Shown here in pieces: positions 1-64,000 of a stretch of 64,000 bases of DNA. This DNA comes from Mesorhizobium sp. NZP2298. GTDB lineage: Bacteria > Pseudomonadota > Alphaproteobacteria > Rhizobiales > Rhizobiaceae. Made by a program: the position numbers and the translations under genes. The notes beneath the pieces are model-generated. The model saw only the letters and a list, made by a program, of their open reading frames with translations. It had not been told where the DNA came from and searched no databases. Numbering within the stretch: position 1 is the first letter of the stretch; each line of letters opens with the position of its first letter. The stretch lies in the NCBI RefSeq assembly GCF_013170825.1, contig NZ_CP033365.1, positions 6,522,001 through 6,586,000 on the forward strand, written 5' to 3'.

Positions 1-596
1 AAATCGCCACGCACGATCTCCAGCATCAGGTCGATCGAGGTGGTGCCGCCGGCGCAGGTGTAGCGCTTGCGGTCGATTTCGAAGACATTGCCGGTGCAAT
101 TGATGTCGGGGAAGCGCTCCATGAAGCCGGCGCGGTTTTCCCAATGGATGGTGCAGCGGTAGCCGTCGAGCTGTCCGGCCTCCGCCAGCAGGTAGGAACC
201 AACCGACAGCGCGCCGAGCGCGTTGCCGCGCCGGCCCCAGCTGCGCAGGGCCGCCAGCACCTTGCTCTTGCCTGGAAATTCCGTCGTCAGGCCGACCGAG
301 ACGAAGAGGATGTCGACCGGCGGCAGGTCGGCGACGCTGTAGTCGATCTTGAGCGGGAGGCCGTTGGAGGCCATCACCGGATCGCCGTCTGCCGACACCG
401 TGGTCCAGCCATAGAAATCGCGGCCGAGCAGACGGTTCGCCGAACGGAAGGTGTCGATGGCGGCGGCCAGCGAGAACATGGAAAACTTGTCGACCAGCAG
501 GAAGGCGAACTGCCGGCCACCTTGAACGGGATCACTCGTGACCGGCCGTTCCGGGGAAATGGTGGGATTCGGCAAAACTGGCGCTTTCAGGGTCAA
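1..596 (-). CDS. GlxA-family AraC-type transcriptional regulator (5' part; gene runs off the window)
   Basis: The reverse strand encodes the N-terminal DJ-1/PfpI-like (class I glutamine amidotransferase-like) domain of a GlxA-type regulator. Readable segments are FAFLLVDKFSMFSLAAAID, TFRSANRLLGRDFYGW, and later CAGGTTSIDLMLEIVRGDF, the stretch that precedes the C-terminal AraC helix-turn-helix in this family. That HTH would lie left of base 1. The frame is open back to a TGA just upstream. The ATG at 479 would remove the first strand of the fold, so a TTG at 596 (or 575) is preferred; the exact start is uncertain. The gene follows folD by a few bases in the same direction. The ligand is unknown. 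Confidence 0.75.
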   Translation of the reverse strand, partial: MTLKAPVLPNPTISPERPVTSDPVQGGRQFAFLLVDKFSMFSLAAAIDTFRSANRLLGRDFYGWTTVSADGDPVMASNGLPLKIDYSVADLPPVDILFVSVGLTTEFPGKSKVLAALRSWGRRGNALGALSVGSYLLAEAGQLDGYRCTIHWENRAGFMERFPDINCTGNVFEIDRKRYTCAGGTTSIDLMLEIVRGD

Positions 597-603
597 CCCG
601 GGC

Positions 604-1503
604 TCAGAAGGAGGGCCGCTTCAATCCGGCCGCAAGGTAGGCGGAAGCTAACGTATTGGCCATCAGCATGGCAATGGTCATCGGCCCGACACCGCCAGGC
701 ACCGGCGTGATGGCGCCGGCGACCTTGGCCACCTCGGCATAGGCGACATCGCCGACGAGGCGCGACTTGCCCTCGCCCCTCTCGGGTGCGGGAATGCGGT
801 TGATGCCGACATCGATGACGGTGGCGCCGGGCTTCACCCAATCCCCCTTGATCATTTCCGGCCTGCCGACGGCGGCGATTAGGATGTCGGCCGTGCGGGC
901 CAGCGCCGGCAGATCCTTCGTGCGGCTGTGGGCAATGGTGACGGTGCAGTTGGCGGCAAGTAGCAGATTGGCCATCGGCTTGCCGACGATGTTGGAGCGG
1001 CCAACGACGACGGCGTTGAGGCCGGACAGGTCCTTGCCGCGCACGCGCTCGATCAGAAGCATCGAGCCGGCCGGCGTGCAGGGCACAAAGGCCGTGTCGA
1101 GCTCACCGGTGCCGAGCTTGCCGACATTGATGAAATGGAAGCCGTCGACATCCTTCTCCGGCGCGATAGCCTGGATGATCTTGCCTGCGTCGACATGGGC
1201 GGGCAGCGGCAGTTGAACCAGGATGCCGTTGATGGCCGGATCGGCGTTGAGGTCGCCGATGATCTTGAGCAGCGCCTCCTCGGACGTCTCGGCCGGCAGC
1301 GTGTGCTGGAGCGAGTGGAAGCCGCATTCCTTGGCGGTGCGCGACTTGGACGCGACATAGACCTGGCTCGCCGGATCCTCACCGACGATGACCACGGCGA
1401 GACCGGGCTTGGCCTTACCCTTGGCGACCAGTTCGGCAGTCAGGGTCTTGACCGTCCGCACCACATCCTCGGCAACGCTCTTTCCGTCAATCACTTCGGC
1501 CAT
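604..1503 (-). CDS. folD: bifunctional methylenetetrahydrofolate dehydrogenase / methenyltetrahydrofolate cyclohydrolase
   Basis: FolD interconverts 5,10-methylene-, 5,10-methenyl- and 10-formyl-tetrahydrofolate with NADP in cytosolic one-carbon metabolism. The 299-residue product has the usual family length. The catalytic lysine lies in [14 protein letters not shown] (Lys53), followed by QLPLPAH, the nucleotide-binding [14 protein letters not shown] and the C-terminal [14 protein letters not shown]. All expected motifs are intact. The ATG at 1503 gives the canonical N terminus. The GlxA-type regulator starts within about 10 bases of the stop, so the two may be co-transcribed although no functional link is evident. 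Confidence 0.97.
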
Positions 1504-1686
1504 GAACCATCCTCAACCCTGTTTCGCCCAACGCCGCTTTCGGGAACACTATGCAACGGCGCCGGCAACATGCAGCGCGGCATTGTCACGAAAATTCCGG
1601 CACGCAATCCCGTCAAAGCGCCGTCCCATGCCGTTTACGCGAAAACCGGGATGGTTTTGTTCGGCCTCGACGACGTGTCTTGTGGC

Positions 1687-4254
1687 TCAGAAGTAGCGGC
1701 GACGGGCGCGGCTCTCGGTGAGTTCGCGAACTGCCTCGCGAAATTCGCGCAGGCTGGCGCGGATTTCCTCGATCGGCGCTTGTTCGGCGCTTTCCTCGGC
1801 CTGCGGAGGCTCCACCGGTGGTTGAGCCGGATAGGCCGGTGACTGCGGCGGAACGGGCTGCGATGGATGCGGCATTTGCCCGGCATAGGGCGCCATGGCC
1901 TGGGCGTAGGGATTGCCAGCCGGCGACTGCGCCTGCCACGGCTGCATTTGCGGATAGCCGGCCTGCTGTGCATGGGGATAGGATGGCGGCGGCGGATAGA
2001 GCGGCTGCAGCGGCATTATCGGCGACCGGGACGGCGGCCCCATCGGCTGGGAATAGGCGGCGTCGAAGCCTGGCGGGAAAGGCGGCCGCGCATAGTCCGA
2101 CGACCGAGGCATGAAGGCGGAATCCGGATTCGGAAAGCCGGAAGGCATGGCAGCATCCGCCGGCTGCGCGCTTTCACCGAAGGCGGCGAACTCGCTGGCA
2201 TCATCCGCCTCTGCGGAAGGCTTGCGGGACACGGCATCGCGCAGCTTCGCCATGAACGCACCGATACGGCCAGGCCTTTCGACGGGAGCGGCTTCGGTCT
2301 GCACGACGGGCGGCGGTGATGCAGGTGGCGGCGGCGGCGGCGTCGGAGGCACCGGCGCTGCCGGCATTGACGGCGCGGGCGGCGGCGCTGTCCGCAATGC
2401 CTGGTCTTCGGGAGGCGGCTTGCGGTCGCGTCGCGACCGCGATGTCGCGGTCTCGCGCAGGCTTTCATAGGCGCCGCGCATGGCGCCGAGACCAATTCCA
2501 GAGGCAAAACCCAGGAGCAGGCCGGCAAGCGCCATCAAGGCCCGCGACGGGCCTTTCGCTTCAAGCGGCGCGAAGGCCTTGGAGATGACGTTCATATTGG
2601 CGGTGTTGATGTCCTTCTGCTCGCCAGTCTCCTTGGCGCGCAGAAGGTACTGTTCATAGACGGAGCGCTTGGCGCTGGCCTCGCGCTCCAGTTCACGCAT
2701 CGACACCAGGTCATTGTTGACGTCGCCGCTGCGCACCTTGAGCTGGGCAAGGCGGGAGGAGAGATCCTGTTCGAGCTGGACGGCGCGTTTCAGGTCGACC
2801 TGCAGCGAAGAGGCGATGCGGCGCAATTCACCCGCGATGCGGTCGCGCGCGCCGGCGATCTGCGCGTTGAGCGCCTGAAGTTCGGGATGACGCGGGCCGA
2901 GCCGGATGGCGGCGCGGTCGGCCTCCTGCTTGAGCGTCGCATATTGCGAGCGCAGGTCGCTCATCGTGTTGGAGTTGATCTCCTCCGGCAAGGTGCCGGA
3001 AAGAACCGAATTGACGTCGATCGAGCGCGCCGAAGCCGCCCTTGCATTGAGCTCCAGTGTACGGGCGCGGGCGACCGAGAGCTGCTCGTTGAGCTTCAGC
3101 ATCTCGTCGTCGCTGATCAGATGACCCTGTGCGTCGACGAGGTCATGCGAAGCCCTGAAATCCTCGACCTTGCGCTCTGCCGCCTCGACGCCCTTGCGCA
3201 GTTCATCGAGCCTTGCCGTCAGTTCGTCGGTCGCGCGGCCGGCCGTGTCCGACTGGATCTGGCCGAAAGTCTGCAGAAACACATCCGTCATCGTGTTGGC
3301 GATGAGAGCCGATTTCTCGCCATTCTGCGTGGTCGCGCTGACGGTGATGACGAAGGTCTTGCCGCCGCGCTCGACCGAAAGGCTTTCGGCCAGATTGCCA
3401 ACGGCGAGCGCGCGCCGGCGAACCTCGTCGGCACCGCTCGCGCCATCCTGGCGCGACAGAACCGAGCGAATGAGAGACCTGATGCCGAGCCCGCCAGCAC
3501 CCTGGCCATTGAACTCCGGATCGTTGGTCAAGTTGAGCTTGTCGACAACCTTGTTGAGAACGGTACCCGAGGTCAGCACCCTGACCTGGTTCTCGACAAT
3601 GGCAAGGGTGGCGTCGGAGGCGACAACATTCTGGGTGAGGTCGCGATCGGTGAGCTTGAGGTCGCGCGGATCGACGATCAGTTCGGCGGTGGCTTCATAT
3701 TTCTTCGGTGTCGACAGCGCGATCGCGATGCCGAGCCCGGCACCGATCAGGGTGGTCGTGATGATCAGCAGCTTTGACCTGGCAATGCCGCGCACCACCT
3801 GCATCGGATCGATCAGCGGTTTCCATTGCTGGTCGTCCCCACGCCCGCCGAAAGAGGCATCCGTTTCGCCGGATCGGCGGGATGCGTCACCAGATCGAGC
3901 GCTGCCGTAAGTTTCTTCAGGTGCCATCCGTGCGCGCTGCACGGCCGGCGGCAGATCGCCGCTGCCGGCGTCCTCCCGCGAGCGCCAGGCGTCGTCCTGT
4001 GCGGCCGCTTCCGGCTGCTCGTCCCGCCGGAACGGGTCAGTTTCGACGGCGGCCGCCGATGGCGTTGGGTTCGTCCGCGCCTCACGTCGTGAACGGGCAA
4101 GGCGATGGCGCGTGGCGGCATCTTCGCGCCATGACGGGTCCGCCCGATCCCCTATCGAGACCAGGGACGCGTCGTCCTCGCCGCGCATGGCCTGGCCGAG
4201 CGCCAGCAATGAACGCTCGCGCCTCCAGTCTTCACGGTTTTCCCTGTCGACCAT
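1687..4254 (-). CDS. GumC/Wzz-family polysaccharide co-polymerase with long disordered tails
   Basis: This is an inner-membrane chain-length determinant/exopolysaccharide transport protein of the Wzz/GumC type, 855 residues. A hydrophilic, charged N-terminal extension covers about residues 1-150. It is followed by the first membrane helix (about 161-180, LLIITTTLIGAGLGIAIAL), a periplasmic domain rich in predicted coiled coil, and a second membrane helix (ALMALAGLLLGFASGIGLGA). The last roughly 250 residues are proline- and glutamine-rich and end in a charged helix (EIRASLREFREAVRELTESRARRR). There is no Walker A motif, so the tyrosine-autokinase domain found in ExoP-like relatives is absent. 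It probably works with the Wzx-like flippase and ligase/polymerase of this locus. Confidence 0.85.
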   Translation of the reverse strand: MVDRENREDWRRERSLLALGQAMRGEDDASLVSIGDRADPSWREDAATRHRLARSRREARTNPTPSAAAVETDPFRRDEQPEAAAQDDAWRSREDAGSGDLPPAVQRARMAPEETYGSARSGDASRRSGETDASFGGRGDDQQWKPLIDPMQVVRGIARSKLLIITTTLIGAGLGIAIALSTPKKYEATAELIVDPRDLKLTDRDLTQNVVASDATLAIVENQVRVLTSGTVLNKVVDKLNLTNDPEFNGQGAGGLGIRSLIRSVLSRQDGASGADEVRRRALAVGNLAESLSVERGGKTFVITVSATTQNGEKSALIANTMTDVFLQTFGQIQSDTAGRATDELTARLDELRKGVEAAERKVEDFRASHDLVDAQGHLISDDEMLKLNEQLSVARARTLELNARAASARSIDVNSVLSGTLPEEINSNTMSDLRSQYATLKQEADRAAIRLGPRHPELQALNAQIAGARDRIAGELRRIASSLQVDLKRAVQLEQDLSSRLAQLKVRSGDVNNDLVSMRELEREASAKRSVYEQYLLRAKETGEQKDINTANMNVISKAFAPLEAKGPSRALMALAGLLLGFASGIGLGAMRGAYESLRETATSRSRRDRKPPPEDQALRTAPPPAPSMPAAPVPPTPPPPPPASPPPVVQTEAAPVERPGRIGAFMAKLRDAVSRKPSAEADDASEFAAFGESAQPADAAMPSGFPNPDSAFMPRSSDYARPPFPPGFDAAYSQPMGPPSRSPIMPLQPLYPPPPSYPHAQQAGYPQMQPWQAQSPAGNPYAQAMAPYAGQMPHPSQPVPPQSPAYPAQPPVEPPQAEESAEQAPIEEIRASLREFREAVRELTESRARRRYF

Positions 4255-4438
4255 TGTCTTGGAGCTTTACCCTTTGGCCACTTGGCAGCGGCGGTCGGCT
4301 ATTCGTTAAGCCACGCTAAACAAGCATAGGAAACAAAAGGTTAATTTCGGCAGGCCGGCGTGTAAGCTTTTCATAACCTCAAGTGCCGGAATTGCCGCGC
4401 ATTCGGGCCTCAGAACGGCACGTTAAGCTTTCCCGCCT
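4255..4438. promoter_or_regulatory. divergent promoter region between the GumC-like and flippase genes
   Basis: This 184-base gap separates two divergently transcribed polysaccharide genes and must hold both promoters. It is locally AT-richer than its surroundings. It contains TTAAGCCACGCTAAA near 4307, close to but not matching the TTAA-N7-TTAA CtrA consensus, and further TTAA cores. I cannot fix a -35/-10 pair with confidence. Confidence 0.4.
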
Positions 4439-5749
4439 ATGGCTTCGCGGCACATGACCGAAACTCGCGGCATACCGCAAAGGCGTACTTTCGCCCGGGT
4501 CGGCACTTTCGTGGCCGAGCGACGGGGGCTGGTCCGCGACTATTTCTCGGCGATCAGCGGCGCGGGCGGGCGACTGGTGTTCTCGCTGGCCTATTTCATC
4601 GCCCTTGCCAATACGCTGTCCATCTCCGAGTTCGGCATGTTCGCGACCGCTTCGGCGGCCGGCGTGATGCTGTCGCGGATCCTGGCCTTCGGTTTCATTT
4701 CGGCGCTCTATCGCACCGCCACCATCCGCCCCAATTTGATCGGCACCTTCACAGCCGGCTTCCTGCTGCTCGGCATCGTCTCGCTGCCGTTGCTGGCCGC
4801 GGCCTCGTTCGGCGTCTACCTGATCTTCTTCGCCGGCACGGTGCCGCTGTCGGTGTTTTCGGCGATCGTCTTCGCCGAAGCGCTGTTGTGGCGGCCGGTG
4901 GAGGTGGCGCTGATCGTCAACAACGGGCTGGGCAAATTCGGCCGTGCCGCCGTGCTGGCGATCCTGGCCACTGCGTTGCGGGCGCTTGGCGCGGTGCTGT
5001 TCATGCTGTGGGCCCAGCACAGCATCTGGATCTGGTCATGGTTCTATATCGGCGCCAATGCCGCCTCGCTGGTTCTGGCTTTCGGCTGGTTCTATCCGCG
5101 CCAAAGACTGCGGCTGCGCATCGAGCTTTACCTCAGGCGACTGGCGGATTCCCTCTACGTGGCCGGCGCCGAAATTCTGTTCTACCTGCAATCGGAATTC
5201 GACAAGCTGCTGGTGCTGGCGATCGGCGGCCCGCATCTGGCCGGCATCTATGCCATCATCATGCGGCTGGTCGACCTGACCGCGATCCCGATCCGCACCT
5301 TCTCGATGATGCTGGTGCAACGCATGATGCGGGCGCCGGACCTGTTGTCGCGGCTGACGGTCAAGAGCGGCATCGAGGGCGGCGTCTTCCTCGTTTCGAC
5401 GCTGGCGCTGCTGGCGCTCGGCATCGTGCTGCACTTCTTCCCCAACGCGCTTGGCAGGAATGTCTCCGAGGCCGCGCCGCTGGTGGCGCTGGCGATCTGC
5501 GTTCCGGGGCTGCGCAATCTGGTCGAATACCAGGCCGAGCTTCTGTTCGCGCGCGGCCAGACGGCGGTGCGGGCGCTCAATCTCGGCCTGCTCGCCGCGC
5601 TTAAAGCGCTGTTGCTGACCTATGTGCTGACCACCATCTCCGATACGTCGAAGCTGGTGCTGTCGCTCAACGTCGTCTTCCTGCTGCTCTATCTCGCATC
5701 GATGCTGCTGACCTATTCGGCGCTGCGCAAGCCGGCGAAGGCGATCTAG
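4439..5749 (+). CDS. Wzx-like lipopolysaccharide/exopolysaccharide flippase
   Basis: This 436-residue polytopic membrane protein has about 12 hydrophobic segments and the layout of the polysaccharide-translocase (MATE/MVF-like) superfamily. It begins at GGRLVFSLAYFIALANTLSI, where these flippases typically start with an alternating helix and the S-E-F-G motif (SISEFGMFATA). Such proteins move undecaprenyl-linked repeat units across the inner membrane. It sits opposite the GumC-like co-polymerase and beside glycosyltransferases, as expected for a Wzx/Wzy-type pathway. The ATG at 4439 is used; an ATG at 4454 is also possible. Confidence 0.85.
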   Translation: MASRHMTETRGIPQRRTFARVGTFVAERRGLVRDYFSAISGAGGRLVFSLAYFIALANTLSISEFGMFATASAAGVMLSRILAFGFISALYRTATIRPNLIGTFTAGFLLLGIVSLPLLAAASFGVYLIFFAGTVPLSVFSAIVFAEALLWRPVEVALIVNNGLGKFGRAAVLAILATALRALGAVLFMLWAQHSIWIWSWFYIGANAASLVLAFGWFYPRQRLRLRIELYLRRLADSLYVAGAEILFYLQSEFDKLLVLAIGGPHLAGIYAIIMRLVDLTAIPIRTFSMMLVQRMMRAPDLLSRLTVKSGIEGGVFLVSTLALLALGIVLHFFPNALGRNVSEAAPLVALAICVPGLRNLVEYQAELLFARGQTAVRALNLGLLAALKALLLTYVLTTISDTSKLVLSLNVVFLLLYLASMLLTYSALRKPAKAI

Positions 5750-5762
5750 GAAAGGCCAGAGG

Positions 5763-6689
5763 TCAGCGGTCGAGCCCAATCAGGCGGCGGATACGGCCGA
5801 TATCCGTGCCGATGAAGGATTGCATGCCGATCGCCACCTGATCCGGCGCCATGCCGGCAACGAAGCGGCGGAACTCATCGTCCGACAACGCCTCGCCCGT
5901 CCAGTGGACGCGGCAGAATTCTTCCGAACCGTGGAAGTGACCGGCGCCGTCGAGCACATCGTCGACATAGCGGCCGTAGATCATGCATTCGGAGAATCTG
6001 CGCGCCGAGCCGACGACCTCGACCCAATCGCGGCCATGCACCTTCTCGATCTCACCGCACATGGCAAGCACGGTGTCGCGGCGCCAGGCAATCAGGGTCG
6101 AGATGTAATCGTGGGTCGATACGCGGGACGGGTCGATGCCAAGTGCCGAACCCGCATTGCGCGACCAGATGCGATGCTCGTCATGACCTTCATCCGCCAG
6201 CACGCCGTCGCGGCGGAACAGGCGCGCCTTGCCGTCGCGCCAGAAGGCGACGCAGTCGAAGGGCTTGAGGAAAGCGACGTCGGAATCGCAGAAGACCAAT
6301 ATGTCTTCCCTGGCATGGGCCGATATGGCGATGCGGCGCAGTTGCTGCACGTGCCAGCCGCGCAGCGGCTGCGTCTTCAGGCTGAGCCAGACACGCCGGC
6401 GAAACAGGCTGAGCGGGTCGTCCAAGGCGCGCAGCCAGTGCGGCAGCAGGTCGCGCTCATCGACGACAGTGCGCCGGTTCGTTTCCAACTGGCGGAAAAG
6501 CGCAACGTCTCGATGCTCGACCAGGATGTAGTGGTGCGCGGCCCCCGAGACATGCCGGTCGAGGGTCTCGCACAACAGACGGCAGCGTTCGAAATCCGGC
6601 GCGTAGCTTGCCGTCACCACCGCCGCCGTCGGCGTCTTCGGCAACAGGCCCGGACCGGCAAGAGCGTCTGGAACGAACCGTTTGTTCAA
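5763..6689 (-). CDS. DUF6492-type putative glycosyltransferase (TTG start)
   Basis: This cytosolic protein of about 308 residues resembles the DUF6492 family and has a GT-A-like layout: a nucleotide-binding start (AAVVTASYAPDFERCRLLCETL) and a DxD-type metal motif in ILVFCDSDVAFLKPFD. The longer frame reaching to 6911 would lie inside the upstream WecG-like gene. The preferred start is TTG at 6689, which overlaps that gene's TGA stop (TTGA) and is preceded by GGGAGAA, so translation is probably coupled. It is the last gene of a three-gene leftward operon of transferases and ends 13 bases from the convergent flippase. The transferred sugar is unknown. Confidence 0.75.
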   Translation of the reverse strand: MNKRFVPDALAGPGLLPKTPTAAVVTASYAPDFERCRLLCETLDRHVSGAAHHYILVEHRDVALFRQLETNRRTVVDERDLLPHWLRALDDPLSLFRRRVWLSLKTQPLRGWHVQQLRRIAISAHAREDILVFCDSDVAFLKPFDCVAFWRDGKARLFRRDGVLADEGHDEHRIWSRNAGSALGIDPSRVSTHDYISTLIAWRRDTVLAMCGEIEKVHGRDWVEVVGSARRFSECMIYGRYVDDVLDGAGHFHGSEEFCRVHWTGEALSDDEFRRFVAGMAPDQVAIGMQSFIGTDIGRIRRLIGLDR

Positions 6690-7480
6690 CGGAGTTCTCC
6701 CGCCGTCTCGGCTCCGCGCGACCATCTCTGCTTGACGACCCGCCACAAGAACACCGGATTGCCGACCACATAGCGGCGCCAGAGCCGGCCCGGCTCGACC
6801 GCCAGCCGGAACAGCCATTCCAGGCGCAGGCGGCGCATCCACAGCGGCGCGCGCGGCACCGAGCCGCTGAGGAAATCGAGCAGCGCACCGACAGCGACCG
6901 GCATGGTGCAATGGCGCTCATCGATATGGCGCGCTATCCACAGTTCCTGTCTTGGCACGCCCATCGCGACCAGCAGCATGTCGGGCCGCAGCGCCGCGAT
7001 CCGGCCGATGATCTCCGGTTCCTGCGCGGCGGAGAAATAGCCGTCATGAACGACCACGAAATTGTGCTGCACGGCAAGGGCGGCCAGCTTGACCGACGCC
7101 GCCTCGGCATTGACGCGCGTCGCGCCGAGCAGCCCGACGGTCAGCGGCCGCGTCGAGGCCTGCAGGAAGGCCGGCACGAAATCGGTGCCGTTGAGATTGT
7201 CCGGAAACGGCGCGCCATAGAGAAGCTTGGCGGCGAGATCGACGCCGATGCCGTCCGGCAGGATGAGAAAATCATCGAGCGCCTCGGCGAAGACCGGATC
7301 CGTATAGGCGATGTTGGCGTTGTGGGCGTTGAGGAAACTGACCTTGGTAAAGCGCCGCTCGGCAATCAGTCGGTTCAGCAGGGCGATCGCATCGTCCCAG
7401 CGGATGGCAAGCACCGAAATGCCAAGGACCGTCTTCAGGCTGTCGAGCCCGAATGCGGCGCGGGCGGTGTGCATGTTCAT
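6686..7480 (-). CDS. WecG/TagA/CpsF-family glycosyltransferase
   Basis: The 264-residue product matches the WecG/TagA/CpsF family, which adds N-acetylmannosamine(uronic acid)-type sugars to lipid-linked intermediates on the cytoplasmic face. Readable family segments are VSFLNAHNANIAYTDP near residue 45, LILPDGIGVDLAAKLLYG, and MLLVAMGVPRQELWIARH followed by AVGALLDFLSGSVPRAPLWMRRLRLEWLFRL. The ATG at 7480 overlaps the stop of the upstream GT4 gene by four bases (ATGA). The 3' end overlaps the DUF6492 gene, giving a tightly coupled three-gene operon. Substrate specificity cannot be read from the sequence. Confidence 0.92.
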   Translation of the reverse strand: MNMHTARAAFGLDSLKTVLGISVLAIRWDDAIALLNRLIAERRFTKVSFLNAHNANIAYTDPVFAEALDDFLILPDGIGVDLAAKLLYGAPFPDNLNGTDFVPAFLQASTRPLTVGLLGATRVNAEAASVKLAALAVQHNFVVVHDGYFSAAQEPEIIGRIAALRPDMLLVAMGVPRQELWIARHIDERHCTMPVAVGALLDFLSGSVPRAPLWMRRLRLEWLFRLAVEPGRLWRRYVVGNPVFLWRVVKQRWSRGAETAGELR

Positions 7481-8649
7481 GCAAACACCTCCCGCCTGAC
7501 CGCCCCCAGCTTTTCCAGGCCGAGTTGGATGGCAGCATCAAGGGCCTTGACCTGCCGGCGATGGAACGCGCTGCCGTCAACGTCCCGGATGTCGGCCGCG
7601 GCAGCCTCCAGCGCCCTGGCGAAAGCAGCTGGATCGTCGGTGACGACGCAATTGTCGGGACGATGGTCGATGCCGCGCAGCGAGCGGCCGGTGGCGACCG
7701 ACGGCAGGCCGAGTTCGAAGGTTTCGATGGTCTTCAGTTGCACGCCGCTGCCGGCGGTGCTGATCAGCGGGATGACGGCCGCGCCGCTGACGAATGCCCT
7801 TGCATCCGGGACACGGCCGACAAACTCGACACCCGGATGCGCGGAGGTCACGCCGGACGGCATGTGGCCGGCGATGCGGATGCGGAAATCCGGTCGCAGA
7901 TGCGGCACCACCTTGCCCAGGAACCAGTCGAGGCCGATGCGGTTCGGCTGCCAGGTCCAGGTGCCGATCAAGGCGGCGTCGCAGTCGATCTGGCGCGGGC
8001 CTTTCCGGGCGGGCACCCTGGCGCCGGTCACCAGCGGCAGCACCGCCGAGCGGTTGTCGGTGGCGACGCCGAGTGCCGCGCGGTCTTCCTCGGCCAGCGT
8101 GAAGACGAAGCGCGCGCGGCGGCAGAGGCGCTCTTCGACGATCTTGACCAGCCTTGCCTCGCGGCGGAACAGCAGGCGCTGGAAGAGGCCGGCGGCGGCG
8201 GCCGCATTCTCCCGCGCCGAGAGATGCTCGACATTATGGGCGACGAAGAGCGAAGGCCGGTCCTCCAAGAGCTTTTCGAAGGCACCGGCGAACTGCACGG
8301 AGTTCAGCACATAGCCATCGAACGGACCAGCCCGTTCGAGAGCGGCCTGAACACCGCGGTCGGACACCGCGCGCAACTTGACCGATGAGAAGGTGAGGCC
8401 CGATAGCATCGCCTTGCCGACCCAGGCGAGCTTTTGCAGCGCAGAGGCACTTTCGGTGCGGACGTCGATGGCACCCAGCACCACGGTGTTTCCGGGGTCG
8501 GCGGCGTCCTTCCCGGGCCAGGTGAAGCCGATCACCGTGACGCGCGCGCCAGCGCGCCGCAAGGCGGCGATGATCGCAGCATTGGCGATCTCGTAGCCCG
8601 AGGCGAGAGCACCGTCGGGCACGATCGATGTGGCGAACAGCAGATGCAT
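7477..8649 (-). CDS. GT4-type glycosyltransferase
   Basis: This roughly 390-residue GT-B glycosyltransferase starts MHLLFATSIVPDG, with an A-G-G-T-G-A-G ribosome site just before the ATG at 8649; upstream in-frame codons to 8712 are not needed. The C-terminal donor-binding domain shows GTWTWQPNRIGLDWFLGKV, VEFVGRVPDARAFVSGAAVIPLISTAGSG and the acidic motif VQLKTIETFELGLPSVAT typical of GT4 enzymes. It is the first gene of the leftward transferase operon and so probably contributes an early sugar-transfer step in this polysaccharide locus. Donor and acceptor are unknown. Confidence 0.88.
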   Translation of the reverse strand: MHLLFATSIVPDGALASGYEIANAAIIAALRRAGARVTVIGFTWPGKDAADPGNTVVLGAIDVRTESASALQKLAWVGKAMLSGLTFSSVKLRAVSDRGVQAALERAGPFDGYVLNSVQFAGAFEKLLEDRPSLFVAHNVEHLSARENAAAAAGLFQRLLFRREARLVKIVEERLCRRARFVFTLAEEDRAALGVATDNRSAVLPLVTGARVPARKGPRQIDCDAALIGTWTWQPNRIGLDWFLGKVVPHLRPDFRIRIAGHMPSGVTSAHPGVEFVGRVPDARAFVSGAAVIPLISTAGSGVQLKTIETFELGLPSVATGRSLRGIDHRPDNCVVTDDPAAFARALEAAAADIRDVDGSAFHRRQVKALDAAIQLGLEKLGAVRREVFA

Positions 8650-8821
8650 CTCACCTATCCTGTGGTGTAGCCGGTAGCAAACCGCGGTGAACCCTTGATT
8701 AAGCGAGCACAATCAACGCCCGAAAGCCCCTGCCCGACGGGCTTCTCCGTGCAAGGTGATTAACGAAACCTTATCACCGTGATGCTACCAGAACCCCAAC
8801 TCACCATGTGGCTGGACACGG
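8650..8821. promoter_or_regulatory. divergent promoter region with CtrA-like site and inverted repeat
   Basis: This 172-base gap lies between the leftward GT operon and the rightward GT2 gene. It contains TTAA-CGAAACC-TTAT at 8760-8774, one mismatch from the TTAA-N7-TTAA CtrA consensus. Around it is a GGTGAT/ATCACC inverted repeat (8755-8760 and 8773-8778). A short stem AAGCCC/GGGCTT lies upstream. Regulation by CtrA is an inference from the motif only. Confidence 0.4.
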
Positions 8822-9820
8822 ATGATCCCTTTGCCATCGGATGGTTCGGTATCGATCGCTGGACGGTCTCCCCGGCTTGACGTCGAGGCTGTCGAAGCAG
8901 TGGTCACCTTGCCGACCTTCAAGCGGCCCGAGCAGGTGCTGGAGACGCTGGCGTCGTTGCGCGCCCAGCGGACCGGCAGGCGCTTTGCCATCATCGTCAT
9001 GGAGAACGAAGCCGAGGCGCGTGACGGCGCCAAGGCGGTGCTGCCACTGTTCGAGAGCGGCGAGATACCGGGCATGGTCATCATCGCGCATGAGCGCGGC
9101 AATTGCAGTGCCTACAATGCCGGCTGGCAGACGGCGATCCTGCACTTCCCGAACTTCAGGCATCTGCTGGTTATCGACGATGACGAGATCGCCGATCCAC
9201 ACTGGCTGGAACGCATGTGCCTGGCCGCCGAGACGCTCGGCGCCGATATTGTCGGCGGCCCGCAGCTGCCTGTCTTCGCCGACCCCGCCCATGCGAAATG
9301 GGTCGAACATCCTGTCTTCGCGCCACCCTACCGGAAGACGGGGCGCGTGCCGGCGCTCTATTCGTCGGGTAATCTCCTGGTCGGTCGCAACGTGCTGATC
9401 GCCATGGGGCCGCCCTTCCTCGATCTCAGGTTCAACTTCATGGGCGGCGGCGATTCCGACTTCCTCAGCCGATCGGCGCAAAGAGGCTTCGTGCTCGGCT
9501 GGTGCTCCGAGGCCAAAGTGCACGAAACCGTTCCGGCGCGGCGTGTCGAAGCCGACTGGATCCGGGCCCGCAGCCTGCGCAACGGCGTGATCTCGACATT
9601 GGTCGAGAAGAAGAAGCGCGCCGGCACGCCGCTGGCCAGTGCGAAGGTATTCGCGAAGAGCCTGGCGCTGCTTGCCGCGTCGCCGTTTCGCGGCCTGATC
9701 CGGCTGGCGCGGACCGGATCGCCGGCGATCGCCATCTATCCCATCCATGTGGCGCTCGGCCGCGTGCTGGCCGAATTCGGGTATGCCAATGAGCAGTATC
9801 GCCAGCCCGAGAAAAACTGA
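8822..9820 (+). CDS. family 2 glycosyltransferase
   Basis: The 332-residue GT-A transferase opens with VVTLPTFKRPEQVLETLASL near residue 22, the nucleotide-sugar-binding strand. The metal-binding aspartates are in HLLVIDDDEIADPHWLERM, and an acceptor-side segment reads FNFMGGGDSDFLSRSAQRG. It lacks membrane spans except a weakly hydrophobic C-terminal part. It is the first gene of a rightward pair with the O-antigen ligase-like gene, which starts inside its 3' end. It probably adds one residue of the surface polysaccharide; the linkage is unknown. Confidence 0.9.
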   Translation: MIPLPSDGSVSIAGRSPRLDVEAVEAVVTLPTFKRPEQVLETLASLRAQRTGRRFAIIVMENEAEARDGAKAVLPLFESGEIPGMVIIAHERGNCSAYNAGWQTAILHFPNFRHLLVIDDDEIADPHWLERMCLAAETLGADIVGGPQLPVFADPAHAKWVEHPVFAPPYRKTGRVPALYSSGNLLVGRNVLIAMGPPFLDLRFNFMGGGDSDFLSRSAQRGFVLGWCSEAKVHETVPARRVEADWIRARSLRNGVISTLVEKKKRAGTPLASAKVFAKSLALLAASPFRGLIRLARTGSPAIAIYPIHVALGRVLAEFGYANEQYRQPEKN

Positions 9821-11153
9821 GCGCGCCCCGCTCAGCGCCGCGTTCACGCGCGACGGCGTGGCGACCGCGATCGCCGCACTGCTGTTCACCGTCATCATGG
9901 TGTCCTTCCGCCCGTTCCAGCCGGCGGGCGCCGAACTCACCGGCGAGGGCGGCGACATCGTCAACCAGCTCGGCTTTGGTTCGCTCGGCGCCATTTCGAT
10001 CTTCTCATTGATGGCCTTCGCCGATCCCCGCATCGTGCGCTCGCTGCTCAGCCCGTCCTGGGTGCTGATGCTGGGTTTCTTCTTCCTGTCGGTGGTGCTG
10101 GCGACCGACCCGCCCTCGGCCATGCGCGCGGCTTCCTTCACCTTGATCGGCATCCTGACCATGGCAACGATCCTGGCGCTGCCGCGTGATGCCGAGTCCT
10201 TCTCGAAAGTCATCATCTTCACCGCCGTCGTGGTCATGGGCCTTTCCTATCTCGGCCTGATCGTCTTTCCGCACGAAGCGCTGCACACGGCCGACTCCCA
10301 GGAACCGGAACATGCCGGCCTGTGGCGCGGCGTTTTCACCCACAAGAACATCGCCGGCCCGATCATGGCCTGCTTCAGTTTCGCCGGCCTTTACCTCTAC
10401 CGGCGCGGGCAGCGCTGGTGGGGAGCGGGGATCTTCTGCGCGGCGATGATCTTCATGCTGCACACGGGCTCCAAGACGACCGCCGGGCTGGTGCCGTTCT
10501 CGATCCTGATCGTGGTGCTGCCGAGCCTGATGGGCATGCGGCTCGGCACGCCGATCCTGTTTGCGCTCGCGATCATCGCGACGGCGGTCGGCACGCTGGG
10601 CATTGTCTTCCTGCCGCCGGTGAAACATCTGGCGGCGATCTATTTCCCCGACATGACCTATACCGGCCGCACGACGCTGTGGGAGTTCGCCGGCTCGATG
10701 CTGGCGAAGAAGCCCTGGACCGGCTACGGCTATGAAAGCTTCTGGGGCACGCCGCTGCTGCTCAACCAGGATCAGCCTTTCGATCGTCCCTGGGACATCA
10801 GAACAATCGTGCACGGCCATGACGGCTATCTCGACATCGCGGTGCTGATGGGCGTTCCGGCGCTTTGCGTGGCGGTCTACACTTTTCTCATCGCGCCGCT
10901 GCGCGACTACATGCGCATTCCGCTGCGCAAGGAAAACATCTATCTCGGCGACTTCTTCATGATGGTGGTGCTGTTCACCGCGCTGAACGCCTTCCTCGAA
11001 AGCTTCTTTTTCCACCGCGGCGATCCGGTCTGGCTGTTCTTCGTGTTTGGCGTGCTTGGCCTGAGGCAAGTTTCGCTACGTCCGATCGCGGTGCGCAACC
11101 CTTCCCGCCCAGTCCGACGGGGCTTTCCGGACGCGGCGCGAACGTTTATGTGA
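9783..11153 (+). CDS. O-antigen ligase/polymerase-family membrane protein
   Basis: This polytopic protein of about 456 residues has roughly ten membrane segments and the Wzy_C/O-antigen ligase signature region. It contains a large periplasmic loop with YTGRTTLWEFAGSMLAKKPWTGYGYESFWG, the R-T-x-x-W and GYG elements characteristic of the family, then VHGHDGYLDIAVLMGVPAL. It may ligate finished polysaccharide or act as a Wzy-like polymerase; the sequence does not decide. The start at 9783 (or ATG 9789) lies inside the GT2 gene, a coupled overlap; the frame stays open further upstream but without better starts. Confidence 0.85.
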   Translation: MPMSSIASPRKTERAPLSAAFTRDGVATAIAALLFTVIMVSFRPFQPAGAELTGEGGDIVNQLGFGSLGAISIFSLMAFADPRIVRSLLSPSWVLMLGFFFLSVVLATDPPSAMRAASFTLIGILTMATILALPRDAESFSKVIIFTAVVVMGLSYLGLIVFPHEALHTADSQEPEHAGLWRGVFTHKNIAGPIMACFSFAGLYLYRRGQRWWGAGIFCAAMIFMLHTGSKTTAGLVPFSILIVVLPSLMGMRLGTPILFALAIIATAVGTLGIVFLPPVKHLAAIYFPDMTYTGRTTLWEFAGSMLAKKPWTGYGYESFWGTPLLLNQDQPFDRPWDIRTIVHGHDGYLDIAVLMGVPALCVAVYTFLIAPLRDYMRIPLRKENIYLGDFFMMVVLFTALNAFLESFFFHRGDPVWLFFVFGVLGLRQVSLRPIAVRNPSRPVRRGFPDAARTFM

Positions 11154-11177
11154 GGCCTTTCCTCGGAGGGCTTTCAG

Positions 11178-11993
11178 ATGACGATCAGGCTTGTTCTCGC
11201 CGGCTGCGGCAATATGGGTTACGCCATGCTCACGGGCTGGCTGAAATCCGGCAAGCTTGCGCCGTCAGCGGTTTTCGTCGTCGAGCCCAACGCCGATCTT
11301 CGCCAGCGCGCCGCCGCACTCGGTTGCGGCACGGCTGGAGATGCCGGCGCTCTTCCTGCCGACGCAGTGCCTGATCTGGTCGTCATCGCGGTGAAGCCGC
11401 AAGTGATCCGCGACGTCACCGCCGGCTACAAGCGTTTTGGCGACGGGCGCACGACGTTCGTCAGCATCGCCGCCGGCACACCAGTGGCGACCTTCGAAGA
11501 AATCCTCGGAAACCGCGCGCCGATCGTGCGCTGCATGCCCAACACGCCTGCTTCGATCGGCAAGGGCATGATGGTGGTGTTCTCCAATCAACTGGTTTCC
11601 GACGACACCAAGCGTTTCGTCGCCGACCTGCTGTCGGCCAGCGGCGAAGTGGCTGATATCGACGACGAGGGCTTGATGGATGCCGTGACCGCCGTGTCGG
11701 GATCAGGGCCGGCCTATATCTTCCACTTTATCGAAGCGCTGACCGTGGCCGCGGAGAAGGCAGGCCTGCCGCCGGCAACCGCCAAGCTGCTCGCGATGCA
11801 GACGGTCTATGGCGCCGCCTCGCTCGCCGCCGAAAGCCGGGAGGAACCGGGCGTGCTGCGCCAGCAGGTGACCAGCCCGAACGGCACGACGGCGGCCGCC
11901 CTTGGCGTGCTGATGGGCGAGGACCGGCTGACCACTCTGCTGACGCAGGCCGTGGAGGCAGCGCGGCTGCGGTCGATCGAACTGGGGAAATAA
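11178..11993 (+). CDS. proC: pyrroline-5-carboxylate reductase
   Basis: ProC reduces 1-pyrroline-5-carboxylate to proline with NAD(P)H in the cytosol. The 271-residue product is of normal length. It shows the N-terminal Rossmann motif LAGCGNMGYAMLTGWL, the RCMPNTPASIGKGM segment and the C-terminal signature AVTAVSGSGPAYIFHFIEAL, with TSPNGTTAAALGVL near the end. A GGAGGG ribosome site precedes the ATG. The gene ends two bases before the convergent SAF-domain oxidoreductase gene. Confidence 0.97.
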   Translation: MTIRLVLAGCGNMGYAMLTGWLKSGKLAPSAVFVVEPNADLRQRAAALGCGTAGDAGALPADAVPDLVVIAVKPQVIRDVTAGYKRFGDGRTTFVSIAAGTPVATFEEILGNRAPIVRCMPNTPASIGKGMMVVFSNQLVSDDTKRFVADLLSASGEVADIDDEGLMDAVTAVSGSGPAYIFHFIEALTVAAEKAGLPPATAKLLAMQTVYGAASLAAESREEPGVLRQQVTSPNGTTAAALGVLMGEDRLTTLLTQAVEAARLRSIELGK

Positions 11994-11995
11994 AC

Positions 11996-13312
11996 TCAGG
12001 TCGGCCCGTACAGCATCTCGTCCTGCAGCCGGCGCAAGGCGAACAGCCTCGTCGTTGGGTCGGGCGCGGCGTTGTCGGCGCTCAGCAGTTCGCCTTTCCT
12101 GACCGGCTTCAGCACCTTGCCGCCCTCGAGCAGGCCGACCGGCAGGGCGCGCTGGGCGCGGGCATCCTCGACCGTCATCGTCCAGGAGCGATAGCAGGTC
12201 TCGCCGATCGCATCGAAAATCTCGCCGATAGCCAAGTCCCGCTTGGCGACGGCGCAGACTTCGGCGACGGGCCTTGGCAACGGCACCATGTCGGGCTTGC
12301 CGAAGAGCATGATGCGGGCGGCGGTCAGCGGCACTTCCAGCGATGTCAAATGATAGGGCCGGAACAGGCTGTAATAGGGACCGTGGCCGATGTGCAAATC
12401 GTCCATGCGCTCGATGATGCGCGGATGCGTCGCCTCGACGATGACAAAGACGCCGGGCGCGACGCCCTTGCCGATGGTGTAGTCGACGACGCCCTTTTTC
12501 GTGAGCAGCCCGCCATCCTCGCGCGGGATCAGCACCTTGACGAGGTCGTCGCGGTCGGCCTTCGGGCCGTGCATGCCGGGCACGTCGGGCACCAGGCCGG
12601 TGGCGTTGGCGATGGCGCACATCTCGACCATGGTCTTGGAACCGTCGACGAACTCGACCAGCATGCGCGGGTTCATGTTGCGGCGGATCGCTTCCTCGCG
12701 ATAGTCATCGGGCACGGCGTCACGATTGAGCGGGTTGTTCTTGCCCTTGCCGGCCGAGACGATGGTCAGGCCGAGCGTGGAAGCAAACTCGATCAGCTCC
12801 ATGCAACTTGACGGCTCGTCGCCTGCGCCGACCGAATAGACCACGCCAAGCCGGTCGGCCTGCTGCTTGAGGTAACAGCCGATGGTGACGTCGGCCTCGA
12901 CATTCATCATCACCAGATGCTTGCCATGCTCCATCGCCATCAGGTCGAAATCGGCGGCGACGCCCGGCTTGCCGGTGGCGTCGATGACGACGTCGATGAG
13001 CGGATTGGTGACCAGCATCTCGTTGGAGGTGATGGCGATCCTGCCGCTCTCGATGGCACCGGTGACTTTCGACGCGGTGTCGGCTTCGACCGCCATTGCT
13101 TCATCGCCATAAGCGATGCGAATGGCCTCGCGCGCGGTGTGCGGACGCCGCGTGGAGACGGCGCAGACCGAAATGCCCGGCATCAGCATGCCTTGCGTGA
13201 CCAGATCGGTACCCATTTCGCCCGAACCGATGACGCCGATGCGCACAGGGCGGCCCTCGGCGGCGCGATGGGCGAGATCGCGGGCAAGGCCGGTCAAGGC
13301 GACATTGGTCAT
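11996..13312 (-). CDS. SAF-domain NAD(P)-dependent oxidoreductase, homoserine-dehydrogenase-like (DRL-type family)
   Basis: The roughly 438-residue protein begins MTNVALTGLARDLAHRAAEG. It has a Rossmann motif (VRIGVIGSGEMGTDLVTQG), a sugar/homoserine dehydrogenase-like middle region (INATGKPGVAAD-like IDATGKPGVAADFDLMAMEH) and a C-terminal SAF domain starting near GKVLKPVRKGELLSADN. This architecture is that of COG4091, the family that includes the Brucella DRL enzyme, an alternative 1-deoxy-xylulose-5-phosphate reductoisomerase of the MEP pathway; other members have unknown substrates. The frame extends upstream to 13558, but the ATG at 13312 gives the conserved N terminus. It is divergent from a galactitol-type PTS, suggesting a phosphorylated polyol or sugar as another possible substrate. 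Confidence 0.75.
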   Translation of the reverse strand: MTNVALTGLARDLAHRAAEGRPVRIGVIGSGEMGTDLVTQGMLMPGISVCAVSTRRPHTAREAIRIAYGDEAMAVEADTASKVTGAIESGRIAITSNEMLVTNPLIDVVIDATGKPGVAADFDLMAMEHGKHLVMMNVEADVTIGCYLKQQADRLGVVYSVGAGDEPSSCMELIEFASTLGLTIVSAGKGKNNPLNRDAVPDDYREEAIRRNMNPRMLVEFVDGSKTMVEMCAIANATGLVPDVPGMHGPKADRDDLVKVLIPREDGGLLTKKGVVDYTIGKGVAPGVFVIVEATHPRIIERMDDLHIGHGPYYSLFRPYHLTSLEVPLTAARIMLFGKPDMVPLPRPVAEVCAVAKRDLAIGEIFDAIGETCYRSWTMTVEDARAQRALPVGLLEGGKVLKPVRKGELLSADNAAPDPTTRLFALRRLQDEMLYGPT

Positions 13313-13652
13313 GCAGGATGTCCACAGCTTCTTGATTTGCGGCCGGATTAGCAGGGACCGGTCCCGTGTGCCAACGAAACCGCTCGCAAGCCGCGATTCC
13401 CAGCCCAAAATGCCCGAAAAAGGCGCCTTCGCCTGATCGATTGGCCCAAAGGGTTGCCAATTGACATTGTTGTGAACAGTCTGAATAAAACATTCGTTTG
13501 CTGACAAAGGCAAATGTTCACCAGACCGATAGGTCGACGGACATTCGCCGCAGGGCAATTTGGGGAGTGCCTTTGCGCCAAACTGGCGGCAAAGGCGTGG
13601 ATGAGATCAAGGAGCATTGCGAGGCGTAGGCTCGGGCTCCAGGGGAGGAAGA
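13313..13652. promoter_or_regulatory. divergent control region between the SAF oxidoreductase and PTS genes
   Basis: This 340-base region has no convincing gene. On the plus strand it holds a sigma-70-like promoter: TTGACA at 13461-13466, a 17-base spacer and AATAAA at 13484-13489. Just downstream is the inverted repeat TTTGC-N8-GCAAA (13497-13514), well placed for an operator. A strong ribosome site, AGGGGAGGAA, lies before the IIC start. No regulator gene is adjacent, so the controlling protein is unknown. Confidence 0.5.
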
Positions 13653-15059
13653 ATGGATACAGTTCTCGCTGGCCTGAAGGGGGCTATCGACACGCTCGGT
13701 GCGACAATCCTGCTGCCGATCGTCATTTTCATCATAGCCGTGGTCTTGGGTGCCAAGGTCAGCAAGGCCTTCCGTGCCGCCGTCACCATCGGCGTCGCCT
13801 TCATCGGTATCAACCTTGTGCTTGGGCTTATGTTCACGTCGATCGGCGACGTCGCAAAGGCCATCGTCACCAACACCGGCATCCATCGCGACATCATCGA
13901 TGTCGGCTGGCCCTCGGCGGCGGCGATCGCCTTCGGCTCGTCGGTCGGGCTGTGGGTCATTCCGGTCGGCATCCTGGTCAATATCGTGCTGTTGCTGACG
14001 CGCATGACGCGCACGCTCAATGTCGATGTCTGGAATTTCTGGCACTTCGCCTTTGTCGGCTCGCTCGTCGTCGCCGCCACCAACAATCTGGCCTACGGCA
14101 TTGCGATCGCAGCCCTGGTCGCAGCCCTGTCGCTGCTGTTCGCCGATTGGTCGGCGCGCGCGGTGCAGCAATTCTACGGCGTGCCCGGCATTTCGGTGCC
14201 GCATCTCGCCTCGGCGCAGATCCTGCCGATCGCCATCATCCTGAACTGGATCATGGACCGCATTCCCGGCATCAACCGCATCAACATCAACACCGAGACC
14301 ATCGAGCGCCGCTTCGGCGTGTTCGGCGAACCGGTCGTGCTTGGGCTGATCATCGGCCTCGTGCTCGGCGCCATCGCCTTCTACAACGCGGGCGATCTCG
14401 GCACGGTGCTGGCCAAAGTGCTGGGCACCGGCATGACACTGGCGGCTGTCATGCTGCTCCTGCCGCGCATGGTGAAGATCCTGATGGAAGGCCTGCTTCC
14501 GGTTTCAGACGCGGCGCAGGAGTTCGTGCGCAAGCGCACTGGCGACCGCGAGCTGCTCGTCGGCCTCGATTCGGCGATCCTGATCGGCCATCCGGCCGCG
14601 ATCTCGTCGTCGCTGATCCTGGTGCCGATCGCGATCATCCTGTCGGTGATCCTGCCGGGCAACCGCGTCATCCTGTTCGCCGACCTCGCGGTCATCCCGT
14701 TCATCGTCGCCATGACCGCGCCTCTGGTCAAAGGCAATGTGTTCCGCATGGTGGTGATCGGCACGGTGACGCTGGCCATCGGCTTCTATGTCGCCAACGC
14801 GCTGGCGCCGCTGTTCACCAGCGCTGCCGTCGCATCGGGCTTCAAACTGCCGGCGGACGCGCTGCAGATCACCTCGGTGGTCGACGGCTTCCTGTGGGTC
14901 CCCTATGTGATCATCGAGGCGATCCAGGGACTTGGGCTGGTCGGCATCATCCTGATCGCAGTCGTCATCGCCGCGCTGTTCATCCTCTACCGCCGCAACC
15001 CGCTCGGCTGGGAACGGGCAGCGGGCGCCGAGGACGAGCCGGCCGAAGGCACCGCTTAA
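13653..15059 (+). CDS. PTS galactitol-type transporter subunit IIC
   Basis: This 468-residue integral membrane permease (about 10-12 hydrophobic segments) matches the galactitol-family EIIC. Recognisable segments include the N-terminal LGATILLPIVIFIIAVVLGAKV, GSSVGLWVIPVGILVNIVLL, and the conserved DSAILIGHPAAISSSLILVPIAIIL in the C-terminal half. It would carry a polyol or related sugar across the inner membrane coupled to phosphorylation by IIB. The ATG at 13653 follows AGGGGAGGAA and is preferred over a start at 13617. IIA and IIB genes follow in the same direction. Confidence 0.93.
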   Translation: MDTVLAGLKGAIDTLGATILLPIVIFIIAVVLGAKVSKAFRAAVTIGVAFIGINLVLGLMFTSIGDVAKAIVTNTGIHRDIIDVGWPSAAAIAFGSSVGLWVIPVGILVNIVLLLTRMTRTLNVDVWNFWHFAFVGSLVVAATNNLAYGIAIAALVAALSLLFADWSARAVQQFYGVPGISVPHLASAQILPIAIILNWIMDRIPGINRININTETIERRFGVFGEPVVLGLIIGLVLGAIAFYNAGDLGTVLAKVLGTGMTLAAVMLLLPRMVKILMEGLLPVSDAAQEFVRKRTGDRELLVGLDSAILIGHPAAISSSLILVPIAIILSVILPGNRVILFADLAVIPFIVAMTAPLVKGNVFRMVVIGTVTLAIGFYVANALAPLFTSAAVASGFKLPADALQITSVVDGFLWVPYVIIEAIQGLGLVGIILIAVVIAALFILYRRNPLGWERAAGAEDEPAEGTA

Positions 15060-15088
15060 GCGCCATCGCGCCTTGAATTTGAAACGGT

Positions 15089-15117
15089 CGTGCGCCCTCC
15101 TCGGGCGCACGACTTTT
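15089..15117 (+). terminator. GC-rich hairpin with T-tract between PTS IIC and IIA
   Basis: CGTGCGCCC (15089-15097) and GGGCGCACG (15103-15111) form a perfect 9-bp stem with a TCCTC loop, followed by ACTTTTATA. It has the form of an intrinsic terminator or attenuator but lies inside the operon, 30 bases after the IIC stop and upstream of the IIA ribosome site. It could lower IIA/IIB transcription relative to IIC or protect the IIC message; the T-tract is short. Confidence 0.6.
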
Positions 15118-15133
15118 ATAGACGGAGCAGTAC

Positions 15134-15595
15134 ATGTCCGACAGCCTCATGCAGCTTCTGGATCCCGAAGCGATCGTGCTCAGATCGGATGCCTCGACCA
15201 ACGAGGAGATCATCCGCGTCCTGGCCGGCCGGCTCGAGAGCCTTGGCTATGTCAAAAGCTCCTATGCCGACGCGGTCGTGCGCCGCGAAATGACCATCCC
15301 GACGGGACTGCCGCTGGAGCGCGCCGACAATGTGGCGGTGCCGCATACCGACCCCGAGCATGTGCTGAAGCCCGGCATCGCGATGGGCACGCTGAGAAAG
15401 CCGGTGACGTTCGCCAACATGGAAGATCCCGACGAGAAGCTGCCGGTCGGCTTCGTCTTCCTGCTTGCCATCAATGACAAGGACAAGCAGATTGAAGCGC
15501 TGCAGTCCGTCATGGCCACCATCCAGAATCCAGAGGCATTGGACGGCTTGAGGTCCGCCAGGACGCTTGACGACGTACGTGCCGTGCTCGGCTGA
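15134..15595 (+). CDS. PTS sugar transporter subunit IIA (galactitol/fructose type)
   Basis: This 153-residue cytosolic phosphocarrier belongs to the PTS EIIA type 2 (mannitol/fructose) family. The phospho-accepting histidine lies in DNVAVPHTDPEHVLKPGIAM (about residue 70). It follows the family start MQLLDPEAIVLRSDASTNEEII and precedes VGFVFLLAINDKDKQIEALQ. It would accept phosphate from HPr and pass it to IIB. The 74-base gap after IIC contains a terminator-like hairpin. No EI or HPr gene is in the window. Confidence 0.92.
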   Translation: MSDSLMQLLDPEAIVLRSDASTNEEIIRVLAGRLESLGYVKSSYADAVVRREMTIPTGLPLERADNVAVPHTDPEHVLKPGIAMGTLRKPVTFANMEDPDEKLPVGFVFLLAINDKDKQIEALQSVMATIQNPEALDGLRSARTLDDVRAVLG

Positions 15596-15615
15596 TAACC
15601 AAGGAGAAGCAAGAG

Positions 15616-15903
15616 ATGTCCAGACAGAAAACTATTCTCTTTGCCTGCGGCACGGGCATCGCGACATCGACGGCGGTCAATGTCGCCGTCACCGAGGCCA
15701 TGAAGCAGCGCGGCCTGACCTTCAACGCGCAACAGGCAAAAGCCACCGAAGTGCCGGGGCTGGCCGACAGCGTCGACTTCATTGTCGCCACCACCCCGAT
15801 CTCGGCTTCGGTGACCAAGCCGGTCATCAAGGGCATCGCCTTCCTCACCGGCATCGGCAAGGACAAGGTGCTCGACGAGATCGAGGCGCAACTGCGCAAG
15901 TAG
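15616..15903 (+). CDS. PTS sugar transporter subunit IIB (galactitol type)
   Basis: This 95-residue EIIB has the phosphorylated cysteine in the P-loop-like ILFACGTGIATSTAVNVAV near residue 12, as in galactitol and lactose/ascorbate-type IIB. It takes phosphate from IIA and phosphorylates the sugar bound in IIC. An AAGGAGAAG ribosome site lies before the ATG. It is the last gene of the PTS operon and converges on the multicopper oxidase with a 37-base gap. No sugar-phosphate dehydrogenase, aldolase or kinase follows, so the imported substrate is unknown. Confidence 0.93.
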   Translation: MSRQKTILFACGTGIATSTAVNVAVTEAMKQRGLTFNAQQAKATEVPGLADSVDFIVATTPISASVTKPVIKGIAFLTGIGKDKVLDEIEAQLRK

Positions 15904-15940
15904 ATCACCGACGACGCGGCTCCGGCGACGGTGCTCGGCT

Positions 15941-17335
15941 TCAGGCCACCCTGACGTAGCTCGTCATGCCCGATTTCTGGTGCTCGATGATGTGGCAATG
16001 CAGCAGCCAGTCGCCCGGATTATCTGCGACAAAGCCGAGTTGAACCTTCTCGTTGGGCTGGATGAGATAGGTGTCGGAAATCAGCGGCTGCACTTGGCGT
16101 GTCGAGGACGACAGCACCTTGAAGCTCATGCCGTGCAGATGCATCGGATGCGACTGCGGCGTTAGGTTCTCCATGTCGATGACATAGCTCTTGCCGAGCT
16201 TCAGCTCGGCCAGCGGCGCGGTCGGGTCCGGCGTATCGCCTGGCCACGGCACCTTGTTGATGGCCCAGAAACTGTAGCCGAGCGAACCGCATATGCCATC
16301 GCTCGGGATGTTTTCAGCCGTGGCGCTAAGCGCCAGCGAAATATGCTGGGCGGTGGTGAGGTCCACTTCCGCGACCGGATTGACCTCCAGCGGCGCAACA
16401 TCACCAATGGCGCGCTTCAGCGAGCGGCCGACCGCGCGCAAGGTCGTGAGCACCTTGGGCTTGGTGCCCCTGACGTCTCGCAGGCTGACGACCGCGCCCT
16501 CCTCGTCCGGCATGCGGATGGCGAGTTCCATGCGCTGGCCGGGCCCCAGCAGCAAGGCATCGGGCGAAAAACGCTGCGGCACAGGATTGCCGTCCAGCGC
16601 CATCACGATCGCCTCGGCGCCATCGACCCGAAAGGCGTCGATGCGGGTAACATCGGTTATCGCCACCCGCAATCGCACCAGCCCGCCAGCCGGCGCGTCA
16701 TATTGCGGCTGGTCGAGCCAGTTGGCGGTGCGCACCGTGCCGTAGGTGCCGGTCCTGGCGGCATCGCGCGGCCGGAACTGGTCGATGAACTGGCCGTCGT
16801 CGCCAAGACGCCAGTCGCGCAGATTGAGGACGAATTCGGCGTCGAATTTCGGATCGTTCGGGTTCTCGACCACGATCACGCCGGTCAAGCCGTGGCCCAT
16901 CTGCTCCAGCGTGTTGCAATGCGGGTGATACCAGAAGGTGCCGGCGTCGGGCGGGGCGAAGACGTAGTCGAAATGATCGCCGGTGTAGACATAGGGCTGC
17001 ACCAGGAAAGGCACGCCATCCATCTTGTTCGGCAGACGAATGCCGTGCCAGTGGATGGTCGTCGGATCGTCGATGGCGTTGACCAGGCGCGCGGCAAACG
17101 GTTCGCCCTTCTTCATCCTCAGCACCGGCGGCATTCCGGCGCTGCCATAGGTCAGCACATTGTTGGTCGGGCCGACGTCCATCAGCCTGGCCTGGATTTT
17201 CGCCGTCTGCAGCACCACCGGTTCAGGACTGGCGGTGGCCCAACTGCCAAACCTGCCGATGGCGGCCAGCCCGACACCGCTGGCGCCAGCAACCGCTGCT
17301 GTTTTCAAGAGCCTGCGGCGTGTGAATACGGTCAT
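15941..17335 (-). CDS. multicopper oxidase with Tat signal
   Basis: This 464-residue periplasmic multicopper oxidase begins with a twin-arginine signal (FTRRRLLKTAAVAGASGVGLAAI). All four copper motifs are readable: HWHGIRLPNKMDGVP, FWYHPHCNTLEQMGHG, SHPMHLHGMSF and the C-terminal LLHCHIIEHQKSGM, whose Cys, flanking His and final Met form the type 1 site. There is no methionine-rich insert typical of CueO/CopA. A role in metal-ion or phenol oxidation, or a SufI/FtsP-like role, cannot be separated from sequence; the intact copper ligands favour an active oxidase. It is monocistronic. Confidence 0.92.
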   Translation of the reverse strand: MTVFTRRRLLKTAAVAGASGVGLAAIGRFGSWATASPEPVVLQTAKIQARLMDVGPTNNVLTYGSAGMPPVLRMKKGEPFAARLVNAIDDPTTIHWHGIRLPNKMDGVPFLVQPYVYTGDHFDYVFAPPDAGTFWYHPHCNTLEQMGHGLTGVIVVENPNDPKFDAEFVLNLRDWRLGDDGQFIDQFRPRDAARTGTYGTVRTANWLDQPQYDAPAGGLVRLRVAITDVTRIDAFRVDGAEAIVMALDGNPVPQRFSPDALLLGPGQRMELAIRMPDEEGAVVSLRDVRGTKPKVLTTLRAVGRSLKRAIGDVAPLEVNPVAEVDLTTAQHISLALSATAENIPSDGICGSLGYSFWAINKVPWPGDTPDPTAPLAELKLGKSYVIDMENLTPQSHPMHLHGMSFKVLSSSTRQVQPLISDTYLIQPNEKVQLGFVADNPGDWLLHCHIIEHQKSGMTSYVRVA

Positions 17336-17526
17336 TTAGCGGTCCAACTGCTGAGGTGCCCGGCATCAGTGCCGCCTTCGACCACAGGCGAGCCACCGGC
17401 GCAACGCCGATACTTTGCATATTGGCGATTGCTTGCGCCATAACTTCGCAACCGAAGACGGTTTTACGTGCATGCGCCTATTGAAGGCACCGGCAAGATC
17501 GGAGCCATTGCCTCACAGTATTCCGC

Positions 17527-17546
17527 CTGCCGACAGCTGTCGGCAG
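17527..17546. repeat. 20-bp perfect palindrome between hydrolase and oxidase genes
   Basis: CTGCCGAC, AGCT and GTCGGCAG form a perfect 20-bp palindrome in the 230-base gap, 20 bases past the hydrolase stop and about 190 bases upstream of the multicopper oxidase. As RNA it would be an 8-bp stem with a four-base loop but no T-tract follows on the minus strand. It may be a terminator stem for the hydrolase or an operator for the oxidase. Confidence 0.45.
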
Positions 17547-17565
17547 CGAAGGCCGTCCTGCGAAG

Positions 17566-18384
17566 TTACCCCTTGTCGACGCTCGCCACGAAGCGGGCGA
17601 GGATTGGGTCGAAGCGGTCGGGCGAATCCCAGAACGGCGCATGGCCTGAATCGTCGAGCAGATGCGCCTTGCCTTCCCACAGGTTGGAAATCTTCACGGC
17701 CGCGACGAAATCGGTGTTGACGAACGGTTCGTCGATGCCGTTCAGAACGGCAATCGGCGGCGTCTTGCCGGCGACGATCTCGCGCTGGTTGCGGCCGGTG
17801 CCTGCCGCGAATTTCTCGAACATCAGGCGCCGTGCGCGACCGTCTGTGCGTGCGACAGTGTCGAGGAGAAACGGCTCGAACGGCTCACCGCAGGTGCTGC
17901 GCGCATAAGCCTCGACATCAGCGGCAGTGAAACTTTCCTGTCCGGCAAGGTGCATGTGCGGGCTCGGTTTGAAGCCGTCGCCGACCTCCGAGGGCGCCAC
18001 TGGCGGGGTGCCGGTAATCATCAGGCCGAGCAGGCCGGGAAAGCGGTCGATCATCTCCAATCCGATATGGCCGCCAAGCGACCAGCCGAAGACGATGGCC
18101 TTGTCTATGCCGAGCAGCCCCAGCACTTCGGTCATCGCATCGGCATAACCCTCCATGCTGTAGGAGCGGTCCGGATCTATCGCATCACCTGATGCCCCGT
18201 GGCCCGGCAGATCGGGGGCGATGATGCGGTAGCGCTCGCCCAGCGGGCTCTCGAGCTGGTTGCGGAAAACAGCTCCGGAGGAGGAATTGCCGTGGATCAG
18301 CAACACGGCGGTGCCTTTGCCACCGGTCTCGCGAACGGCGATCTTGCCGTGGCTGGTTTCAAGGGTCTTCTGCGAGATCGTCAT
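17566..18384 (-). CDS. alpha/beta-fold hydrolase
   Basis: The 272-residue protein has the alpha/beta-hydrolase layout: oxyanion strand AVLLIHGNSSSGAVF, APDLPGHGASG, the nucleophile elbow VFGWSLGGHIGLEM (Ser in G-x-S-x-G), an acid-region segment VLNGIDEPFV and the C-terminal histidine in HLLDDSGHAPFWDSP. No signal peptide is seen, so it is cytosolic. The ATG at 18384 matches the family; the frame continues upstream to 18513 without support. It is divergent from the ABC importer operon and shares that control region, so it may act on the imported compound or a derivative (an ester or amide). Confidence 0.87.
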   Translation of the reverse strand: MTISQKTLETSHGKIAVRETGGKGTAVLLIHGNSSSGAVFRNQLESPLGERYRIIAPDLPGHGASGDAIDPDRSYSMEGYADAMTEVLGLLGIDKAIVFGWSLGGHIGLEMIDRFPGLLGLMITGTPPVAPSEVGDGFKPSPHMHLAGQESFTAADVEAYARSTCGEPFEPFLLDTVARTDGRARRLMFEKFAAGTGRNQREIVAGKTPPIAVLNGIDEPFVNTDFVAAVKISNLWEGKAHLLDDSGHAPFWDSPDRFDPILARFVASVDKG

Positions 18385-18496
18385 GGTCCGCTCCGTCTGG
18401 AATTGCCTTGTTTTAGTGCAGATGCGCAGCAAAGCGCCACGGCTTCCATACCTTTTGCCGGAACCGTCTTCCCGGTCAGGTTGCGTTGAAAAATCC

Positions 18497-18528
18497 TTTT
18501 CAAATAAGAACAATTATGCGTAGATTGT
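18497..18528 (+). promoter_or_regulatory. candidate operator shared with the MurR/RpiR gene (site 1)
   Basis: Between the hydrolase and substrate-binding-protein genes there is TTTTC-AAAT-AAGA-ACAAT-T-ATGC-GTAG-ATTGT, ending 47 bases before the ATG of the importer's first gene. Read in its own direction of transcription, the MurR/RpiR gene carries a closely similar element at 25520-25552. The ACAAT/ATTGT arms are inverted. I infer that this is the regulator's binding site. Confidence 0.5.
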
Positions 18529-18575
18529 CAATTATCCAACTCCCGATGAACGGGAGGAAAACAGGGAACCGCACG

Positions 18576-19829
18576 ATGAAATCCAAATCCGCAGGCAACA
18601 GAATCCGCCATATGCTGATGAGCAGCGCGCTGATCGGCGTGTTTGCCACGGCGAGCGCGCCCGCTTTCGCCGACGTCGTCAAGATCGGCCTGCTCGCGCC
18701 TATCACCGGGCCCGCCGCGGCGGACGGCCAGGAATTCCAGCGCGGCGTACAGATGGCGATCGACGAGGCAAACGCGGCCGGCGGCGTTGCCGGCAACACG
18801 TTCGAACTGGTGGTCGGCGACGTCAAGGATCAGTCCGCCGGCAATGTCACCAGCGCGGTCGAGCGCCTGCTTGGCGATCCTGGCGTGCAGTTCATGCTCA
18901 CTGGTTACGCCAGCTTGACGAATTTCGAGATCGACAACATGGCCGAGGCCGAGATGCCCTACATGCTCGCGGCCACCTCGCAGCAGACCAAGGATATCAT
19001 CGCGCCGAACCCTGACAAGTACATGTGCTGCTGGTCGCTGACGCCGTCCTTCGACGCCTACAACACCGACGTCACCCTGTTCGTCGAGAAGCTCGCGGCC
19101 GACGGCAAGATCACCTTGCCGACCAAGAAGGTCGCCATCATCTCCTCGGACAACGCCTATTCCAAGACCATCTCCGAAGGCATGAAGAAGACCTTCAAGG
19201 AGAAGGGCTGGACCATCACGGTCGACGAGATCGTTCCGTTCGGCGAAGTGACCGACTGGCGCTCGATTCTCGCCAAGGTGCGCGAGAATGTTCCGGACGT
19301 CGTCATCAACACCGACTATCTGCCGGGCAATTCGGCATCCTTCCTGAACCAGTTCCTCGAGCAGCCGACCAAGAGCCTGGTCTTCCTGCAATACGCGCCG
19401 AGCGTTCCGGAATTCGTCGAACTGACCGGCAAGAAGTCGAACGGTGTCATCTACAATCTCCTGGGCGGGGCGCTGACGACGCCGAAGAACCCGCGCGCCG
19501 ACGAGGTAGCGGCCAAGTTCAAGGCGAAATACGGTGTCGAGAGCGGGACCTACGGCGTCGGCCTCTACGAAATGACCAATGTCTATTTCGACGCGGTCAA
19601 GAAGGTCGGCGGCGCATCGGACCATGCTGCGATCATGAAAGCACTGTCGGAAACCGACAAGCAGGTCGCCGAGGGCCGGTTGAAATTCGATCCCGCAACC
19701 CACCTTGCCACGCAGGGCGACGACTATATCCCGATCACCTTCTTCCAGATCTGGGACGGCCAGCGCGCGCTGATCTCGCCGGAGAAATACGCAACCGGCG
19801 CCTTCAAGCCGCAGCCCTGGATGCAGTGA
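18576..19829 (+). CDS. branched-chain amino-acid-type ABC transporter substrate-binding protein
   Basis: This periplasmic type I binding protein has 417 residues, with a signal peptide ending near SAPAFA-DVVKIG and the LivK-like start VVKIGLLAPITGPAAADGQEFQRGVQMAIDEANAAGG. It continues with AVERLLGDPGVQFMLTGYAS and KVAIISSDNAYSKTISEGMKKTF. The ATG at 18576 follows AGGGAA; upstream in-frame ATGs at 18486 and 18546 precede no signal peptide. It heads a five-gene operon with two ATPases and two permeases. The ligand is unknown; such proteins bind amino acids, amides, urea or aromatic acids. Confidence 0.92.
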   Translation: MKSKSAGNRIRHMLMSSALIGVFATASAPAFADVVKIGLLAPITGPAAADGQEFQRGVQMAIDEANAAGGVAGNTFELVVGDVKDQSAGNVTSAVERLLGDPGVQFMLTGYASLTNFEIDNMAEAEMPYMLAATSQQTKDIIAPNPDKYMCCWSLTPSFDAYNTDVTLFVEKLAADGKITLPTKKVAIISSDNAYSKTISEGMKKTFKEKGWTITVDEIVPFGEVTDWRSILAKVRENVPDVVINTDYLPGNSASFLNQFLEQPTKSLVFLQYAPSVPEFVELTGKKSNGVIYNLLGGALTTPKNPRADEVAAKFKAKYGVESGTYGVGLYEMTNVYFDAVKKVGGASDHAAIMKALSETDKQVAEGRLKFDPATHLATQGDDYIPITFFQIWDGQRALISPEKYATGAFKPQPWMQ

Positions 19830-19832
19830 GGA

Positions 19833-20570
19833 ATGGCCCTGCTTGAACTGGACGACGTGTCGAAGGCCTTCGGTTCGCTGAAGGCCGTCGATGGCGTGTC
19901 GTTCAAGGTCGAGGCCGGCGAGATTTTCGGCATCGCCGGCCCGAACGGCAGCGGCAAGAGCACGCTGTTCAACATCATCACCGGTATCCCGTTCGGACCC
20001 GACCGGGGCCGCATCCGCTTCGATGGGACCGCCATCAACGGCAAGCCAGGGCACGCCATCGCGCGCCTCGGCCTTGCCCGCACCTTTCAGCGTGAAACCT
20101 CCTTCGACGGGCTGACCGTTTTCGAGAACGCCTTGATCGGCGCAAGCTACGGCAAGCAGGAAAAGGCGGCCGCGGCCGCCCGCGAAGCCGCCGCCGAAGC
20201 GCTGGAGTTCGTCGGACTGGGGTCGGCATCGTTCGGGAGGCTGGCGGGCGAACTGTCCGTCTTCGAGCGCAAATGCCTGATGCTTGCGACCGCGATCGCC
20301 ATGCAGCCGCGCATGCTGTTGCTCGACGAGCCGGCGTCGAGCCTGACCAAGCCCGAGATCGAGACGTCGATCGGGCTGATCCGCCGCACCGCTGAACGCG
20401 GCATCACAATCCTCCTGATCGAGCATGTGCTGACCTTCCTGATGAGTCTGTCACAGCACCTGCTGGTGCTCAACAATGGCCGCGTGCTCGCCGCCGGCGA
20501 ACCGGGGAGCGTGATCGCCGACCAGCGCGTCATCGAAGCCTATCTCGGAACCAGGAGGGCGGTGGCGTGA
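19833..20570 (+). CDS. ABC transporter ATP-binding protein (LivG-like) with atypical signature motif
   Basis: The 245-residue ATPase has a normal Walker A (GIAGPNGSGKSTLFNIITG), Q-loop region (LGLARTFQRETSFDGLTVFEN), Walker B and D-loop (RMLLLDEPASSL) and H-loop (ILLIEHVLTFLMSL). The signature that should read LSGGQ or LSYGQ is instead LSVFERK, in AGELSVFERKCLMLATAIA. It follows the binding protein by three bases and overlaps the next ATPase gene (GTGA). It should pair with the LivF-like ATPase, whose signature is intact. Confidence 0.9.
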   Translation: MALLELDDVSKAFGSLKAVDGVSFKVEAGEIFGIAGPNGSGKSTLFNIITGIPFGPDRGRIRFDGTAINGKPGHAIARLGLARTFQRETSFDGLTVFENALIGASYGKQEKAAAAAREAAAEALEFVGLGSASFGRLAGELSVFERKCLMLATAIAMQPRMLLLDEPASSLTKPEIETSIGLIRRTAERGITILLIEHVLTFLMSLSQHLLVLNNGRVLAAGEPGSVIADQRVIEAYLGTRRAVA

Positions 20571-21280
20571 ATCCCATTCTCACCGTCGAGGGCGTGACCG
20601 CAGGCTATGGCCGCGTTACCGTGCTGCACGACATTTCGCTGGAGGCAGGCCGTTTCGGCAATGTCGGCCTGTTCGGGCCCAACGGCCATGGCAAGACGAC
20701 GCTGCTGCGCGCCATCTCCGGGCTGCTACAGCCGAAAAGCGGCCGCATCCTGTTCGACGGGCAGGACATCGCCGGCCGTAGCGCCCGCGCCATCGTCGGC
20801 ACCGGGCTGATCCATGTGCCGCAAGGCAACCGGCTGTTTCCCGACCTCTCCATCGCCGATTGCATGGCGCTGGGCGCCTATTCGTCGCGCGCCCGCCCGC
20901 ATGAGGCCGAAAACCGCGAGAAGGTGGTCAAGCTGTTCCCCAAACTGGCGGAACGCTGGCGCCAGCGCGTGCGCACGCTGTCGGGCGGCGAGCGCCAGAT
21001 GGTGTCGATCGGCACGGCGCTGATGAGCCACCCGCGCCTGCTGATCCTCGACGAGCCGACGCTGGGGCTGGCACCCAAGATCAAGGACGAGCTCTGTGCT
21101 TCCGTCATGGACATTTCGCGCGGCGGCGTGCCGCTGATCGTCGTCGAGCAGGACATCGAGTTCCTGCTGGAGCTGACGCAGCAACTCTACCTCGTCAATC
21201 ATGGCGCGGTGGCGACCGAGATCAAGCCGGGCGAAAGCCTCGACCACGGCGAGATCATGTCGATGTATTTTGGCCATTAG
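20567..21280 (+). CDS. ABC transporter ATP-binding protein (LivF-like)
   Basis: This 237-residue ATPase starts with GTG overlapping the previous stop. It has Walker A (LFGPNGHGKTTLLRAISGLL), an intact signature (TLSGGERQMVSIGTALM), Walker B (LLILDEPTLGLAPKIKDEL) and the H-loop segment VVEQDIEFLLELTQ. The short length and the GLAP motif are typical of LivF-type subunits. It likely forms the nucleotide-binding heterodimer with the LivG-like subunit and would compensate for that subunit's altered signature. Confidence 0.95.
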   Translation: MNPILTVEGVTAGYGRVTVLHDISLEAGRFGNVGLFGPNGHGKTTLLRAISGLLQPKSGRILFDGQDIAGRSARAIVGTGLIHVPQGNRLFPDLSIADCMALGAYSSRARPHEAENREKVVKLFPKLAERWRQRVRTLSGGERQMVSIGTALMSHPRLLILDEPTLGLAPKIKDELCASVMDISRGGVPLIVVEQDIEFLLELTQQLYLVNHGAVATEIKPGESLDHGEIMSMYFGH

Positions 21281-21290
21281 GATTTCGAAC

Positions 21291-22166
21291 ATGAGCGCAT
21301 TGGCGGAAATCCTGTTCGGCGGCCTGTTCCAGGGCTCGCTCTACGCCATGATGGCGGTCGGGCTGGCCCTGGTCTGGACGACGATCGGTGTCTTCAACTT
21401 CAGCCATGGCGTGTTCATGATGCTGGGCGCCTATATCGCCTGGCAACTCGTCGAACTCGGCCTGCCGGCAGCGGTAGCCTTTCCGGTCGCCGTCGTCGTC
21501 ATGGCCGGCGTCGGCTGGATCCTGCAGGCGAGCGTGGTGCGGCCGCTGATCGGCCGGCCCAACATCGTGCTGGTCGTCGTCATCACCACGCTTGCCGCCG
21601 GCTCGTTGATCGAGAACGGCGCCTTGACCATTTGGGGGCCGCGATCGAAACAGATCCCGGCGCTGATCGACGGCAACGCCACCATCGGTGGCGTCGGCGT
21701 CTCGCTGCACCAGATCGCCATCATCGTCATCACGCCGCTGATCCTGGCGGCTCTCTGGATGTTCCTCAACCGCACCCGGCTTGGGCTGGCACTGCGCGCA
21801 GTGGCGCAGAACGAGGATGCCAGCCACCTGGTCGGGCTGAACGTCACCGCGCTCTATGGGCTGGCCTTCGCCATCGCCGCTTCGCTGGCGGGGCTCGCCG
21901 GCATCTTCATGGGCGGCTATCGCTTCATGTCGCCTGTCATGGGCAGCGACCCGCTGCTCAAGGCGCTGATCGTTGTCGTCTTCGGCGGCATATCGAGCAT
22001 ATCGGGACCAATCTTCGCCGCCTATCTGATCGGCTTCTTCGAGGCCGCCTGCAGCTACTATTTCGGCCTCTACTGGACGCCGGCATTGCTGTTCGGCGTG
22101 CTTATCCTGACCCTGATGGTGCGCCCTGAGGGCATTTTCGCCAGCCGCTCGCGAGGCCTCGCATGA
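21291..22166 (+). CDS. branched-chain amino-acid-type ABC transporter permease (LivH-like)
   Basis: This 291-residue inner-membrane permease has about eight hydrophobic helices and the LivH start LFGGLFQGSLYAMMAVGLALVWTTIGVFNFSHG. The coupling region reads RTRLGLALRAVAQNEDASHLVGLNV, followed by AIAASLAGLAGIFMGG. The ATG at 21291 is chosen because an earlier start at 21201 would lie within the LivF-like gene. The stop overlaps the LivM-like start by four bases (ATGA). Confidence 0.95.
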   Translation: MSALAEILFGGLFQGSLYAMMAVGLALVWTTIGVFNFSHGVFMMLGAYIAWQLVELGLPAAVAFPVAVVVMAGVGWILQASVVRPLIGRPNIVLVVVITTLAAGSLIENGALTIWGPRSKQIPALIDGNATIGGVGVSLHQIAIIVITPLILAALWMFLNRTRLGLALRAVAQNEDASHLVGLNVTALYGLAFAIAASLAGLAGIFMGGYRFMSPVMGSDPLLKALIVVVFGGISSISGPIFAAYLIGFFEAACSYYFGLYWTPALLFGVLILTLMVRPEGIFASRSRGLA

Positions 22167-23197
22167 CCGACACGACCTCGACGATGGCACCAGTCCGTAC
22201 AGCAGCCGCAACCCCGATCGCGCCCGGCCGCACGCCGTGGAAGCATGAGGCCGTCGGCTTCGTGCTCGGCTTCGTGCTGCTGGCATTGCTGCCGCTGGTC
22301 TTCGGCGACACCTATGCCCGCCACATCCTGATCATGGCCTTCATCTATGCCATCGTCGCCTCGAACTGGGACCTCAGCCTCGGCTATGGCGGCGTCTTCA
22401 ATTTCGGCCATCTGGCGCTGTTTGGCATCGGCGTCTATGCCTACAGCCTGCTGACCAAGCTGGCCGGACTCGACCCCTGGATCGCGCTGTTTGCCAGCGG
22501 CATAATCGCCACGCTGGCGGCGATCGTGGTGACCATCCCAATCCTGCGGTTGAAAGGCATCTACATCATCCTGGTGACCTTCGGCTTCGCGCAGCTGGTG
22601 ATGCAGGTGATCCTCAGCCAGTCCGACATCACCGGCGGCACGCAAGGCATCGTGCGCATTCCCGGCCTCTACTGGTTCGATCACAACATGGTCCGAGACG
22701 GCAAGTTCGCCTATTTCTACATCGCGCTGGCGCTGCTGGTGGCAAGCACTTCGTTCCTGCGCGTGTTCGTGCGCTCGCGTGCCGGCGCCAGCATCGTGGC
22801 GTTGCGCGACAATGAAGAATACGCCATCAGCCGCGGTGTCTCGATCGTGCGCCAGCGCATGCTGACGCTTGCAGCCAGCGCCTTCTTCACCGGTGTTGCC
22901 GGTGCCTTCTATGCCGCTTACCAGCGCAATGCCTCGATCGACGTCTTCGGCATGAGCCTGGCGACCATCATCCTGTCGATGGTGCTGTTGGGCGGAACCA
23001 GCACCATCTACGGCGCCATCATCGCCTCCTTCGTGCTGACCGTCTTTGCCGAGTGGATGGCCGATTTCGGCGCATGGCGGCCAATGATCACAGCCGTGCT
23101 GATCATCGGCGTGATGCTGGCCTATCCGAGCGGGCTGGCCGGCATGATCAAGGCCGCATGGGGTGCCGTCGCCGGGCGGATCAAGCGCCCGGCCTGA
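22163..23197 (+). CDS. branched-chain amino-acid-type ABC transporter permease (LivM-like)
   Basis: The 344-residue permease has the LivM layout: a hydrophilic N-terminal tail of about 30 residues, then helices including YAIVASNWDLSLGYGGVFNFGHLALFGIGVYAYSLL-type sequence with the GGVFNFGH motif. The coupling segment is VRSRAGASIVALRDNEEYAISRGVS. It completes the importer operon. The next gene, the M20 deacylase, converges after 21 bases, so the operon ends here. Confidence 0.95.
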   Translation: MTDTTSTMAPVRTAAATPIAPGRTPWKHEAVGFVLGFVLLALLPLVFGDTYARHILIMAFIYAIVASNWDLSLGYGGVFNFGHLALFGIGVYAYSLLTKLAGLDPWIALFASGIIATLAAIVVTIPILRLKGIYIILVTFGFAQLVMQVILSQSDITGGTQGIVRIPGLYWFDHNMVRDGKFAYFYIALALLVASTSFLRVFVRSRAGASIVALRDNEEYAISRGVSIVRQRMLTLAASAFFTGVAGAFYAAYQRNASIDVFGMSLATIILSMVLLGGTSTIYGAIIASFVLTVFAEWMADFGAWRPMITAVLIIGVMLAYPSGLAGMIKAAWGAVAGRIKRPA

Positions 23198-23218
23198 CCG
23201 CCGGAAACAGAATTCCGC

Positions 23219-24535
23219 TCAGCGCACCCCGCACCAGTCGATCACCGAAGCGGCAATCACCTTGGCGGTCTCGACCACCGATTCCACCTCGACATATTCG
23301 TTGGCGCCATGGAAACCATCGCCCGATGGACCGAAGATGACGCCGTCGACACCCGCGCCAGCATAGTGCGCGGCATCGCAGACGGCGACGAAGCCGCGTG
23401 CCTCGGGCGCCTTGCCGACCGCGGCCTTGCGTCTCATCAGCGACGTCACCAGCGGATGGTCGACCGGCGTATTCATCGGCGGGAAATGCAGACCGCCGAG
23501 CTCCCACTGGATGGTCGGCGGATTGTCGCGCAGCCAGGCGTCGGTCTGCGCGAAATGATGGACGAACGCCTCGAAGTCGCGGCGATAGTCGGCCGAGTTC
23601 TCGTCCGGCAGGAACTTCATGTCGAGATCGAGCACGGCGACATCGGGGATAATGGCCGGGTTTGTCATCACGGTCGGCAGGCCATGCTCGCCAAGACCTG
23701 TGCCGCCATGCACGACGCCGATATTGATGGTGTTCATGCCGAGCGGCAGCAGCGGGTGTGACTTTGCCCGCGTCCGGTCCAGCTCATACTGGCGGACGGC
23801 CGCAATGAAGCGCGCCGCGATCTCGATCGCGTTGACGCCCGGCTTCAGCCGGTCTGTGTCGTGGCGCTGCGGATAGATCTCGTTGTAGCGCAGCGCCGAA
23901 TGCGCGTTGCGGCCACGGATCGTCACCCGGGCCCATTCAAGACCGCCCTCGACCGGCAGGACATCGCCCCAGGTCGGCTCCGCGACAAGCACCGCCTTGG
24001 CGAGCTTGCCCTTCTTCACCGCGTCTATCGCGCCGAAGCCGCCGGCCTCCTCGTCGACGACGGAATGGATCGCCAATCGGCCTTGCAGCGTGATGCCGGC
24101 CTTTTTGATCGCATGCGCGGCGGCGACGCAGGCCGCGACGCCGCCCTTCATGTCGACCGCACCGCGGCCATACAGCCGGCCGTTGGTGATCTCGCCACCG
24201 AACGGATCGACGGACCAGTCCTTCATCTCGCCAACCGGCACGACGTCGATATGCCCGCACAGGATCAGGCTGCGGTCCTCGCTGCCGGCCCATTCACCGA
24301 CCAGATTGGGCCGGCCCGGCAAGGCATCCCATTGTTCGGTGCGGAAGCCATCCTGCTTGAGGATCGGTTCGAGCAGCGCCTGGACATCCGCCTCGCGGTT
24401 GATCGCCGGGTTGGCTTCGAATTTGGGATTGACCGAGGGGATGCGGACCATGTCGCGGGTCAGCCCGATCAGCCAATCGCGGTCGGCCTCGATCTCGGCC
24501 TGCACGGCATCGATGATGGTCTGGGTATCGGGCAT
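23219..24535 (-). CDS. M20-family ArgE/DapE-type deacylase
   Basis: The 438-residue zinc hydrolase of the ArgE/DapE/ACY1 group carries the metal motifs LCGHIDVVPVGEMKDWSVDP (His and catalytic Asp), GRGAVDMKGGVAACVAAAHAI (bridging Asp), HSVVDEEAGGFGAIDAV (general-base Glu-Glu) and a C-terminal histidine in DAAHYAGAGVDGVIFGPSGDG. It lacks a signal peptide. It cleaves an N-acyl or peptide-type amide; the substrate is not determinable. The MurR/RpiR regulator lies just upstream in the same direction, and the convergent importer suggests that the imported compound is an N-acylated amino acid or similar amide. Confidence 0.92.
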   Translation of the reverse strand: MPDTQTIIDAVQAEIEADRDWLIGLTRDMVRIPSVNPKFEANPAINREADVQALLEPILKQDGFRTEQWDALPGRPNLVGEWAGSEDRSLILCGHIDVVPVGEMKDWSVDPFGGEITNGRLYGRGAVDMKGGVAACVAAAHAIKKAGITLQGRLAIHSVVDEEAGGFGAIDAVKKGKLAKAVLVAEPTWGDVLPVEGGLEWARVTIRGRNAHSALRYNEIYPQRHDTDRLKPGVNAIEIAARFIAAVRQYELDRTRAKSHPLLPLGMNTINIGVVHGGTGLGEHGLPTVMTNPAIIPDVAVLDLDMKFLPDENSADYRRDFEAFVHHFAQTDAWLRDNPPTIQWELGGLHFPPMNTPVDHPLVTSLMRRKAAVGKAPEARGFVAVCDAAHYAGAGVDGVIFGPSGDGFHGANEYVEVESVVETAKVIAASVIDWCGVR

Positions 24536-24576
24536 CGTCGTTTCCTTCCTCGCATCGCCGCGCCGGCGCTTCGACG

Positions 24577-25488
24577 CTATTTCCTGGGGGTTCTGGGTTT
24601 GGCGGTTTCGTTCTCCGGTGCCGACAGGGCGGCATCGAGGGTGACGGCATTGGCGCTGCGGATCTTCTCGATGTCCTCGATGCGCTTGCGCACCCCGGCG
24701 CCATGGCCTTCCAGCGCATGGGCGAAGACAGTCTCCATCTGCGCTACGGCGGTGGCCAGCGTGTCGAAGGGCGAATTGGCGTCGATCGCCGCGACCATGG
24801 TCAGGTCGGCGATGTCGGCGATCGGCGACAGCCAGACGTCGGTGAACAGCAGCACGGAGACGCCGCGTTCATGCGCCTGTTGTGCGAAGCTCACCACGTC
24901 CGACTGGTAGCGCCGATAGTCGAACACGACGAGAAGGTCGCGCCTGCCAAGGTCGATCAGGAGATCGAAATCGGCAGGGCTGAGCGAACCGATGTCGCGC
25001 ACGCCGGAGCGGAATTGCAGGAGGTAGCCGGCAAGCATGGAGGCGATATGCCGGCTGAAGCGGCCGCCCAGCAGCACGACCTGGCCCTTGGTTTCGAGCA
25101 GCAAATTGACCGCTCGCGTGTAGGCCTGCAGCGGCACCGCCGTACGCGTGCGCTCCAGGCTGTCGGAGACCGAGTGGAAATAGGCCAGTGCCGTGCCTTC
25201 GCTGGAGCCGCCCGGGCGCTTGGCCTCCATCATCAGCAGCGGCGAGTGCAGCCTGGATTCGACCTCGGTGAGCAGACGCGCCTGGAAATCAGCAAAGCCG
25301 ACATAGCCGAGCTTGGTCATCAGCCGTGTCACGCTCGGGTCGCTGACCCCGGCGCGCCGTGCCAGACGGGTCGCTGTTCCAAGCCCCGACATCGGATAAT
25401 CGGCAAGCAGGACCTGGACGATCTTTTCTTCCGCCGACGTGAACGCCAAGGTCGTGTTGGCCAGTTCTTCGCGGATCGACATGGTCAT
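24577..25488 (-). CDS. MurR/RpiR-family transcriptional regulator
   Basis: This 303-residue regulator has an N-terminal RpiR helix-turn-helix (about residues 1-80, including LGTATRLARRAGVSDPSVTRLMTKLGYVGF) and a SIS sugar-isomerase-like effector domain from about residue 110 (QVVLLGGRFSRHIASMLAGYLLQF; LLVVFDYRRYQSDVVSFAQQAHERG). SIS domains usually bind phosphosugars, but members beside amino-acid importers also occur. It is upstream of the M20 deacylase with a 41-base gap. A motif upstream of its start is shared with the importer promoter, suggesting autoregulation and control of the importer. Confidence 0.92.
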   Translation of the reverse strand: MTMSIREELANTTLAFTSAEEKIVQVLLADYPMSGLGTATRLARRAGVSDPSVTRLMTKLGYVGFADFQARLLTEVESRLHSPLLMMEAKRPGGSSEGTALAYFHSVSDSLERTRTAVPLQAYTRAVNLLLETKGQVVLLGGRFSRHIASMLAGYLLQFRSGVRDIGSLSPADFDLLIDLGRRDLLVVFDYRRYQSDVVSFAQQAHERGVSVLLFTDVWLSPIADIADLTMVAAIDANSPFDTLATAVAQMETVFAHALEGHGAGVRKRIEDIEKIRSANAVTLDAALSAPENETAKPRTPRK

Positions 25489-25519
25489 CGCCTCTCGCTG
25501 ACGGGAAGACGATTACCTT

Positions 25520-25552
25520 ACAATTTCATGCATGATTGTCAAATTTGGAAAA
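25520..25552 (-). promoter_or_regulatory. candidate operator upstream of the MurR/RpiR gene (site 2)
   Basis: Read on the minus strand, this element is TTTTCC-AAAT-TTG-ACAAT-C-ATGC-ATGA-AATTGT, ending 31 bases before the regulator's start. It contains an imperfect palindrome around ATGCAT with ACAAT and ATTGT arms. It matches the element at 18497-18528 in front of the importer operon, in the same orientation relative to transcription, with one-base length differences. Confidence 0.5.
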
Positions 25553-25652
25553 TATCTTACAGAGTCGTCAGCGCGGTTTCGGCAGCAGTGACGGCCCGAG
25601 CATCCGTATTGCACCACACCTGTCCAAGCCGGTCGAACGGCCGCTTCCGCCC

Positions 25653-27302
25653 CTATTTGAAGCTGGCGATGGGCAGGAACTTGACCGCCGAGCCGGTGAA
25701 GCGGCGATGATCGGACGTCTGTCCACGCGGCTGGAATCCGTCGAGATAGACCTGCTCCGGCGCCGTGCGGATGAATTTGGCGGCGATGACAGGTGCCGCC
25801 GTCGGCCCGGCGGCTGTGCCAAGGCGTGCCGCAAGCGGCCGGCCGGTCGACGCGGCCGGCACGATCATGGCGGTGGCTTCGGGATCGAGACGTGGCTGGA
25901 CACGGTCGGCCTTCGGGCTCGTCCTGACGCGATCTTCGGGTTTCGACGCAGGGACGGCAACCCGCTGAGCGGCCAGTCCATGCCCATCGTCAGGATGATG
26001 CATTGCCAGCAAGGCAGCGACGGCATCGGCGGATTTGGCTGCTTCCGGGTGAGGCGCCAGGCCTGTCTGGCTTTGCGGCCGCCATGTCGGCAAGGGGATG
26101 TTGAGCGCCACCATGTCCGGCGCGACGGCCGCTGGAGCGGTATCCGTCTTGCCCAAGGGCATTTCGGCATTGGCCACCGCCGGCTTGGCGCCCGGCAATT
26201 CGGCATGTGCCGCGGATGCGCTGACTATCGCGACCGGTGCGGTTTGCGGCGTCGGAATGCTGGCCGTTGCTGTGGCGCGTGGGGCGAAGGCCGGCAGCGG
26301 TACCGCGCTGGGCGCCATCGCCATGACGATTGCTTCCGGTGTCTTGCTCTTTTGCTCAGCGAGCGGTTCCTCGGCCGCACCGGCGGACGCCACCTGAATA
26401 TCCGCCCGCTGGGCATCCTGCGGCGGCACGATGGCGATGCCCTGTCCCGCGGTCTTGGGTTCAACGGACCTAGCCGGTTTGCGTGGTGCCGGCACGGCCT
26501 CCGCGACATCCTCCGCGTCGTCCCCACCGCGCCCGCCCAGAAGCGTCGCCAGCAGGCCACGCGCCGGCCTGCGTTGACCGCCGTCGACGCTTGCCAGCTC
26601 GATATTGGGCGTGCCGGCGGACTTGCGCGACTTGTAGGCGGCAAGCGCCTGATCATAGCCGGGAAGCGGTCTGCCGTCGCTCGGCACATGCAGCGTGTTG
26701 CCGTTCGGGAAGACTCTGGCGAGCTCCTGCCGGCTGATTCCCGGCCAATGCCGCACATTGCCGACATCCATGTGAATGAAAGGCGAACCGGAGGTCGGGT
26801 AGTAGCCCACGCCGCCGCCCTGCATCTTGAGGCCGATGTCCCGCAGCCTCTTCAGCGGCACGTCCGGCAGGAAGAAATCCATCGCGCGGCCAACCATGTG
26901 CTGGCTTTCCCGGGCCACGCCCTTCGAGCGGCTGCGCAGCATGGCGTTCGTCGCCGGCGAGCGATAGGCACTCACGACATGGATGTAGGACGTCGAGCCG
27001 CTGGCGCGATAGGCCTGCCAGACGAGGTCGAGCAGGCGCGGATCCATCCTGGTCGGCTCGTTGCGGCGCCAGTCGCGCAGCATGAAATTGATCTTCTTCA
27101 ATCCCGCCTGATCGTAGCGCCCGTTGCGCTTGAAGACGATCTCGGCCTTCTCGCCGGTATGAAGATGTTTAATCCTCAAGGCGCGCGTCTCGGCGGACGC
27201 GCTGGTGACGCACAGGCAAAGGAACGCGACCACGATGGCCGGCAGCCATGTCCAACGATGGGAGGCGCCGGGCGCGTTCTGTTCGCTTTCAATCACGTTC
27301 AT
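25653..27302 (-). CDS. DUF882 / M15-type exported protein with long C-terminal tail
   Basis: The 549-residue product has an N-terminal signal or anchor helix (WLPAIVVAFLCLCVTSASA-ET) and then a DUF882/YcbK-like peptidase M15 domain up to about residue 190. Zinc-type residues are visible in SQHMVGRAMDFFLPD (His and Asp) and SPFIHMDVGNVRHWPG (His-x-Asp and a later His). Family members act on or bind peptidoglycan in the periplasm. The remaining roughly 340 residues are low-complexity, rich in Ala, Pro and charged residues, and probably disordered. The ATG at 27302 is chosen because it immediately precedes the signal region. Confidence 0.85.
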   Translation of the reverse strand: MNVIESEQNAPGASHRWTWLPAIVVAFLCLCVTSASAETRALRIKHLHTGEKAEIVFKRNGRYDQAGLKKINFMLRDWRRNEPTRMDPRLLDLVWQAYRASGSTSYIHVVSAYRSPATNAMLRSRSKGVARESQHMVGRAMDFFLPDVPLKRLRDIGLKMQGGGVGYYPTSGSPFIHMDVGNVRHWPGISRQELARVFPNGNTLHVPSDGRPLPGYDQALAAYKSRKSAGTPNIELASVDGGQRRPARGLLATLLGGRGGDDAEDVAEAVPAPRKPARSVEPKTAGQGIAIVPPQDAQRADIQVASAGAAEEPLAEQKSKTPEAIVMAMAPSAVPLPAFAPRATATASIPTPQTAPVAIVSASAAHAELPGAKPAVANAEMPLGKTDTAPAAVAPDMVALNIPLPTWRPQSQTGLAPHPEAAKSADAVAALLAMHHPDDGHGLAAQRVAVPASKPEDRVRTSPKADRVQPRLDPEATAMIVPAASTGRPLAARLGTAAGPTAAPVIAAKFIRTAPEQVYLDGFQPRGQTSDHRRFTGSAVKFLPIASFK

Positions 27303-27390
27303 GCCTTGCACATTGTTTCTGTTTCGGGCGATTTGACGTCTTTCGCCAGCTGCTGAGCCTTCTTTTCGAAAACCCCGACCTGACAAGCGG

Positions 27391-27418
27391 GGTTGAACAG
27401 GCAGGGTTGAACAGGCAG
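27391..27418. repeat. two tandem copies of a 14-bp repeat
   Basis: GGTTGAACAGGCAG occurs twice head to tail in the 238-base gap upstream of the DUF882 gene. It is most simply a slippage duplication. It lies where that gene's promoter could be, so an effect on spacing is possible. Confidence 0.6.
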
Positions 27419-27540
27419 ACGGGCATCCGTCTCACAAACTCGTCCTGTCGATGAACAGCATCTTGGTTAACGAATCGTGTCCGTACCGGGAATGGCCCTT
27501 CCGCACTGGCCGCTGCCCGGACTGAATTCAGCCGATGGCT

Positions 27541-28683
27541 TCAGCGGAACAGATATTTCGAGACTTCCGGATTGCCGCGCCGCCACATCACATTGTCCAG
27601 GAAGTAATGGTGCACGTTGATGAATATCCAGGCGATGAACAGGAACAGCGACGAGCCGAGCACCGCCTTGTTATAGGGAACGATGGCGGTCAGCGCCATC
27701 GGCACCAGCCAGAACCCGAGCGCTCCAAGAATTCCGCCAAAGACGATGAAGGCCAGGACGCGCAGCCTGTAGAGCGGTCCAAGAATGGACAGGGCCTTCA
27801 ATCCTGGCTTCGTGACGGCATCCGCCCGGTCGCGCTCGACATTGGTCTGGTAGCGCCAGACCACCGCCAGGTACTGCAAGGAATGGAGCGCCGGCACGAC
27901 GAGCAGCCAGAGCGGGTTCAGCGTCACGAACAGGATCCAGGCATAGAGGGACACGACGTAGGCAACGACGCCGTTATAAGGCAGCGCCCCGCCATGCCTG
28001 CGCCAGCGATTGATGAACATCACCGCGGTGGCGGCCGATGAGGCAGCGGCAATCGACATGGCGATGGTGATGAGCCATGGCGGGACCGCGAAGGTGTAGT
28101 ACTCCAAACCCCAGAATTGCCTCTCGGTGATCACCACATTCGTCTGAAGCCAGGCGAACAGCCACACGGCATAGCCGTTGAACAGCAACACCTTCTTGTC
28201 CTGATCGCTGAAGAATTTGCGCTTCAGCACGGCATCCACCATCAGCATGCCGTAGCCTTGCTTGACATAGTGCCAGCCGACGAAAAAGCCCATCGCGTTG
28301 GTCGCATAGCCCAGAAGACGGGCGTTGCCCGTCAGCGAGCCATAGGCAAAGAAGGCAATCATGGCGAGCGGGACGACAATGCCCGCGAGAATATAGCGGA
28401 TCTGGAGATTGCGGCCGTACCCCTCACCGCGCACCTTGCGGGCGAAATTACGATAGAAGATCTGGTACGAATGACCGAAATGCGGCTGGTTTATGAGGTG
28501 CGAGAGCAAGAACATCGTCAGCGTAACGGCGGCTTCATACCGCAGAGGCAGAAAATACAGGACCGGCAGGATCAGAAGCGCGCTTCCGCCAAGCATGAAG
28601 AAGTCGATGAACGGGCCAAAGAGATATTTTTGTGGCGTGGCCGCGACCGAAGCCGGGGCATCCGCCGAAAGGTGAAGTGCCAT
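27541..28683 (-). CDS. unassigned polytopic membrane protein with conserved-looking histidine motifs
   Basis: I do not recognise the family. The 380-residue product has roughly 8-9 hydrophobic helices. Histidine-containing motifs sit at membrane borders: LSHLINQPHFGHSYQIFYRNF early, GWHYVKQGYGML in the middle, PALHSLQYLAVVWRYQTN later and NVHHYFLDNVMWRRGN near the C terminus. Such spaced histidines are seen in integral membrane diiron or metal-dependent enzymes, but this is only a resemblance. The ATG at 28683 follows AGGGGAAGG. The gene stands alone between the DUF882 gene and the pilus locus. Confidence 0.8.
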   Translation of the reverse strand: MALHLSADAPASVAATPQKYLFGPFIDFFMLGGSALLILPVLYFLPLRYEAAVTLTMFLLSHLINQPHFGHSYQIFYRNFARKVRGEGYGRNLQIRYILAGIVVPLAMIAFFAYGSLTGNARLLGYATNAMGFFVGWHYVKQGYGMLMVDAVLKRKFFSDQDKKVLLFNGYAVWLFAWLQTNVVITERQFWGLEYYTFAVPPWLITIAMSIAAASSAATAVMFINRWRRHGGALPYNGVVAYVVSLYAWILFVTLNPLWLLVVPALHSLQYLAVVWRYQTNVERDRADAVTKPGLKALSILGPLYRLRVLAFIVFGGILGALGFWLVPMALTAIVPYNKAVLGSSLFLFIAWIFINVHHYFLDNVMWRRGNPEVSKYLFR

Positions 28684-28896
28684 AATACCTTCCCCTGTGG
28701 ATCGTTTATCTAGCCATCGAATTGATTGCTGGACAAGACATGGACCGCCGACAGGCAAGGCGGAGCGGCTAATGTGGGTCGTTTCGAGGGTGGTGATGAT
28801 GCCCCCTGCCGTACCCGGATTGGGGCATCGGCGAAAAGCCCACGCCGGCTGGACTGATCTTGGTGCGTGAATTCAGCGGGACCGGCCCGTGGAGCT

Positions 28897-29436
28897 TCAG
28901 TTAAGCTGGTCCAGGACTCCAGAATTGGTCGCCTGCACCACATTTTCATAGATAAGGAAGGCTATCGTGCATATCGCGGCCAGCGAGATCGGAACGCCGA
29001 ACGGCACAACCCCCTTGCGGTCGAGGTGCTGAGCATAAAGGCGGAAGGCGCCCTCGGGCAGCATGAACGGATTTTTCACGATCAAGGCCGTGGTGAGGGC
29101 AAAAACCAGCAGGGGGAAAGAAAAGACCGCAAGGCCGCTGCCCCCGATCACGAAAGGCATGACCGCCATCAGCTTGACATCTCCCGCCCCAACCTTGTGC
29201 AGGACCCAGAATGGGAACAGCGCGAGAAACAGGAGAAGGCCAGCAAGCGCACTCAAGCCCATATCCCACCATGACCCGGCCTGGACCGATAGGAGCTGGA
29301 GCGACCCGAGCCCCATACAAAGCAACAGCAGTACATTTTGGTTGGATATTTTCTGGGTGGTGAAATCGAGCCAGGCGACCCTGGCCAGCAAGGGGATGGC
29401 AAGAGCCTTCAGCAGCAAAGATGCGACAAGCAGCAT
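28897..29436 (-). CDS. cpaA: Flp/Tad prepilin peptidase (A24 family)
   Basis: The 179-residue membrane aspartyl protease cleaves the leader of Flp pilins at the inner membrane. It carries the two catalytic-aspartate motifs: ARVAWLDFTTQKISN in the N-terminal part and KVGAGDVKLMAVMPFV in the middle, with about five helices. The short form without an N-methylase domain is typical of CpaA/TadV. It is the last gene of the leftward half of the Tad locus. Confidence 0.93.
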   Translation of the reverse strand: MLLVASLLLKALAIPLLARVAWLDFTTQKISNQNVLLLLCMGLGSLQLLSVQAGSWWDMGLSALAGLLLFLALFPFWVLHKVGAGDVKLMAVMPFVIGGSGLAVFSFPLLVFALTTALIVKNPFMLPEGAFRLYAQHLDRKGVVPFGVPISLAAICTIAFLIYENVVQATNSGVLDQLN

Positions 29437-29445
29437 ACGGGCACC

Positions 29446-30000
29446 CTAGCGCTCGATGTTCTGCACGCTCGACGACAGCAGCTTCAGATTGTTGGCCACG
29501 GTCGGATCGTTGGGCGCCAGTTCGTAGGCCTTGAGGAAATTGCTGCGTGCATCCTGCAGCTTGCCACGCAGCAGGTAGGAATAACCGACATTGTTGTAAT
29601 ATTCCGGCGTCGCGCCAACCAGCTTGAACGCCCTGCCATAGGCCCGGTCGGCGAGGTCGAAACGGTGGATGCGATCGCACGAAGCGGCCAAACCCATCCA
29701 GGCGTTACCATCATTGGGGGCCAGTTGCGTCGCCTTGAAGAACAGGGCGCCGGCATTGCCGTAGTTTTCCGCGCGGAACTGGTTCTTGGCTTCGGCGACT
29801 GCCTGGTCCGAGGCATAATATTCGACGTCGCTGACAGTCTTTAACCCATCGAAGGCATCGCCGAAGGACGTGACGTCGCCTTTCGACGGCTCGTTGGTGC
29901 GCACGACACCACCAGTGGTATCCGCCCCGTTTGTTTGACAGCCGGCAAGCGTCATTATCGACAGAATGGCTGCGGCTGCGAGGCGCGTTGGCCTTGTCAT
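29446..30000 (-). CDS. TPR lipoprotein of the Tad locus (TadD-like)
   Basis: The 184-residue protein has a lipoprotein signal (AAILSIMTLAGCQTNG, lipobox LAGC) and at least two to three tetratricopeptide repeats (KNQFRAENYGNAGALFFKATQLAPND; YYNNVGYSYLLRGKLQDARSNFLKAYELAPND). TadD/RcpE-type lipoproteins assist pilus assembly or secretin function. The ATG at 30000 is used; the frame opens four codons earlier with TTG. It lies between cpaA and tadC in one operon. Confidence 0.85.
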   Translation of the reverse strand: MTRPTRLAAAAILSIMTLAGCQTNGADTTGGVVRTNEPSKGDVTSFGDAFDGLKTVSDVEYYASDQAVAEAKNQFRAENYGNAGALFFKATQLAPNDGNAWMGLAASCDRIHRFDLADRAYGRAFKLVGATPEYYNNVGYSYLLRGKLQDARSNFLKAYELAPNDPTVANNLKLLSSSVQNIER

Positions 30001-30052
30001 TTTTGCCCCCAAGAGTCCCCGACCCTATTTTAGAACCAAAGCATATACCTAT

Positions 30053-31000
30053 TCAGAAGAAAATGCCCTTCATGCGAATGATGAGAGGCAGCATGATGAC
30101 CATCATCACCACCGGGAAAATGCAAAGCCCCAATGGAATCATCATCTTGACCGGCAAGGCATTGGCGCGTTCCTCGGCCTGAAGAATCCGCTGGCCGCGC
30201 ATCTCGTCGCTGTAGACGCGCAAGGCGTCCGTCAGGCTGGTGCCCAGTTCTTCCGACTGCCGGAACAAAACCGCCAGCGCCCGCGCCTCTTCGAGGCCGA
30301 TACGGTCCGAAAGCTCATGCAGCGCTTCTCGCAGCGGCTTGCCGGCACGCAACTGCAAATTCATGATCGATAGCTGAATGCCGAGCCATTTGTGGGTGCT
30401 GGCCAATTCGGTGCCGACGCGCTCCACCGCCGCCTCCAGGCTCATGCCCGCATCGGCGCAAGTGATCATCATGTCCATGAAGTCGGGAAAGCTGCGGCGA
30501 TATATCTGCTTTTGCCCATTCTCGAAGCGGTCGAGCAGGATACTTGGCACCACGATGCAGGCGAGACCGAAGAGAGCAGCGCCGGCAAAGGCGAGAAACC
30601 CAGGCAATTCGGGCGGCAACAACCGAGACAGGAGCGCATAACCGGCCAGAAAACCGACACAGACCGCACCGAGCCGCGACAGCGTGTAGATTACCGGCGC
30701 GCTTGCTTGATGGAACCCGGCTCGAAACAATTTCGCTTCCAGCGCATTCGGCTGACCGCGCTCCTTCTCCAGCGCGCGGAAGTAGGCATCCACCGGCCGC
30801 TGCGCCGAAATCCTGGCCAGTTGTTCCTGGCCCAAAAGCGAGCGGCGATTGGTTATTCCCTCGGACAACAGGCTCCGGGCAACCAGCCTTCTGGTCTGGA
30901 GGACCGGCGTGATGACGAACGCGGCCACCAGAAAAAGCGCCGCGGCCGCCCCAAAGACGGCAAGAGAGAGCAGCACGGGCGAATTTCCAATATTGGTCAC
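30053..31000 (-). CDS. tadC: Tad pilus inner-membrane platform protein TadC (type II secretion F domain)
   Basis: The product, about 315 residues, has the T2SSF domain in its C-terminal part: FPDFMDMMITCADAGMSLEAAVERVG, LRAGKPLREALHELSDRIGLEEARALAVLFRQSEELGTSL-type sequence, and membrane helices at both ends. With TadB it forms the inner-membrane platform for pilin extrusion. The reading frame runs upstream into tadB. A GTG at 31000, preceded by GAGGGC, gives a normal length and starts just after the tadB stop, so it is preferred. Confidence 0.9.
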   Translation of the reverse strand: MTNIGNSPVLLSLAVFGAAAALFLVAAFVITPVLQTRRLVARSLLSEGITNRRSLLGQEQLARISAQRPVDAYFRALEKERGQPNALEAKLFRAGFHQASAPVIYTLSRLGAVCVGFLAGYALLSRLLPPELPGFLAFAGAALFGLACIVVPSILLDRFENGQKQIYRRSFPDFMDMMITCADAGMSLEAAVERVGTELASTHKWLGIQLSIMNLQLRAGKPLREALHELSDRIGLEEARALAVLFRQSEELGTSLTDALRVYSDEMRGQRILQAEERANALPVKMMIPLGLCIFPVVMMVIMLPLIIRMKGIFF

Positions 31001-31019
31001 GAAGTCTATGTCCCAGCCC

Positions 31020-31991
31020 TCAGAGATCGAAATTGACCATCCGATACATGATGAAATCGCCCAGCAGCGCCCAAAGTCCAAAGATCAGGAACACCGGCAG
31101 AATGAGCGGGCTGTCCCACACATCCCCATAGAATGTGGGAGCGACGACATAGAGGATGCCGAACATCAGGACTGGAAACAGCGAAATGATCCAGGCCGAC
31201 ACACGGCCCTCGGCTGAAAGCGCCCTTATCTTCAACCGCATCTTGCGCCGTTCGCGCAGCACGGATGACAGGTTGGACAGGATCTCGGTGAGGTTGCCGC
31301 CAGTCTTGGATTGGATGGAGAGCGATACCGACAGAAGGTGAAGTCCCTCGAATCCCACCCTCTCCGAAAGCTTTCGAACCGCCTGTTCGAGACTGAGGCC
31401 GAACGTGATTTCATCGGACACGATGCCGAATTCAGTTCCCAGCGGATCCGGCATTTCACGGGCGACCAGTCCGATCGCCACGGTGGTCGGATGGCCGGCG
31501 CGCAGCGAACGAACGATCATGTCGAGCGCATCCGACAGTTGCGTGGCGAATTTCTGGATACGCTTGTTTCGGGCGCGCCGTAGAGCGAGAACCGGCAGTG
31601 CGAATCCGACAAGCAAAAAAACAATGACCGCGACCGGAACGGAAAACCCCAGGAGCAAAGTCAGCACAAATGCCAGCGAGAGGCCCGCAAACAGGAACAC
31701 GGCCGCGAAAGCCAGTGGGTTACCGGTGATGCCGGACTGGGTGTAGAGCCGGTTCAGCCCTATCGCACCGAAGCTGAAATCGCCGGAGCCTGTCAGACCG
31801 CGCTCTTGCAGCAGTCCCTGCAAACTCTGTTCGGCAGTCGATTCTTCTCCCAGACGCTTGAGCCGCCGGTTGATCGCGCCCGCACGCGCCCGTCTTCCGG
31901 CGAAGGACAGATAGAAGGATTCGCCGGCAAGGATGACCGACGCCGCCGCCAGCACGTAAATGAAGTAGAGCAAGGTCTGCCCGGTCAGCAT
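31020..31991 (-). CDS. tadB: Tad pilus inner-membrane platform protein TadB (type II secretion F domain)
   Basis: This 323-residue membrane protein begins with a hydrophobic helix (LLYFIYVLAAASVILAG) and has the T2SSF domain with FATQLSDALDMIVRSLRAGHPTTVAIG and FGLSLEQAVRKLSERVGFEGLHLLSVSLSIQSKTGGNL-type sequence. Helices follow at the C terminus. It pairs with TadC as pilus assembly platform. Its ATG shares one base with the cpaF stop (TGATG), indicating translational coupling. Confidence 0.95.
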   Translation of the reverse strand: MLTGQTLLYFIYVLAAASVILAGESFYLSFAGRRARAGAINRRLKRLGEESTAEQSLQGLLQERGLTGSGDFSFGAIGLNRLYTQSGITGNPLAFAAVFLFAGLSLAFVLTLLLGFSVPVAVIVFLLVGFALPVLALRRARNKRIQKFATQLSDALDMIVRSLRAGHPTTVAIGLVAREMPDPLGTEFGIVSDEITFGLSLEQAVRKLSERVGFEGLHLLSVSLSIQSKTGGNLTEILSNLSSVLRERRKMRLKIRALSAEGRVSAWIISLFPVLMFGILYVVAPTFYGDVWDSPLILPVFLIFGLWALLGDFIMYRMVNFDL

Positions 31992-33379
31992 CAGAGTGGA
32001 ACCTGCGGGTTGAAGGCGTCCTTGGCGAACTGATGGCCGAGCGACGCCGCTTCCTGGGCAAAGCGCGGCCGAACACCGGTGGCGCGGAATTCGCCCACGA
32101 TGCTGCCGTCCGCGCCCATGTCGCGCCGGACGAAATGGTAGATTTCCTGGAGCTGGACGACATTGCCCTCCATGCCGGTGATTTCCGATATGGACGTCAC
32201 GCGGCGGCCGCCGTCGGAAAGACGTTGCGTCTGCACGATGATGTCGATGGCGGACGCGATCTGCGCCCGGATCGAGTCATGGCTCATCGGCATGCCGGCC
32301 ATGCCGACCATCTGCTCGAGCCGCGAGATGGCGTCGCGCGGCGTGTTGGCATGGATGGTGGTCATCGAGCCCTCGTGACCGGTGTTCATCGCCTGCAGCA
32401 TGTCAAAGGCTTCCTCGCCGCGTACCTCGCCGACGATGATGCGGTCGGGCCGCATGCGAAGCGCGTTTTTCAGCAGTTCGCGCTGGCGGACTTCGCCCTT
32501 GCCCTCGACATTGGGCGGCCGCGTCTCGAGCCGGCCGACATGCGGCTGCTGCAACTGCAACTCCGCTGCATCCTCGATGGTGATCAAGCGCTCCCTGGAC
32601 GGGATGTAGCTCGACAGGGCGTTGAGCAAGGTCGTCTTGCCGCTGCCGGTGCCGCCGGACACCAGGATCGACTTGCGCGCCTGCACGGCGATGCGCAGCA
32701 GTTCGATCATCGGCTGACGGATTGAATTGAGCGTCATCAATCGTTCGAGCGAATACGGATTCTTGGAAAATTTGCGGATCGACACCAGCGGGCCATCGAC
32801 CGAGACCGGCCGCACCGCAATATTGACACGAGACCCGTCCTCCAGGCGGGCATCGACCATTGGCGCCGATTCGTCGACGCGCCTGCCGATCGCCGAAACG
32901 ATCTTGCCGATGACGCGCAGCAGATGCGCCTCGTCGCGAAACCGGATCGCGGTCTCCTCGATTACACCGCGCCGTTCGATGAAGACGCGATCGTGGGTGT
33001 TGATCAGGATATCGGAAATCGAATCGTCCTTCAGCAGCGGCTCGATCGGCCCCAGCCCCAGCATCTCGTCGGCAGTGTCGCTGGTCAGTTGATCGAGTTC
33101 GCGTGCGTTCAGCGGCACGCTTCTGTTTCGAACGAACTCGCGGACGATCGGGCGGATCTCATTCAGGATCTCATCCTTGGAGGCATTTTCAAGAGTGGCG
33201 AGGTTGAACCGATCGATAAGATGGCGATGAAGCTCGACCTTGAGCGTCAGAAAATCGTCGCCATGCGATTCGATATCAGCGGCTGGCGACAGCGACGGAT
33301 TGACAGGCAGCACCGCCGCCGACTCGGCCTTTGTCGCCGCCTGCTGTTCGCCTGCCCCCCTGATGAATCGCCCCAGCAT
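31991..33379 (-). CDS. cpaF: Tad pilus assembly ATPase CpaF/TadA
   Basis: The 462-residue secretion ATPase of the VirB11/PilT superfamily powers Flp pilus assembly at the cytoplasmic face. The N-terminal region is followed by [19 protein letters not shown], Walker [20 protein letters not shown], the Asp box [30 protein letters not shown] (Walker B) and the His box [15 protein letters not shown]. It is the first gene of the leftward Tad operon and overlaps tadB by one base. Confidence 0.97.
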
Positions 33380-33651
33380 GATCGCTTATATTCCCCTCGG
33401 ACGCATATTAGCGGAAACTAAACGTTAACCACCGCCGGCACAAGCGTCACGATGGCCTGCGAACAGACAATACTTTCAACATAGTTAAAGTCATCGGCCC
33501 GGTAATCATTTGTTTATTTGATACGGCTCGCGACATGCAACCATTCGATTCGTGCCCTTTCCATGCCCGACCGTCCCTCCGCCACGGAACCGCCGCGACA
33601 TGCCTCTTAAGCCCTTAGATATAAAGGAATATGCAGTATAGCTAATACCTC

Positions 33652-33683
33652 CACAATTTCGCCGCATCCCGGGCGGAATTGTG
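33652..33683. repeat. 12-bp-arm inverted repeat in the Tad control region
   Basis: CACAATTTCGCC (33652-33663) is inverted as GGCGGAATTGTG (33672-33683) across an 8-base spacer, with one mismatch that would be a G-U pair in RNA. It lies 230 bases before flp1 and about 270 bases before cpaF, so it could be an operator acting on either side, or a terminator-like stem. No T-tract follows on either strand. Confidence 0.6.
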
Positions 33684-33777
33684 AACGAATGGTTAAGAGT
33701 GATCGAAAAATGATAAGAATCAATATCTTGCTAAGATGTTAAGCCGCTTTTTTCTTGGCCAATCAGGTATATGAAAG

Positions 33778-33792
33778 TTAAGATACCCTTAA
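33778..33792. promoter_or_regulatory. CtrA-type binding site upstream of the Flp pilin
   Basis: TTAA-GATACCC-TTAA exactly matches the full CtrA box (TTAA-N7-TTAA) of alphaproteobacteria. It lies about 119 bases before the flp1 start. CtrA activates pilA in Caulobacter, so cell-cycle control of this pilus is plausible. The match is short and could occur by chance, but the promoter context supports it. Confidence 0.55.
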
Positions 33793-33910
33793 TCCCGTTT
33801 GACTCTGCTTTTTTGCGCGACCTAGGATCAGCGTGACGGGGGATGCTGGGTATGGGGTACATCCTTGGCTCTGTCTCGTCGGGTTCAAACCTCCAAAGGG
33901 AGAAATTGAC

Positions 33911-34090
33911 ATGAAGAAGCTCATGACGATGACCCGGCAGTTCCGCGACGATGAGAACGGCGCTGCCATGGTCGAATACACGATCCTGCTCGGCATCATC
34001 ACCGTGGCAGTGATCGGAACGATCGTGACGGTCGGCGGGTGGGTCAACACCAAGTGGACGGCCCTGAACGCTAACCTTACAGGCCACTGA
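33911..34090 (+). CDS. Flp-type IVb pilin, first copy
   Basis: This 59-residue prepilin is the major Flp pilus subunit. A charged leader (MKKLMTMTRQFRDDENG) ends at the peptidase site Gly-Ala, followed by AAMVEYTILLGIITVAVIG with the invariant Glu5-Tyr6 of the mature pilin and a single hydrophobic helix. The ATG at 33911 follows AAAGGGAGAAA; an earlier in-frame start at 33833 is not needed. A strong hairpin follows the stop, and a closely similar second pilin lies downstream. CpaA should process it. Confidence 0.95.
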   Translation: MKKLMTMTRQFRDDENGAAMVEYTILLGIITVAVIGTIVTVGGWVNTKWTALNANLTGH

Positions 34091-34101
34091 ATCTGAGATC
34101 C

Positions 34102-34138
34102 GTAAACAGCCCAAGCCCATGTGGCTTAGGCTGTTTAC
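34102..34138 (+). terminator. long hairpin between the two pilin genes
   Basis: GTAAACAGCC pairs perfectly with GGCTGTTTAC, and inside it AAGCC pairs with GGCTT, with one C/A mismatch and a CATGT loop: 15 base pairs over a 37-base element. No T-tract follows on the plus strand. It is probably an mRNA-stabilising or partial-termination element that raises flp1 message over the downstream assembly genes, as is common for pilin operons. Confidence 0.65.
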
Positions 34139-34207
34139 AAGAGAAAGTCAGGACGGATTGGCTCCTGCTCTTCTCATCCGGTTCAGACCGAAAAAGAGGA
34201 AGTTTCC

Positions 34208-34387
34208 GTGATAAAGCTCATGACGGTGACCCGGCAGTTCCGCGACGACGAGAACGGCGCTGCCATGGTCGAATACACGATCCTGCTCGGCATCATCACC
34301 GTGACAGTGATCGGAACGATCGTAGCGGTCGGCGGTTGGGTCAACACAAAGTGGACGACCCTGAATACCACTCTCTCCGCCAATTGA
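34208..34387 (+). CDS. Flp-type IVb pilin, second copy (GTG start)
   Basis: This 59-residue paralogue of the first pilin starts with GTG at 34208 after AGAGGAAG. The leader MIKLMTVTRQFRDDENG and mature start AAMVEYTILLGIITVTVIG are nearly identical to copy one, including Glu5-Tyr6 and the Gly-Ala cleavage site. Differences cluster at the C terminus (TTLNTTLSAN against ALNANLTGH). It arose by tandem duplication and sits between two hairpins. It may be an alternative or minor pilin. Confidence 0.92.
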   Translation: MIKLMTVTRQFRDDENGAAMVEYTILLGIITVTVIGTIVAVGGWVNTKWTTLNTTLSAN

Positions 34388-34395
34388 CAGTCGAT

Positions 34396-34427
34396 ATCCA
34401 GGCCTGAGCGTACGCCCGGGCCTGGAT
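34396..34427 (+). terminator. hairpin downstream of the second pilin
   Basis: ATCCAGGCC (34396-34404) pairs with GGCCTGGAT (34419-34427), a 9-bp stem with a 14-base loop that itself contains the palindrome GCGTACGC. It lies just after the flp2 stop and before cpaB. As with the first hairpin, there is no long T-tract, so partial termination or message protection is more likely than full termination. Confidence 0.5.
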
Positions 34428-34461
34428 CCTTCCAGATGTATAGCGGCCGAGGGCGGGAACC

Positions 34462-35517
34462 ATGCGCGCTAATACTGTAATCATGATCGTTCTTGCCGGT
34501 GTGTTCGGCGTGCTGGCTGTGGTGCTTGCCAATATCTGGCTGGCAAACCAGCGTAGCGCGATTGCGCAGACAAATGACGTTCAGCGCGACACAGTTGTCG
34601 TGGCCGCCGTGGCGCTGAAGTTCGGCGATACGCTGTCCGCCGACAAATTGCGCGAGGTCGCATGGCCGTCGGGCGCGGTTCCGGCCGGCGCTTTCAAGAC
34701 CGCGGAAGAACTCCTGACCAAGGACGTTCCGGCCGGCGGAGGCCCCAAGCAGGCATTGCAGGCGATCGGCGTCAACGAACCCGTGCTCGCCAGCAAGATC
34801 ACAGGCCCGGGCCAGCGCGCCACGCTTTCGGCGGTGCTCGGCGAGGGCATGAAGGCCGTTTCCATCCGTGTCAACGACGTGCTCGGCGTCGCCGGATTCG
34901 TCTTTCCGGGCGACCGTGTCGACGTGTTGCTGACGCGAACCGTGCGCGGCAATGATGGCGCGGACCAGAGTTTTGTCGACGTGCTGCTGCAGAGCATGAA
35001 GGTGCTCGCCGTCGACCAGGTCGCGGATGCGAGCAAGGACAGCCCGACTGTCGTCAAATCGGTGACGCTCGAGGCCAGCACCAAGGATGCGCAGAAGCTG
35101 ACACTGGCGGCGGGCGCCGGCCAATTGTCGCTGGCGCTGCGCCAGGCCGCGGCCAGCAAGGGCGAGACCACCGAACGTGTGACGCTTTCCGACCTGACCG
35201 GGGAAACACCGGCCGACGTCGCTGCCAGGCAGGCTGAACTCGACAAGAAGGCCGCGGCGGAAGCGGAGGCCGCGGCCGAGCGCAAGCGCGCGGACGACAA
35301 GATCGCCGGCCTTGCCCAGGCGGTGGAACGGGTCGGCAGCCAGATCGACCAGTTGAGCAAGGTGAAGCCTGCTCCGGCCGTGGCGTCGGCGCCGGAAGTC
35401 CACGAAGTCGTCAAGGAAGTCGTCAAGTACGTTCAGCCGGAACCGCCGGCGCGCGCGACGGTGGGCGTCTTCCGAGGTGTGAAGCTCGAGACATATGACG
35501 TGCCGCGGCAGCCATAA
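34462..35517 (+). CDS. cpaB: Flp pilus assembly protein CpaB (RcpC)
   Basis: The 351-residue protein starts with a membrane anchor (VIMIVLAGVFGVLAVVLANIWL). A SAF/CpaB domain follows (VVVAAVALKFGDTLSADKLREVAWPSGAVPAG; ISIRVNDVLGVAGFVFPGDRVDVLLTR-type sequence). The last third is Lys/Ala/Glu-rich coiled coil (residues about 240-300) and a Pro/Val tail. CpaB supports the outer-membrane secretin in the periplasm. It is the third gene of the rightward operon, and cpaC follows after about 55 bases. Confidence 0.95.
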   Translation: MRANTVIMIVLAGVFGVLAVVLANIWLANQRSAIAQTNDVQRDTVVVAAVALKFGDTLSADKLREVAWPSGAVPAGAFKTAEELLTKDVPAGGGPKQALQAIGVNEPVLASKITGPGQRATLSAVLGEGMKAVSIRVNDVLGVAGFVFPGDRVDVLLTRTVRGNDGADQSFVDVLLQSMKVLAVDQVADASKDSPTVVKSVTLEASTKDAQKLTLAAGAGQLSLALRQAAASKGETTERVTLSDLTGETPADVAARQAELDKKAAAEAEAAAERKRADDKIAGLAQAVERVGSQIDQLSKVKPAPAVASAPEVHEVVKEVVKYVQPEPPARATVGVFRGVKLETYDVPRQP

Positions 35518-35572
35518 CAAGGGCGCCGCGACCAGGTTGGCGCCGCCACCAGCGGCGATTGGGGAGACGGGG

Positions 35573-37018
35573 ATGCAAAGGTTTTGGGTGAGGAAGGGGG
35601 CGGCCGCGTTGTCGGCTCTGGCTGCACTGTTGCTATCGAGCCTTGCGGCCGATGCGGCCGACCGCTTCATCGACGTGTCGAACCCCAGCGTCCATCGTAT
35701 TTTCCTGCCGATGTCGCAATCGGTGACTTTGCAGGTGAATGCCAATCTGGGCGATATCGTCGTTGGCGACGAGAAGATCGCCGATGCCCAACCGATGACC
35801 GACCGCACCCTCTATGTCATCGGCAAGGGCGCCGGCACCACCACGGTCAATCTGTTCTCCACCGACAAGCGTTCGCTCGGCGTCATCCAGATCGAGGTCG
35901 GCGTCGACGTCTCCGACATGGCGCAAGCCATCAGGCAGGTGGCGCCAAAGTCGCGCATCGAGATCGGCTCGGTCAACGGCAGGGTCAGGCTTGCCGGTCA
36001 TGTCAAGGACGGCGCCACGCTGGCGGCAATCATGGAAGTCGCGCAGCAATATGGTCCTGACGCCATCATCAACTCGGTCATCGTCGACGACAGCCAGCAG
36101 GTCAATCTGGAAGTGCGCGTGCTGGAAGCCAAGCGCAACTCCGGCCGCGACCTCGGAGTGTCGATCAAGAGCACGAACGGCAGCGGCACGACCAAAGTCG
36201 GAACGGGTATTGCCGCGGTCGATGAAAACAAGGCGGTGCTCGGCTCGGGAGCTCTGCTCAGCGACCTCCTGTCCACATCCACGCCCTTTGGAGCGCTGCT
36301 CACTCGCGTCATCGACAGCAATATAAAGGTCGACTTGTACATTGAGGCGCTCGAGGCCAAGGGCGCGGTGCGCACGCTTGCCAATCCCAATCTCACCACG
36401 CTTTCCGGCGAGCAGGCAAGCTTCAACGCCGGTGGTGAAGTCCCTATCCGAACTCTCGACAAGGATGGCCAGATCAGCATCGTGTACAAGCAATTCGGCG
36501 TTAATCTTCTGTTCACGCCGGTCGTACTCGACGATGGCAAGATCCACATGAACCTGGCGCCGGAAGTCAGCGACCTGAACGGCTTCACCACCGCCGGCGA
36601 CCCGATCTTCACCAACCGCAAACTGTCCACCGTCGTGGAATTGCGCGACGGCCAGAGCTTCGCGGTCGGCGGACTTTTGTCCAGCAAGACCACCAAGCTG
36701 CAGAACCAGGTGCCGTGGCTTGGCCAGGTCCCGGTCATCGGGACGCTGTTCCGCAATTCAAGCAGCCAGAAGGAAGAGACCGAACTGGTGGTCATCGTCA
36801 CGCCGCATATCGTGCGGCCGGTAAAACCCGGCGAGCAGTTGGCGACGCCATTCGACAAGACGCGGCCGGCCAACGATCCGGAATTCTTCGTCCTTGGTCA
36901 GCTCGAGGTGAACAAGGACATGATCCGAAAATATGAGACCGGCGACGGCGTCACCGGCCCCTATGGGCACATGCTCGACTTCAAATCGAAGGACAAGATG
37001 CTCTATGTCAAGAAATAG
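35573..37018 (+). CDS. cpaC: Flp pilus secretin CpaC (RcpA)
   Basis: The 481-residue outer-membrane secretin has a signal peptide (LAALLLSSLAADA-ADRFID), a pilus-specific N-terminal domain (QSVTLQVNANLGDIVVGDEKIADAQPM-type), a BON-like region and the C-terminal secretin domain. The latter ends WLGQVPVIGTLFRNSS and EETELVVIVTPHIVRP, the classic signature. The ATG at 35573 follows GGGGAGACGGGG and is preferred over 35495, which overlaps cpaB. Confidence 0.95.
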   Translation: MQRFWVRKGAAALSALAALLLSSLAADAADRFIDVSNPSVHRIFLPMSQSVTLQVNANLGDIVVGDEKIADAQPMTDRTLYVIGKGAGTTTVNLFSTDKRSLGVIQIEVGVDVSDMAQAIRQVAPKSRIEIGSVNGRVRLAGHVKDGATLAAIMEVAQQYGPDAIINSVIVDDSQQVNLEVRVLEAKRNSGRDLGVSIKSTNGSGTTKVGTGIAAVDENKAVLGSGALLSDLLSTSTPFGALLTRVIDSNIKVDLYIEALEAKGAVRTLANPNLTTLSGEQASFNAGGEVPIRTLDKDGQISIVYKQFGVNLLFTPVVLDDGKIHMNLAPEVSDLNGFTTAGDPIFTNRKLSTVVELRDGQSFAVGGLLSSKTTKLQNQVPWLGQVPVIGTLFRNSSSQKEETELVVIVTPHIVRPVKPGEQLATPFDKTRPANDPEFFVLGQLEVNKDMIRKYETGDGVTGPYGHMLDFKSKDKMLYVKK

Positions 37019-37301
37019 GATCTTGATCGCCATCCTGTGCGCCAGCGCATTGTCAGGCTGCGCCGCGGATTATCTGAATCACTACGATTCAGTGACTTTG
37101 GCGGCCGGCGACACGCAGAGATACAATTCGCTGCTGCAGACGGTCGATCCGTTCAATCCGGCGTCCAGGAATACACACATCGAAGGCGACGGTGCGCGCG
37201 CGGCCGCCGTGGCGCACAACTACAAATTTCCACCACCGCCGCCGCCACCACCGGCCATCACGGTCAATGTCGGCGGGGCGGGTGTGACTACAGGACAGTG
37301 A
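37005..37301 (+). CDS. small lipoprotein at the cpaD position
   Basis: This 98-residue protein has a lipoprotein signal (RILIAILCASALSGCAADYL, lipobox LSGC), a short region with HYDSVTLAAGDTQRYNSLLQTVDPFNPAS and a polyproline run before a Gly-rich end. Its ATG overlaps the cpaC stop by about 14 bases. In many Tad loci the larger lipoprotein CpaD follows cpaC, and the segment around VTLAAGD may be a relic of, or equivalent to, CpaD's N-terminal part. I cannot confirm homology. Confidence 0.75.
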   Translation: MSRNRILIAILCASALSGCAADYLNHYDSVTLAAGDTQRYNSLLQTVDPFNPASRNTHIEGDGARAAAVAHNYKFPPPPPPPPAITVNVGGAGVTTGQ

Positions 37302-37379
37302 ACAGAACAGAAGGACGCGGTTTCAGCGCGCCAGGCCATACGAGGGATCCTGGCGTCAGGGGAGCAAGGGGCAAGGGCC

Positions 37380-38861
37380 ATGCTGCGGACCATTCGCGCA
37401 TTCTGGCGCGACCAGAGGGGAATAGCGCTGATCCTCGTCAGCATTACGCTGCCGGCGATCATCGGCTTTTCGCTGCTGGCGATCGACATGAGCCGGGTGA
37501 ACAATCTGCACAATGATTTGCAGAAGGGCGCGGATGCGCTGGCATTGGCAGGCGCAGCCGAACTCGATGGGACGTCTGATGCCATCACAAGAGCGGACCG
37601 TGCGTTGGCAACGCTGGTGGCCAACAAATATACGTTCTCGACATCTGGGCCGCCGCAGACATTGGCCGCCGCCGGCGTGACGAGGCGCTACCTGAAGTCG
37701 TTGCCGACCTCAGACAATCTGCCGATTGCCGCAGCCAACGTCATCACCGATGAAGTTACCGACGCACCCCTCGCTCGCTACGTCGAGATCAAGGTAACGC
37801 CGGTCGGATTCGCCGCCATTTTCCCGGCGTCATATCTCACCGGCAATTCAGCCAGCAACGGGTTCAATGTAGGCGCCACCGCCGTCGCCGGCTTCACGTC
37901 AAGCGTTTGCGACTACACGCCGGTTTTCATGTGCAACCCATACGAAGACACAAGCATCACCGGCGGCGTGACGCTGGAGCAGGCGGCGCAAAGCAGACAA
38001 TATCGCCGTCGGCAAATCATCCTGCGCGGAGACGGATCCTACGCCCCTGGCAACTTCGCTTTCCTGTCTTCGCCGTTTGGCAACGGGGCCAACGAGCTCG
38101 AAAAGATGCTCGCGGACTCCAAGCCGCAGAATTGCTATTCGCGCGATGGCGTCAACACCGAGCCGGGGCAGAACGCCGGTCCCGTCGAGAACGGGATCAA
38201 CTCGCGGTTCGGCATCAACTCTTCCAGTTACTCGGACGGACCTGCGGTCAATGTGCGCAAAGGCGCCCAGAACTGGGACCAGTACGTCACGAGCAATAAG
38301 GTCAACTACGAAACGGATGCCACCAAGGGAGTCGGTCTTGAACGCGACTCGTGCCAGATCGCCGGCAACTGCACATTGATGGGCGGCCGCATGGGCGCCG
38401 GCGACTGGAATTTTGCGCGCTACTGGTCTGTCAACCATCCCGGCCGCGCGGTGCCAGCGGCTCTTTCGGGCACAGGCGCCGACCTGCCGACGCGATACGA
38501 AGTCTATCGCTACGAGATCGACCCTGACGGCAATCCTCTCACCAATGACAGCATTGTCGGCGACGCTGCCGTCGGCGGCGAAAAAGGCACCCCACCTGTA
38601 GCGGCAGGTACTCCGATCACCACCGTCGACCGCCGCCTGCTCTACGGCGCGATCCTGGACTGCAATGCGCTTCAGGCCAGCGGCGTGAATTTCAAGGGTC
38701 GAGCGACAGGTATTCCCGTCAGGCGCTTTGGCAGTTTCTTCGTTACCGAGCCGATCAAGGACGGCAAGAATATCTATGTCGAGCTGGTCGACATCACCGG
38801 CAAGGGCGGACGCGGGACACTCGACAATTTCCTGCGCGACGAAGCGCAGCTCTATCGGTGA
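37380..38861 (+). CDS. TadG-like Flp pilus protein
   Basis: The 493-residue protein has the TadE/TadG N-terminal anchor (FWRDQRGIALILVSITLPAIIGFSLLAIDMSRV) followed by ADALALAGAAELDG, typical of TadG. The periplasmic part is large and cysteine-containing (SVCDYTPVFMCNPYED; RDSCQIAGNCTLMGG). There is no clear von Willebrand MIDAS motif. It is a putative minor pilin-like assembly factor. The two TadE-like genes follow directly. Confidence 0.88.
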   Translation: MLRTIRAFWRDQRGIALILVSITLPAIIGFSLLAIDMSRVNNLHNDLQKGADALALAGAAELDGTSDAITRADRALATLVANKYTFSTSGPPQTLAAAGVTRRYLKSLPTSDNLPIAAANVITDEVTDAPLARYVEIKVTPVGFAAIFPASYLTGNSASNGFNVGATAVAGFTSSVCDYTPVFMCNPYEDTSITGGVTLEQAAQSRQYRRRQIILRGDGSYAPGNFAFLSSPFGNGANELEKMLADSKPQNCYSRDGVNTEPGQNAGPVENGINSRFGINSSSYSDGPAVNVRKGAQNWDQYVTSNKVNYETDATKGVGLERDSCQIAGNCTLMGGRMGAGDWNFARYWSVNHPGRAVPAALSGTGADLPTRYEVYRYEIDPDGNPLTNDSIVGDAAVGGEKGTPPVAAGTPITTVDRRLLYGAILDCNALQASGVNFKGRATGIPVRRFGSFFVTEPIKDGKNIYVELVDITGKGGRGTLDNFLRDEAQLYR

Positions 38862-38867
38862 CCGGCG

Positions 38868-39416
38868 ATGATCAAGATGATGCGCCACAGCCTCGACAGA
38901 TTTCGCCGTGACCAGCGCGGGGCCGTGCTTGTCGAGATGACGCTGATCGCGCCGCTGATGCTGATCCTGTCAGCGGGCGTGTTCGAATTCGGCAATCTGA
39001 TCCACGACAAGCTTTTGATGGAGGCCGGCCTCGACGATGCGGCTCGTTTTGGCGCTCGCTGCAACAGCCAGATGTACACCGACGTCGGTTGGTCGGCGAT
39101 CGACTGCGCCGATATCGCGACGAATATCGCGGTCTACGGCAAGGCCTCGTTGACCGTGGCAAATGGCGTGGTGACGGACAGCCCGCGCGTCAGCGGCTGG
39201 CAGAAAGCGAATGTGACCGTGACCATAGGCGCCAGCGGCTCCTGCCATGACGCTGTCGTTGCCGGCGTTACCCAATATCGATCGGTGACCCCGCAAGTGT
39301 GCATCGTCAGGGCGGCGGGAACCTATCCCTATAGTGGCGTCGGCATGCTGTCGCTTCTCAATATCGGCCCGATCACCTTGAGCGGCGCCCACGAGGAGCG
39401 GTTGATCCGGTTCTGA
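38868..39416 (+). CDS. TadE-like pseudopilin, first copy
   Basis: The 182-residue protein begins with a charged leader (RHSLDRFRRDQRG) and the TadE-like hydrophobic segment AVLVEMTLIAPLMLILSAGVFEFGN, with Glu at +5 after the presumed Gly-Ala cleavage site. The rest is a periplasmic domain with four cysteines. Pseudopilins of this type are processed by the Tad peptidase and support pilus biogenesis. It starts 6 bases after the tadG-like stop. Confidence 0.9.
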   Translation: MIKMMRHSLDRFRRDQRGAVLVEMTLIAPLMLILSAGVFEFGNLIHDKLLMEAGLDDAARFGARCNSQMYTDVGWSAIDCADIATNIAVYGKASLTVANGVVTDSPRVSGWQKANVTVTIGASGSCHDAVVAGVTQYRSVTPQVCIVRAAGTYPYSGVGMLSLLNIGPITLSGAHEERLIRF

Positions 39417-39418
39417 TC

Positions 39419-40057
39419 ATGATGAGGCGCTTCGCAAAATCAGAACTCGGCGCGGCAATGGTCGAAATGACCATCGTCGCGCCTTTGCTTTTTGCGCTCG
39501 TCCTCGGCTTCGTCGATTTCGGCTACGCCTTCTATCAATGGAACGCGGCGACAAAGGCGGTGCAGGTCGGCGCGCGGCTGGCGTCGATTTCCGACCCGGT
39601 TGTCAGCAATCTCACGGCCGCCGCTCCCATCGCGGTACCGGGCGCGCCAGTCGCGGCCGGCGCCTATGGTCCGTTTGTCTGCCAATACACCGGAACCACC
39701 GGTGCATGCAGCAATGGCGGCACATTCGATGCCGCCTCCTTCAGCCGCATCTTCCGCGGCGACACGGCAAACACGACCGATGACGTCTGTCCCGCGCCGG
39801 CAGCGAACCAGCGACCGGGAATGTGTCACTTCTTTCCGGGGCTACACCGCGACAACATCGTCGTCACCTACTCGGCTACCGGCCTCGGTTTCCAAACCCG
39901 TTTGGGTGGACCCGTGCCGACCATCACTGTCAACCTGCGGAACCTGACCTTCCAGTTCTTCTTCCTGAAAGGGCTGATGGGTTTCAACGACATCACCATG
40001 CCCTCCATGCTGAGCACGGTCACGGGCGAAGACCTGAAAACGAGCGCACCATCATGA
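39419..40057 (+). CDS. TadE-like pseudopilin, second copy
   Basis: This 212-residue TadE-family protein has the leader MMRRFAKSELG, then AAMVEMTIVAPLLFALVLGFVDFGYAFYQWNAATKAVQVGAR, again with the Gly-Ala site and Glu at +5. The periplasmic part contains several cysteines. It differs in the C-terminal half from the preceding TadE-like protein, so the pair are probably distinct minor components. Its stop overlaps the cpaE start (ATGA). Confidence 0.9.
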   Translation: MMRRFAKSELGAAMVEMTIVAPLLFALVLGFVDFGYAFYQWNAATKAVQVGARLASISDPVVSNLTAAAPIAVPGAPVAAGAYGPFVCQYTGTTGACSNGGTFDAASFSRIFRGDTANTTDDVCPAPAANQRPGMCHFFPGLHRDNIVVTYSATGLGFQTRLGGPVPTITVNLRNLTFQFFFLKGLMGFNDITMPSMLSTVTGEDLKTSAPS

Positions 40058-41217
40058 ATGCCATCAACACCAAGGTTACGCCGACCAAGCGAAAGCAGGT
40101 GGCGTTGTTTTCGTCCGATCCGGCTTTCAAGCGCGAGGTGGCGACGCGGCTCGATGCGCTGGCGATCTATGATGTCAGGATCTCCGAGACGGATGATTTT
40201 CTGAAAGGTCCGCCCGCCGATACGCGCCCAGGCATCGTCATCCTCGATCTCGGCAATGGCGGCCTGCTCGGCAGACCAGGCATTGTCGAGGCGCGCGCGC
40301 TGTGGGCGTCGGTGCCGCTGATCGCGGTTTCCGATGAGCTGACGTCGGAACAGACGCGCGTGCTGGTGCGCATGAACGCTTCGGACTGGCTGCACAAGCC
40401 GCTCGACGGCAAGGAACTGCTCAACGCGGTGACCTTCCATGATACCGGCAACCAGGGAACCAAAAGCCGCATCATCACCTTCATCAGCGCCAGCGGTGGC
40501 GCCGGTGCCACGACGCTCGCTTTGTCGGCCGCCGAATTCCTGGCCTCGAAATCGACGGAGCGCGCGGCTTCGACCTGCCTGGTCGATCTCGATTTCCAGA
40601 GCGCCAATTGCGGCGCCTACCTCAATCTGTTCAACCAGTTCGATCTGGCGGGCATCATCGGCCAGCCGGAAAGGCTCGATGTCGAGCTGATGGACGTCAT
40701 CAAGCTGTCGCGCCCGTCCGGTCTCACCCTCTACGCGTTCGAGAGGCCGCAGCTGCCGTTCGAGCCGCAAGGCAGCGATTTCGTCTTCCGGCTGCTCGAC
40801 CTCGTCGCCTACCGCTTCGACGACATCGTCATCGACCTGCCCAATCTCGAAACGCCGTGGCACAATTCGGTGCTTTCGACGAGCGACGAGATTTTCATCG
40901 TCTTCGAACTCAACGTCGCTTCGCTGCGGCAAGGCAAGCGGCTCTACAAGAAGATCCGCGAGTTGCGCGGCAATGCGGTCAGCATCACGCTCGTCGCCAA
41001 CAAGCACAAGCGCAAATGGTTCGGGAACCATTTTTCGCGCAGTGAGCTCGAGAAGATATTCAAGGCGCCGCACATCAAATCGGTGGCCCTGGACAACACC
41101 CTTCTGGCCGATGCCTTGAACCGGGCGATCCTGCCTTCCGAAGTGGATGGCCGGGCGCGCTTCAACAAGGATCTGAAGAAGATGTTCAAAGAGCGGCTCG
41201 ATGACGCCGCCCGGTAG
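40054..41217 (+). CDS. cpaE: Flp pilus localisation ATPase-like protein CpaE (TadZ)
   Basis: The 387-residue product has an N-terminal receiver-like domain (KQVALFSSDPAFKREVATRLDAL; GIVILDLGNGGLLG) and a C-terminal MinD/ParA-like ATPase domain (RIITFISASGGAGATTLALSAAEFL; STCLVDLDFQSANCGAYLNLF). The P-loop reads SGGAGATTLA, lacking the lysines of ParA's KGGxGKT, as is common in CpaE/TadZ. It positions the pilus machine at the pole. An earlier frame opening at 39823 lies in the tadE gene; the ATG at 40054 is correct. Confidence 0.93.
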   Translation: MNAINTKVTPTKRKQVALFSSDPAFKREVATRLDALAIYDVRISETDDFLKGPPADTRPGIVILDLGNGGLLGRPGIVEARALWASVPLIAVSDELTSEQTRVLVRMNASDWLHKPLDGKELLNAVTFHDTGNQGTKSRIITFISASGGAGATTLALSAAEFLASKSTERAASTCLVDLDFQSANCGAYLNLFNQFDLAGIIGQPERLDVELMDVIKLSRPSGLTLYAFERPQLPFEPQGSDFVFRLLDLVAYRFDDIVIDLPNLETPWHNSVLSTSDEIFIVFELNVASLRQGKRLYKKIRELRGNAVSITLVANKHKRKWFGNHFSRSELEKIFKAPHIKSVALDNTLLADALNRAILPSEVDGRARFNKDLKKMFKERLDDAAR

Positions 41218-41791
41218 ACATGACGCGGCTGCAAGGCTGATCGGCGCCTGCGTGCTCAGCCTGGCGCTTGCGCTGTCGGCCCAGGACGTCGCCCAGGCGC
41301 GATCGAGGCTTTCGGATCGGCCACCACTGCCGGCGATGGGCCCCAGCCTGCGCAAGGCGGTTGCTTTCGCAACCACGGAGCAGCCGGGAACGATCGTCAT
41401 CCGCAAGAACGAGAAGGCGCTTTACCTGGTGACCCGTCAGGGCCAGGCGCTGCGCTACCAGATCAGCGTCGGACGTGACGGATTCGGCTGGACCGGTGTC
41501 GTGAAGGTCGGCGCGAAAACGGAATGGCCGCAGTGGCGCCCGCCCAGGGAAATGCGCGCCCGCCAGCCGGACCTGCCGGAGCTGGTGCCTTCGGGCCCCT
41601 ACAACCCGCTCGGCGCACGGGCGCTTTATCTGCTTCGGGACGGGCACGACACGCTCTATCGCATCCATGGCACCAACGATCCCTCGGGCGTGGGGTTTGA
41701 CGGTACATCTGGGTGCTTCCGCCTTACCAACACGGATGTGATCGATCTTTTCAAGCGCGTGCCAATAGGCACCAAGGTGGTGGTTCAATGA
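41201..41791 (+). CDS. L,D-transpeptidase (YkuD family) in the Tad operon
   Basis: This 196-residue exported protein has a signal region (LIGACVLSLALALSAQDVAQA) and a YkuD domain with the catalytic motif YRIHGTNDPSGVGFDGTSGCFRLTNTDVIDLF, where His and Cys form the active site. L,D-transpeptidases cross-link or attach proteins to peptidoglycan in the periplasm. It overlaps the cpaE 3' end by 17 bases, and its stop overlaps the next start (ATGA), so it belongs to the Tad operon. It may help pass the pilus machine through the wall. Confidence 0.9.
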   Translation: MTPPGRHDAAARLIGACVLSLALALSAQDVAQARSRLSDRPPLPAMGPSLRKAVAFATTEQPGTIVIRKNEKALYLVTRQGQALRYQISVGRDGFGWTGVVKVGAKTEWPQWRPPREMRARQPDLPELVPSGPYNPLGARALYLLRDGHDTLYRIHGTNDPSGVGFDGTSGCFRLTNTDVIDLFKRVPIGTKVVVQ

Positions 41792-42363
41792 CGACGATCA
41801 GTGACCCGCACGTGCCGACCGTGGCCGCCGAGCCCATCGAACCGCAACTGCTCGACAGGGATGCGAGCCGGTCGCGGCTGGCCGTCGTGGTCGGTGTCGG
41901 ATTGACACTGTTTGCGGTGCTGAACGCGACCGCCGCCATCTACCTCTATCGCGGCATCTCCGACCTGCGCGTCGTGGAGGGACGTCTGGAGGAGCTCGGC
42001 GCGTTCGAGGAGCGGATCGTTGCCCGGCTCGACACGGTCAACAACGGTTTTCAAAGCCGATTTGAAAGGCTGGACAGCCAGTTGCAAGGCAGTTTCAACG
42101 AAGTCAACGGCAACCTGGCCCGGTTGGAACAAAGCCCTCCGTCAGCGCGCGACGACGGCAGCGCGGGCGCGGCGGAACCCGTCGTCGTCACCACCAGCAC
42201 CGTGGCGGACGCATCCTCCAACACCAGCGATATCGCGGCCGAACCCGCGGCTGATACGCCACGGCCACCCAAGCGCAAGAGCACCGCGCCCCCTGCCCCG
42301 AACCCCTCCTACCAGCGAACCGAAACGCCGGACGGCAAGGTCTATTATCGCAAGATCAATTGA
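41788..42363 (+). CDS. unassigned single-pass membrane protein ending the Tad operon
   Basis: I do not recognise a family. The 191-residue protein has a cytoplasmic N terminus, one membrane helix (LAVVVGVGLTLFAVLNATAAIYLYRG), a heptad-like coiled-coil segment (LRVVEGRLEELGAFEERIVARLDTVNNGFQSRFERL-type) and a Ser/Pro/Thr-rich tail ending PDGKVYYRKIN. Its ATG overlaps the L,D-transpeptidase stop, indicating coupling. It may be an accessory factor for the transpeptidase or pilus. Confidence 0.8.
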   Translation: MTTISDPHVPTVAAEPIEPQLLDRDASRSRLAVVVGVGLTLFAVLNATAAIYLYRGISDLRVVEGRLEELGAFEERIVARLDTVNNGFQSRFERLDSQLQGSFNEVNGNLARLEQSPPSARDDGSAGAAEPVVVTTSTVADASSNTSDIAAEPAADTPRPPKRKSTAPPAPNPSYQRTETPDGKVYYRKIN

Positions 42364-42434
42364 GGCGGGTCCGGCTTTCGGCGAACCGCCGGATCCGAGA
42401 AGCTGGCGCTCTCTCGAATGCCCGATGCGCCAGG

Positions 42435-42971
42435 CTAGATATCGCGTCCCAAAGCCATGAGACGCAGGGCCGGAGACTCTCCGCGCAGCCGCGTTTCGCG
42501 AAGGAACGCGACATGACAATACGCACAGGCCGCGAAGCCCAGAACAAGCACGAGGCTGTTCTGCCAGGTAAAATCGACTATCAGTGCGAATTGGAGGCCG
42601 TTCGACAGCGGGAATGCCGCGACAGTACTCGCCGTCTCCGAATGACTGCTGGACGCGATCATCAGTCCGGCAAAGAGCAGGGCGACGTGATTGGCCAGGA
42701 AGAAGGCGGCCGGCCGCCTCATGCGGCAAGCGCCCCAGCACACCGCCGCCGCGGCAACCAGGATGACGGCATCCAGAACCATCGAACCGCCCAGGCCAAG
42801 ATCGACTTGTTGCCAGAACATCGCCGACAAGGGGTGCAGTTCAAGCCAGATCCGCCACATGACGGGGCTGGCGGCATAGGGTCCGAGCAGCAGGGTCGCT
42901 ATTCGCTCGCTTGCCAGAAGCATCAGGATGAAAGCCGGAAAAGCGAAGAGTAATATCGACTTGCGCTTCAT
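42435..42971 (-). CDS. unassigned small polytopic membrane protein
   Basis: The 178-residue product has about four hydrophobic helices (LLFAFPAFILMLLAS; MVLDAVILVAAAAVCWGAC; FFLANHVALLFAGLMIASS; NSLVLVLGFAACAYCHVAFL). No catalytic motif is obvious. It lies between the Tad operon and the TolC gene, in the opposite direction, and seems to be transcribed alone. Codon use is like its neighbours. Confidence 0.7.
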   Translation of the reverse strand: MKRKSILLFAFPAFILMLLASERIATLLLGPYAASPVMWRIWLELHPLSAMFWQQVDLGLGGSMVLDAVILVAAAAVCWGACRMRRPAAFFLANHVALLFAGLMIASSSHSETASTVAAFPLSNGLQFALIVDFTWQNSLVLVLGFAACAYCHVAFLRETRLRGESPALRLMALGRDI

Positions 42972-43417
42972 TTTATCCTCGACAATCTGGCGTCAGCATA
43001 GATTGCAGAGATTGCGTGAAGCTTAACGCAGGGCGCGACTGCGGCCTGCTTGGGAACTCATCCCGGCAGCCAGTACTTCAGCATCGGCCCATTCGTCCCG
43101 CCACGGCGTGATCTTGGCCGAGATGTCATCAAATTTTCCACGACGCCCTTTCAGTTCATGCGGGCCTACGATTCTCCCGCATCGACCATTTGCGCCTTTC
43201 GGCTTTCCGCTCCTGGCGACAGTCAGGCCCGCTCCAACGGGCCGGTTGTTGTGCCATTTTTGCTACATTTCACAACCTTATGGTCAAAATCCACCCTTTA
43301 GGGACTTCTAATTTAATATTCACTCACGTATCGCGTGAAATTGTTGGATAATCAGGCAAGCTGAGGCTTGGTTGTAGCGCTGGAAAAGAGCGCTGGGGAA
43401 ACGTTGGGGCGGATTAG
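42972..43417. promoter_or_regulatory. gap upstream of tolC: promoter region plus a possible gene remnant
   Basis: The right part (about 43230-43417) is AT-rich and should hold the tolC promoter. It has GTTGTG/CACAAC arms about 17 bases apart near 43245-43275 and a TCACG-TATCG-CGTGA inverted repeat at 43324-43338. The left part (about 43023-43230) has coding-like composition on the minus strand (for example FDDISAKITPWRDEWADAEVLAAG) but no intact gene with a start. It may be a decayed remnant. Confidence 0.4.
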
Positions 43418-44866
43418 ATGAACACGACAAGCATGTCGACCATTGGCAGGCGCCTTGGTCTTTTGATGGCGGCTACGATGTTGACCTGCGGGAGTGCGAG
43501 TGCACTTACGCTCAAGGAAGCAGTGGCGGTTGCCGTCGAATCCAATCCCGAAATCGGCCAGGCCATAGAAAATCGCGAAGCAATCGAGTTCGAATTGCGT
43601 CAGGCCAAGGGGCTTTATCTTCCCAGCGTCGACCTGGAAGCGTCGGCTGGTGCTCGCCGTCTCGACAATTCCTCCCGACGCGTGCTCTCCATACAGGACG
43701 ACGCGCTTTATCCGGCCGAAACCGATCTGACGGTTTCGCAAACGCTCTATGACAGCGGCGCGAGACGGGCTGAACTGAACCGCCAGGCCTCGCGCGTCGA
43801 CGGCGCGTCGTTTCGTGTCCTGGAGCGTTCTGAATTCATCGGCCTCTCGGTTGTCCAGGACTACCTCGAATACATGCTTCAGGCCTCGATCGTTTCAGAG
43901 GCAAAGAAGAACCTCGGCTTTCATCAAGCAATGCTGCACGACATCCAGGAAGGCATTGCCGGCGGCGGGTTGAACGAAGCCGACCGGCAGCAGGCCGAAG
44001 AGCGGCTGTTCGCGGCCAAGGCCCGCATGCAGGAGGCCTCGGAGGAGCTCGAGGCCTCGAGGATACGCTTCTTCAAGACTGTCGGGAAACCGTTGACCAA
44101 TGCGTCGAGGCCGGCCGATGTTTCCGGCGCGCTGCCAAGGTCTCTCGACGATGCGATCGGCCTTGCGCGGGAGAGCAATCCGCGCGTCCATATGGCCAAC
44201 AGCGACATCGCCGCCGCAGCCTCGCTGGTCGACGCGGCCCGCGCGAAATACGGCCCCTCGATCGTCGCCGAAGGCGTCGCTCGGGCTGGGTATGACATCG
44301 ACGGCGACAATGGCGACACATCAGACCTGCAGGCACGCCTGGTGCTGCGATGGAACCTCTACCGGGGCGGCATCGACAAGGCCAACGAGCAGGAGCAGAT
44401 CCGCCGCACCAGCGAGCAGCGCCTTGCGATGCATCAGGTGCTGCGGGAAATCGAAGAAGCTGTTCGCACCTCCTGGGATCGCCGCTTCCGGCAAGCCGAC
44501 CTGGCAAAGACCCTGAAGCTGCAAGCCGCCTCCAACGAGAAGCTGGTTGCGTCCTATCGCGAGCAATTCAAGGTCGGGCAGCGCTCGTTGCTCGACGTGC
44601 TGGATGCACAGAACACGCGGTTCAACACGGCGACACTGGCGGACACCGCATCCTATGCCTCGCTCTTTGCCCAATATCGGCTTCTGGCGGCGACCGGGCA
44701 GTTGCTGAAAACGATGGACATCCACCCGCCAAAGCAGGCCGCGGCCTACGCACGGACCGAGTTCGCCGCACCGGAAACGGCCGACACGGAAACCTATGCG
44801 CGCACGCCGTCGGAACAGAAGAACGACCTGCCTTTCGATATCCTGGCGCCGGTCAGGAAAAAATAA
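43418..44866 (+). CDS. TolC-family outer-membrane channel of the adhesin secretion system
   Basis: The 482-residue outer-membrane efflux protein has a signal peptide (LLMAATMLTCGSASA-LTLKEAVAVAVESNPEI) and two OEP repeats. Family segments are GLYLPSVDLEASAG, VSQTLYDSGARRAELNRQ, LVLRWNLYRGGIDKANEQ and FKVGQRSLLDVLDAQN. It would form the outer-membrane duct for the downstream ABC/HlyD pair. The ABC transporter gene starts 40 bases later, so the three genes form a type I secretion operon. Confidence 0.95.
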   Translation: MNTTSMSTIGRRLGLLMAATMLTCGSASALTLKEAVAVAVESNPEIGQAIENREAIEFELRQAKGLYLPSVDLEASAGARRLDNSSRRVLSIQDDALYPAETDLTVSQTLYDSGARRAELNRQASRVDGASFRVLERSEFIGLSVVQDYLEYMLQASIVSEAKKNLGFHQAMLHDIQEGIAGGGLNEADRQQAEERLFAAKARMQEASEELEASRIRFFKTVGKPLTNASRPADVSGALPRSLDDAIGLARESNPRVHMANSDIAAAASLVDAARAKYGPSIVAEGVARAGYDIDGDNGDTSDLQARLVLRWNLYRGGIDKANEQEQIRRTSEQRLAMHQVLREIEEAVRTSWDRRFRQADLAKTLKLQAASNEKLVASYREQFKVGQRSLLDVLDAQNTRFNTATLADTASYASLFAQYRLLAATGQLLKTMDIHPPKQAAAYARTEFAAPETADTETYARTPSEQKNDLPFDILAPVRKK

Positions 44867-44906
44867 GCGGCTGTAAGGGGCGATCGAAAGTCCCTGTGGG
44901 CGGATC

Positions 44907-47039
44907 GTGAACCAGCAACCCAACATCCTCTCCCCGAAGGAGGCGTTCAAGTCCTGCTTCTCGGCCATTGCCGGGTATCTCGGCAGACCGAGCGCGCACA
45001 CGGTGCTGTTCGCCGGCGTGCCGCTGTCGGACACGCGCATCGACATCGATGCCATCCGGCATCTTGCCGAGCGCATCGGCCTTGAGATCACCGAATTCAG
45101 CCATCGTGACTTCCTTCGGGGGCGCATCGATCTTCCCGCCATCGTGTTTCGCGCCGGCCAATTGCCGGTTGCCCTGCTGGCCGAAACCGAGGACGGCGCG
45201 TTCACCACCGCTCCCCAGGAAGACGGCCGCGTAACCATCACCAGATCAGAGCTGGCCGCCACTTACATCAGTGGCGGCGTTTCCTTCTCGATAACCTATG
45301 CCAACGCCGCCGAAGGGATGAGCGTCGGTTCCGCGCCGAAGATCGAGCGGCGACACTGGCTGACGGGAACGATGGGCCCGTTCTGGCGCACTTATTCGAA
45401 GGTCATCCTGTCGGCAATATTCATCAACCTGCTGGCCATCGCCTCGCCGATCTTCACCATGAACGTCTACGACAGGATCCTGCCGAACAAGGCGATATCG
45501 ACGCTCTGGGTTCTGTCGATCGGCATCGCCGCGGTCATCCTGTTCGACCTGCTTTTGAAGACCGCCAGGGCGTCGCTCATCGACTATGCCGGGCGCAAGG
45601 CGGATCTGCGCATCTCATATATGCTGTTCGAGAAAGTGCTGAACTCATCCCTGTCGGCACGGCCGGGCTCGACGGGCGAATATGCAAATCGGGTGACGCA
45701 GTATGAGTTCGTGCGCGAATTCTTCACGTCGAACACCATCAGCGTTTTCATCGACACGGCCTTCGTGTTCGTCTTCCTCCTGGTCATCTATGCGATAGGC
45801 GGCTGGCTGGTCATCATACCGGCGCTGGCCTTCGTGGCTTCCGTGATCGTCGGACTGGTCACGCAGCGGAGCATTGGAAAACGCGTCGCGGCCTCCATGA
45901 ACGAGGCCTCGCAACGGCAGGCCCTGCTGGTGGAATCCATCTCCACGCTGGAGACGATCAAGTCGCTGCGGGCCGAGGCGTATCTGTTGCGAAAATGGGG
46001 AGAGCATTCCAAGAACGCGTCAAACACGTCCGAGAAGATCAAGCAGCTGTCGGCGGCGGCCGGCAATATAACGCAGGCCATCCAGCAGATGGTCACCGTC
46101 GCGCTGATCGTGGCCGGCGCCTACGCCTTTTCTGAAGGACACGTCTCTACCGGCGCCATCATCGGCACCGTGATGCTGGCCAGCAGGGCGGTGTCTCCCC
46201 TTGGCCAGATCGCCATCACCTTGTCCAGACTTCGCCAGGCCATGCTCTCCTTGCGCATGGTCAACTCGATCATGGAGCAGCCGGAGGATCGCCCGGACAC
46301 GGTGGGTTTCGTCAACCGGCCCATCCGCAACGGCGCCATGGTGTTCAGGAATGTCGGCTTTGTCTATCCGGGCTCCGAAAACGAAGTCCTGACCGGCCTG
46401 AATTTCTCGGTAAGGCCAGGCGAGCGGATTGGCATCATCGGCCGCATAGGCTCGGGAAAGACAACCATGGGTCGGCTGATCGGCAGGCTTTTCCTGCCGA
46501 CATCAGGCGAGTTGCTGCTGGACGGGATCGACATCCGCCAATATCACCCATCGGAGGTACGCGCCGCAGTCGGGATTGTCGCGCAAGCCAATGATCTGTT
46601 TTCGGGCACCATCAAGGAGAACCTTCTGATGGCTTGTCCGGAGGCGACCGACGAGCAGATTGTCGAAGCGGCCAAGGCTGCCGGCGTCGACGATTTCGTC
46701 TCCCGTCACCCGCGCGGCTACGACATGAATGTCGGCGAGCGCGGCACCAATCTCTCGGGCGGCCAGAGGCAGACGATGGCGATCGCCCGGCTGTTGCTGA
46801 CCAAACCCAAAATCGTCTTCCTGGACGAGCCGTCGGGATCGATGGACCTGGCTTCCGAGCGGCAACTGATCAAGCAGCTCAAAGTGGCTTTCGACCGGAA
46901 CACGACGCTGATCGTTTCGACGCACCGCTTCAGCATGCTCGAGCTGGCCGACCGTCTTATCGTCATCGAGCAAGGCAGGATCGTTGCCGACGGACCAAAG
47001 GACCAAGTGATACAGGCGCTGCAGAAAACAAACGCCTGA
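44907..47039 (+). CDS. type I secretion ABC transporter (LapB-like, with C39-like domain)
   Basis: The 710-residue permease-ATPase starts with GTG. Residues about 15-130 form a peptidase C39-like domain without the catalytic Cys (degenerate, as in RTX adhesin transporters). Six membrane helices follow, then the ATPase: Walker A IGRIGSGKTTMGRLIG, signature GTNLSGGQRQTMAIARLLL, Walker B KIVFLDEPSGSMD and H-loop VSTHRFSMLEL. It would export the large RTX adhesin at 50422. It lies between the TolC and HlyD-like genes. Confidence 0.95.
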   Translation: MNQQPNILSPKEAFKSCFSAIAGYLGRPSAHTVLFAGVPLSDTRIDIDAIRHLAERIGLEITEFSHRDFLRGRIDLPAIVFRAGQLPVALLAETEDGAFTTAPQEDGRVTITRSELAATYISGGVSFSITYANAAEGMSVGSAPKIERRHWLTGTMGPFWRTYSKVILSAIFINLLAIASPIFTMNVYDRILPNKAISTLWVLSIGIAAVILFDLLLKTARASLIDYAGRKADLRISYMLFEKVLNSSLSARPGSTGEYANRVTQYEFVREFFTSNTISVFIDTAFVFVFLLVIYAIGGWLVIIPALAFVASVIVGLVTQRSIGKRVAASMNEASQRQALLVESISTLETIKSLRAEAYLLRKWGEHSKNASNTSEKIKQLSAAAGNITQAIQQMVTVALIVAGAYAFSEGHVSTGAIIGTVMLASRAVSPLGQIAITLSRLRQAMLSLRMVNSIMEQPEDRPDTVGFVNRPIRNGAMVFRNVGFVYPGSENEVLTGLNFSVRPGERIGIIGRIGSGKTTMGRLIGRLFLPTSGELLLDGIDIRQYHPSEVRAAVGIVAQANDLFSGTIKENLLMACPEATDEQIVEAAKAAGVDDFVSRHPRGYDMNVGERGTNLSGGQRQTMAIARLLLTKPKIVFLDEPSGSMDLASERQLIKQLKVAFDRNTTLIVSTHRFSMLELADRLIVIEQGRIVADGPKDQVIQALQKTNA

Positions 47040-47064
47040 AAAACAAACTTATTTAACGTATTCA

Positions 47065-48375
47065 ATGCGTTGGGGTCATATTGACATGCTTGCAAGGGAA
47101 GACCGGCCGCCGCTCTTCGCGTCGGCGTCCTTATTGATCATAGGGGCACTGTTTGTGTCTTCTGTCGCCTGGGCGTCCTTTGCCGAGGTCGATGAGATCG
47201 CACGCGGCGAAGGCAAGGTCATACCGGCATCCAAAACCCAGATCATCCAGGCCAGCGAGCCGGGCGTCGTTCAGGAAATTGCCGTGAAGATCGGACAGAT
47301 CGTCAAGAAGAACGATCTCATCATTCGCCTCGATAACTCGCTCAACACGTCCAGCCTCGGCGAGCAACAGGCCAAGGCACGGGCACTTGAGACGCGCATT
47401 GCGCGGCTCAAGTTCGAACAGGGCGGCAATATCGAGGGCCAATTTCCCTGCCCTCCCGAAATCCAGAAGGTCGCTCCGGAAATCTGCGACAATGAGCAGA
47501 AGTTGCTCGTCGCGCGCCGTGACAATTTCCAGGTCAAGCTGTCCGTTCTCAAATCCCGGCTCGATCAGCGCGAGAATGAATTGGACGAAGCCAACGCCAA
47601 TCTCGATCGCCTCACCAAGAACCTCGAAGTCAGCGACCGGGAAACTGCGCTGGTCGAATCCATGGTCAAGAAGGGGCTGATGGCGAGGACCGAGCAGATC
47701 CGCGTCGAGCGCGAGCAGACCGAACTGCATGGGCAGCTGAACCTCGCCGGTGAAACCATCAAGAAGGCCAAGGCGGCCATCACCGAAGCCCAGCTTCAAG
47801 TCAACGAGCTCGGCCTGCAGTTGCAACAGGAGGCGCTGAGCGACCTGACGCAGGCGTTGGCCGACCTTTCGGTTGTCGATGAGACCATACGCGGAGCCAC
47901 CGACAAGGTAGCGCGCACGGACATACGCTCCCCTGTCGACGGGATCGTCAACACGCTTGATGTCAACACGCTTGGTGCCTTCGTGCAGCCCGGCGCGGTC
48001 GTGGCCGGCATCGTGCCGACTTCCGAGACGCTGCTGGTCGAAGCGCGGGTTTCACCACGAGATGTTGCCTTCATCCGGCCGGACCAGGACGCGCTGATCA
48101 AGATAACCGCTTATGATTTCTCGATCTTCGGCGGCATCGAGGGCAAGGTCTCCAACATCACCGCCGACAGCCTGGTCGACCAGAAGACGGGCGAGCCTTA
48201 CTACCAGGTGCGCGTGGCAACAGAGAGGTCGACGCTGACCCGGGATGGCAAGACCTATTCGATCATCCCCGGCATGATCTGTTCGGTCGACATCAAGACC
48301 GGACGCAAGACCATCCTCACCTATCTGCTGAAACCGATCAACAAGGCCCGAGAGGAGGCAATGAGTGAGCGATAG
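47065..48375 (+). CDS. HlyD-family type I secretion membrane-fusion protein (LapC-like)
   Basis: The 436-residue adaptor has an N-terminal anchor (LLIIGALFVSSVAWASFAEVDEIARGEGKVIPAS), a biotinyl/lipoyl-like strand (VQEIAVKIGQIVKKNDLI), a long coiled-coil hairpin (about residues 95-270) and a C-terminal beta domain (IRSPVDGIVNTLDVNTLGAFVQPG; VSPRDVAFIRPDQDALIKITAYDF). It bridges the ABC transporter and TolC in the periplasm. An ATG at 47086 is an alternative start. It overlaps the RHH gene. Confidence 0.95.
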   Translation: MRWGHIDMLAREDRPPLFASASLLIIGALFVSSVAWASFAEVDEIARGEGKVIPASKTQIIQASEPGVVQEIAVKIGQIVKKNDLIIRLDNSLNTSSLGEQQAKARALETRIARLKFEQGGNIEGQFPCPPEIQKVAPEICDNEQKLLVARRDNFQVKLSVLKSRLDQRENELDEANANLDRLTKNLEVSDRETALVESMVKKGLMARTEQIRVEREQTELHGQLNLAGETIKKAKAAITEAQLQVNELGLQLQQEALSDLTQALADLSVVDETIRGATDKVARTDIRSPVDGIVNTLDVNTLGAFVQPGAVVAGIVPTSETLLVEARVSPRDVAFIRPDQDALIKITAYDFSIFGGIEGKVSNITADSLVDQKTGEPYYQVRVATERSTLTRDGKTYSIIPGMICSVDIKTGRKTILTYLLKPINKAREEAMSER

Positions 48376-49006
48376 CGCTACCTCCCCCCTCGCCGGTCGC
48401 GAGCGGCTGCTTCCACCCATGGCGGCAGAGGATTTCGGGCTGGAATTCCGGGTTGTGGCGCGTGGCGGTACGCGACGCGGCATTCGTCTGGAACGGGCGT
48501 TCTGGACCTCGCTGAAGCAGATGGCCGAAAGCCGCAAATGCACCATCGGCATGCTCATCGACGAGATCGCAGAGAGCCATACCAACACAGGAAACCTGAC
48601 ATCGGCAATTCGTGTGGCCTGCATGCGCGGATTGGCCGACGAAAACCAGACCTTGCGAAGGCTAGCGTCGATCAAGACGATCAGCGCCATTCTGGTCGGC
48701 TGCCCGTCACCGGCTTTTGCGCTGTCTTCGTCGAAGAAGATCCTGACCTTCAACGCGCCGTTCCAGCAACTGGTCAGACGTCAATTACCGGTGGCGCCAA
48801 ATGAAGATGCGCGCAACGACCTGAAGCTTGCTCTGGACCTCAATGTCGCGGACATATTCACACGGCTCGACGCCAATGGCGAAGCGCCGGTCGCCACCGG
48901 TTTCGTCATCGGCGCGGGCGACCGCCGCTACCGTGGGCAGTTGAACGCGGTGCGGGCGCCAGTGCTCGAGCCGGAGCTGCTGATGGCCTTCGTTTTCGGC
49001 GGCTGA
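48365..49006 (+). CDS. ribbon-helix-helix protein with a possible PAS-like C-terminal domain
   Basis: The 213-residue cytosolic protein starts with GTG, overlapping the fusion-protein stop, after AGAGGAGG. Residues about 25-90 resemble an RHH_4 domain (VARGGTRRGIRLERAFWTSLKQMAESRKCTIGMLIDEIAESH). The C-terminal half has ILTFNAPFQQLVRRQLP and a later beta-rich stretch, reminiscent of a PAS-type sensor, but this is a weak resemblance. As the last gene of the type I secretion operon it may be its DNA-binding regulator. No ligand can be named. Confidence 0.75.
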   Translation: MSDSATSPLAGRERLLPPMAAEDFGLEFRVVARGGTRRGIRLERAFWTSLKQMAESRKCTIGMLIDEIAESHTNTGNLTSAIRVACMRGLADENQTLRRLASIKTISAILVGCPSPAFALSSSKKILTFNAPFQQLVRRQLPVAPNEDARNDLKLALDLNVADIFTRLDANGEAPVATGFVIGAGDRRYRGQLNAVRAPVLEPELLMAFVFGG

Positions 49007-49153
49007 TGCATGTCGCCCGAAAATGTATCGCCCCGGGAAGACGACAGGCGCGAACACAAGACCTGAAGCGCCTCGCATGAATCTATTCCGACCCGACGCA
49101 CTACATGGAGAAGACGCACCGAGCCGGGCGCCTCGCCTTGGTCCCGGGAGCGC

Positions 49154-50098
49154 CTAAGGCTGCAGGCCCTCGCCGGGTGCGACCGTCGCAAGACCGCCCT
49201 TGATATCGGCGACTTGGGCCGCGCCGGCCCGGGCGCCGTGGATCCACGCGCGGTCGGTGCTGAACGAGTACAACGGCACGTAGTCGGGGAGATCGCTGTC
49301 GCGCGAGACAACGTTGCTCAGGCTGTCCAGGATGAACACACCGCTGCCCGTGCTGACAGACAGCACGGCATGAAAGAAGCCGCGCTTGCGGTCCTGGAGC
49401 ACAACGAGCGACATGCTCTGTGCCGGAATGCCGGCGCGCAACAGCGCCGCCATCTTGAGAATGGCGAAATCCTCGCAGTCACCTGCCCGCCGCTCGAGAA
49501 TTTCCGAAGGCTTCGCCCAGTAGTCGAGCTTGCCGTAAACCACGCTGTCCTTCTTGTAGGCGATCGCGTGGTTTATGCTTGAGTTGACGAAGGACAGCTT
49601 GTCGATGAACCGCTTGTCCCTGGCAACATCGACGATCGCGGTGAAGATGCTGTTCTTGCCGTTGCACGTGCTGCCCGTGGAACAGTCGACGATGGCCTTG
49701 TAGACCGGCGCCCAACGCGCGGAGACCGGGAAATTGTGCATGGACAGCGCAACCGATCCGAACACGCCGGGAATTATCGACGCCGTCTGGATGGGATCGA
49801 TCCCGACATTGCCCCGCGCTGTCGAGGAGCCGTCTTCCCCATCGATGGCGGCAGGCCCGTAGCTGCCGAAAACCGTGCCGATCCTGTAGGCCGAGGCGGG
49901 CTGCCAAGGCTGCGGCCGCAGCAGCGAAATACCACCGAGGGTGGGAGGCGTTTCGACCCTTGCCAGCAGCGAATCGACAGGACCGACGCTCCTCGGGAAC
50001 GCGCCTGCGGACGACGGCTGCGACAGGCCCGCGATTCCGATTGCCAGCAGCAGCGCCTTGAGCCCGATTCTCCCCAGGGCAGATTTTTCTTTTTTCAT
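49154..50098 (-). CDS. LapG-like periplasmic transglutaminase-type cysteine protease
   Basis: The 314-residue protein has a signal peptide (ALLLAIGIAGLSQPSSAGA) and the bacterial transglutaminase-like cysteine peptidase domain. The triad is readable as Cys in RRAGDCEDFAILKM, His in RGFFHAVLSVS and Asp in FILDSLSN. In Pseudomonas, LapG cleaves the N-terminal region of the LapA adhesin and releases it from the cell; LapD inhibits it when c-di-GMP is high. The ATG at 50098 follows AAAGGTGG. The gene is divergent from the RTX adhesin, its probable substrate. No lapD homologue is in the window. Confidence 0.92.
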   Translation of the reverse strand: MKKEKSALGRIGLKALLLAIGIAGLSQPSSAGAFPRSVGPVDSLLARVETPPTLGGISLLRPQPWQPASAYRIGTVFGSYGPAAIDGEDGSSTARGNVGIDPIQTASIIPGVFGSVALSMHNFPVSARWAPVYKAIVDCSTGSTCNGKNSIFTAIVDVARDKRFIDKLSFVNSSINHAIAYKKDSVVYGKLDYWAKPSEILERRAGDCEDFAILKMAALLRAGIPAQSMSLVVLQDRKRGFFHAVLSVSTGSGVFILDSLSNVVSRDSDLPDYVPLYSFSTDRAWIHGARAGAAQVADIKGGLATVAPGEGLQP

Positions 50099-50421
50099 AA
50101 CGCCCACCTTTGACTGTGGACGCTATCAATCCCGTCTCAAATTATTGCAAAGGAAGGTGGATAATTTTCCTGTACTTGATAATCTCCATTTTATTTAAAA
50201 TTTTATGCAAATTTATACTTACGCTCACCAAGCAGCTGGAGCCGACCCACGCCAGACGGATCGCATGCCAGCCAATGTATATCAGGTTATATGTTTCGAG
50301 TTTACCACGCGTAAAAAATACTGAAGCTCGCATATCCGAATATATGAAACAGATTGCAAGATAGTTGCAAAGTAGAAGGGGTCACTGTCTCTATCCGGGA
50401 AATGCCGGAGGGGTTTTGGCC
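50099..50421. promoter_or_regulatory. AT-rich divergent promoter region between lapG-like and adhesin genes
   Basis: This 323-base gap is strikingly AT-rich compared with the rest of the window and has no gene. TTGCAA occurs three times: at 50145-50150, 50354-50359 and 50365-50370. The last two are 11 bases apart, one helical turn, close to the adhesin start. A CATAT/ATATG inverted repeat lies at 50331-50346. CCGGAGGGG provides the adhesin ribosome site. A DNA-binding regulator is likely but unidentified. Confidence 0.55.
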
Positions 50422-53400
50422 ATGACGAACAGTAACGATTTGGACACCGTCTCGAATTCGTGGGACGAGCACTCTGAACATAATGGCTTGCCGTCGCAGG
50501 CGCAGATTCAGGTCGCGGAAGCGCAAAAGGCGGCTCCGGCAGCCGCTGAACCGGTTCCGGTCGACGTCGGCAACGGCACGCCCGTCAAACCGGAAGCACC
50601 CGCGGAGGCCAAGGCCCCAGCGGCAGCGGCGCCGCACGAATATGTGGCCGACACCAGCAATGTGGTGAAACTTCCAGCCAACGTCTCGATCGACAACATC
50701 AAGGTCGACGGCCACAATCTCGTGCTCGAACAGGCCGACGGTTCGGTGATCGTCATCAAGGACGGCGCCCTCAACGTGCCGACCTTCATCATAGGCGACG
50801 TCGAAGTGCCGCGCGTTGCCTTGATCGCGGCGTTGGAAGCAAGCCATGTCGATGTCGCCTTTGGCGCCGACGGGTCGATTTCGGCGGGTCCTGGAGGTTC
50901 GGCCTCTAGCGCAGGCGGAGACTTCTCGGTTCCCCCAGGCGGTATCGGCGACGGGTTCGGCCTGTCGGCACTATTGCCGCCGACTGATCTGGCGTTCGGC
51001 CAGCCGGACAACCGCGAGCTGTTCCCGTCTCTTCTCAAGCCCGATTCCACACCGTCGATCGGTGACCTGACACCCGAGGCCGGTGGCGGTGACACCATCG
51101 TATACGAAAAGGGCCTCACCTCGGCTCCCGACACCAGCGAGATCAATACCGGCACGTTCACCATCTCCTCCCCCGACGGTGTCGGCTCGCTGACGATCGC
51201 CGGCCAAGTGATTTCGGGTGCCGCGCTTGCCAACAGCGCATCGACGCCGGTCAGCATCACCACGCCGCTCGGCAGTACGCTGACCATCACCGATTACGAT
51301 GCCAGCACCGGCCAGGTGAGCTACAGCTACACGCTTGTCCACAGCGAGACCCATCCCGGCGCCAGCACCGATTCCATCTACGACGACATGACTGTGACGG
51401 TGACCGACAGCGACGGCGACACCTCGGCTCCCGGCACACTGTCCGTCCAGATCGTCGACGATGTGCCGCATGCGGCGAACGACAGCGGGCAGCAGGCGGC
51501 GGAGAACGCGGCGGTCGCGGTCGACGTCAAGGCCAACGACACGGCGGGCGCCGACGGCGTCGACTGGAGCGGCGTGACGCACACGGTTGCGCAGAACGGC
51601 GCCAACCCGGCGACGGGGACCCTGTCCTACAACAATGACGGCACCTTCACCTACACGCCCGGCGCGGGCGAACAGGGAACGGTGACGTTCGACTACACCA
51701 TCAAGGACGGCGACGGCGACACCTCGACCGCGACCGTGACGATCACGCTGCTGACCGACTCGACGCCGACGATCACGGTGACGCCGACCGGCGGCACGCC
51801 CGCCGCCGACGCGCAGGCGGTGGTCGACGAGAAGGGCCTGCCGACCGGCACCGGCGAACTGGCCGATCACGATGCCGGCAACAACAGCGACGCGTCCGAG
51901 ACGACGACCGGCACCTTCAACGTCACCACGGGCGGCGACACGCTGCAGAAGCTGGAGATCGCCGACAAGGACGGCAACCTGGTCAACGTGACCAGCGGCG
52001 GCACGGTGCACGGCACCAATGGCGACCTGATCGTGACGGTCAATGGCGGCGTCTACAGCTACAGCTACACGCTGGCCCACAACGTGACCAACGCCGACCC
52101 CACCAAGACCGGGGCGGCCGACCAGGCGACCGGCGAGCACTTCGCGGTGACGGTCACCGACAGCGACGGCGACCAGGCCAGCGGCTCGCTGACGGTCAAG
52201 GTCAATGACGACGGGCCGCATGCGGTGAACGACAGCGGGCAGCAGGCGGCGGAGAACGCGGCGGTCGCGGTCGACGTCAAGGCCAACGACACGGCGGGCG
52301 CCGACGGCGTCGACTGGAGCGGCGTGACGCACACGGTTGCGCAGAACGGCGCCAACCCGGCGACGGGGACCCTGTCCTACAACAATGACGGCACCTTCAC
52401 CTACACGCCCGGCGCGGGCGAACAGGGAACGGTGACGTTCGACTACACCATCAAGGACGGCGACGGCGACACCTCGACCGCGACCGTGACGATCACGCTG
52501 CTGACCGACTCGACGCCGACGATCACGGTGACGCCGACCGGCGGCACGCCCGCCGCCGACGCGCAGGCGGTGGTCGACGAGAAGGGCCTGCCGACCGGCA
52601 CCGGCGAACTGGCCGATCACGATGCCGGCAACAACAGCGACGCGTCCGAGACGACGACCGGCACCTTCAACGTCACCACGGGCGGCGACACGCTGCAGAA
52701 GCTGGAGATCGCCGACAAGGACGGCAACCTGGTCAACGTGACCAGCGGCGGCACGGTGCACGGCACCAATGGCGACCTGATCGTGACGGTCAATGGCGGC
52801 GTCTACAGCTACAGCTACACGCTGGCCCACAACGTGACCAACGCCGACCCCACCAAGACCGGGGCGGCCGACCAGGCGACCGGCGAGCACTTCGCGGTGA
52901 CGGTCACCGACAGCGACGGCGACCAGGCCAGCGGCTCGCTGACGGTCAAGGTCAATGACGACGGGCCGCATGCGGTGAACGACAGCGGGCAGCAGGCGGC
53001 GGAGAACGCGGCGGTCGCGGTCGACGTCAAGGCCAACGACACGGCGGGCGCCGACGGCGTCGACTGGAGCGGCGTGACGCACACGGTTGCGCAGAACGGC
53101 GCCAACCCGGCGACGGGGACCCTGTCCTACAACAATGACGGCACCTTCACCTACACGCCCGGCGCGGGCGAACAGGGAACGGTGACGTTCGACTACACCA
53201 TCAAGGACGGCGACGGCGACACCTCGACCGCGACCGTGACGATCACGCTGCTGACCGACTCGACGCCGACGATCACGGTGACGCCGACCGGCGGCACGCC
53301 CGCCGCCGACGCGCAGGCGGTGGTCGACGAGAAGGGCCTGCCGACCGGCACCGGCGAACTGGCCGATCACGATGCCGGCAACAACAGCGACGCGTCCGAG

Positions 53401-56400
53401 ACGACGACCGGCACCTTCAACGTCACCACGGGCGGCGACACGCTGCAGAAGCTGGAGATCGCCGACAAGGACGGCAACCTGGTCAACGTGACCAGCGGCG
53501 GCACGGTGCACGGCACCAATGGCGACCTGATCGTGACGGTCAATGGCGGCGTCTACAGCTACAGCTACACGCTGGCCCACAACGTGACCAACGCCGACCC
53601 CACCAAGACCGGGGCGGCCGACCAGGCGACCGGCGAGCACTTCGCGGTGACGGTCACCGACAGCGACGGCGACCAGGCCAGCGGCTCGCTGACGGTCAAG
53701 GTCAATGACGACGGGCCGCATGCGGTGAACGACAGCGGGCAGCAGGCGGCGGAGAACGCGGCGGTCGCGGTCGACGTCAAGGCCAACGACACGGCGGGCG
53801 CCGACGGCGTCGACTGGAGCGGCGTGACGCACACGGTTGCGCAGAACGGCGCCAACCCGGCGACGGGGACCCTGTCCTACAACAATGACGGCACCTTCAC
53901 CTACACGCCCGGCGCGGGCGAACAGGGAACGGTGACGTTCGACTACACCATCAAGGACGGCGACGGCGACACCTCGACCGCGACCGTGACGATCACGCTG
54001 CTGACCGACTCGACGCCGACGATCACGGTGACGCCGACCGGCGGCACGCCCGCCGCCGACGCGCAGGCGGTGGTCGACGAGAAGGGCCTGCCGACCGGCA
54101 CCGGCGAACTGGCCGATCACGATGCCGGCAACAACAGCGACGCGTCCGAGACGACGACCGGCACCTTCAACGTCACCACGGGCGGCGACACACTGCAGAA
54201 GCTGGAGATCGCCGACAAGGACGGCAACCTGGTCAACGTGACCAGCGGCGGCACGGTGCATGGCACCAATGGCGACCTGATCGTGACGGTCAATGGCGGC
54301 GTCTACAGCTACAGCTACACGCTGGCCCACAACGTGACCAACGCCGACCCCACCAAGACCGGGGCGGCCGACCAGGCGGCCGGCGAGCACTTCGCGGTGA
54401 CGGTCACCGACAGCGATGGCGACCAGGCCAGCGGCTCGCTGACGGTCAAGGTCAATGACGACGGGCCGCATGCGCATGACGATACCTGGGGTTCGCCTAT
54501 CACCGGTCCCACGACCCTTACCGGCCTGCTAGGCAACGACGTCTTCGGTGCCGATGGCGTGGCGACAACAACACCCGGCGTGATAACAACCACCAACGGC
54601 GCTCATGGCACCGTCATCTACAACAACGACGGAACCTTCACCTACGCGCCGACGGGGGTGTATGTCGGGTCAGACACTTTCACCTACACGATCAAGGACG
54701 GCGACGGCGACATCTCGACGGCGACGGTCACTGTGAATGTAAACACCAACTCGGTTCCGACAGGCGGCGGTTCCGTTTCGCTTGTTGTCAACGAGGCGGC
54801 GCTCGATACGACGCTGGATAGTGCCACGCCAGCCGACTTGGCAGCCGGCGCGGTAACCGGCAGCAACCCGGGCAGCCGCACGGAAACCGCTCAGCAGACT
54901 TCGGGAATAACATTCAACGCGACGGGCGAAGCGTTGACCGTCGCCTTCGGTGACCCCGCGAATCCGGCTTCCGGATGGGTTGCTCCCACAATCTCGAACC
55001 TGGCGCCCGGCTATACGATCACCTGGTCACTTAACGGCAGCGGCCAACTTGTCGGGAATCTGATCGAGACGGCCGGAAACGTGGACCTCGGCGCATTCAT
55101 TTACCTCGCCTTGACTGGCACGAGTGCTGCCGCCGGCAGTTCGGTGACCCCGACGATCACGGCAACCCTGACCGACCATTTGCAGCATCTTGCGGGCAGC
55201 GGTGCCAACAGCATCACCATCAACGGGCTTCAGGTGGTCGCAACCGACACCAGTGGCGATCATGTCTCCGGCGCGGTCAATCTGACGGTTCTGGATGACG
55301 TTCCGCAGCCGTTCGTCGGCGACGGCATCAACCTGCCGGACTCATTGCATTCCATGCTGACGGAACATCTGAACTTTGCCGCTGGCGCAGGCGCCGACGG
55401 CGTCGGGAACGTCGTGTTCAACGTCTCCAACGGCATGGCCGTTACAGACGCCAACGGCGCGAGCGTCTACCTTAACGGCGAGCAGTTGTTCTATCAAATC
55501 TCCTCCGATGGTCACACGGTCGAAGGGCGGACATCGGCTGCAAACGGCAATGACCTTGGGTTCACCGCCACGCTCAACCCGGCAAACGACACCTGGTCGT
55601 TCGTGCTGAACGGCACGATCTTCAACGGAGCCCAATTCACAACAGCCGGCGCTTCGGCCTCGGGCGGCAACAACCAGGTGATTGCGTTCTCCACGCTCAC
55701 CACCCCGGATACACCGGACGATCTGCTGGTCACGGCAAGCGGTGGCAACAGTGTCAATACCAGTACTGGAAACTTTGGTGTCGGTAATGGCCAGAGCATC
55801 ACAAGCGGCGAGACAATCCGTTTCGACTTCGTGAAGAATGCATCGACCACTGGAGTCCTCGCCGGGACCAGCTACACCGAGCACTATGAAGTATCGAGCT
55901 TCACCCAAGGGATAACCAAAGCGAACGGCACGGTTGATATCAAGATCAGAGCCGTGAACGCCGACGACGACAAGATTTTCGTTGGCGACAGCTCCGGGGA
56001 AGGCACCGCCGCCGGAATCACCGTGACTTTTGTGAACGGATCCGGCGGAGCTGCGCCCACGCTAACGAACAATGGCGACGGCACTTTCACGCTTCATGGG
56101 CTGGACCAAGGCGATACCTTCACGGTCTCGGCAAGTTCGGATCCGTTCAGTGCGGTCGAGATCTCGGGAGCCTCGTCGGGAACCTTCAAGCTTGGTCCCG
56201 CCACCTTCGCCACCGCCAACGCGGTTGACCCGTTCGACATCAAGATCCCGGTCACGGGATCGGATGGCGATAGCGATACCGCGGCCGGCAGCGTGACCGC
56301 GCATCTGTACCCAACGACCTCAACGCTCGAGGGCAGCATCAACGCTGACAATCTCGTTGCGACGGCGACGAAGACAACCTTGCTTGGCCAGGACGGCAAC

Positions 56401-56922
56401 GATCATCTCACCGGCATCAACGGACACGATACGATCCTCTCGGGAGGACAGGGTGACGACACCCTGACCGGCATGGACGGAAACGATACCCTCTATGGCG
56501 GCTCGGGCAACGACACGCTCGTCGGCGGCGCAGGTAACGACATGCTGTACGGCGGTTCAGGACTTAACCACCTGACCGGCGGAAGCGGTAACGACACATT
56601 TGTGATCGACCCGTCCAAGCTCGCGGCGATCCACATGGTCGATGTTATCTCAGACTATACGCCGGGTCAGGACGTCATCGACCTGTCGGATTTGCTCAAA
56701 TCCCTTGGAGGCAACGCACCGACTACGGATGCGCAGGCAGGTGCCTCGATCGACGTTACTTTCTCGGGCGGTGCGGCTCACGTTATGGTCGATAACAACG
56801 GCACTGCCGCTGGCGGCAACATGGTCGAAGTGGCATCGCTGACGAATGTTGGGGTCGGTTCTGCGATTACCATTCTTTATGATCACAACATGCCCACTCA
56901 CACGGAAACGGTGGTGGCCTGA
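50422..56922 (+). CDS. giant RTX adhesin with N-terminal retention-type module and identical tandem repeats (LapA-like)
   Basis: This 2166-residue secreted adhesin has no classical signal peptide, as expected for type I secretion. Residues about 75-150 (VVKLPANVSIDNIKVDGHNL; GALNVPTFIIGDVEVPRVAL) resemble a LapA retention module, followed by a Gly/Ser linker near residue 165. Residues about 352-1350 are four 250-residue repeats of cadherin/VCBS- and DUF5801-like type with acidic loops (IKDGDGDTSTATVTITLL). Glycine-rich RTX nonapeptides are at about 1988-2065 (DGNDTLYGGSGNDTLVGGAG). A type I secretion target region ends the protein. The ATG at 50422 follows CCGGAGGGG. Likely exported by the upstream transporter and released by the LapG-like protease. 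Confidence 0.95.
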   Translation: MTNSNDLDTVSNSWDEHSEHNGLPSQAQIQVAEAQKAAPAAAEPVPVDVGNGTPVKPEAPAEAKAPAAAAPHEYVADTSNVVKLPANVSIDNIKVDGHNLVLEQADGSVIVIKDGALNVPTFIIGDVEVPRVALIAALEASHVDVAFGADGSISAGPGGSASSAGGDFSVPPGGIGDGFGLSALLPPTDLAFGQPDNRELFPSLLKPDSTPSIGDLTPEAGGGDTIVYEKGLTSAPDTSEINTGTFTISSPDGVGSLTIAGQVISGAALANSASTPVSITTPLGSTLTITDYDASTGQVSYSYTLVHSETHPGASTDSIYDDMTVTVTDSDGDTSAPGTLSVQIVDDVPHAANDSGQQAAENAAVAVDVKANDTAGADGVDWSGVTHTVAQNGANPATGTLSYNNDGTFTYTPGAGEQGTVTFDYTIKDGDGDTSTATVTITLLTDSTPTITVTPTGGTPAADAQAVVDEKGLPTGTGELADHDAGNNSDASETTTGTFNVTTGGDTLQKLEIADKDGNLVNVTSGGTVHGTNGDLIVTVNGGVYSYSYTLAHNVTNADPTKTGAADQATGEHFAVTVTDSDGDQASGSLTVKVNDDGPHAVNDSGQQAAENAAVAVDVKANDTAGADGVDWSGVTHTVAQNGANPATGTLSYNNDGTFTYTPGAGEQGTVTFDYTIKDGDGDTSTATVTITLLTDSTPTITVTPTGGTPAADAQAVVDEKGLPTGTGELADHDAGNNSDASETTTGTFNVTTGGDTLQKLEIADKDGNLVNVTSGGTVHGTNGDLIVTVNGGVYSYSYTLAHNVTNADPTKTGAADQATGEHFAVTVTDSDGDQASGSLTVKVNDDGPHAVNDSGQQAAENAAVAVDVKANDTAGADGVDWSGVTHTVAQNGANPATGTLSYNNDGTFTYTPGAGEQGTVTFDYTIKDGDGDTSTATVTITLLTDSTPTITVTPTGGTPAADAQAVVDEKGLPTGTGELADHDAGNNSDASETTTGTFNVTTGGDTLQKLEIADKDGNLVNVTSGGTVHGTNGDLIVTVNGGVYSYSYTLAHNVTNADPTKTGAADQATGEHFAVTVTDSDGDQASGSLTVKVNDDGPHAVNDSGQQAAENAAVAVDVKANDTAGADGVDWSGVTHTVAQNGANPATGTLSYNNDGTFTYTPGAGEQGTVTFDYTIKDGDGDTSTATVTITLLTDSTPTITVTPTGGTPAADAQAVVDEKGLPTGTGELADHDAGNNSDASETTTGTFNVTTGGDTLQKLEIADKDGNLVNVTSGGTVHGTNGDLIVTVNGGVYSYSYTLAHNVTNADPTKTGAADQAAGEHFAVTVTDSDGDQASGSLTVKVNDDGPHAHDDTWGSPITGPTTLTGLLGNDVFGADGVATTTPGVITTTNGAHGTVIYNNDGTFTYAPTGVYVGSDTFTYTIKDGDGDISTATVTVNVNTNSVPTGGGSVSLVVNEAALDTTLDSATPADLAAGAVTGSNPGSRTETAQQTSGITFNATGEALTVAFGDPANPASGWVAPTISNLAPGYTITWSLNGSGQLVGNLIETAGNVDLGAFIYLALTGTSAAAGSSVTPTITATLTDHLQHLAGSGANSITINGLQVVATDTSGDHVSGAVNLTVLDDVPQPFVGDGINLPDSLHSMLTEHLNFAAGAGADGVGNVVFNVSNGMAVTDANGASVYLNGEQLFYQISSDGHTVEGRTSAANGNDLGFTATLNPANDTWSFVLNGTIFNGAQFTTAGASASGGNNQVIAFSTLTTPDTPDDLLVTASGGNSVNTSTGNFGVGNGQSITSGETIRFDFVKNASTTGVLAGTSYTEHYEVSSFTQGITKANGTVDIKIRAVNADDDKIFVGDSSGEGTAAGITVTFVNGSGGAAPTLTNNGDGTFTLHGLDQGDTFTVSASSDPFSAVEISGASSGTFKLGPATFATANAVDPFDIKIPVTGSDGDSDTAAGSVTAHLYPTTSTLEGSINADNLVATATKTTLLGQDGNDHLTGINGHDTILSGGQGDDTLTGMDGNDTLYGGSGNDTLVGGAGNDMLYGGSGLNHLTGGSGNDTFVIDPSKLAAIHMVDVISDYTPGQDVIDLSDLLKSLGGNAPTTDAQAGASIDVTFSGGAAHVMVDNNGTAAGGNMVEVASLTNVGVGSAITILYDHNMPTHTETVVA
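51477..54474 (+). repeat. four tandem 750-bp repeats inside the adhesin gene
   Basis: The period is exactly 750 bp (250 codons): copies at 51477-52226, 52227-52976, 52977-53726 and 53727-54474. By eye, copies one to three are identical at every base. Copy four differs at four positions only (54192, 54261, 54379, 54417), of which 54379 changes Thr to Ala. Such identity, including at silent sites, implies very recent duplication or ongoing homogenisation. Copy number is probably variable between strains. Confidence 0.97.
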
Positions 56923-56924
56923 CG

Positions 56925-57014
56925 ATGTTGACCAACACTCCCGTGGCAAGCACGATCCGGCAACTCCACGATGAGGGAACGACCACGCGTACGACCACGG
57001 CAAATCTGGTCTAA
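56925..57014 (+). CDS. possible 29-residue small ORF after the adhesin
   Basis: ATG at 56925 opens a 29-codon frame (start MLTNTPVASTIRQLHDEG, Thr-rich end) two bases after the adhesin stop, with GGAAACGGTGG upstream as a weak ribosome site. No family is recognisable and so short a frame may be chance. It is the only frame in the 163-base gap; the gap's right end has a TATATATTAG promoter-like element for the next gene. Confidence 0.25.
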   Translation: MLTNTPVASTIRQLHDEGTTTRTTTANLV

Positions 57015-57085
57015 CGGGATGGCGTGCGCCGACACCATGCTATATATTAGCGATACTTAAAATTGCAGTTTGGAGAGGGACTTAC

Positions 57086-57454
57086 ATGAAGCGTTGTGGA
57101 AGATTGCTGGCTACGGCCGCCGCGCTGCTGCTGGCTGGATCGACGGGCTTCGCCGCCGACATCATCGAGGGACCTGTAGGCGACTATTGCCGCACCGTCA
57201 GCACGTCCAACTTGGTGCTGACCGACAATATCGTCGATCTCAGGCAACAGGTGGTGAAGCTGATGGACGAGTCGGTCGCTGTCGCCAACAGTTCGGAATG
57301 GATCAATTCATCCCGGCCGGCATTCGTGTGGGCATCGGAAGCCAAGGTCGCCTGCGGCATGGCCTATGGCTATCTGAAGACGAACTACAAGGACGAAGAC
57401 ACACTCAACAAATGCGAGTGCTTCCACGATCGCATGGTCGAGTACATGCACTGA
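57086..57454 (+). CDS. small exported cysteine-containing protein
   Basis: The 122-residue product has a clear signal peptide (LLATAAALLLAGSTGFA-ADIIEG). The mature part is about 98 residues with four cysteines: one in VGDYCRTVSTSNL, one in KVACGMAYGYLKTNY and a pair in NKCECFHDRMVEYMH at the C terminus. GGAGAGGG precedes the ATG. It is likely periplasmic with disulfides. I do not recognise the family. It lies directly downstream of the adhesin but has its own promoter-like AT-rich sequence. Confidence 0.8.
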   Translation: MKRCGRLLATAAALLLAGSTGFAADIIEGPVGDYCRTVSTSNLVLTDNIVDLRQQVVKLMDESVAVANSSEWINSSRPAFVWASEAKVACGMAYGYLKTNYKDEDTLNKCECFHDRMVEYMH

Positions 57455-57786
57455 CCGGATGGGCCGCGCCGGTTGGCAATCATGACAGCCGGGCGATCGA
57501 TCCTGGGGGCGGTCGCCGGCATAATCCCCCTGACCAGCGTCGCGCAGTCCAACGGAACTTGCCGCGGACGGCCTGTACACCACCGCACGAAGCATCGCGC
57601 CAGGCACAATGAGCCGGTTCTCGGGTGACCCGCGTCCGCTGCCGCCGGCGAGATCGAACAATGCTCAAGGCGGCGAGGGCCCGCCTCCTTGAAGAGCACG
57701 GCAAAACGGCACGGCACATCCGCCGCAACATGAATTGAAGACCAGACCGGGGAAATACCCGGCGGCAGACACAGGGTGGAGCAATC
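57455..57786. other. gap between the exported protein and LpoA-like lipoprotein genes
   Basis: This 332-base GC-rich gap has no clear gene. A 48-codon frame at 57482-57628 begins with a signal-like stretch (MTAGRSILGAVAGIIPLTSVAQS) but then becomes Arg/His-rich and stops, which suggests a decayed or frameshifted exported-protein gene rather than an intact one. GGGTGGAGC before 57787 is the ribosome site of the next gene. Confidence 0.35.
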
Positions 57787-58977
57787 ATGGAAGCAGGCCG
57801 GCAGGTCCGCAACCCGCAGATTTTGGCGATCGCCCTGGCGCTCGCCACGATAGTGTCGGGCTGCCAGTCGAAAGGCGGCGTTTCCGACGTGCTCGATCAG
57901 GCCGCGGCTGCCGCGCCCGCCGGCCAGAATGCCGCCGGTCCGGCCCAGGCGAGCCAGTCGCTCGGCACCGGTTCGACCAAGGTCACGATGTTGCTGCCCT
58001 TGTCGGCGCCCGGGACGTCAGGAGAGACCGGCAGGAAGATGCGTGATGCCGCCAAGCTGGCGATGACCGATATCGGCAATGGATTGCTGACGTTGACGAT
58101 CGAGGACACCAAGGGCGACAGCGCACAGGCCAGCAAGCAGGCCGTGCAGGCCATGACGACGGGGTCGAAAGTGGTCATCGGTCCGACCGAACTGCCGGCG
58201 GCCCAGCATATTGCCACGCTGTCCGGATCGAAGCGGCCGCCGGTCCTGGCGCTTGCCGACAATTTCGCGGGCGGCGCTGGGGTTTACGCCGTGCGCCTCA
58301 GCGAAGCCGACAGCGCCGCGGCGGGCGCAGCAGGGCTCGCCGCGAAAGGCCGCAAGAAGTTCGTATTGCTGGTCGCCGAAGGCTCAAACGCCGGCGCCGT
58401 GGAGAAGCGGGTGGCGAACAGCCTTAGCATCTATGGCGCAACACTCGCGGTCACCCTGCCTTATTCGGCCGGCGACGGTGGCGCGAAGGCGATCGACCAG
58501 ATGGGCTCGCTCGTGGACGCTCCCGACGCGGTCATCGTTGCCAGCGGCGACGGCAGCCCCTCACCCGTCCTTGCCGCTCTCAAATCAAAGGGCATTCCGG
58601 GAAAGGCAATCTCTATCGTGGGGACGGACCGCTGGCTGGAACATCCCATGGATCCGTTGTTCGAGGGGGCATACATCGCCACGCTCGATCCAAGCGAAAC
58701 CGGACCGATCGCCGACCGTTTCAGGACGACATACAATTATCCGGCCGACGTCAATGCGGCCTATGCCTATGATATGATTGCCCTGACAGCTGGGATAGCG
58801 AGCGCGGTCGGACCTGACGGCTTCAGCAAACAGACTCTCGAAAACCCGAACGGGTTTCGCGGATCGACAGGTTTGTTCCGTTTTCGCGCTGACGGATCCA
58901 GCCAAAGATCGATGCCATTCTATCGGATAGAAAAGGGTGTGCTCAAACTGGTTGCCAAATCGACGTCGGGTTTCTGA
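57787..58977 (+). CDS. penicillin-binding-protein activator-like lipoprotein (LpoA/type I periplasmic binding fold)
   Basis: The 396-residue protein has a lipoprotein signal (IALALATIVSGCQSKGG, lipobox VSGC) and a type I periplasmic-binding-like domain: VTMLLPLSAPGTSGETGRKMRDAAKLAMTD, KVVIGPTELPAAQHIATL and YDMIALTAGIASAVG. In alphaproteobacteria this family is annotated as penicillin-binding-protein activator, related to LpoA's C-terminal domain and to amino-acid-binding proteins. It should be an outer-membrane or periplasmic lipoprotein affecting peptidoglycan synthesis; ligand binding cannot be excluded. Confidence 0.82.
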   Translation: MEAGRQVRNPQILAIALALATIVSGCQSKGGVSDVLDQAAAAAPAGQNAAGPAQASQSLGTGSTKVTMLLPLSAPGTSGETGRKMRDAAKLAMTDIGNGLLTLTIEDTKGDSAQASKQAVQAMTTGSKVVIGPTELPAAQHIATLSGSKRPPVLALADNFAGGAGVYAVRLSEADSAAAGAAGLAAKGRKKFVLLVAEGSNAGAVEKRVANSLSIYGATLAVTLPYSAGDGGAKAIDQMGSLVDAPDAVIVASGDGSPSPVLAALKSKGIPGKAISIVGTDRWLEHPMDPLFEGAYIATLDPSETGPIADRFRTTYNYPADVNAAYAYDMIALTAGIASAVGPDGFSKQTLENPNGFRGSTGLFRFRADGSSQRSMPFYRIEKGVLKLVAKSTSGF

Positions 58978-58995
58978 CCGGCTGCCGGCGGGACC

Positions 58996-59724
58996 TTGCT
59001 CGAATGCCGCGATGGCCTGATGGGCACGCCTCGGCATGCCCGCCTGATGATCGCGGTCGGGGGCCTTGAACTGCTGGTCGGAATTGTCCTGATCATGCGC
59101 GCCGGAGCCCTGCTTTCCCTCGAGCGGCCCGCCCCTGCGCCGTCGCTGGAAAATTCCGGCAAGCAAGCGGCCCCGGTGGATACAGCCATTTTCGACGGAT
59201 CAAGACGAGAACCGGCACGGCGGATTGCCGAGAGCCTTATCGCCCCGCCGCCGGTTGACGCCTCGGAAATCGAGCGGGTCGAAGCCCGGCCGCCGCTCGG
59301 TGAACTCGGCCTCGCCGTCCGCCCCAGGACGCCAATGCCGCAAGACTGGCGCGAAACCCTGCTGTACCATCCAATTGCAACGTCGTCGGCGACTTTCGAA
59401 TCGATGGGGCGGAAGGTGGTCATCAGCGGGGCTCTGGACATCGACGAGGCCCAGACCTGCTCGTTTCGCGACGAAGCCTGGCCCTGTGGGCTGCGCGCCC
59501 GCGCGGCCTTCAATGCCTGGCTGCGGGGGCGCGCGCTGACCTGCTTTCTGCCGCCGGAAACCGAACGCTTTGCCATCGCCGCGCCGTGCCGGCTGGGCAA
59601 GCAGGATGTCGGCGCCTGGCTCGTCGCCAATGGTTGGGCCATGGCGTTGCCGGGCGGCATCTATGGCAAGGCGGAAGCAATTGCCAGGGATGCCGAGATG
59701 GGTATCTTCGGGCCGCCGCGATAG
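58996..59724 (+). CDS. membrane-anchored SNase-like protein
   Basis: The 242-residue protein has one N-terminal membrane helix (LMIAVGGLELLVGIVLIMRAGALL), a Pro-rich linker and a C-terminal region resembling the staphylococcal-nuclease-like fold (GALDIDEAQTCSFRDE, WPCGLRARAAFNAWLRGRAL, APCRLGKQDVGAWLVANGWAMA). Catalytic Arg/Glu residues of true thermonucleases are not convincingly present, so nuclease activity is doubtful; rhizobial relatives such as ExoI occur in polysaccharide loci. The frame opens with TTG at 58996; ATG 59020 is an alternative. Confidence 0.7.
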   Translation: MLECRDGLMGTPRHARLMIAVGGLELLVGIVLIMRAGALLSLERPAPAPSLENSGKQAAPVDTAIFDGSRREPARRIAESLIAPPPVDASEIERVEARPPLGELGLAVRPRTPMPQDWRETLLYHPIATSSATFESMGRKVVISGALDIDEAQTCSFRDEAWPCGLRARAAFNAWLRGRALTCFLPPETERFAIAAPCRLGKQDVGAWLVANGWAMALPGGIYGKAEAIARDAEMGIFGPPR

Positions 59725-59849
59725 GCTGGGAGGGCTCGGTCGCCGAAGTCGCGCGACGACAGGATGGATCGTTCAAATTGTACGGTTCGGCGAAACCGAA
59801 ATTACGGCAGGCAGGCCTTATACCAGCCGATCTGACAGGAGATTGGCCA

Positions 59850-60602
59850 ATGACGAGACCAATGGCGACCACCACTGCCCAGGACTGGAAGCGCGTCGCG
59901 TGGTTGACGTTCCTGGGAACCGCCGGGAGCCTCGGCCTTTCCCTTGGACTGAACTACCTGCTCCTGTTCAGCGACACGCTGACGCCGTTCGCCCGCAGCA
60001 TGATCACCGCGGGACTGCTGCCGGTGATCATAGGCCTGCCGCTTTTCGCGCTGATCGGCTGGAACCGGGTCGAAATCCACCGCTACCGGCAGGAACTCAA
60101 CAAGTCCGGAACGTATGACAGGCTGACGGGCTGCCTGAACGGGCCGGTCTTCACGTCGATGATTGAACGACGGGCCGCCAGGCGATCGGGACCAGGACCA
60201 CGCTCGGGCGCCTTCCTGATCATTCATCCGGAACACCTTCGATCCATCAACATGCGCTTTGGGCTCGAATGGGGCGACGAGGCCTTGCGGCTCATCGTCT
60301 CGACCATACAGTCGTCGGTACGCGAGGGGGATCTGGTCGGACGCATCGGGGCCTCGATGTTTGGGGTTTTCCTCCCGGGCGCGACCGAAGCAGAGGCCAA
60401 GGAAGTCGGCGAACGTATCCGGACGCGTGTCGCGCAGGTCTATTTCGCGCCAAAAGGCACCGAGGATGTCCTCACCATAAAGGTCGGCGGTGTGATGTTG
60501 GAGAACGAGATGGAGTTCTCGGACATGTTCCGGTCCGCCGAACAACACCTGTCCGACACGCAGGATGACGCCGGGTTCGAACTGACGCATCTGCACAGCT
60601 GA
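59850..60602 (+). CDS. membrane GGDEF-domain protein with degenerate active site and intact I-site motif
   Basis: The 250-residue protein has two N-terminal membrane helices (about residues 18-36 and 48-66) and a cytosolic GGDEF-type domain from about residue 85 (YDRLTGCLNGPVF; HLRSINMRFGLEWGDEALRLI). The catalytic GGDEF motif is replaced by GASMF in VGRIGASMFGVFLPG, so diguanylate cyclase activity is not expected. The inhibitory-site motif RxxD is kept as REGD, exactly five residues before. Such proteins can be c-di-GMP receptors. GGAG precedes the ATG at 59850; a longer frame from 59586 overlaps the SNase-like gene. Confidence 0.88.
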   Translation: MTRPMATTTAQDWKRVAWLTFLGTAGSLGLSLGLNYLLLFSDTLTPFARSMITAGLLPVIIGLPLFALIGWNRVEIHRYRQELNKSGTYDRLTGCLNGPVFTSMIERRAARRSGPGPRSGAFLIIHPEHLRSINMRFGLEWGDEALRLIVSTIQSSVREGDLVGRIGASMFGVFLPGATEAEAKEVGERIRTRVAQVYFAPKGTEDVLTIKVGGVMLENEMEFSDMFRSAEQHLSDTQDDAGFELTHLHS

Positions 60603-60634
60603 CAACAGCCGGGGCACCAAAGCAGGCCAATTCA

Positions 60635-60655
60635 AGAACCAGGAAAACTGGTTCT
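60635..60655 (+). terminator. hairpin downstream of the GGDEF-like gene
   Basis: AGAACCAG and CTGGTTCT form a perfect 8-bp stem with a GAAAA loop, 33 bases after the stop of the GGDEF-like gene. Only a short A-rich stretch follows, so it is a weak intrinsic terminator at best. On the minus strand it could serve as the end of the methyltransferase remnant. Confidence 0.4.
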
Positions 60656-60699
60656 GCGAAAATATAGTAAACGGCCTTTCTGCTCATTGGCGAGCCGGG

Positions 60700-60923
60700 G
60701 ATGATCCTGACCACATCCGCGGCAAGAAAAGCGACGTCGCCGTCGCCGGCGCCGCTGCCGACATCCAGCACCCGCATAGCCTGACTTACCCGGCGCATGG
60801 CAAATAACTTCGTGTCAACGGCTCGACCAGCGCCGCTTGGGTCGCCAACCGTCGCGACTCCCGATCGGTGTGGCCGAGCTCATACTCGTAGCGGCGTTTT
60901 GTGTCGGTCGGCCGGGATCCCAT
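60700..60923 (-). pseudogene. frameshifted, truncated SAM-dependent methyltransferase remnant
   Basis: Starting at ATG 60923 the minus strand reads DTKRRYEYELGHTDRESRRL and ATQAALVEPLTRSYL, then hits a stop. In the next frame it continues VSQAMRVLDVGSGAGDGDVAFLAADVV, the class I methyltransferase start region with its SAM-binding motif I. A frameshift near 60800 joins the two halves. After AADVV no methyltransferase sequence follows, so about three quarters of the gene is lost. The extra GDGD in motif I also looks like a small in-frame insertion. Confidence 0.8.
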
Positions 60924-60952
60924 GGCGCGTACCCTCGATCGCCTCCGGCGTC

Positions 60953-61078
60953 TTAGATCATTCCGCGAAACACTCCATCAATCTCCAGTTGTTCCCCAGG
61001 CGCGCCCTTTTCAAACAATCCGACGGTCGCACCAATGCTGGAGGCCAACACCTGCTCCGGTTTCTCATGACCCCACAT
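60953..61078 (-). CDS. possible 41-residue small ORF coupled to the BTAD/TPR regulator
   Basis: The ATG at 61078 overlaps the TGA stop of the regulator gene (TGATG) and opens 41 codons to a TAA at 60953: MWGHEKPEQVLASSIGATVG, then LFEKGAPGEQLEIDGVFRGMI. The frame has normal amino-acid composition. It could be a coupled small protein, or a relic of a longer gene that was lost next to the methyltransferase remnant. No family is recognised. Confidence 0.35.
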   Translation of the reverse strand: MWGHEKPEQVLASSIGATVGLFEKGAPGEQLEIDGVFRGMI

Positions 61079-63054
61079 CAAGAACCCGGAAGGCCAGCCC
61101 TCGACAGCATTTCAAGGAATCTCGAGTGATGATGATCCTTCACGTAGCGCGGCACAAAGCCGGGACAGACATTACCCAGGTTGAGATGAGGAAGCTGTGA
61201 CAGGCAGTGATGGATCGCCCGCGACGCTTCTTCGTTGTTTCCGGTGGCCGAAGCGCTCGCGGCCCAATAAAGGGCGCCGCGAACGAAGCCCGGCTTTGTC
61301 CTGACCACCTTGCGGGCGACCTCAAGCGCCCGCCGGTCATCTCCGCCGGCAAACAACGCCACAACCAGGCCGTGGTGACGCCAGAAATCGATGACGTCAT
61401 GCGTTCCGAGCCGGATTGCCTCATTGGCCTCACGCACTGCTTCACCGACCTGTCCGCGCAACGCAAAGAGCATCGAAATGTCGCCGTGGCCAGACGGGTA
61501 GCTTGGGTTGAGACTGATCGCGTGTTGGCATTCGGCGATCGCCTCGTCGATACGGCCGGAACTTTCGAGGGCGAATGACAGGATGCAGCGGGCGATTTCG
61601 TCGTCAGGCACTGCCAGTACCGATGCTTTCGCAAGCTCAATCGCACGTTCGATCTGCGCCTGCTCCCGAGGCAGCGCGCCGAACGCCACGCTCATGGAGA
61701 TCGCGATCGAAAGCGTTCGCTGTGCACGGGCATTGTCGGGGCCTATCGAAAGGGCCTTCTCGGCGAGTTCTATCCCGACCAACAACGAGTCCCGGGTCAT
61801 CTCAAAATACTTCATGAGAGCTTCGTTCACCAACCTGCGCACTTCGGGAGGGCCCGGCGGGCTTTTGTCGCGAACCTTCCAGTTCGTCAGTTGCAGTTCG
61901 AGGATCACGGCCAGCACAACCGACTGTGCGATCCTGTCCTGGAATTCGAGCGCGTTCTCGGAGTGGCCGTCGAATTTCTGAGCCCAGACATTGTGGCCGC
62001 TGCCAGCGTCGGCAAGCTGGACGTTCACCCTCAGTTCGTCGCCGGATCGCTGAACGCTGCCGTTGAGCATGTAACGCGCTCGAACCAAGGCCGGCGTTTT
62101 GAGTTCATCGCCGTTCTTCTCCAAGGACGGGAGCCCGGAGAGCACGACATAGTCGGCAACCTCGGAGAGGGCCGTGGTAATGTCCTGGACGAGCCCCTTG
62201 GCGAAAAAGTCGTCGCCTCGCTTTCCGGTGAGATTGACGAAGTCGGCAACGCTGATGGATGGCCGCCCGGAGCGCTGGCTGGCTGGAGGAGCGTTTGCCG
62301 ACTGCAGAGTTGTCGTGTCGGCGGCAGACAGCAGGGATTGCCACAGCGCCCGCGTCTCCGGGCTCGCCTCGACGCCGAACTCCTTCTTCAGCATGCTCCT
62401 GCAAGCCTCGTATGTCCTTATCGCCCTGTCGCGCTGGCCGCATGCGGCAAGCAAGTCCATCTTGAGCCGATAGGACTCCTCCCGCGCCGGGTCCATGCCC
62501 AGAATTCGATCGGCCAAGGCTAGCCCGGCCTCTGTGTCCACGAGGCGGGCAAGTTTTTCAAAGGACTCAAGCGCACGGCCCAGCAGCCTGTCGCGTTCCG
62601 ACGCCGCCCAGTCATCGAAAGCGTTGCTCCCCAGATAGACGCCATCAAGAAACGGTCCGATATAGTGCGCCAGAGCCGTCTCGAGGTCCGGTGCGGAGCG
62701 GGCGGAAAGCCCGGATTCAAACTCCTCGACATCAACTCGCACCGTGTCCGGTCTGAGGCCTATCAACTCCCTCCGGGAATGGATGATATCCACGCCCGCC
62801 CGCGACAGATCCCGGCGCAGAACGCTGAGGGTCTGACGCAAGCTGTTGCGCGAGTGTTCGCTGTCGCTATCGCCCCAGAGCAGATCAGCCAGCTTCTCCC
62901 TTGTCGCCGTCATGCCTGGACACCGGGTCAGATAGGCAATGATCGCGGGACCCCGCTTCCCGGTCAACCAGATCGGGCCGACAGTTTCCTTCTCAATTCG
63001 GAAGCCGCCGAAGAGTGAGATTTTACTTGCGGCGACGCTGTCCCCACTTTGCAT
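61078..63054 (-). CDS. BTAD/SARP-type regulator with TolB-like and TPR domains
   Basis: The 658-residue protein has an N-terminal OmpR-type winged helix (about 10-95: ISLFGGFRIEKETVGPIWL; MTATREKLADLLWGDSDSEHSRNSLRQTLSVLRRDL-type), a BTAD bacterial transcriptional activation domain (about 100-245) and a TolB/FlgO-like module (about 270-400: SISVADFVNLTGKRGDDFFAKGLVQDITTALS). The C-terminal TPR-like region (about 410-640) includes AIAECQHAISLNPSYPSGHGDISMLFALRGQVGEAVREANEAIRLG-type sequence. No cyclase domain is present. Rhizobial genomes carry many of these regulators; targets are unknown. Confidence 0.9.
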   Translation of the reverse strand: MQSGDSVAASKISLFGGFRIEKETVGPIWLTGKRGPAIIAYLTRCPGMTATREKLADLLWGDSDSEHSRNSLRQTLSVLRRDLSRAGVDIIHSRRELIGLRPDTVRVDVEEFESGLSARSAPDLETALAHYIGPFLDGVYLGSNAFDDWAASERDRLLGRALESFEKLARLVDTEAGLALADRILGMDPAREESYRLKMDLLAACGQRDRAIRTYEACRSMLKKEFGVEASPETRALWQSLLSAADTTTLQSANAPPASQRSGRPSISVADFVNLTGKRGDDFFAKGLVQDITTALSEVADYVVLSGLPSLEKNGDELKTPALVRARYMLNGSVQRSGDELRVNVQLADAGSGHNVWAQKFDGHSENALEFQDRIAQSVVLAVILELQLTNWKVRDKSPPGPPEVRRLVNEALMKYFEMTRDSLLVGIELAEKALSIGPDNARAQRTLSIAISMSVAFGALPREQAQIERAIELAKASVLAVPDDEIARCILSFALESSGRIDEAIAECQHAISLNPSYPSGHGDISMLFALRGQVGEAVREANEAIRLGTHDVIDFWRHHGLVVALFAGGDDRRALEVARKVVRTKPGFVRGALYWAASASATGNNEEASRAIHHCLSQLPHLNLGNVCPGFVPRYVKDHHHSRFLEMLSRAGLPGS

Positions 63055-63277
63055 TTCTTAACAGCTTCCCAGCCTAACGAAATTCTAACTCAAAACTAAC
63101 GCTTCGCAACCGGTAGAACCACGCGTTCAAGCGCTACCGTGACGACAGATCAATTAAGGCATCGCTCAAGTAGGGGCAACTGAACGAACCGCCGGTTGTA
63201 GGGACGGAACCGGGCGCCCTGAAATAGTTGGAGCCATCGCAACCCCGCGACAGGCTTTATTCCCAGGGGTGCGGTGG
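63055..63277. promoter_or_regulatory. divergent promoter region between the BTAD regulator and EamA gene
   Basis: This 223-base gap separates two divergent genes. It contains a run of CTAAC-like direct repeats (CCTAACGAAATTCTAACTC, then AAAACTAACG) at about 63073-63101, spaced roughly 12-14 bases, just upstream of the regulator start. SARP-type regulators bind short direct repeats, so autoregulation is conceivable. No -35/-10 could be fixed. Confidence 0.35.
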
Positions 63278-63985
63278 ATGTCCGAGCCTAAGGCCAATTT
63301 GCTGCTGCTGTTTGCCGCTGCCCTATGGGGCTTGGGCAACGTCGCACAAAAGACGATGCCTGTTCATCTTGACGCGCTGAGTGCCGTCGGCTTGCGCTGC
63401 CTGATCGGGGGGTTGCTTGTGCTGCCCTTTGTCTTGACCGAAAGGCGACTGCCCGCGGGGCCGGGCCATTTTTCCAGCCTGGCCAGGGTGGGCGTGCTGT
63501 TTGCCGTCTCCATCACGCTTCAGCAACTTTGCCATCTCGGCGCCACGGTCACAAATGCAAGCTTCCTGGTGAGCACGGCAACCGTGATGACGCCACTTGC
63601 CGCCTGGCTGCTCATCGGTGAACGTCCGACCGCGAGCCTCGCGGTCGCCGCCGGGCTGACCGTGGTCGGCGCCCTGCTTTTGTCCGGCGGGATCGGCAGT
63701 CTCGGCGGCGGCGATCTCACCGCCATTCTGTCGGCCGCCTGCTATGCGCTGTGGATGGTCGAGCTCGGCCGGCGCATGCAAGCCCATGCGCGGCCGTTCA
63801 CCAGCGCGGCGACACAGTTTCTAGGCGCCGCCGCCTTCGCCCTGCCGCTCGGGGCAATCCAAGGCACCTCTTGTGGACCAAGCCGACCTGCTGCTGTTCG
63901 GCGTGGGGGCCAAGGCCCCCCGCCAAATTTCCACATGTTGAAAATGACCGCCCTGAAAGCAAGCGGTTGTCGGGATGGAGAATAG
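63278..63985 (+). pseudogene. EamA/DMT-family transporter disrupted in its second domain
   Basis: From ATG 63278 the product reads as a normal EamA permease: MSEPKANLLLLFAAALWGLG, a first EamA domain of about 140 residues and the start of the second (AILSAACYALWMVELGRRM; QFLGAAAFALPLGAIQG). Near 63865 the frame is lost. One base over, LVDQADLLLFGVG continues plausible sequence briefly, then ends. The in-frame tail (SCGPSRPAAVRRGGQGPPP onward) is unrelated. Expected length is about 290 residues with ten helices; here about 195 are authentic. A hairpin sits at the break. Confidence 0.75.
63900..63924. repeat. GC-rich hairpin at the EamA break point
   Basis: GGCGTGGGGGCC and GGCCCCCCGCC are inverted around AA, an 11-bp stem with one bulged T. 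It lies exactly where EamA-like sequence stops in the alternative frame. It could be one end of a small mobile or repeated element, or a deletion hot spot; no target duplication can be judged with the window ending here. Confidence 0.45.
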
Positions 63986-63986
63986 C

Positions 63987-64000
63987 ATGTTCGAAAGCAA
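63987..64000 (+). CDS. probable start of the next gene (cut by the window end)
   Basis: ATG at 63987 follows GGATGGAGAA, a good ribosome site, and reads MFES before the window ends. Nothing can be said about the product. It starts two bases after the stop of the disrupted EamA frame. Confidence 0.4.

Follow-up and report, generated by a model that had tools for sequence, protein, structure and literature searches.

The locus described here raises the question of how a large adhesin, its type I secretion system and a LapG-like protease could respond to c-di-GMP in a genome in which no canonical LapD is found. In the known system LapD holds LapG through the GWxQ loop of a periplasmic LapD/MoxY domain, and c-di-GMP is bound by its inactive EAL domain (PMC4359373, PMC13090378). 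In the window, that is the whole stretch of 64,000 nucleotides of Mesorhizobium DNA that was analysed, the LapG relative and the adhesin lie 3-11 kb upstream of a gene for a small membrane protein with a degenerate GGDEF domain, which we consider here as the candidate receptor.

Results

The locus and the architecture of the GGDEF protein

The features of the locus are collected in Table 1. The Cys-His-Asp triad of the LapG relative aligns with that of the solved LapG-type proteases 4fgo and 4u65, and the NCBI LapG model gives 87.8 bits, below its cut-off of 320, so that the protein is LapG-like rather than a certified LapG; it is likely to be the protease that cuts the adhesin, whose N-terminus is conserved. 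The ribbon-helix-helix protein may be a regulator of the locus. No Pfam or NCBIfam family was matched by the SNase-like protein. Between 52065 and 53855 the adhesin gene contains near-identical head-to-tail repeats of 750 bases, the antisense ORFs at 52065, 52815 and 53565 being identical; these repeats may explain the assembly breaks of relatives at this locus. Tad/Flp pilus genes (secretin, TadE, Tad and CpaE-like) are found upstream of the adhesin locus at 35495-42363.

Table 1. Positions in the window, strand and supporting evidence of the adhesin, secretion and LapG genes and of the GGDEF gene with its parts.
Positions	Strand	Feature	Evidence
43418..44866	+	TolC-type outer membrane protein	PF02321; TIGR01844 214.4 bits, just below cut-off 225.15
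44907..47039	+	Type I secretion permease/ATPase, LssB type	TIGR03375 784.6 bits, above cut-off
47065..48375	+	HlyD-type adaptor of type I secretion	TIGR01843 352.8 bits
48365..49006	+	Ribbon-helix-helix protein with further C-terminal part	PF13467 57.9 bits; in 16/17 LapG-linked family stretches
49154..50107	-	LapG-like periplasmic cysteine protease (BTLCP)	Peptidase_C93 78.1 bits
50422..56922	+	Large repeat adhesin with RTX repeats, 2166 aa	T1SS-143, tandem-95, RTX repeats, T1SS C-terminal target domain
57086..57454	+	Small protein of unknown family, signal-peptide-like start by eye	No family match
57787..58977	+	Periplasmic binding-protein-like protein, lipoprotein by eye	PF01094 32.6 bits, cut-off 25.4
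58996..59724	+	SNase-like protein, N-terminal hydrophobic segment	Directly upstream of GGDEF gene; SNase-like C-terminal half by eye
59850..60602	+	Two-helix membrane protein, degenerate GGDEF domain, presumably catalytically dead	Pfam, translation, AlphaFold2 model, PDB matches
59889..59966	+	First membrane helix, residues about 14-39	AlphaFold2 helix 10-39; hydrophobic stretch in translation
59985..60065	+	Second membrane helix, residues about 46-72, running on as stalk into GGDEF domain	AlphaFold2 helix 46-88
60321..60332	+	RxxD inhibitory-site motif REGD, residues 158-161 (R158, D161)	RxxD in 101/101, 121/121, 40/40 and 11/11 rows (partly overlapping sets)
60348..60362	+	Degenerate active-site motif GASMF, residues 167-171, replacing GG[DE]EF	Sequence; GG[DE]EF in 0/101 genus-set rows

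The GGDEF gene begins with the ATG at 59850, with AGGAG on its 5' side, and ends with the stop at 60602, encoding 250 amino acids. The only Pfam match of the product is GGDEF (80.1 bits against a cut-off of 23.8, residues 88-236). An AlphaFold2 model (21-row alignment, mean pLDDT 76.5) shows helices 10-39 and 46-88 connected by a very short loop and followed by the GGDEF fold, and cyclases are the top PDB matches of this model. The initial annotation had claimed two membrane helices and the absence of a large periplasmic domain that could hold LapG, and the predicted structure agrees on both points; since no more than about 6-10 residues connect the helices, the protein would be unable to hold LapG as LapD does. 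Its further claim, that GASMF stands where GGDEF is expected and REGD exactly five residues before it (LVGRI in between), is confirmed by translation of the ORF.

Compared with the published motif of active cyclases, D-x7-N-x8-D-x21-R-x-[GSA]G[DE]EF (PMC8546604), the protein has His126 in place of the first Asp and the wrong letters, GASMF, at the GGDEF position; N134, D143 and R165 of the motif are retained. The departure is shared by the whole genus set, made of the window's own row and 100 of the 104 other homologues, in which the letters at that position are GTSMF in 52 rows, GASMF in 23, GNSMF in 10 and others in the rest, GG[DE]EF occurring in none of the 101. Likewise, GG[DE]EF was seen in none of the 121 rows formed by the best 120 of 261 database proteins and the window's own. 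R158 and D161, in contrast to the active site, are present in all 101 genus rows, and RxxD in all 121 database rows, the two sets sharing species and thus overlapping in part.

Search for LapD

The initial annotation had placed the protein near an adhesin/LapG system lacking LapD, and searching the genome indeed yielded no canonical LapD. The domain PF16448 (LapD_MoxY_N) had no match in the own genome and a single one in the 146 genomes of the genus (G031:C30:24498-24650), and that genome had neither the LapG relative nor the GGDEF gene at the thresholds applied. The same domain was matched in 43 of 297 genomes of the order, some of which may be MoxY-like rather than LapD; these matches are the sole positive control of the search, 14 control genomes having given none. 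When the 16 EAL proteins of the genome were compared with the LapD model, 14 reached 94.7-174 of the required 1020 bits and two were unmatched at 1e-20, seven of the sixteen being read with a cut 5' end (1.5 kb flank). The protein L150, in which about 170 amino acids separate two membrane helices, was rejected as LapD on account of its intact GGDEF and EAL letters and the absence of GWxQ.

Nor does the GGDEF protein resemble LapD in its domains. PF16448 and EAL are not matched, the chain ends after the GGDEF domain, the NCBI LapD model gives 28.8 of 1020 bits, and GWxQ is absent from the window's protein. GWxQ does occur in 38 of the 101 genus rows; where it was located (L064, L110) it falls on residue 70, where helix 2 is predicted to end on the cytosolic side and from which it could not meet LapG in the usual topology, and we take it as a coincidence, probably due to chance. 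Some Mesorhizobium DDxP-protein loci are stated to carry 'BTLCP- and LapD-like genes' (PMC7730722), and the word GGDEF is absent from the main text of that paper. The 'LapD-like' gene could be either the GGDEF gene described here or a true LapD, the latter counting against a LapD-less locus.

Relatives in other genera and the loss of catalysis

In a scan of 394 genomes of the family, a GGDEF match at 1e-38 was found in 57 and LapG in 65. LapG-bearing genomes outside the genus number 57, and in 18 of them a GGDEF match at this threshold lies within 20 kb of LapG; a profile search of the other 39, and of the five genomes of the genus that have LapG and no GGDEF match, added at least 10 outside the genus, giving at least 28 of 57, and 29 have no linked member among the matches listed. 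Eleven of the members found by profile, including that of G063 in the genus, were read; all have RxxD and none has GG[DE]EF, GPASF being found in eight. Of 40 family loci that were fetched (L216 among these being from the genus), all have RxxD and 25 have GG[DE]EF, so that the intact relatives keep the I-site as well. LapG is in the same stretch in 17 of the 40, seven with intact GGEEF and ten without. TolC, ABC, HlyD and the ribbon-helix-helix gene were each seen in 16 of these 17 stretches, the adhesin N-terminus in 11, the SNase-like gene in six, the binding-protein-like gene in three and CpaE in none.

Since seven of the 17 LapG-linked relatives retain GGEEF, the tie of the family to the adhesin locus probably predates the loss of catalysis, and by the same observation a role at the locus need not be reception. 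Proteins with intact GGEEF at LapG/secretion loci of other genera (L191, L192, L193, L197, L198, L199 and L201) share the two-helix layout and the I-site with the window's protein, from which they differ in the active site; these members apparently provide local synthesis of c-di-GMP at the adhesin exporter.

A tree built by a quick method from 57 selected rows, of which 41 are degenerate and 16 intact and from which the eleven profile-found members were left out, requires three changes between active and degenerate by parsimony, and its well-supported branches force at least two. We read these changes as losses of catalysis, gain and loss not being separable by the tree alone. The degenerate rows fall into one old clade of 38 that includes the window's protein, the pair L209/L216 (SGNQF, SGDQF) and the single protein L196, placed among intact GGEEF proteins of LapG loci. 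In deeper members of the family the active site is better preserved, one of the forms being GPSEF in combination with the first Asp, and these are read as stages of a stepwise erosion. L196 (9746-10528) has GGKEF and a retained I-site among intact locus-linked relatives, and is possibly a case of recent loss.

The intact relatives that occupy comparable loci in other genera, and two paralogues in the window's own genome that share the two-helix layout and the I-site and have an intact GGEEF (L002, 34% identity; L003, 42%), lend themselves to another explanation, in which the degenerate protein heterodimerises with related two-helix cyclases and tunes local c-di-GMP by its I-site, a different receptor serving the adhesin. 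We consider this unlikely, because the paralogues sit elsewhere in the genome and a further receptor would be required.

Co-occurrence and linkage with LapG within the genus

Counts within the genus refer to a set of 146 genomes, in which the named close relatives are Mesorhizobium species. A homologue of the GGDEF protein (E of 1e-40 or better) is present in 105 of these, the window's genome included, with one per genome, and a LapG relative (1e-20) in 110. Both are found in 105 genomes, LapG only in five, neither in 36 and the GGDEF gene only in none (Fisher p about 4e-29, a value that ignores kinship and counts species rather than independent events). The co-occurrence with the adhesin/LapG locus in related genomes, on which the initial annotation had made its proposal depend, is therefore strong. 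In one of the five LapG-only genomes, G063, the profile search found a member 7.6 kb from LapG; for the LapG-bearing G010, G027, G042 and G066 there was no linked member among the matches listed.

The two genes are on one contig in 60 of the 106 genus genomes with both and within 30 kb of each other in 59 of these 60, the sixtieth pair (G051) being about 26 kb apart only if its contig is circular. In the remaining 46 genomes they are split between contigs, which allows no judgement on linkage except in G120; there the two look truly apart, with no part of the locus around the GGDEF gene. Gene order varies: in some loci the GGDEF gene is next to TolC, in others it lies about 1 kb away from LapG, and in others again it stands at the adhesin's far end. 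Just upstream of it, 49 of 100 genus loci have the order of the window (binding-protein-like, SNase-like, GGDEF), 45 have the end of a Tad cluster and six have neither, namely two short stretches, L139 and L140-L142. In the last three (GETEF, 42-44% identical) the GGDEF gene stands beside the TolC gene of the same secretion system.

These arrangements bear on the possibility that the protein senses c-di-GMP on behalf of a different co-travelling output, either the Tad pilus or its SNase-like neighbour. In 96 of the 100 loci the SNase-like gene immediately precedes the GGDEF gene, and in the 45 with a Tad-cluster end this end stands immediately before the SNase-GGDEF pair, separating the pair from the adhesin part. 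The CpaE-like gene at 39823-41217 was taken as a Tad-pilus control: 98 of the 146 genomes have both CpaE and the GGDEF gene, seven only the GGDEF gene, seven only CpaE and 34 neither. However, LapG is present in all seven genomes with the GGDEF gene and without CpaE and absent from all seven with the opposite pattern, so that in 14 of 14 discordant genomes the GGDEF gene follows LapG, and CpaE is more than 100 kb from the GGDEF gene on the same contig in at least seven genomes. The Tad pilus was accordingly rejected as the partner of the GGDEF protein. In the family, the SNase-like gene was not seen in 11 of the 17 LapG-linked stretches and CpaE in none of them, against the 16 in which TolC, ABC and HlyD were seen. 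An output other than the adhesin is thus quite improbable.

Conservation of the I-site in degenerate relatives

The residues kept after the loss of the active site were examined in 28 degenerate rows, formed by the window's protein, 16 others from alignment A1 and the eleven profile-found members; LapG is on the same contig in 27 of these, whereas L110 shows the gene order of the genus but carries LapG on a separate contig. Thirteen positions do not vary, among these R158, D161 and R189, which remain invariant in 11 representatives less than 60% identical. R165 of the published active-site motif does not vary either. The metal, base-contacting and GGDEF positions are variable. The claim of an intact I-site beside a degenerate active site is in this way upheld by the sequences of the degenerate relatives. 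We take R189 to be the equivalent of the secondary-site Arg of PleD; on that assumption the sequence features of an I-site receptor, a degenerate GGDEF fold, RxxD five residues upstream of the motif and the secondary Arg, are all found in the protein.

RxxD is not required for the fold, since it is absent from eight of 15 other GGDEF domains of the genome (picked by eye from a motif scan), all eight from EAL-bearing loci. As the 25 intact family members also keep it, the motif is ancestral in the subfamily and its retention alone is no proof of a receptor role; its survival where product inhibition can have no purpose speaks for a receptor. Alternatively, the protein could sense GTP or another nucleotide through the remains of its active site, RxxD being a structural leftover. 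Within the genus set N134 is kept in 97 and D143 in 98 of 101 rows, as such a sensor would have it, and R165 is invariant. Nevertheless, across the 28 degenerate rows N134 is kept in only 15 and D143 in 13, against 28 for each of R158, D161 and R189, and the metal-binding Asp and Glu have mostly given way to other residues, which makes a nucleotide sensor very unlikely.

That the gene is decaying and functionless, as the destroyed active site might suggest, can practically be dismissed in view of its purifying selection (dN/dS median 0.11 and maximum 0.175 over 55 pairs from 11 sequences more than 85% identical, which also argues against a chance ORF), its homologues in 105 of 146 genomes and the many invariant residues in helices and domain.

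Discussion

The protein has a degenerate active site, a strictly conserved I-site and a physical and evolutionary tie to the adhesin locus. From these sequence data we hold, with moderate confidence, that it is an inner-membrane c-di-GMP receptor derived from a former cyclase, which kept the I-site and serves the adhesin/type I secretion/LapG locus where no LapD is recognisable. The proposal of the initial annotation, that the protein reads c-di-GMP for the adhesin system by a route other than LapD, is supported in part: co-occurrence, the failure to find LapD and the invariance of the I-site speak for it, and the reading of c-di-GMP itself keeps the rank of a candidate function.

In the mechanism that we propose, the I-sites of a GGDEF dimer would bind c-di-GMP, and binding would fix the two GGDEF domains of the dimer, changing the stalk and the membrane helices. 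A membrane neighbour might read this change, the likeliest being the ABC and HlyD components of the secretion system, an assignment of low confidence, and export or retention of the adhesin would then follow the level of c-di-GMP. The inner-membrane secretion complex is favoured as target because, across the different gene orders, the GGDEF gene is accompanied most constantly by the secretion genes, the periplasmic neighbours seen in the window being inconstant. Tentatively, one may picture a pseudo-cyclase that has no periplasmic domain and relays the c-di-GMP level within the membrane, either to the type I secretion complex itself or to some periplasmic partner encoded at the locus, with the fate of the adhesin set at the exporter instead of by the holding of LapG, and with resident cyclases having turned into receptors two or three times.

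Degenerate GGDEF domains with an intact RxxD as receptor site are established in PelD, PopA and CdgG, c-di-GMP receptors which the GGDEF protein resembles in both features; their outputs and accessory domains are different. With LapD the protein shares the location in the inner membrane, an inactive GGDEF domain and the association with a LapG protease, type I secretion and a large adhesin, and differs from it in having neither a periplasmic domain nor EAL and in keeping the I-site. That an unrelated architecture can replace LapD at a LapG-type locus is illustrated by DvhD of Desulfovibrio, a functional LapD analogue of dCache-PAS-HD-GYP architecture with a large periplasmic domain, by whose dCache domain its authors propose that the protease is reached (PMC13090378). 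The GGDEF protein, unlike DvhD, has no large periplasmic domain and therefore, if the same output is controlled, another route than that of LapD or DvhD would have to be used. We found no title or abstract describing a two-helix degenerate GGDEF protein at LapG-type loci.

The locus thus appears to represent a form of c-di-GMP control over LapG-type adhesins that does without LapD and has not been described before. In the papers listed by our literature searches we found no description of how such LapD-less loci are controlled in root-nodule bacteria and their relatives, for which attachment to roots matters, and the GGDEF protein now provides a named candidate regulator with three key residues, R158, D161 and R189. 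Furthermore, the species that carry intact, GGKEF and long-degenerate versions of the protein at one kind of locus offer a natural experiment on an enzyme that is perhaps becoming a receptor.
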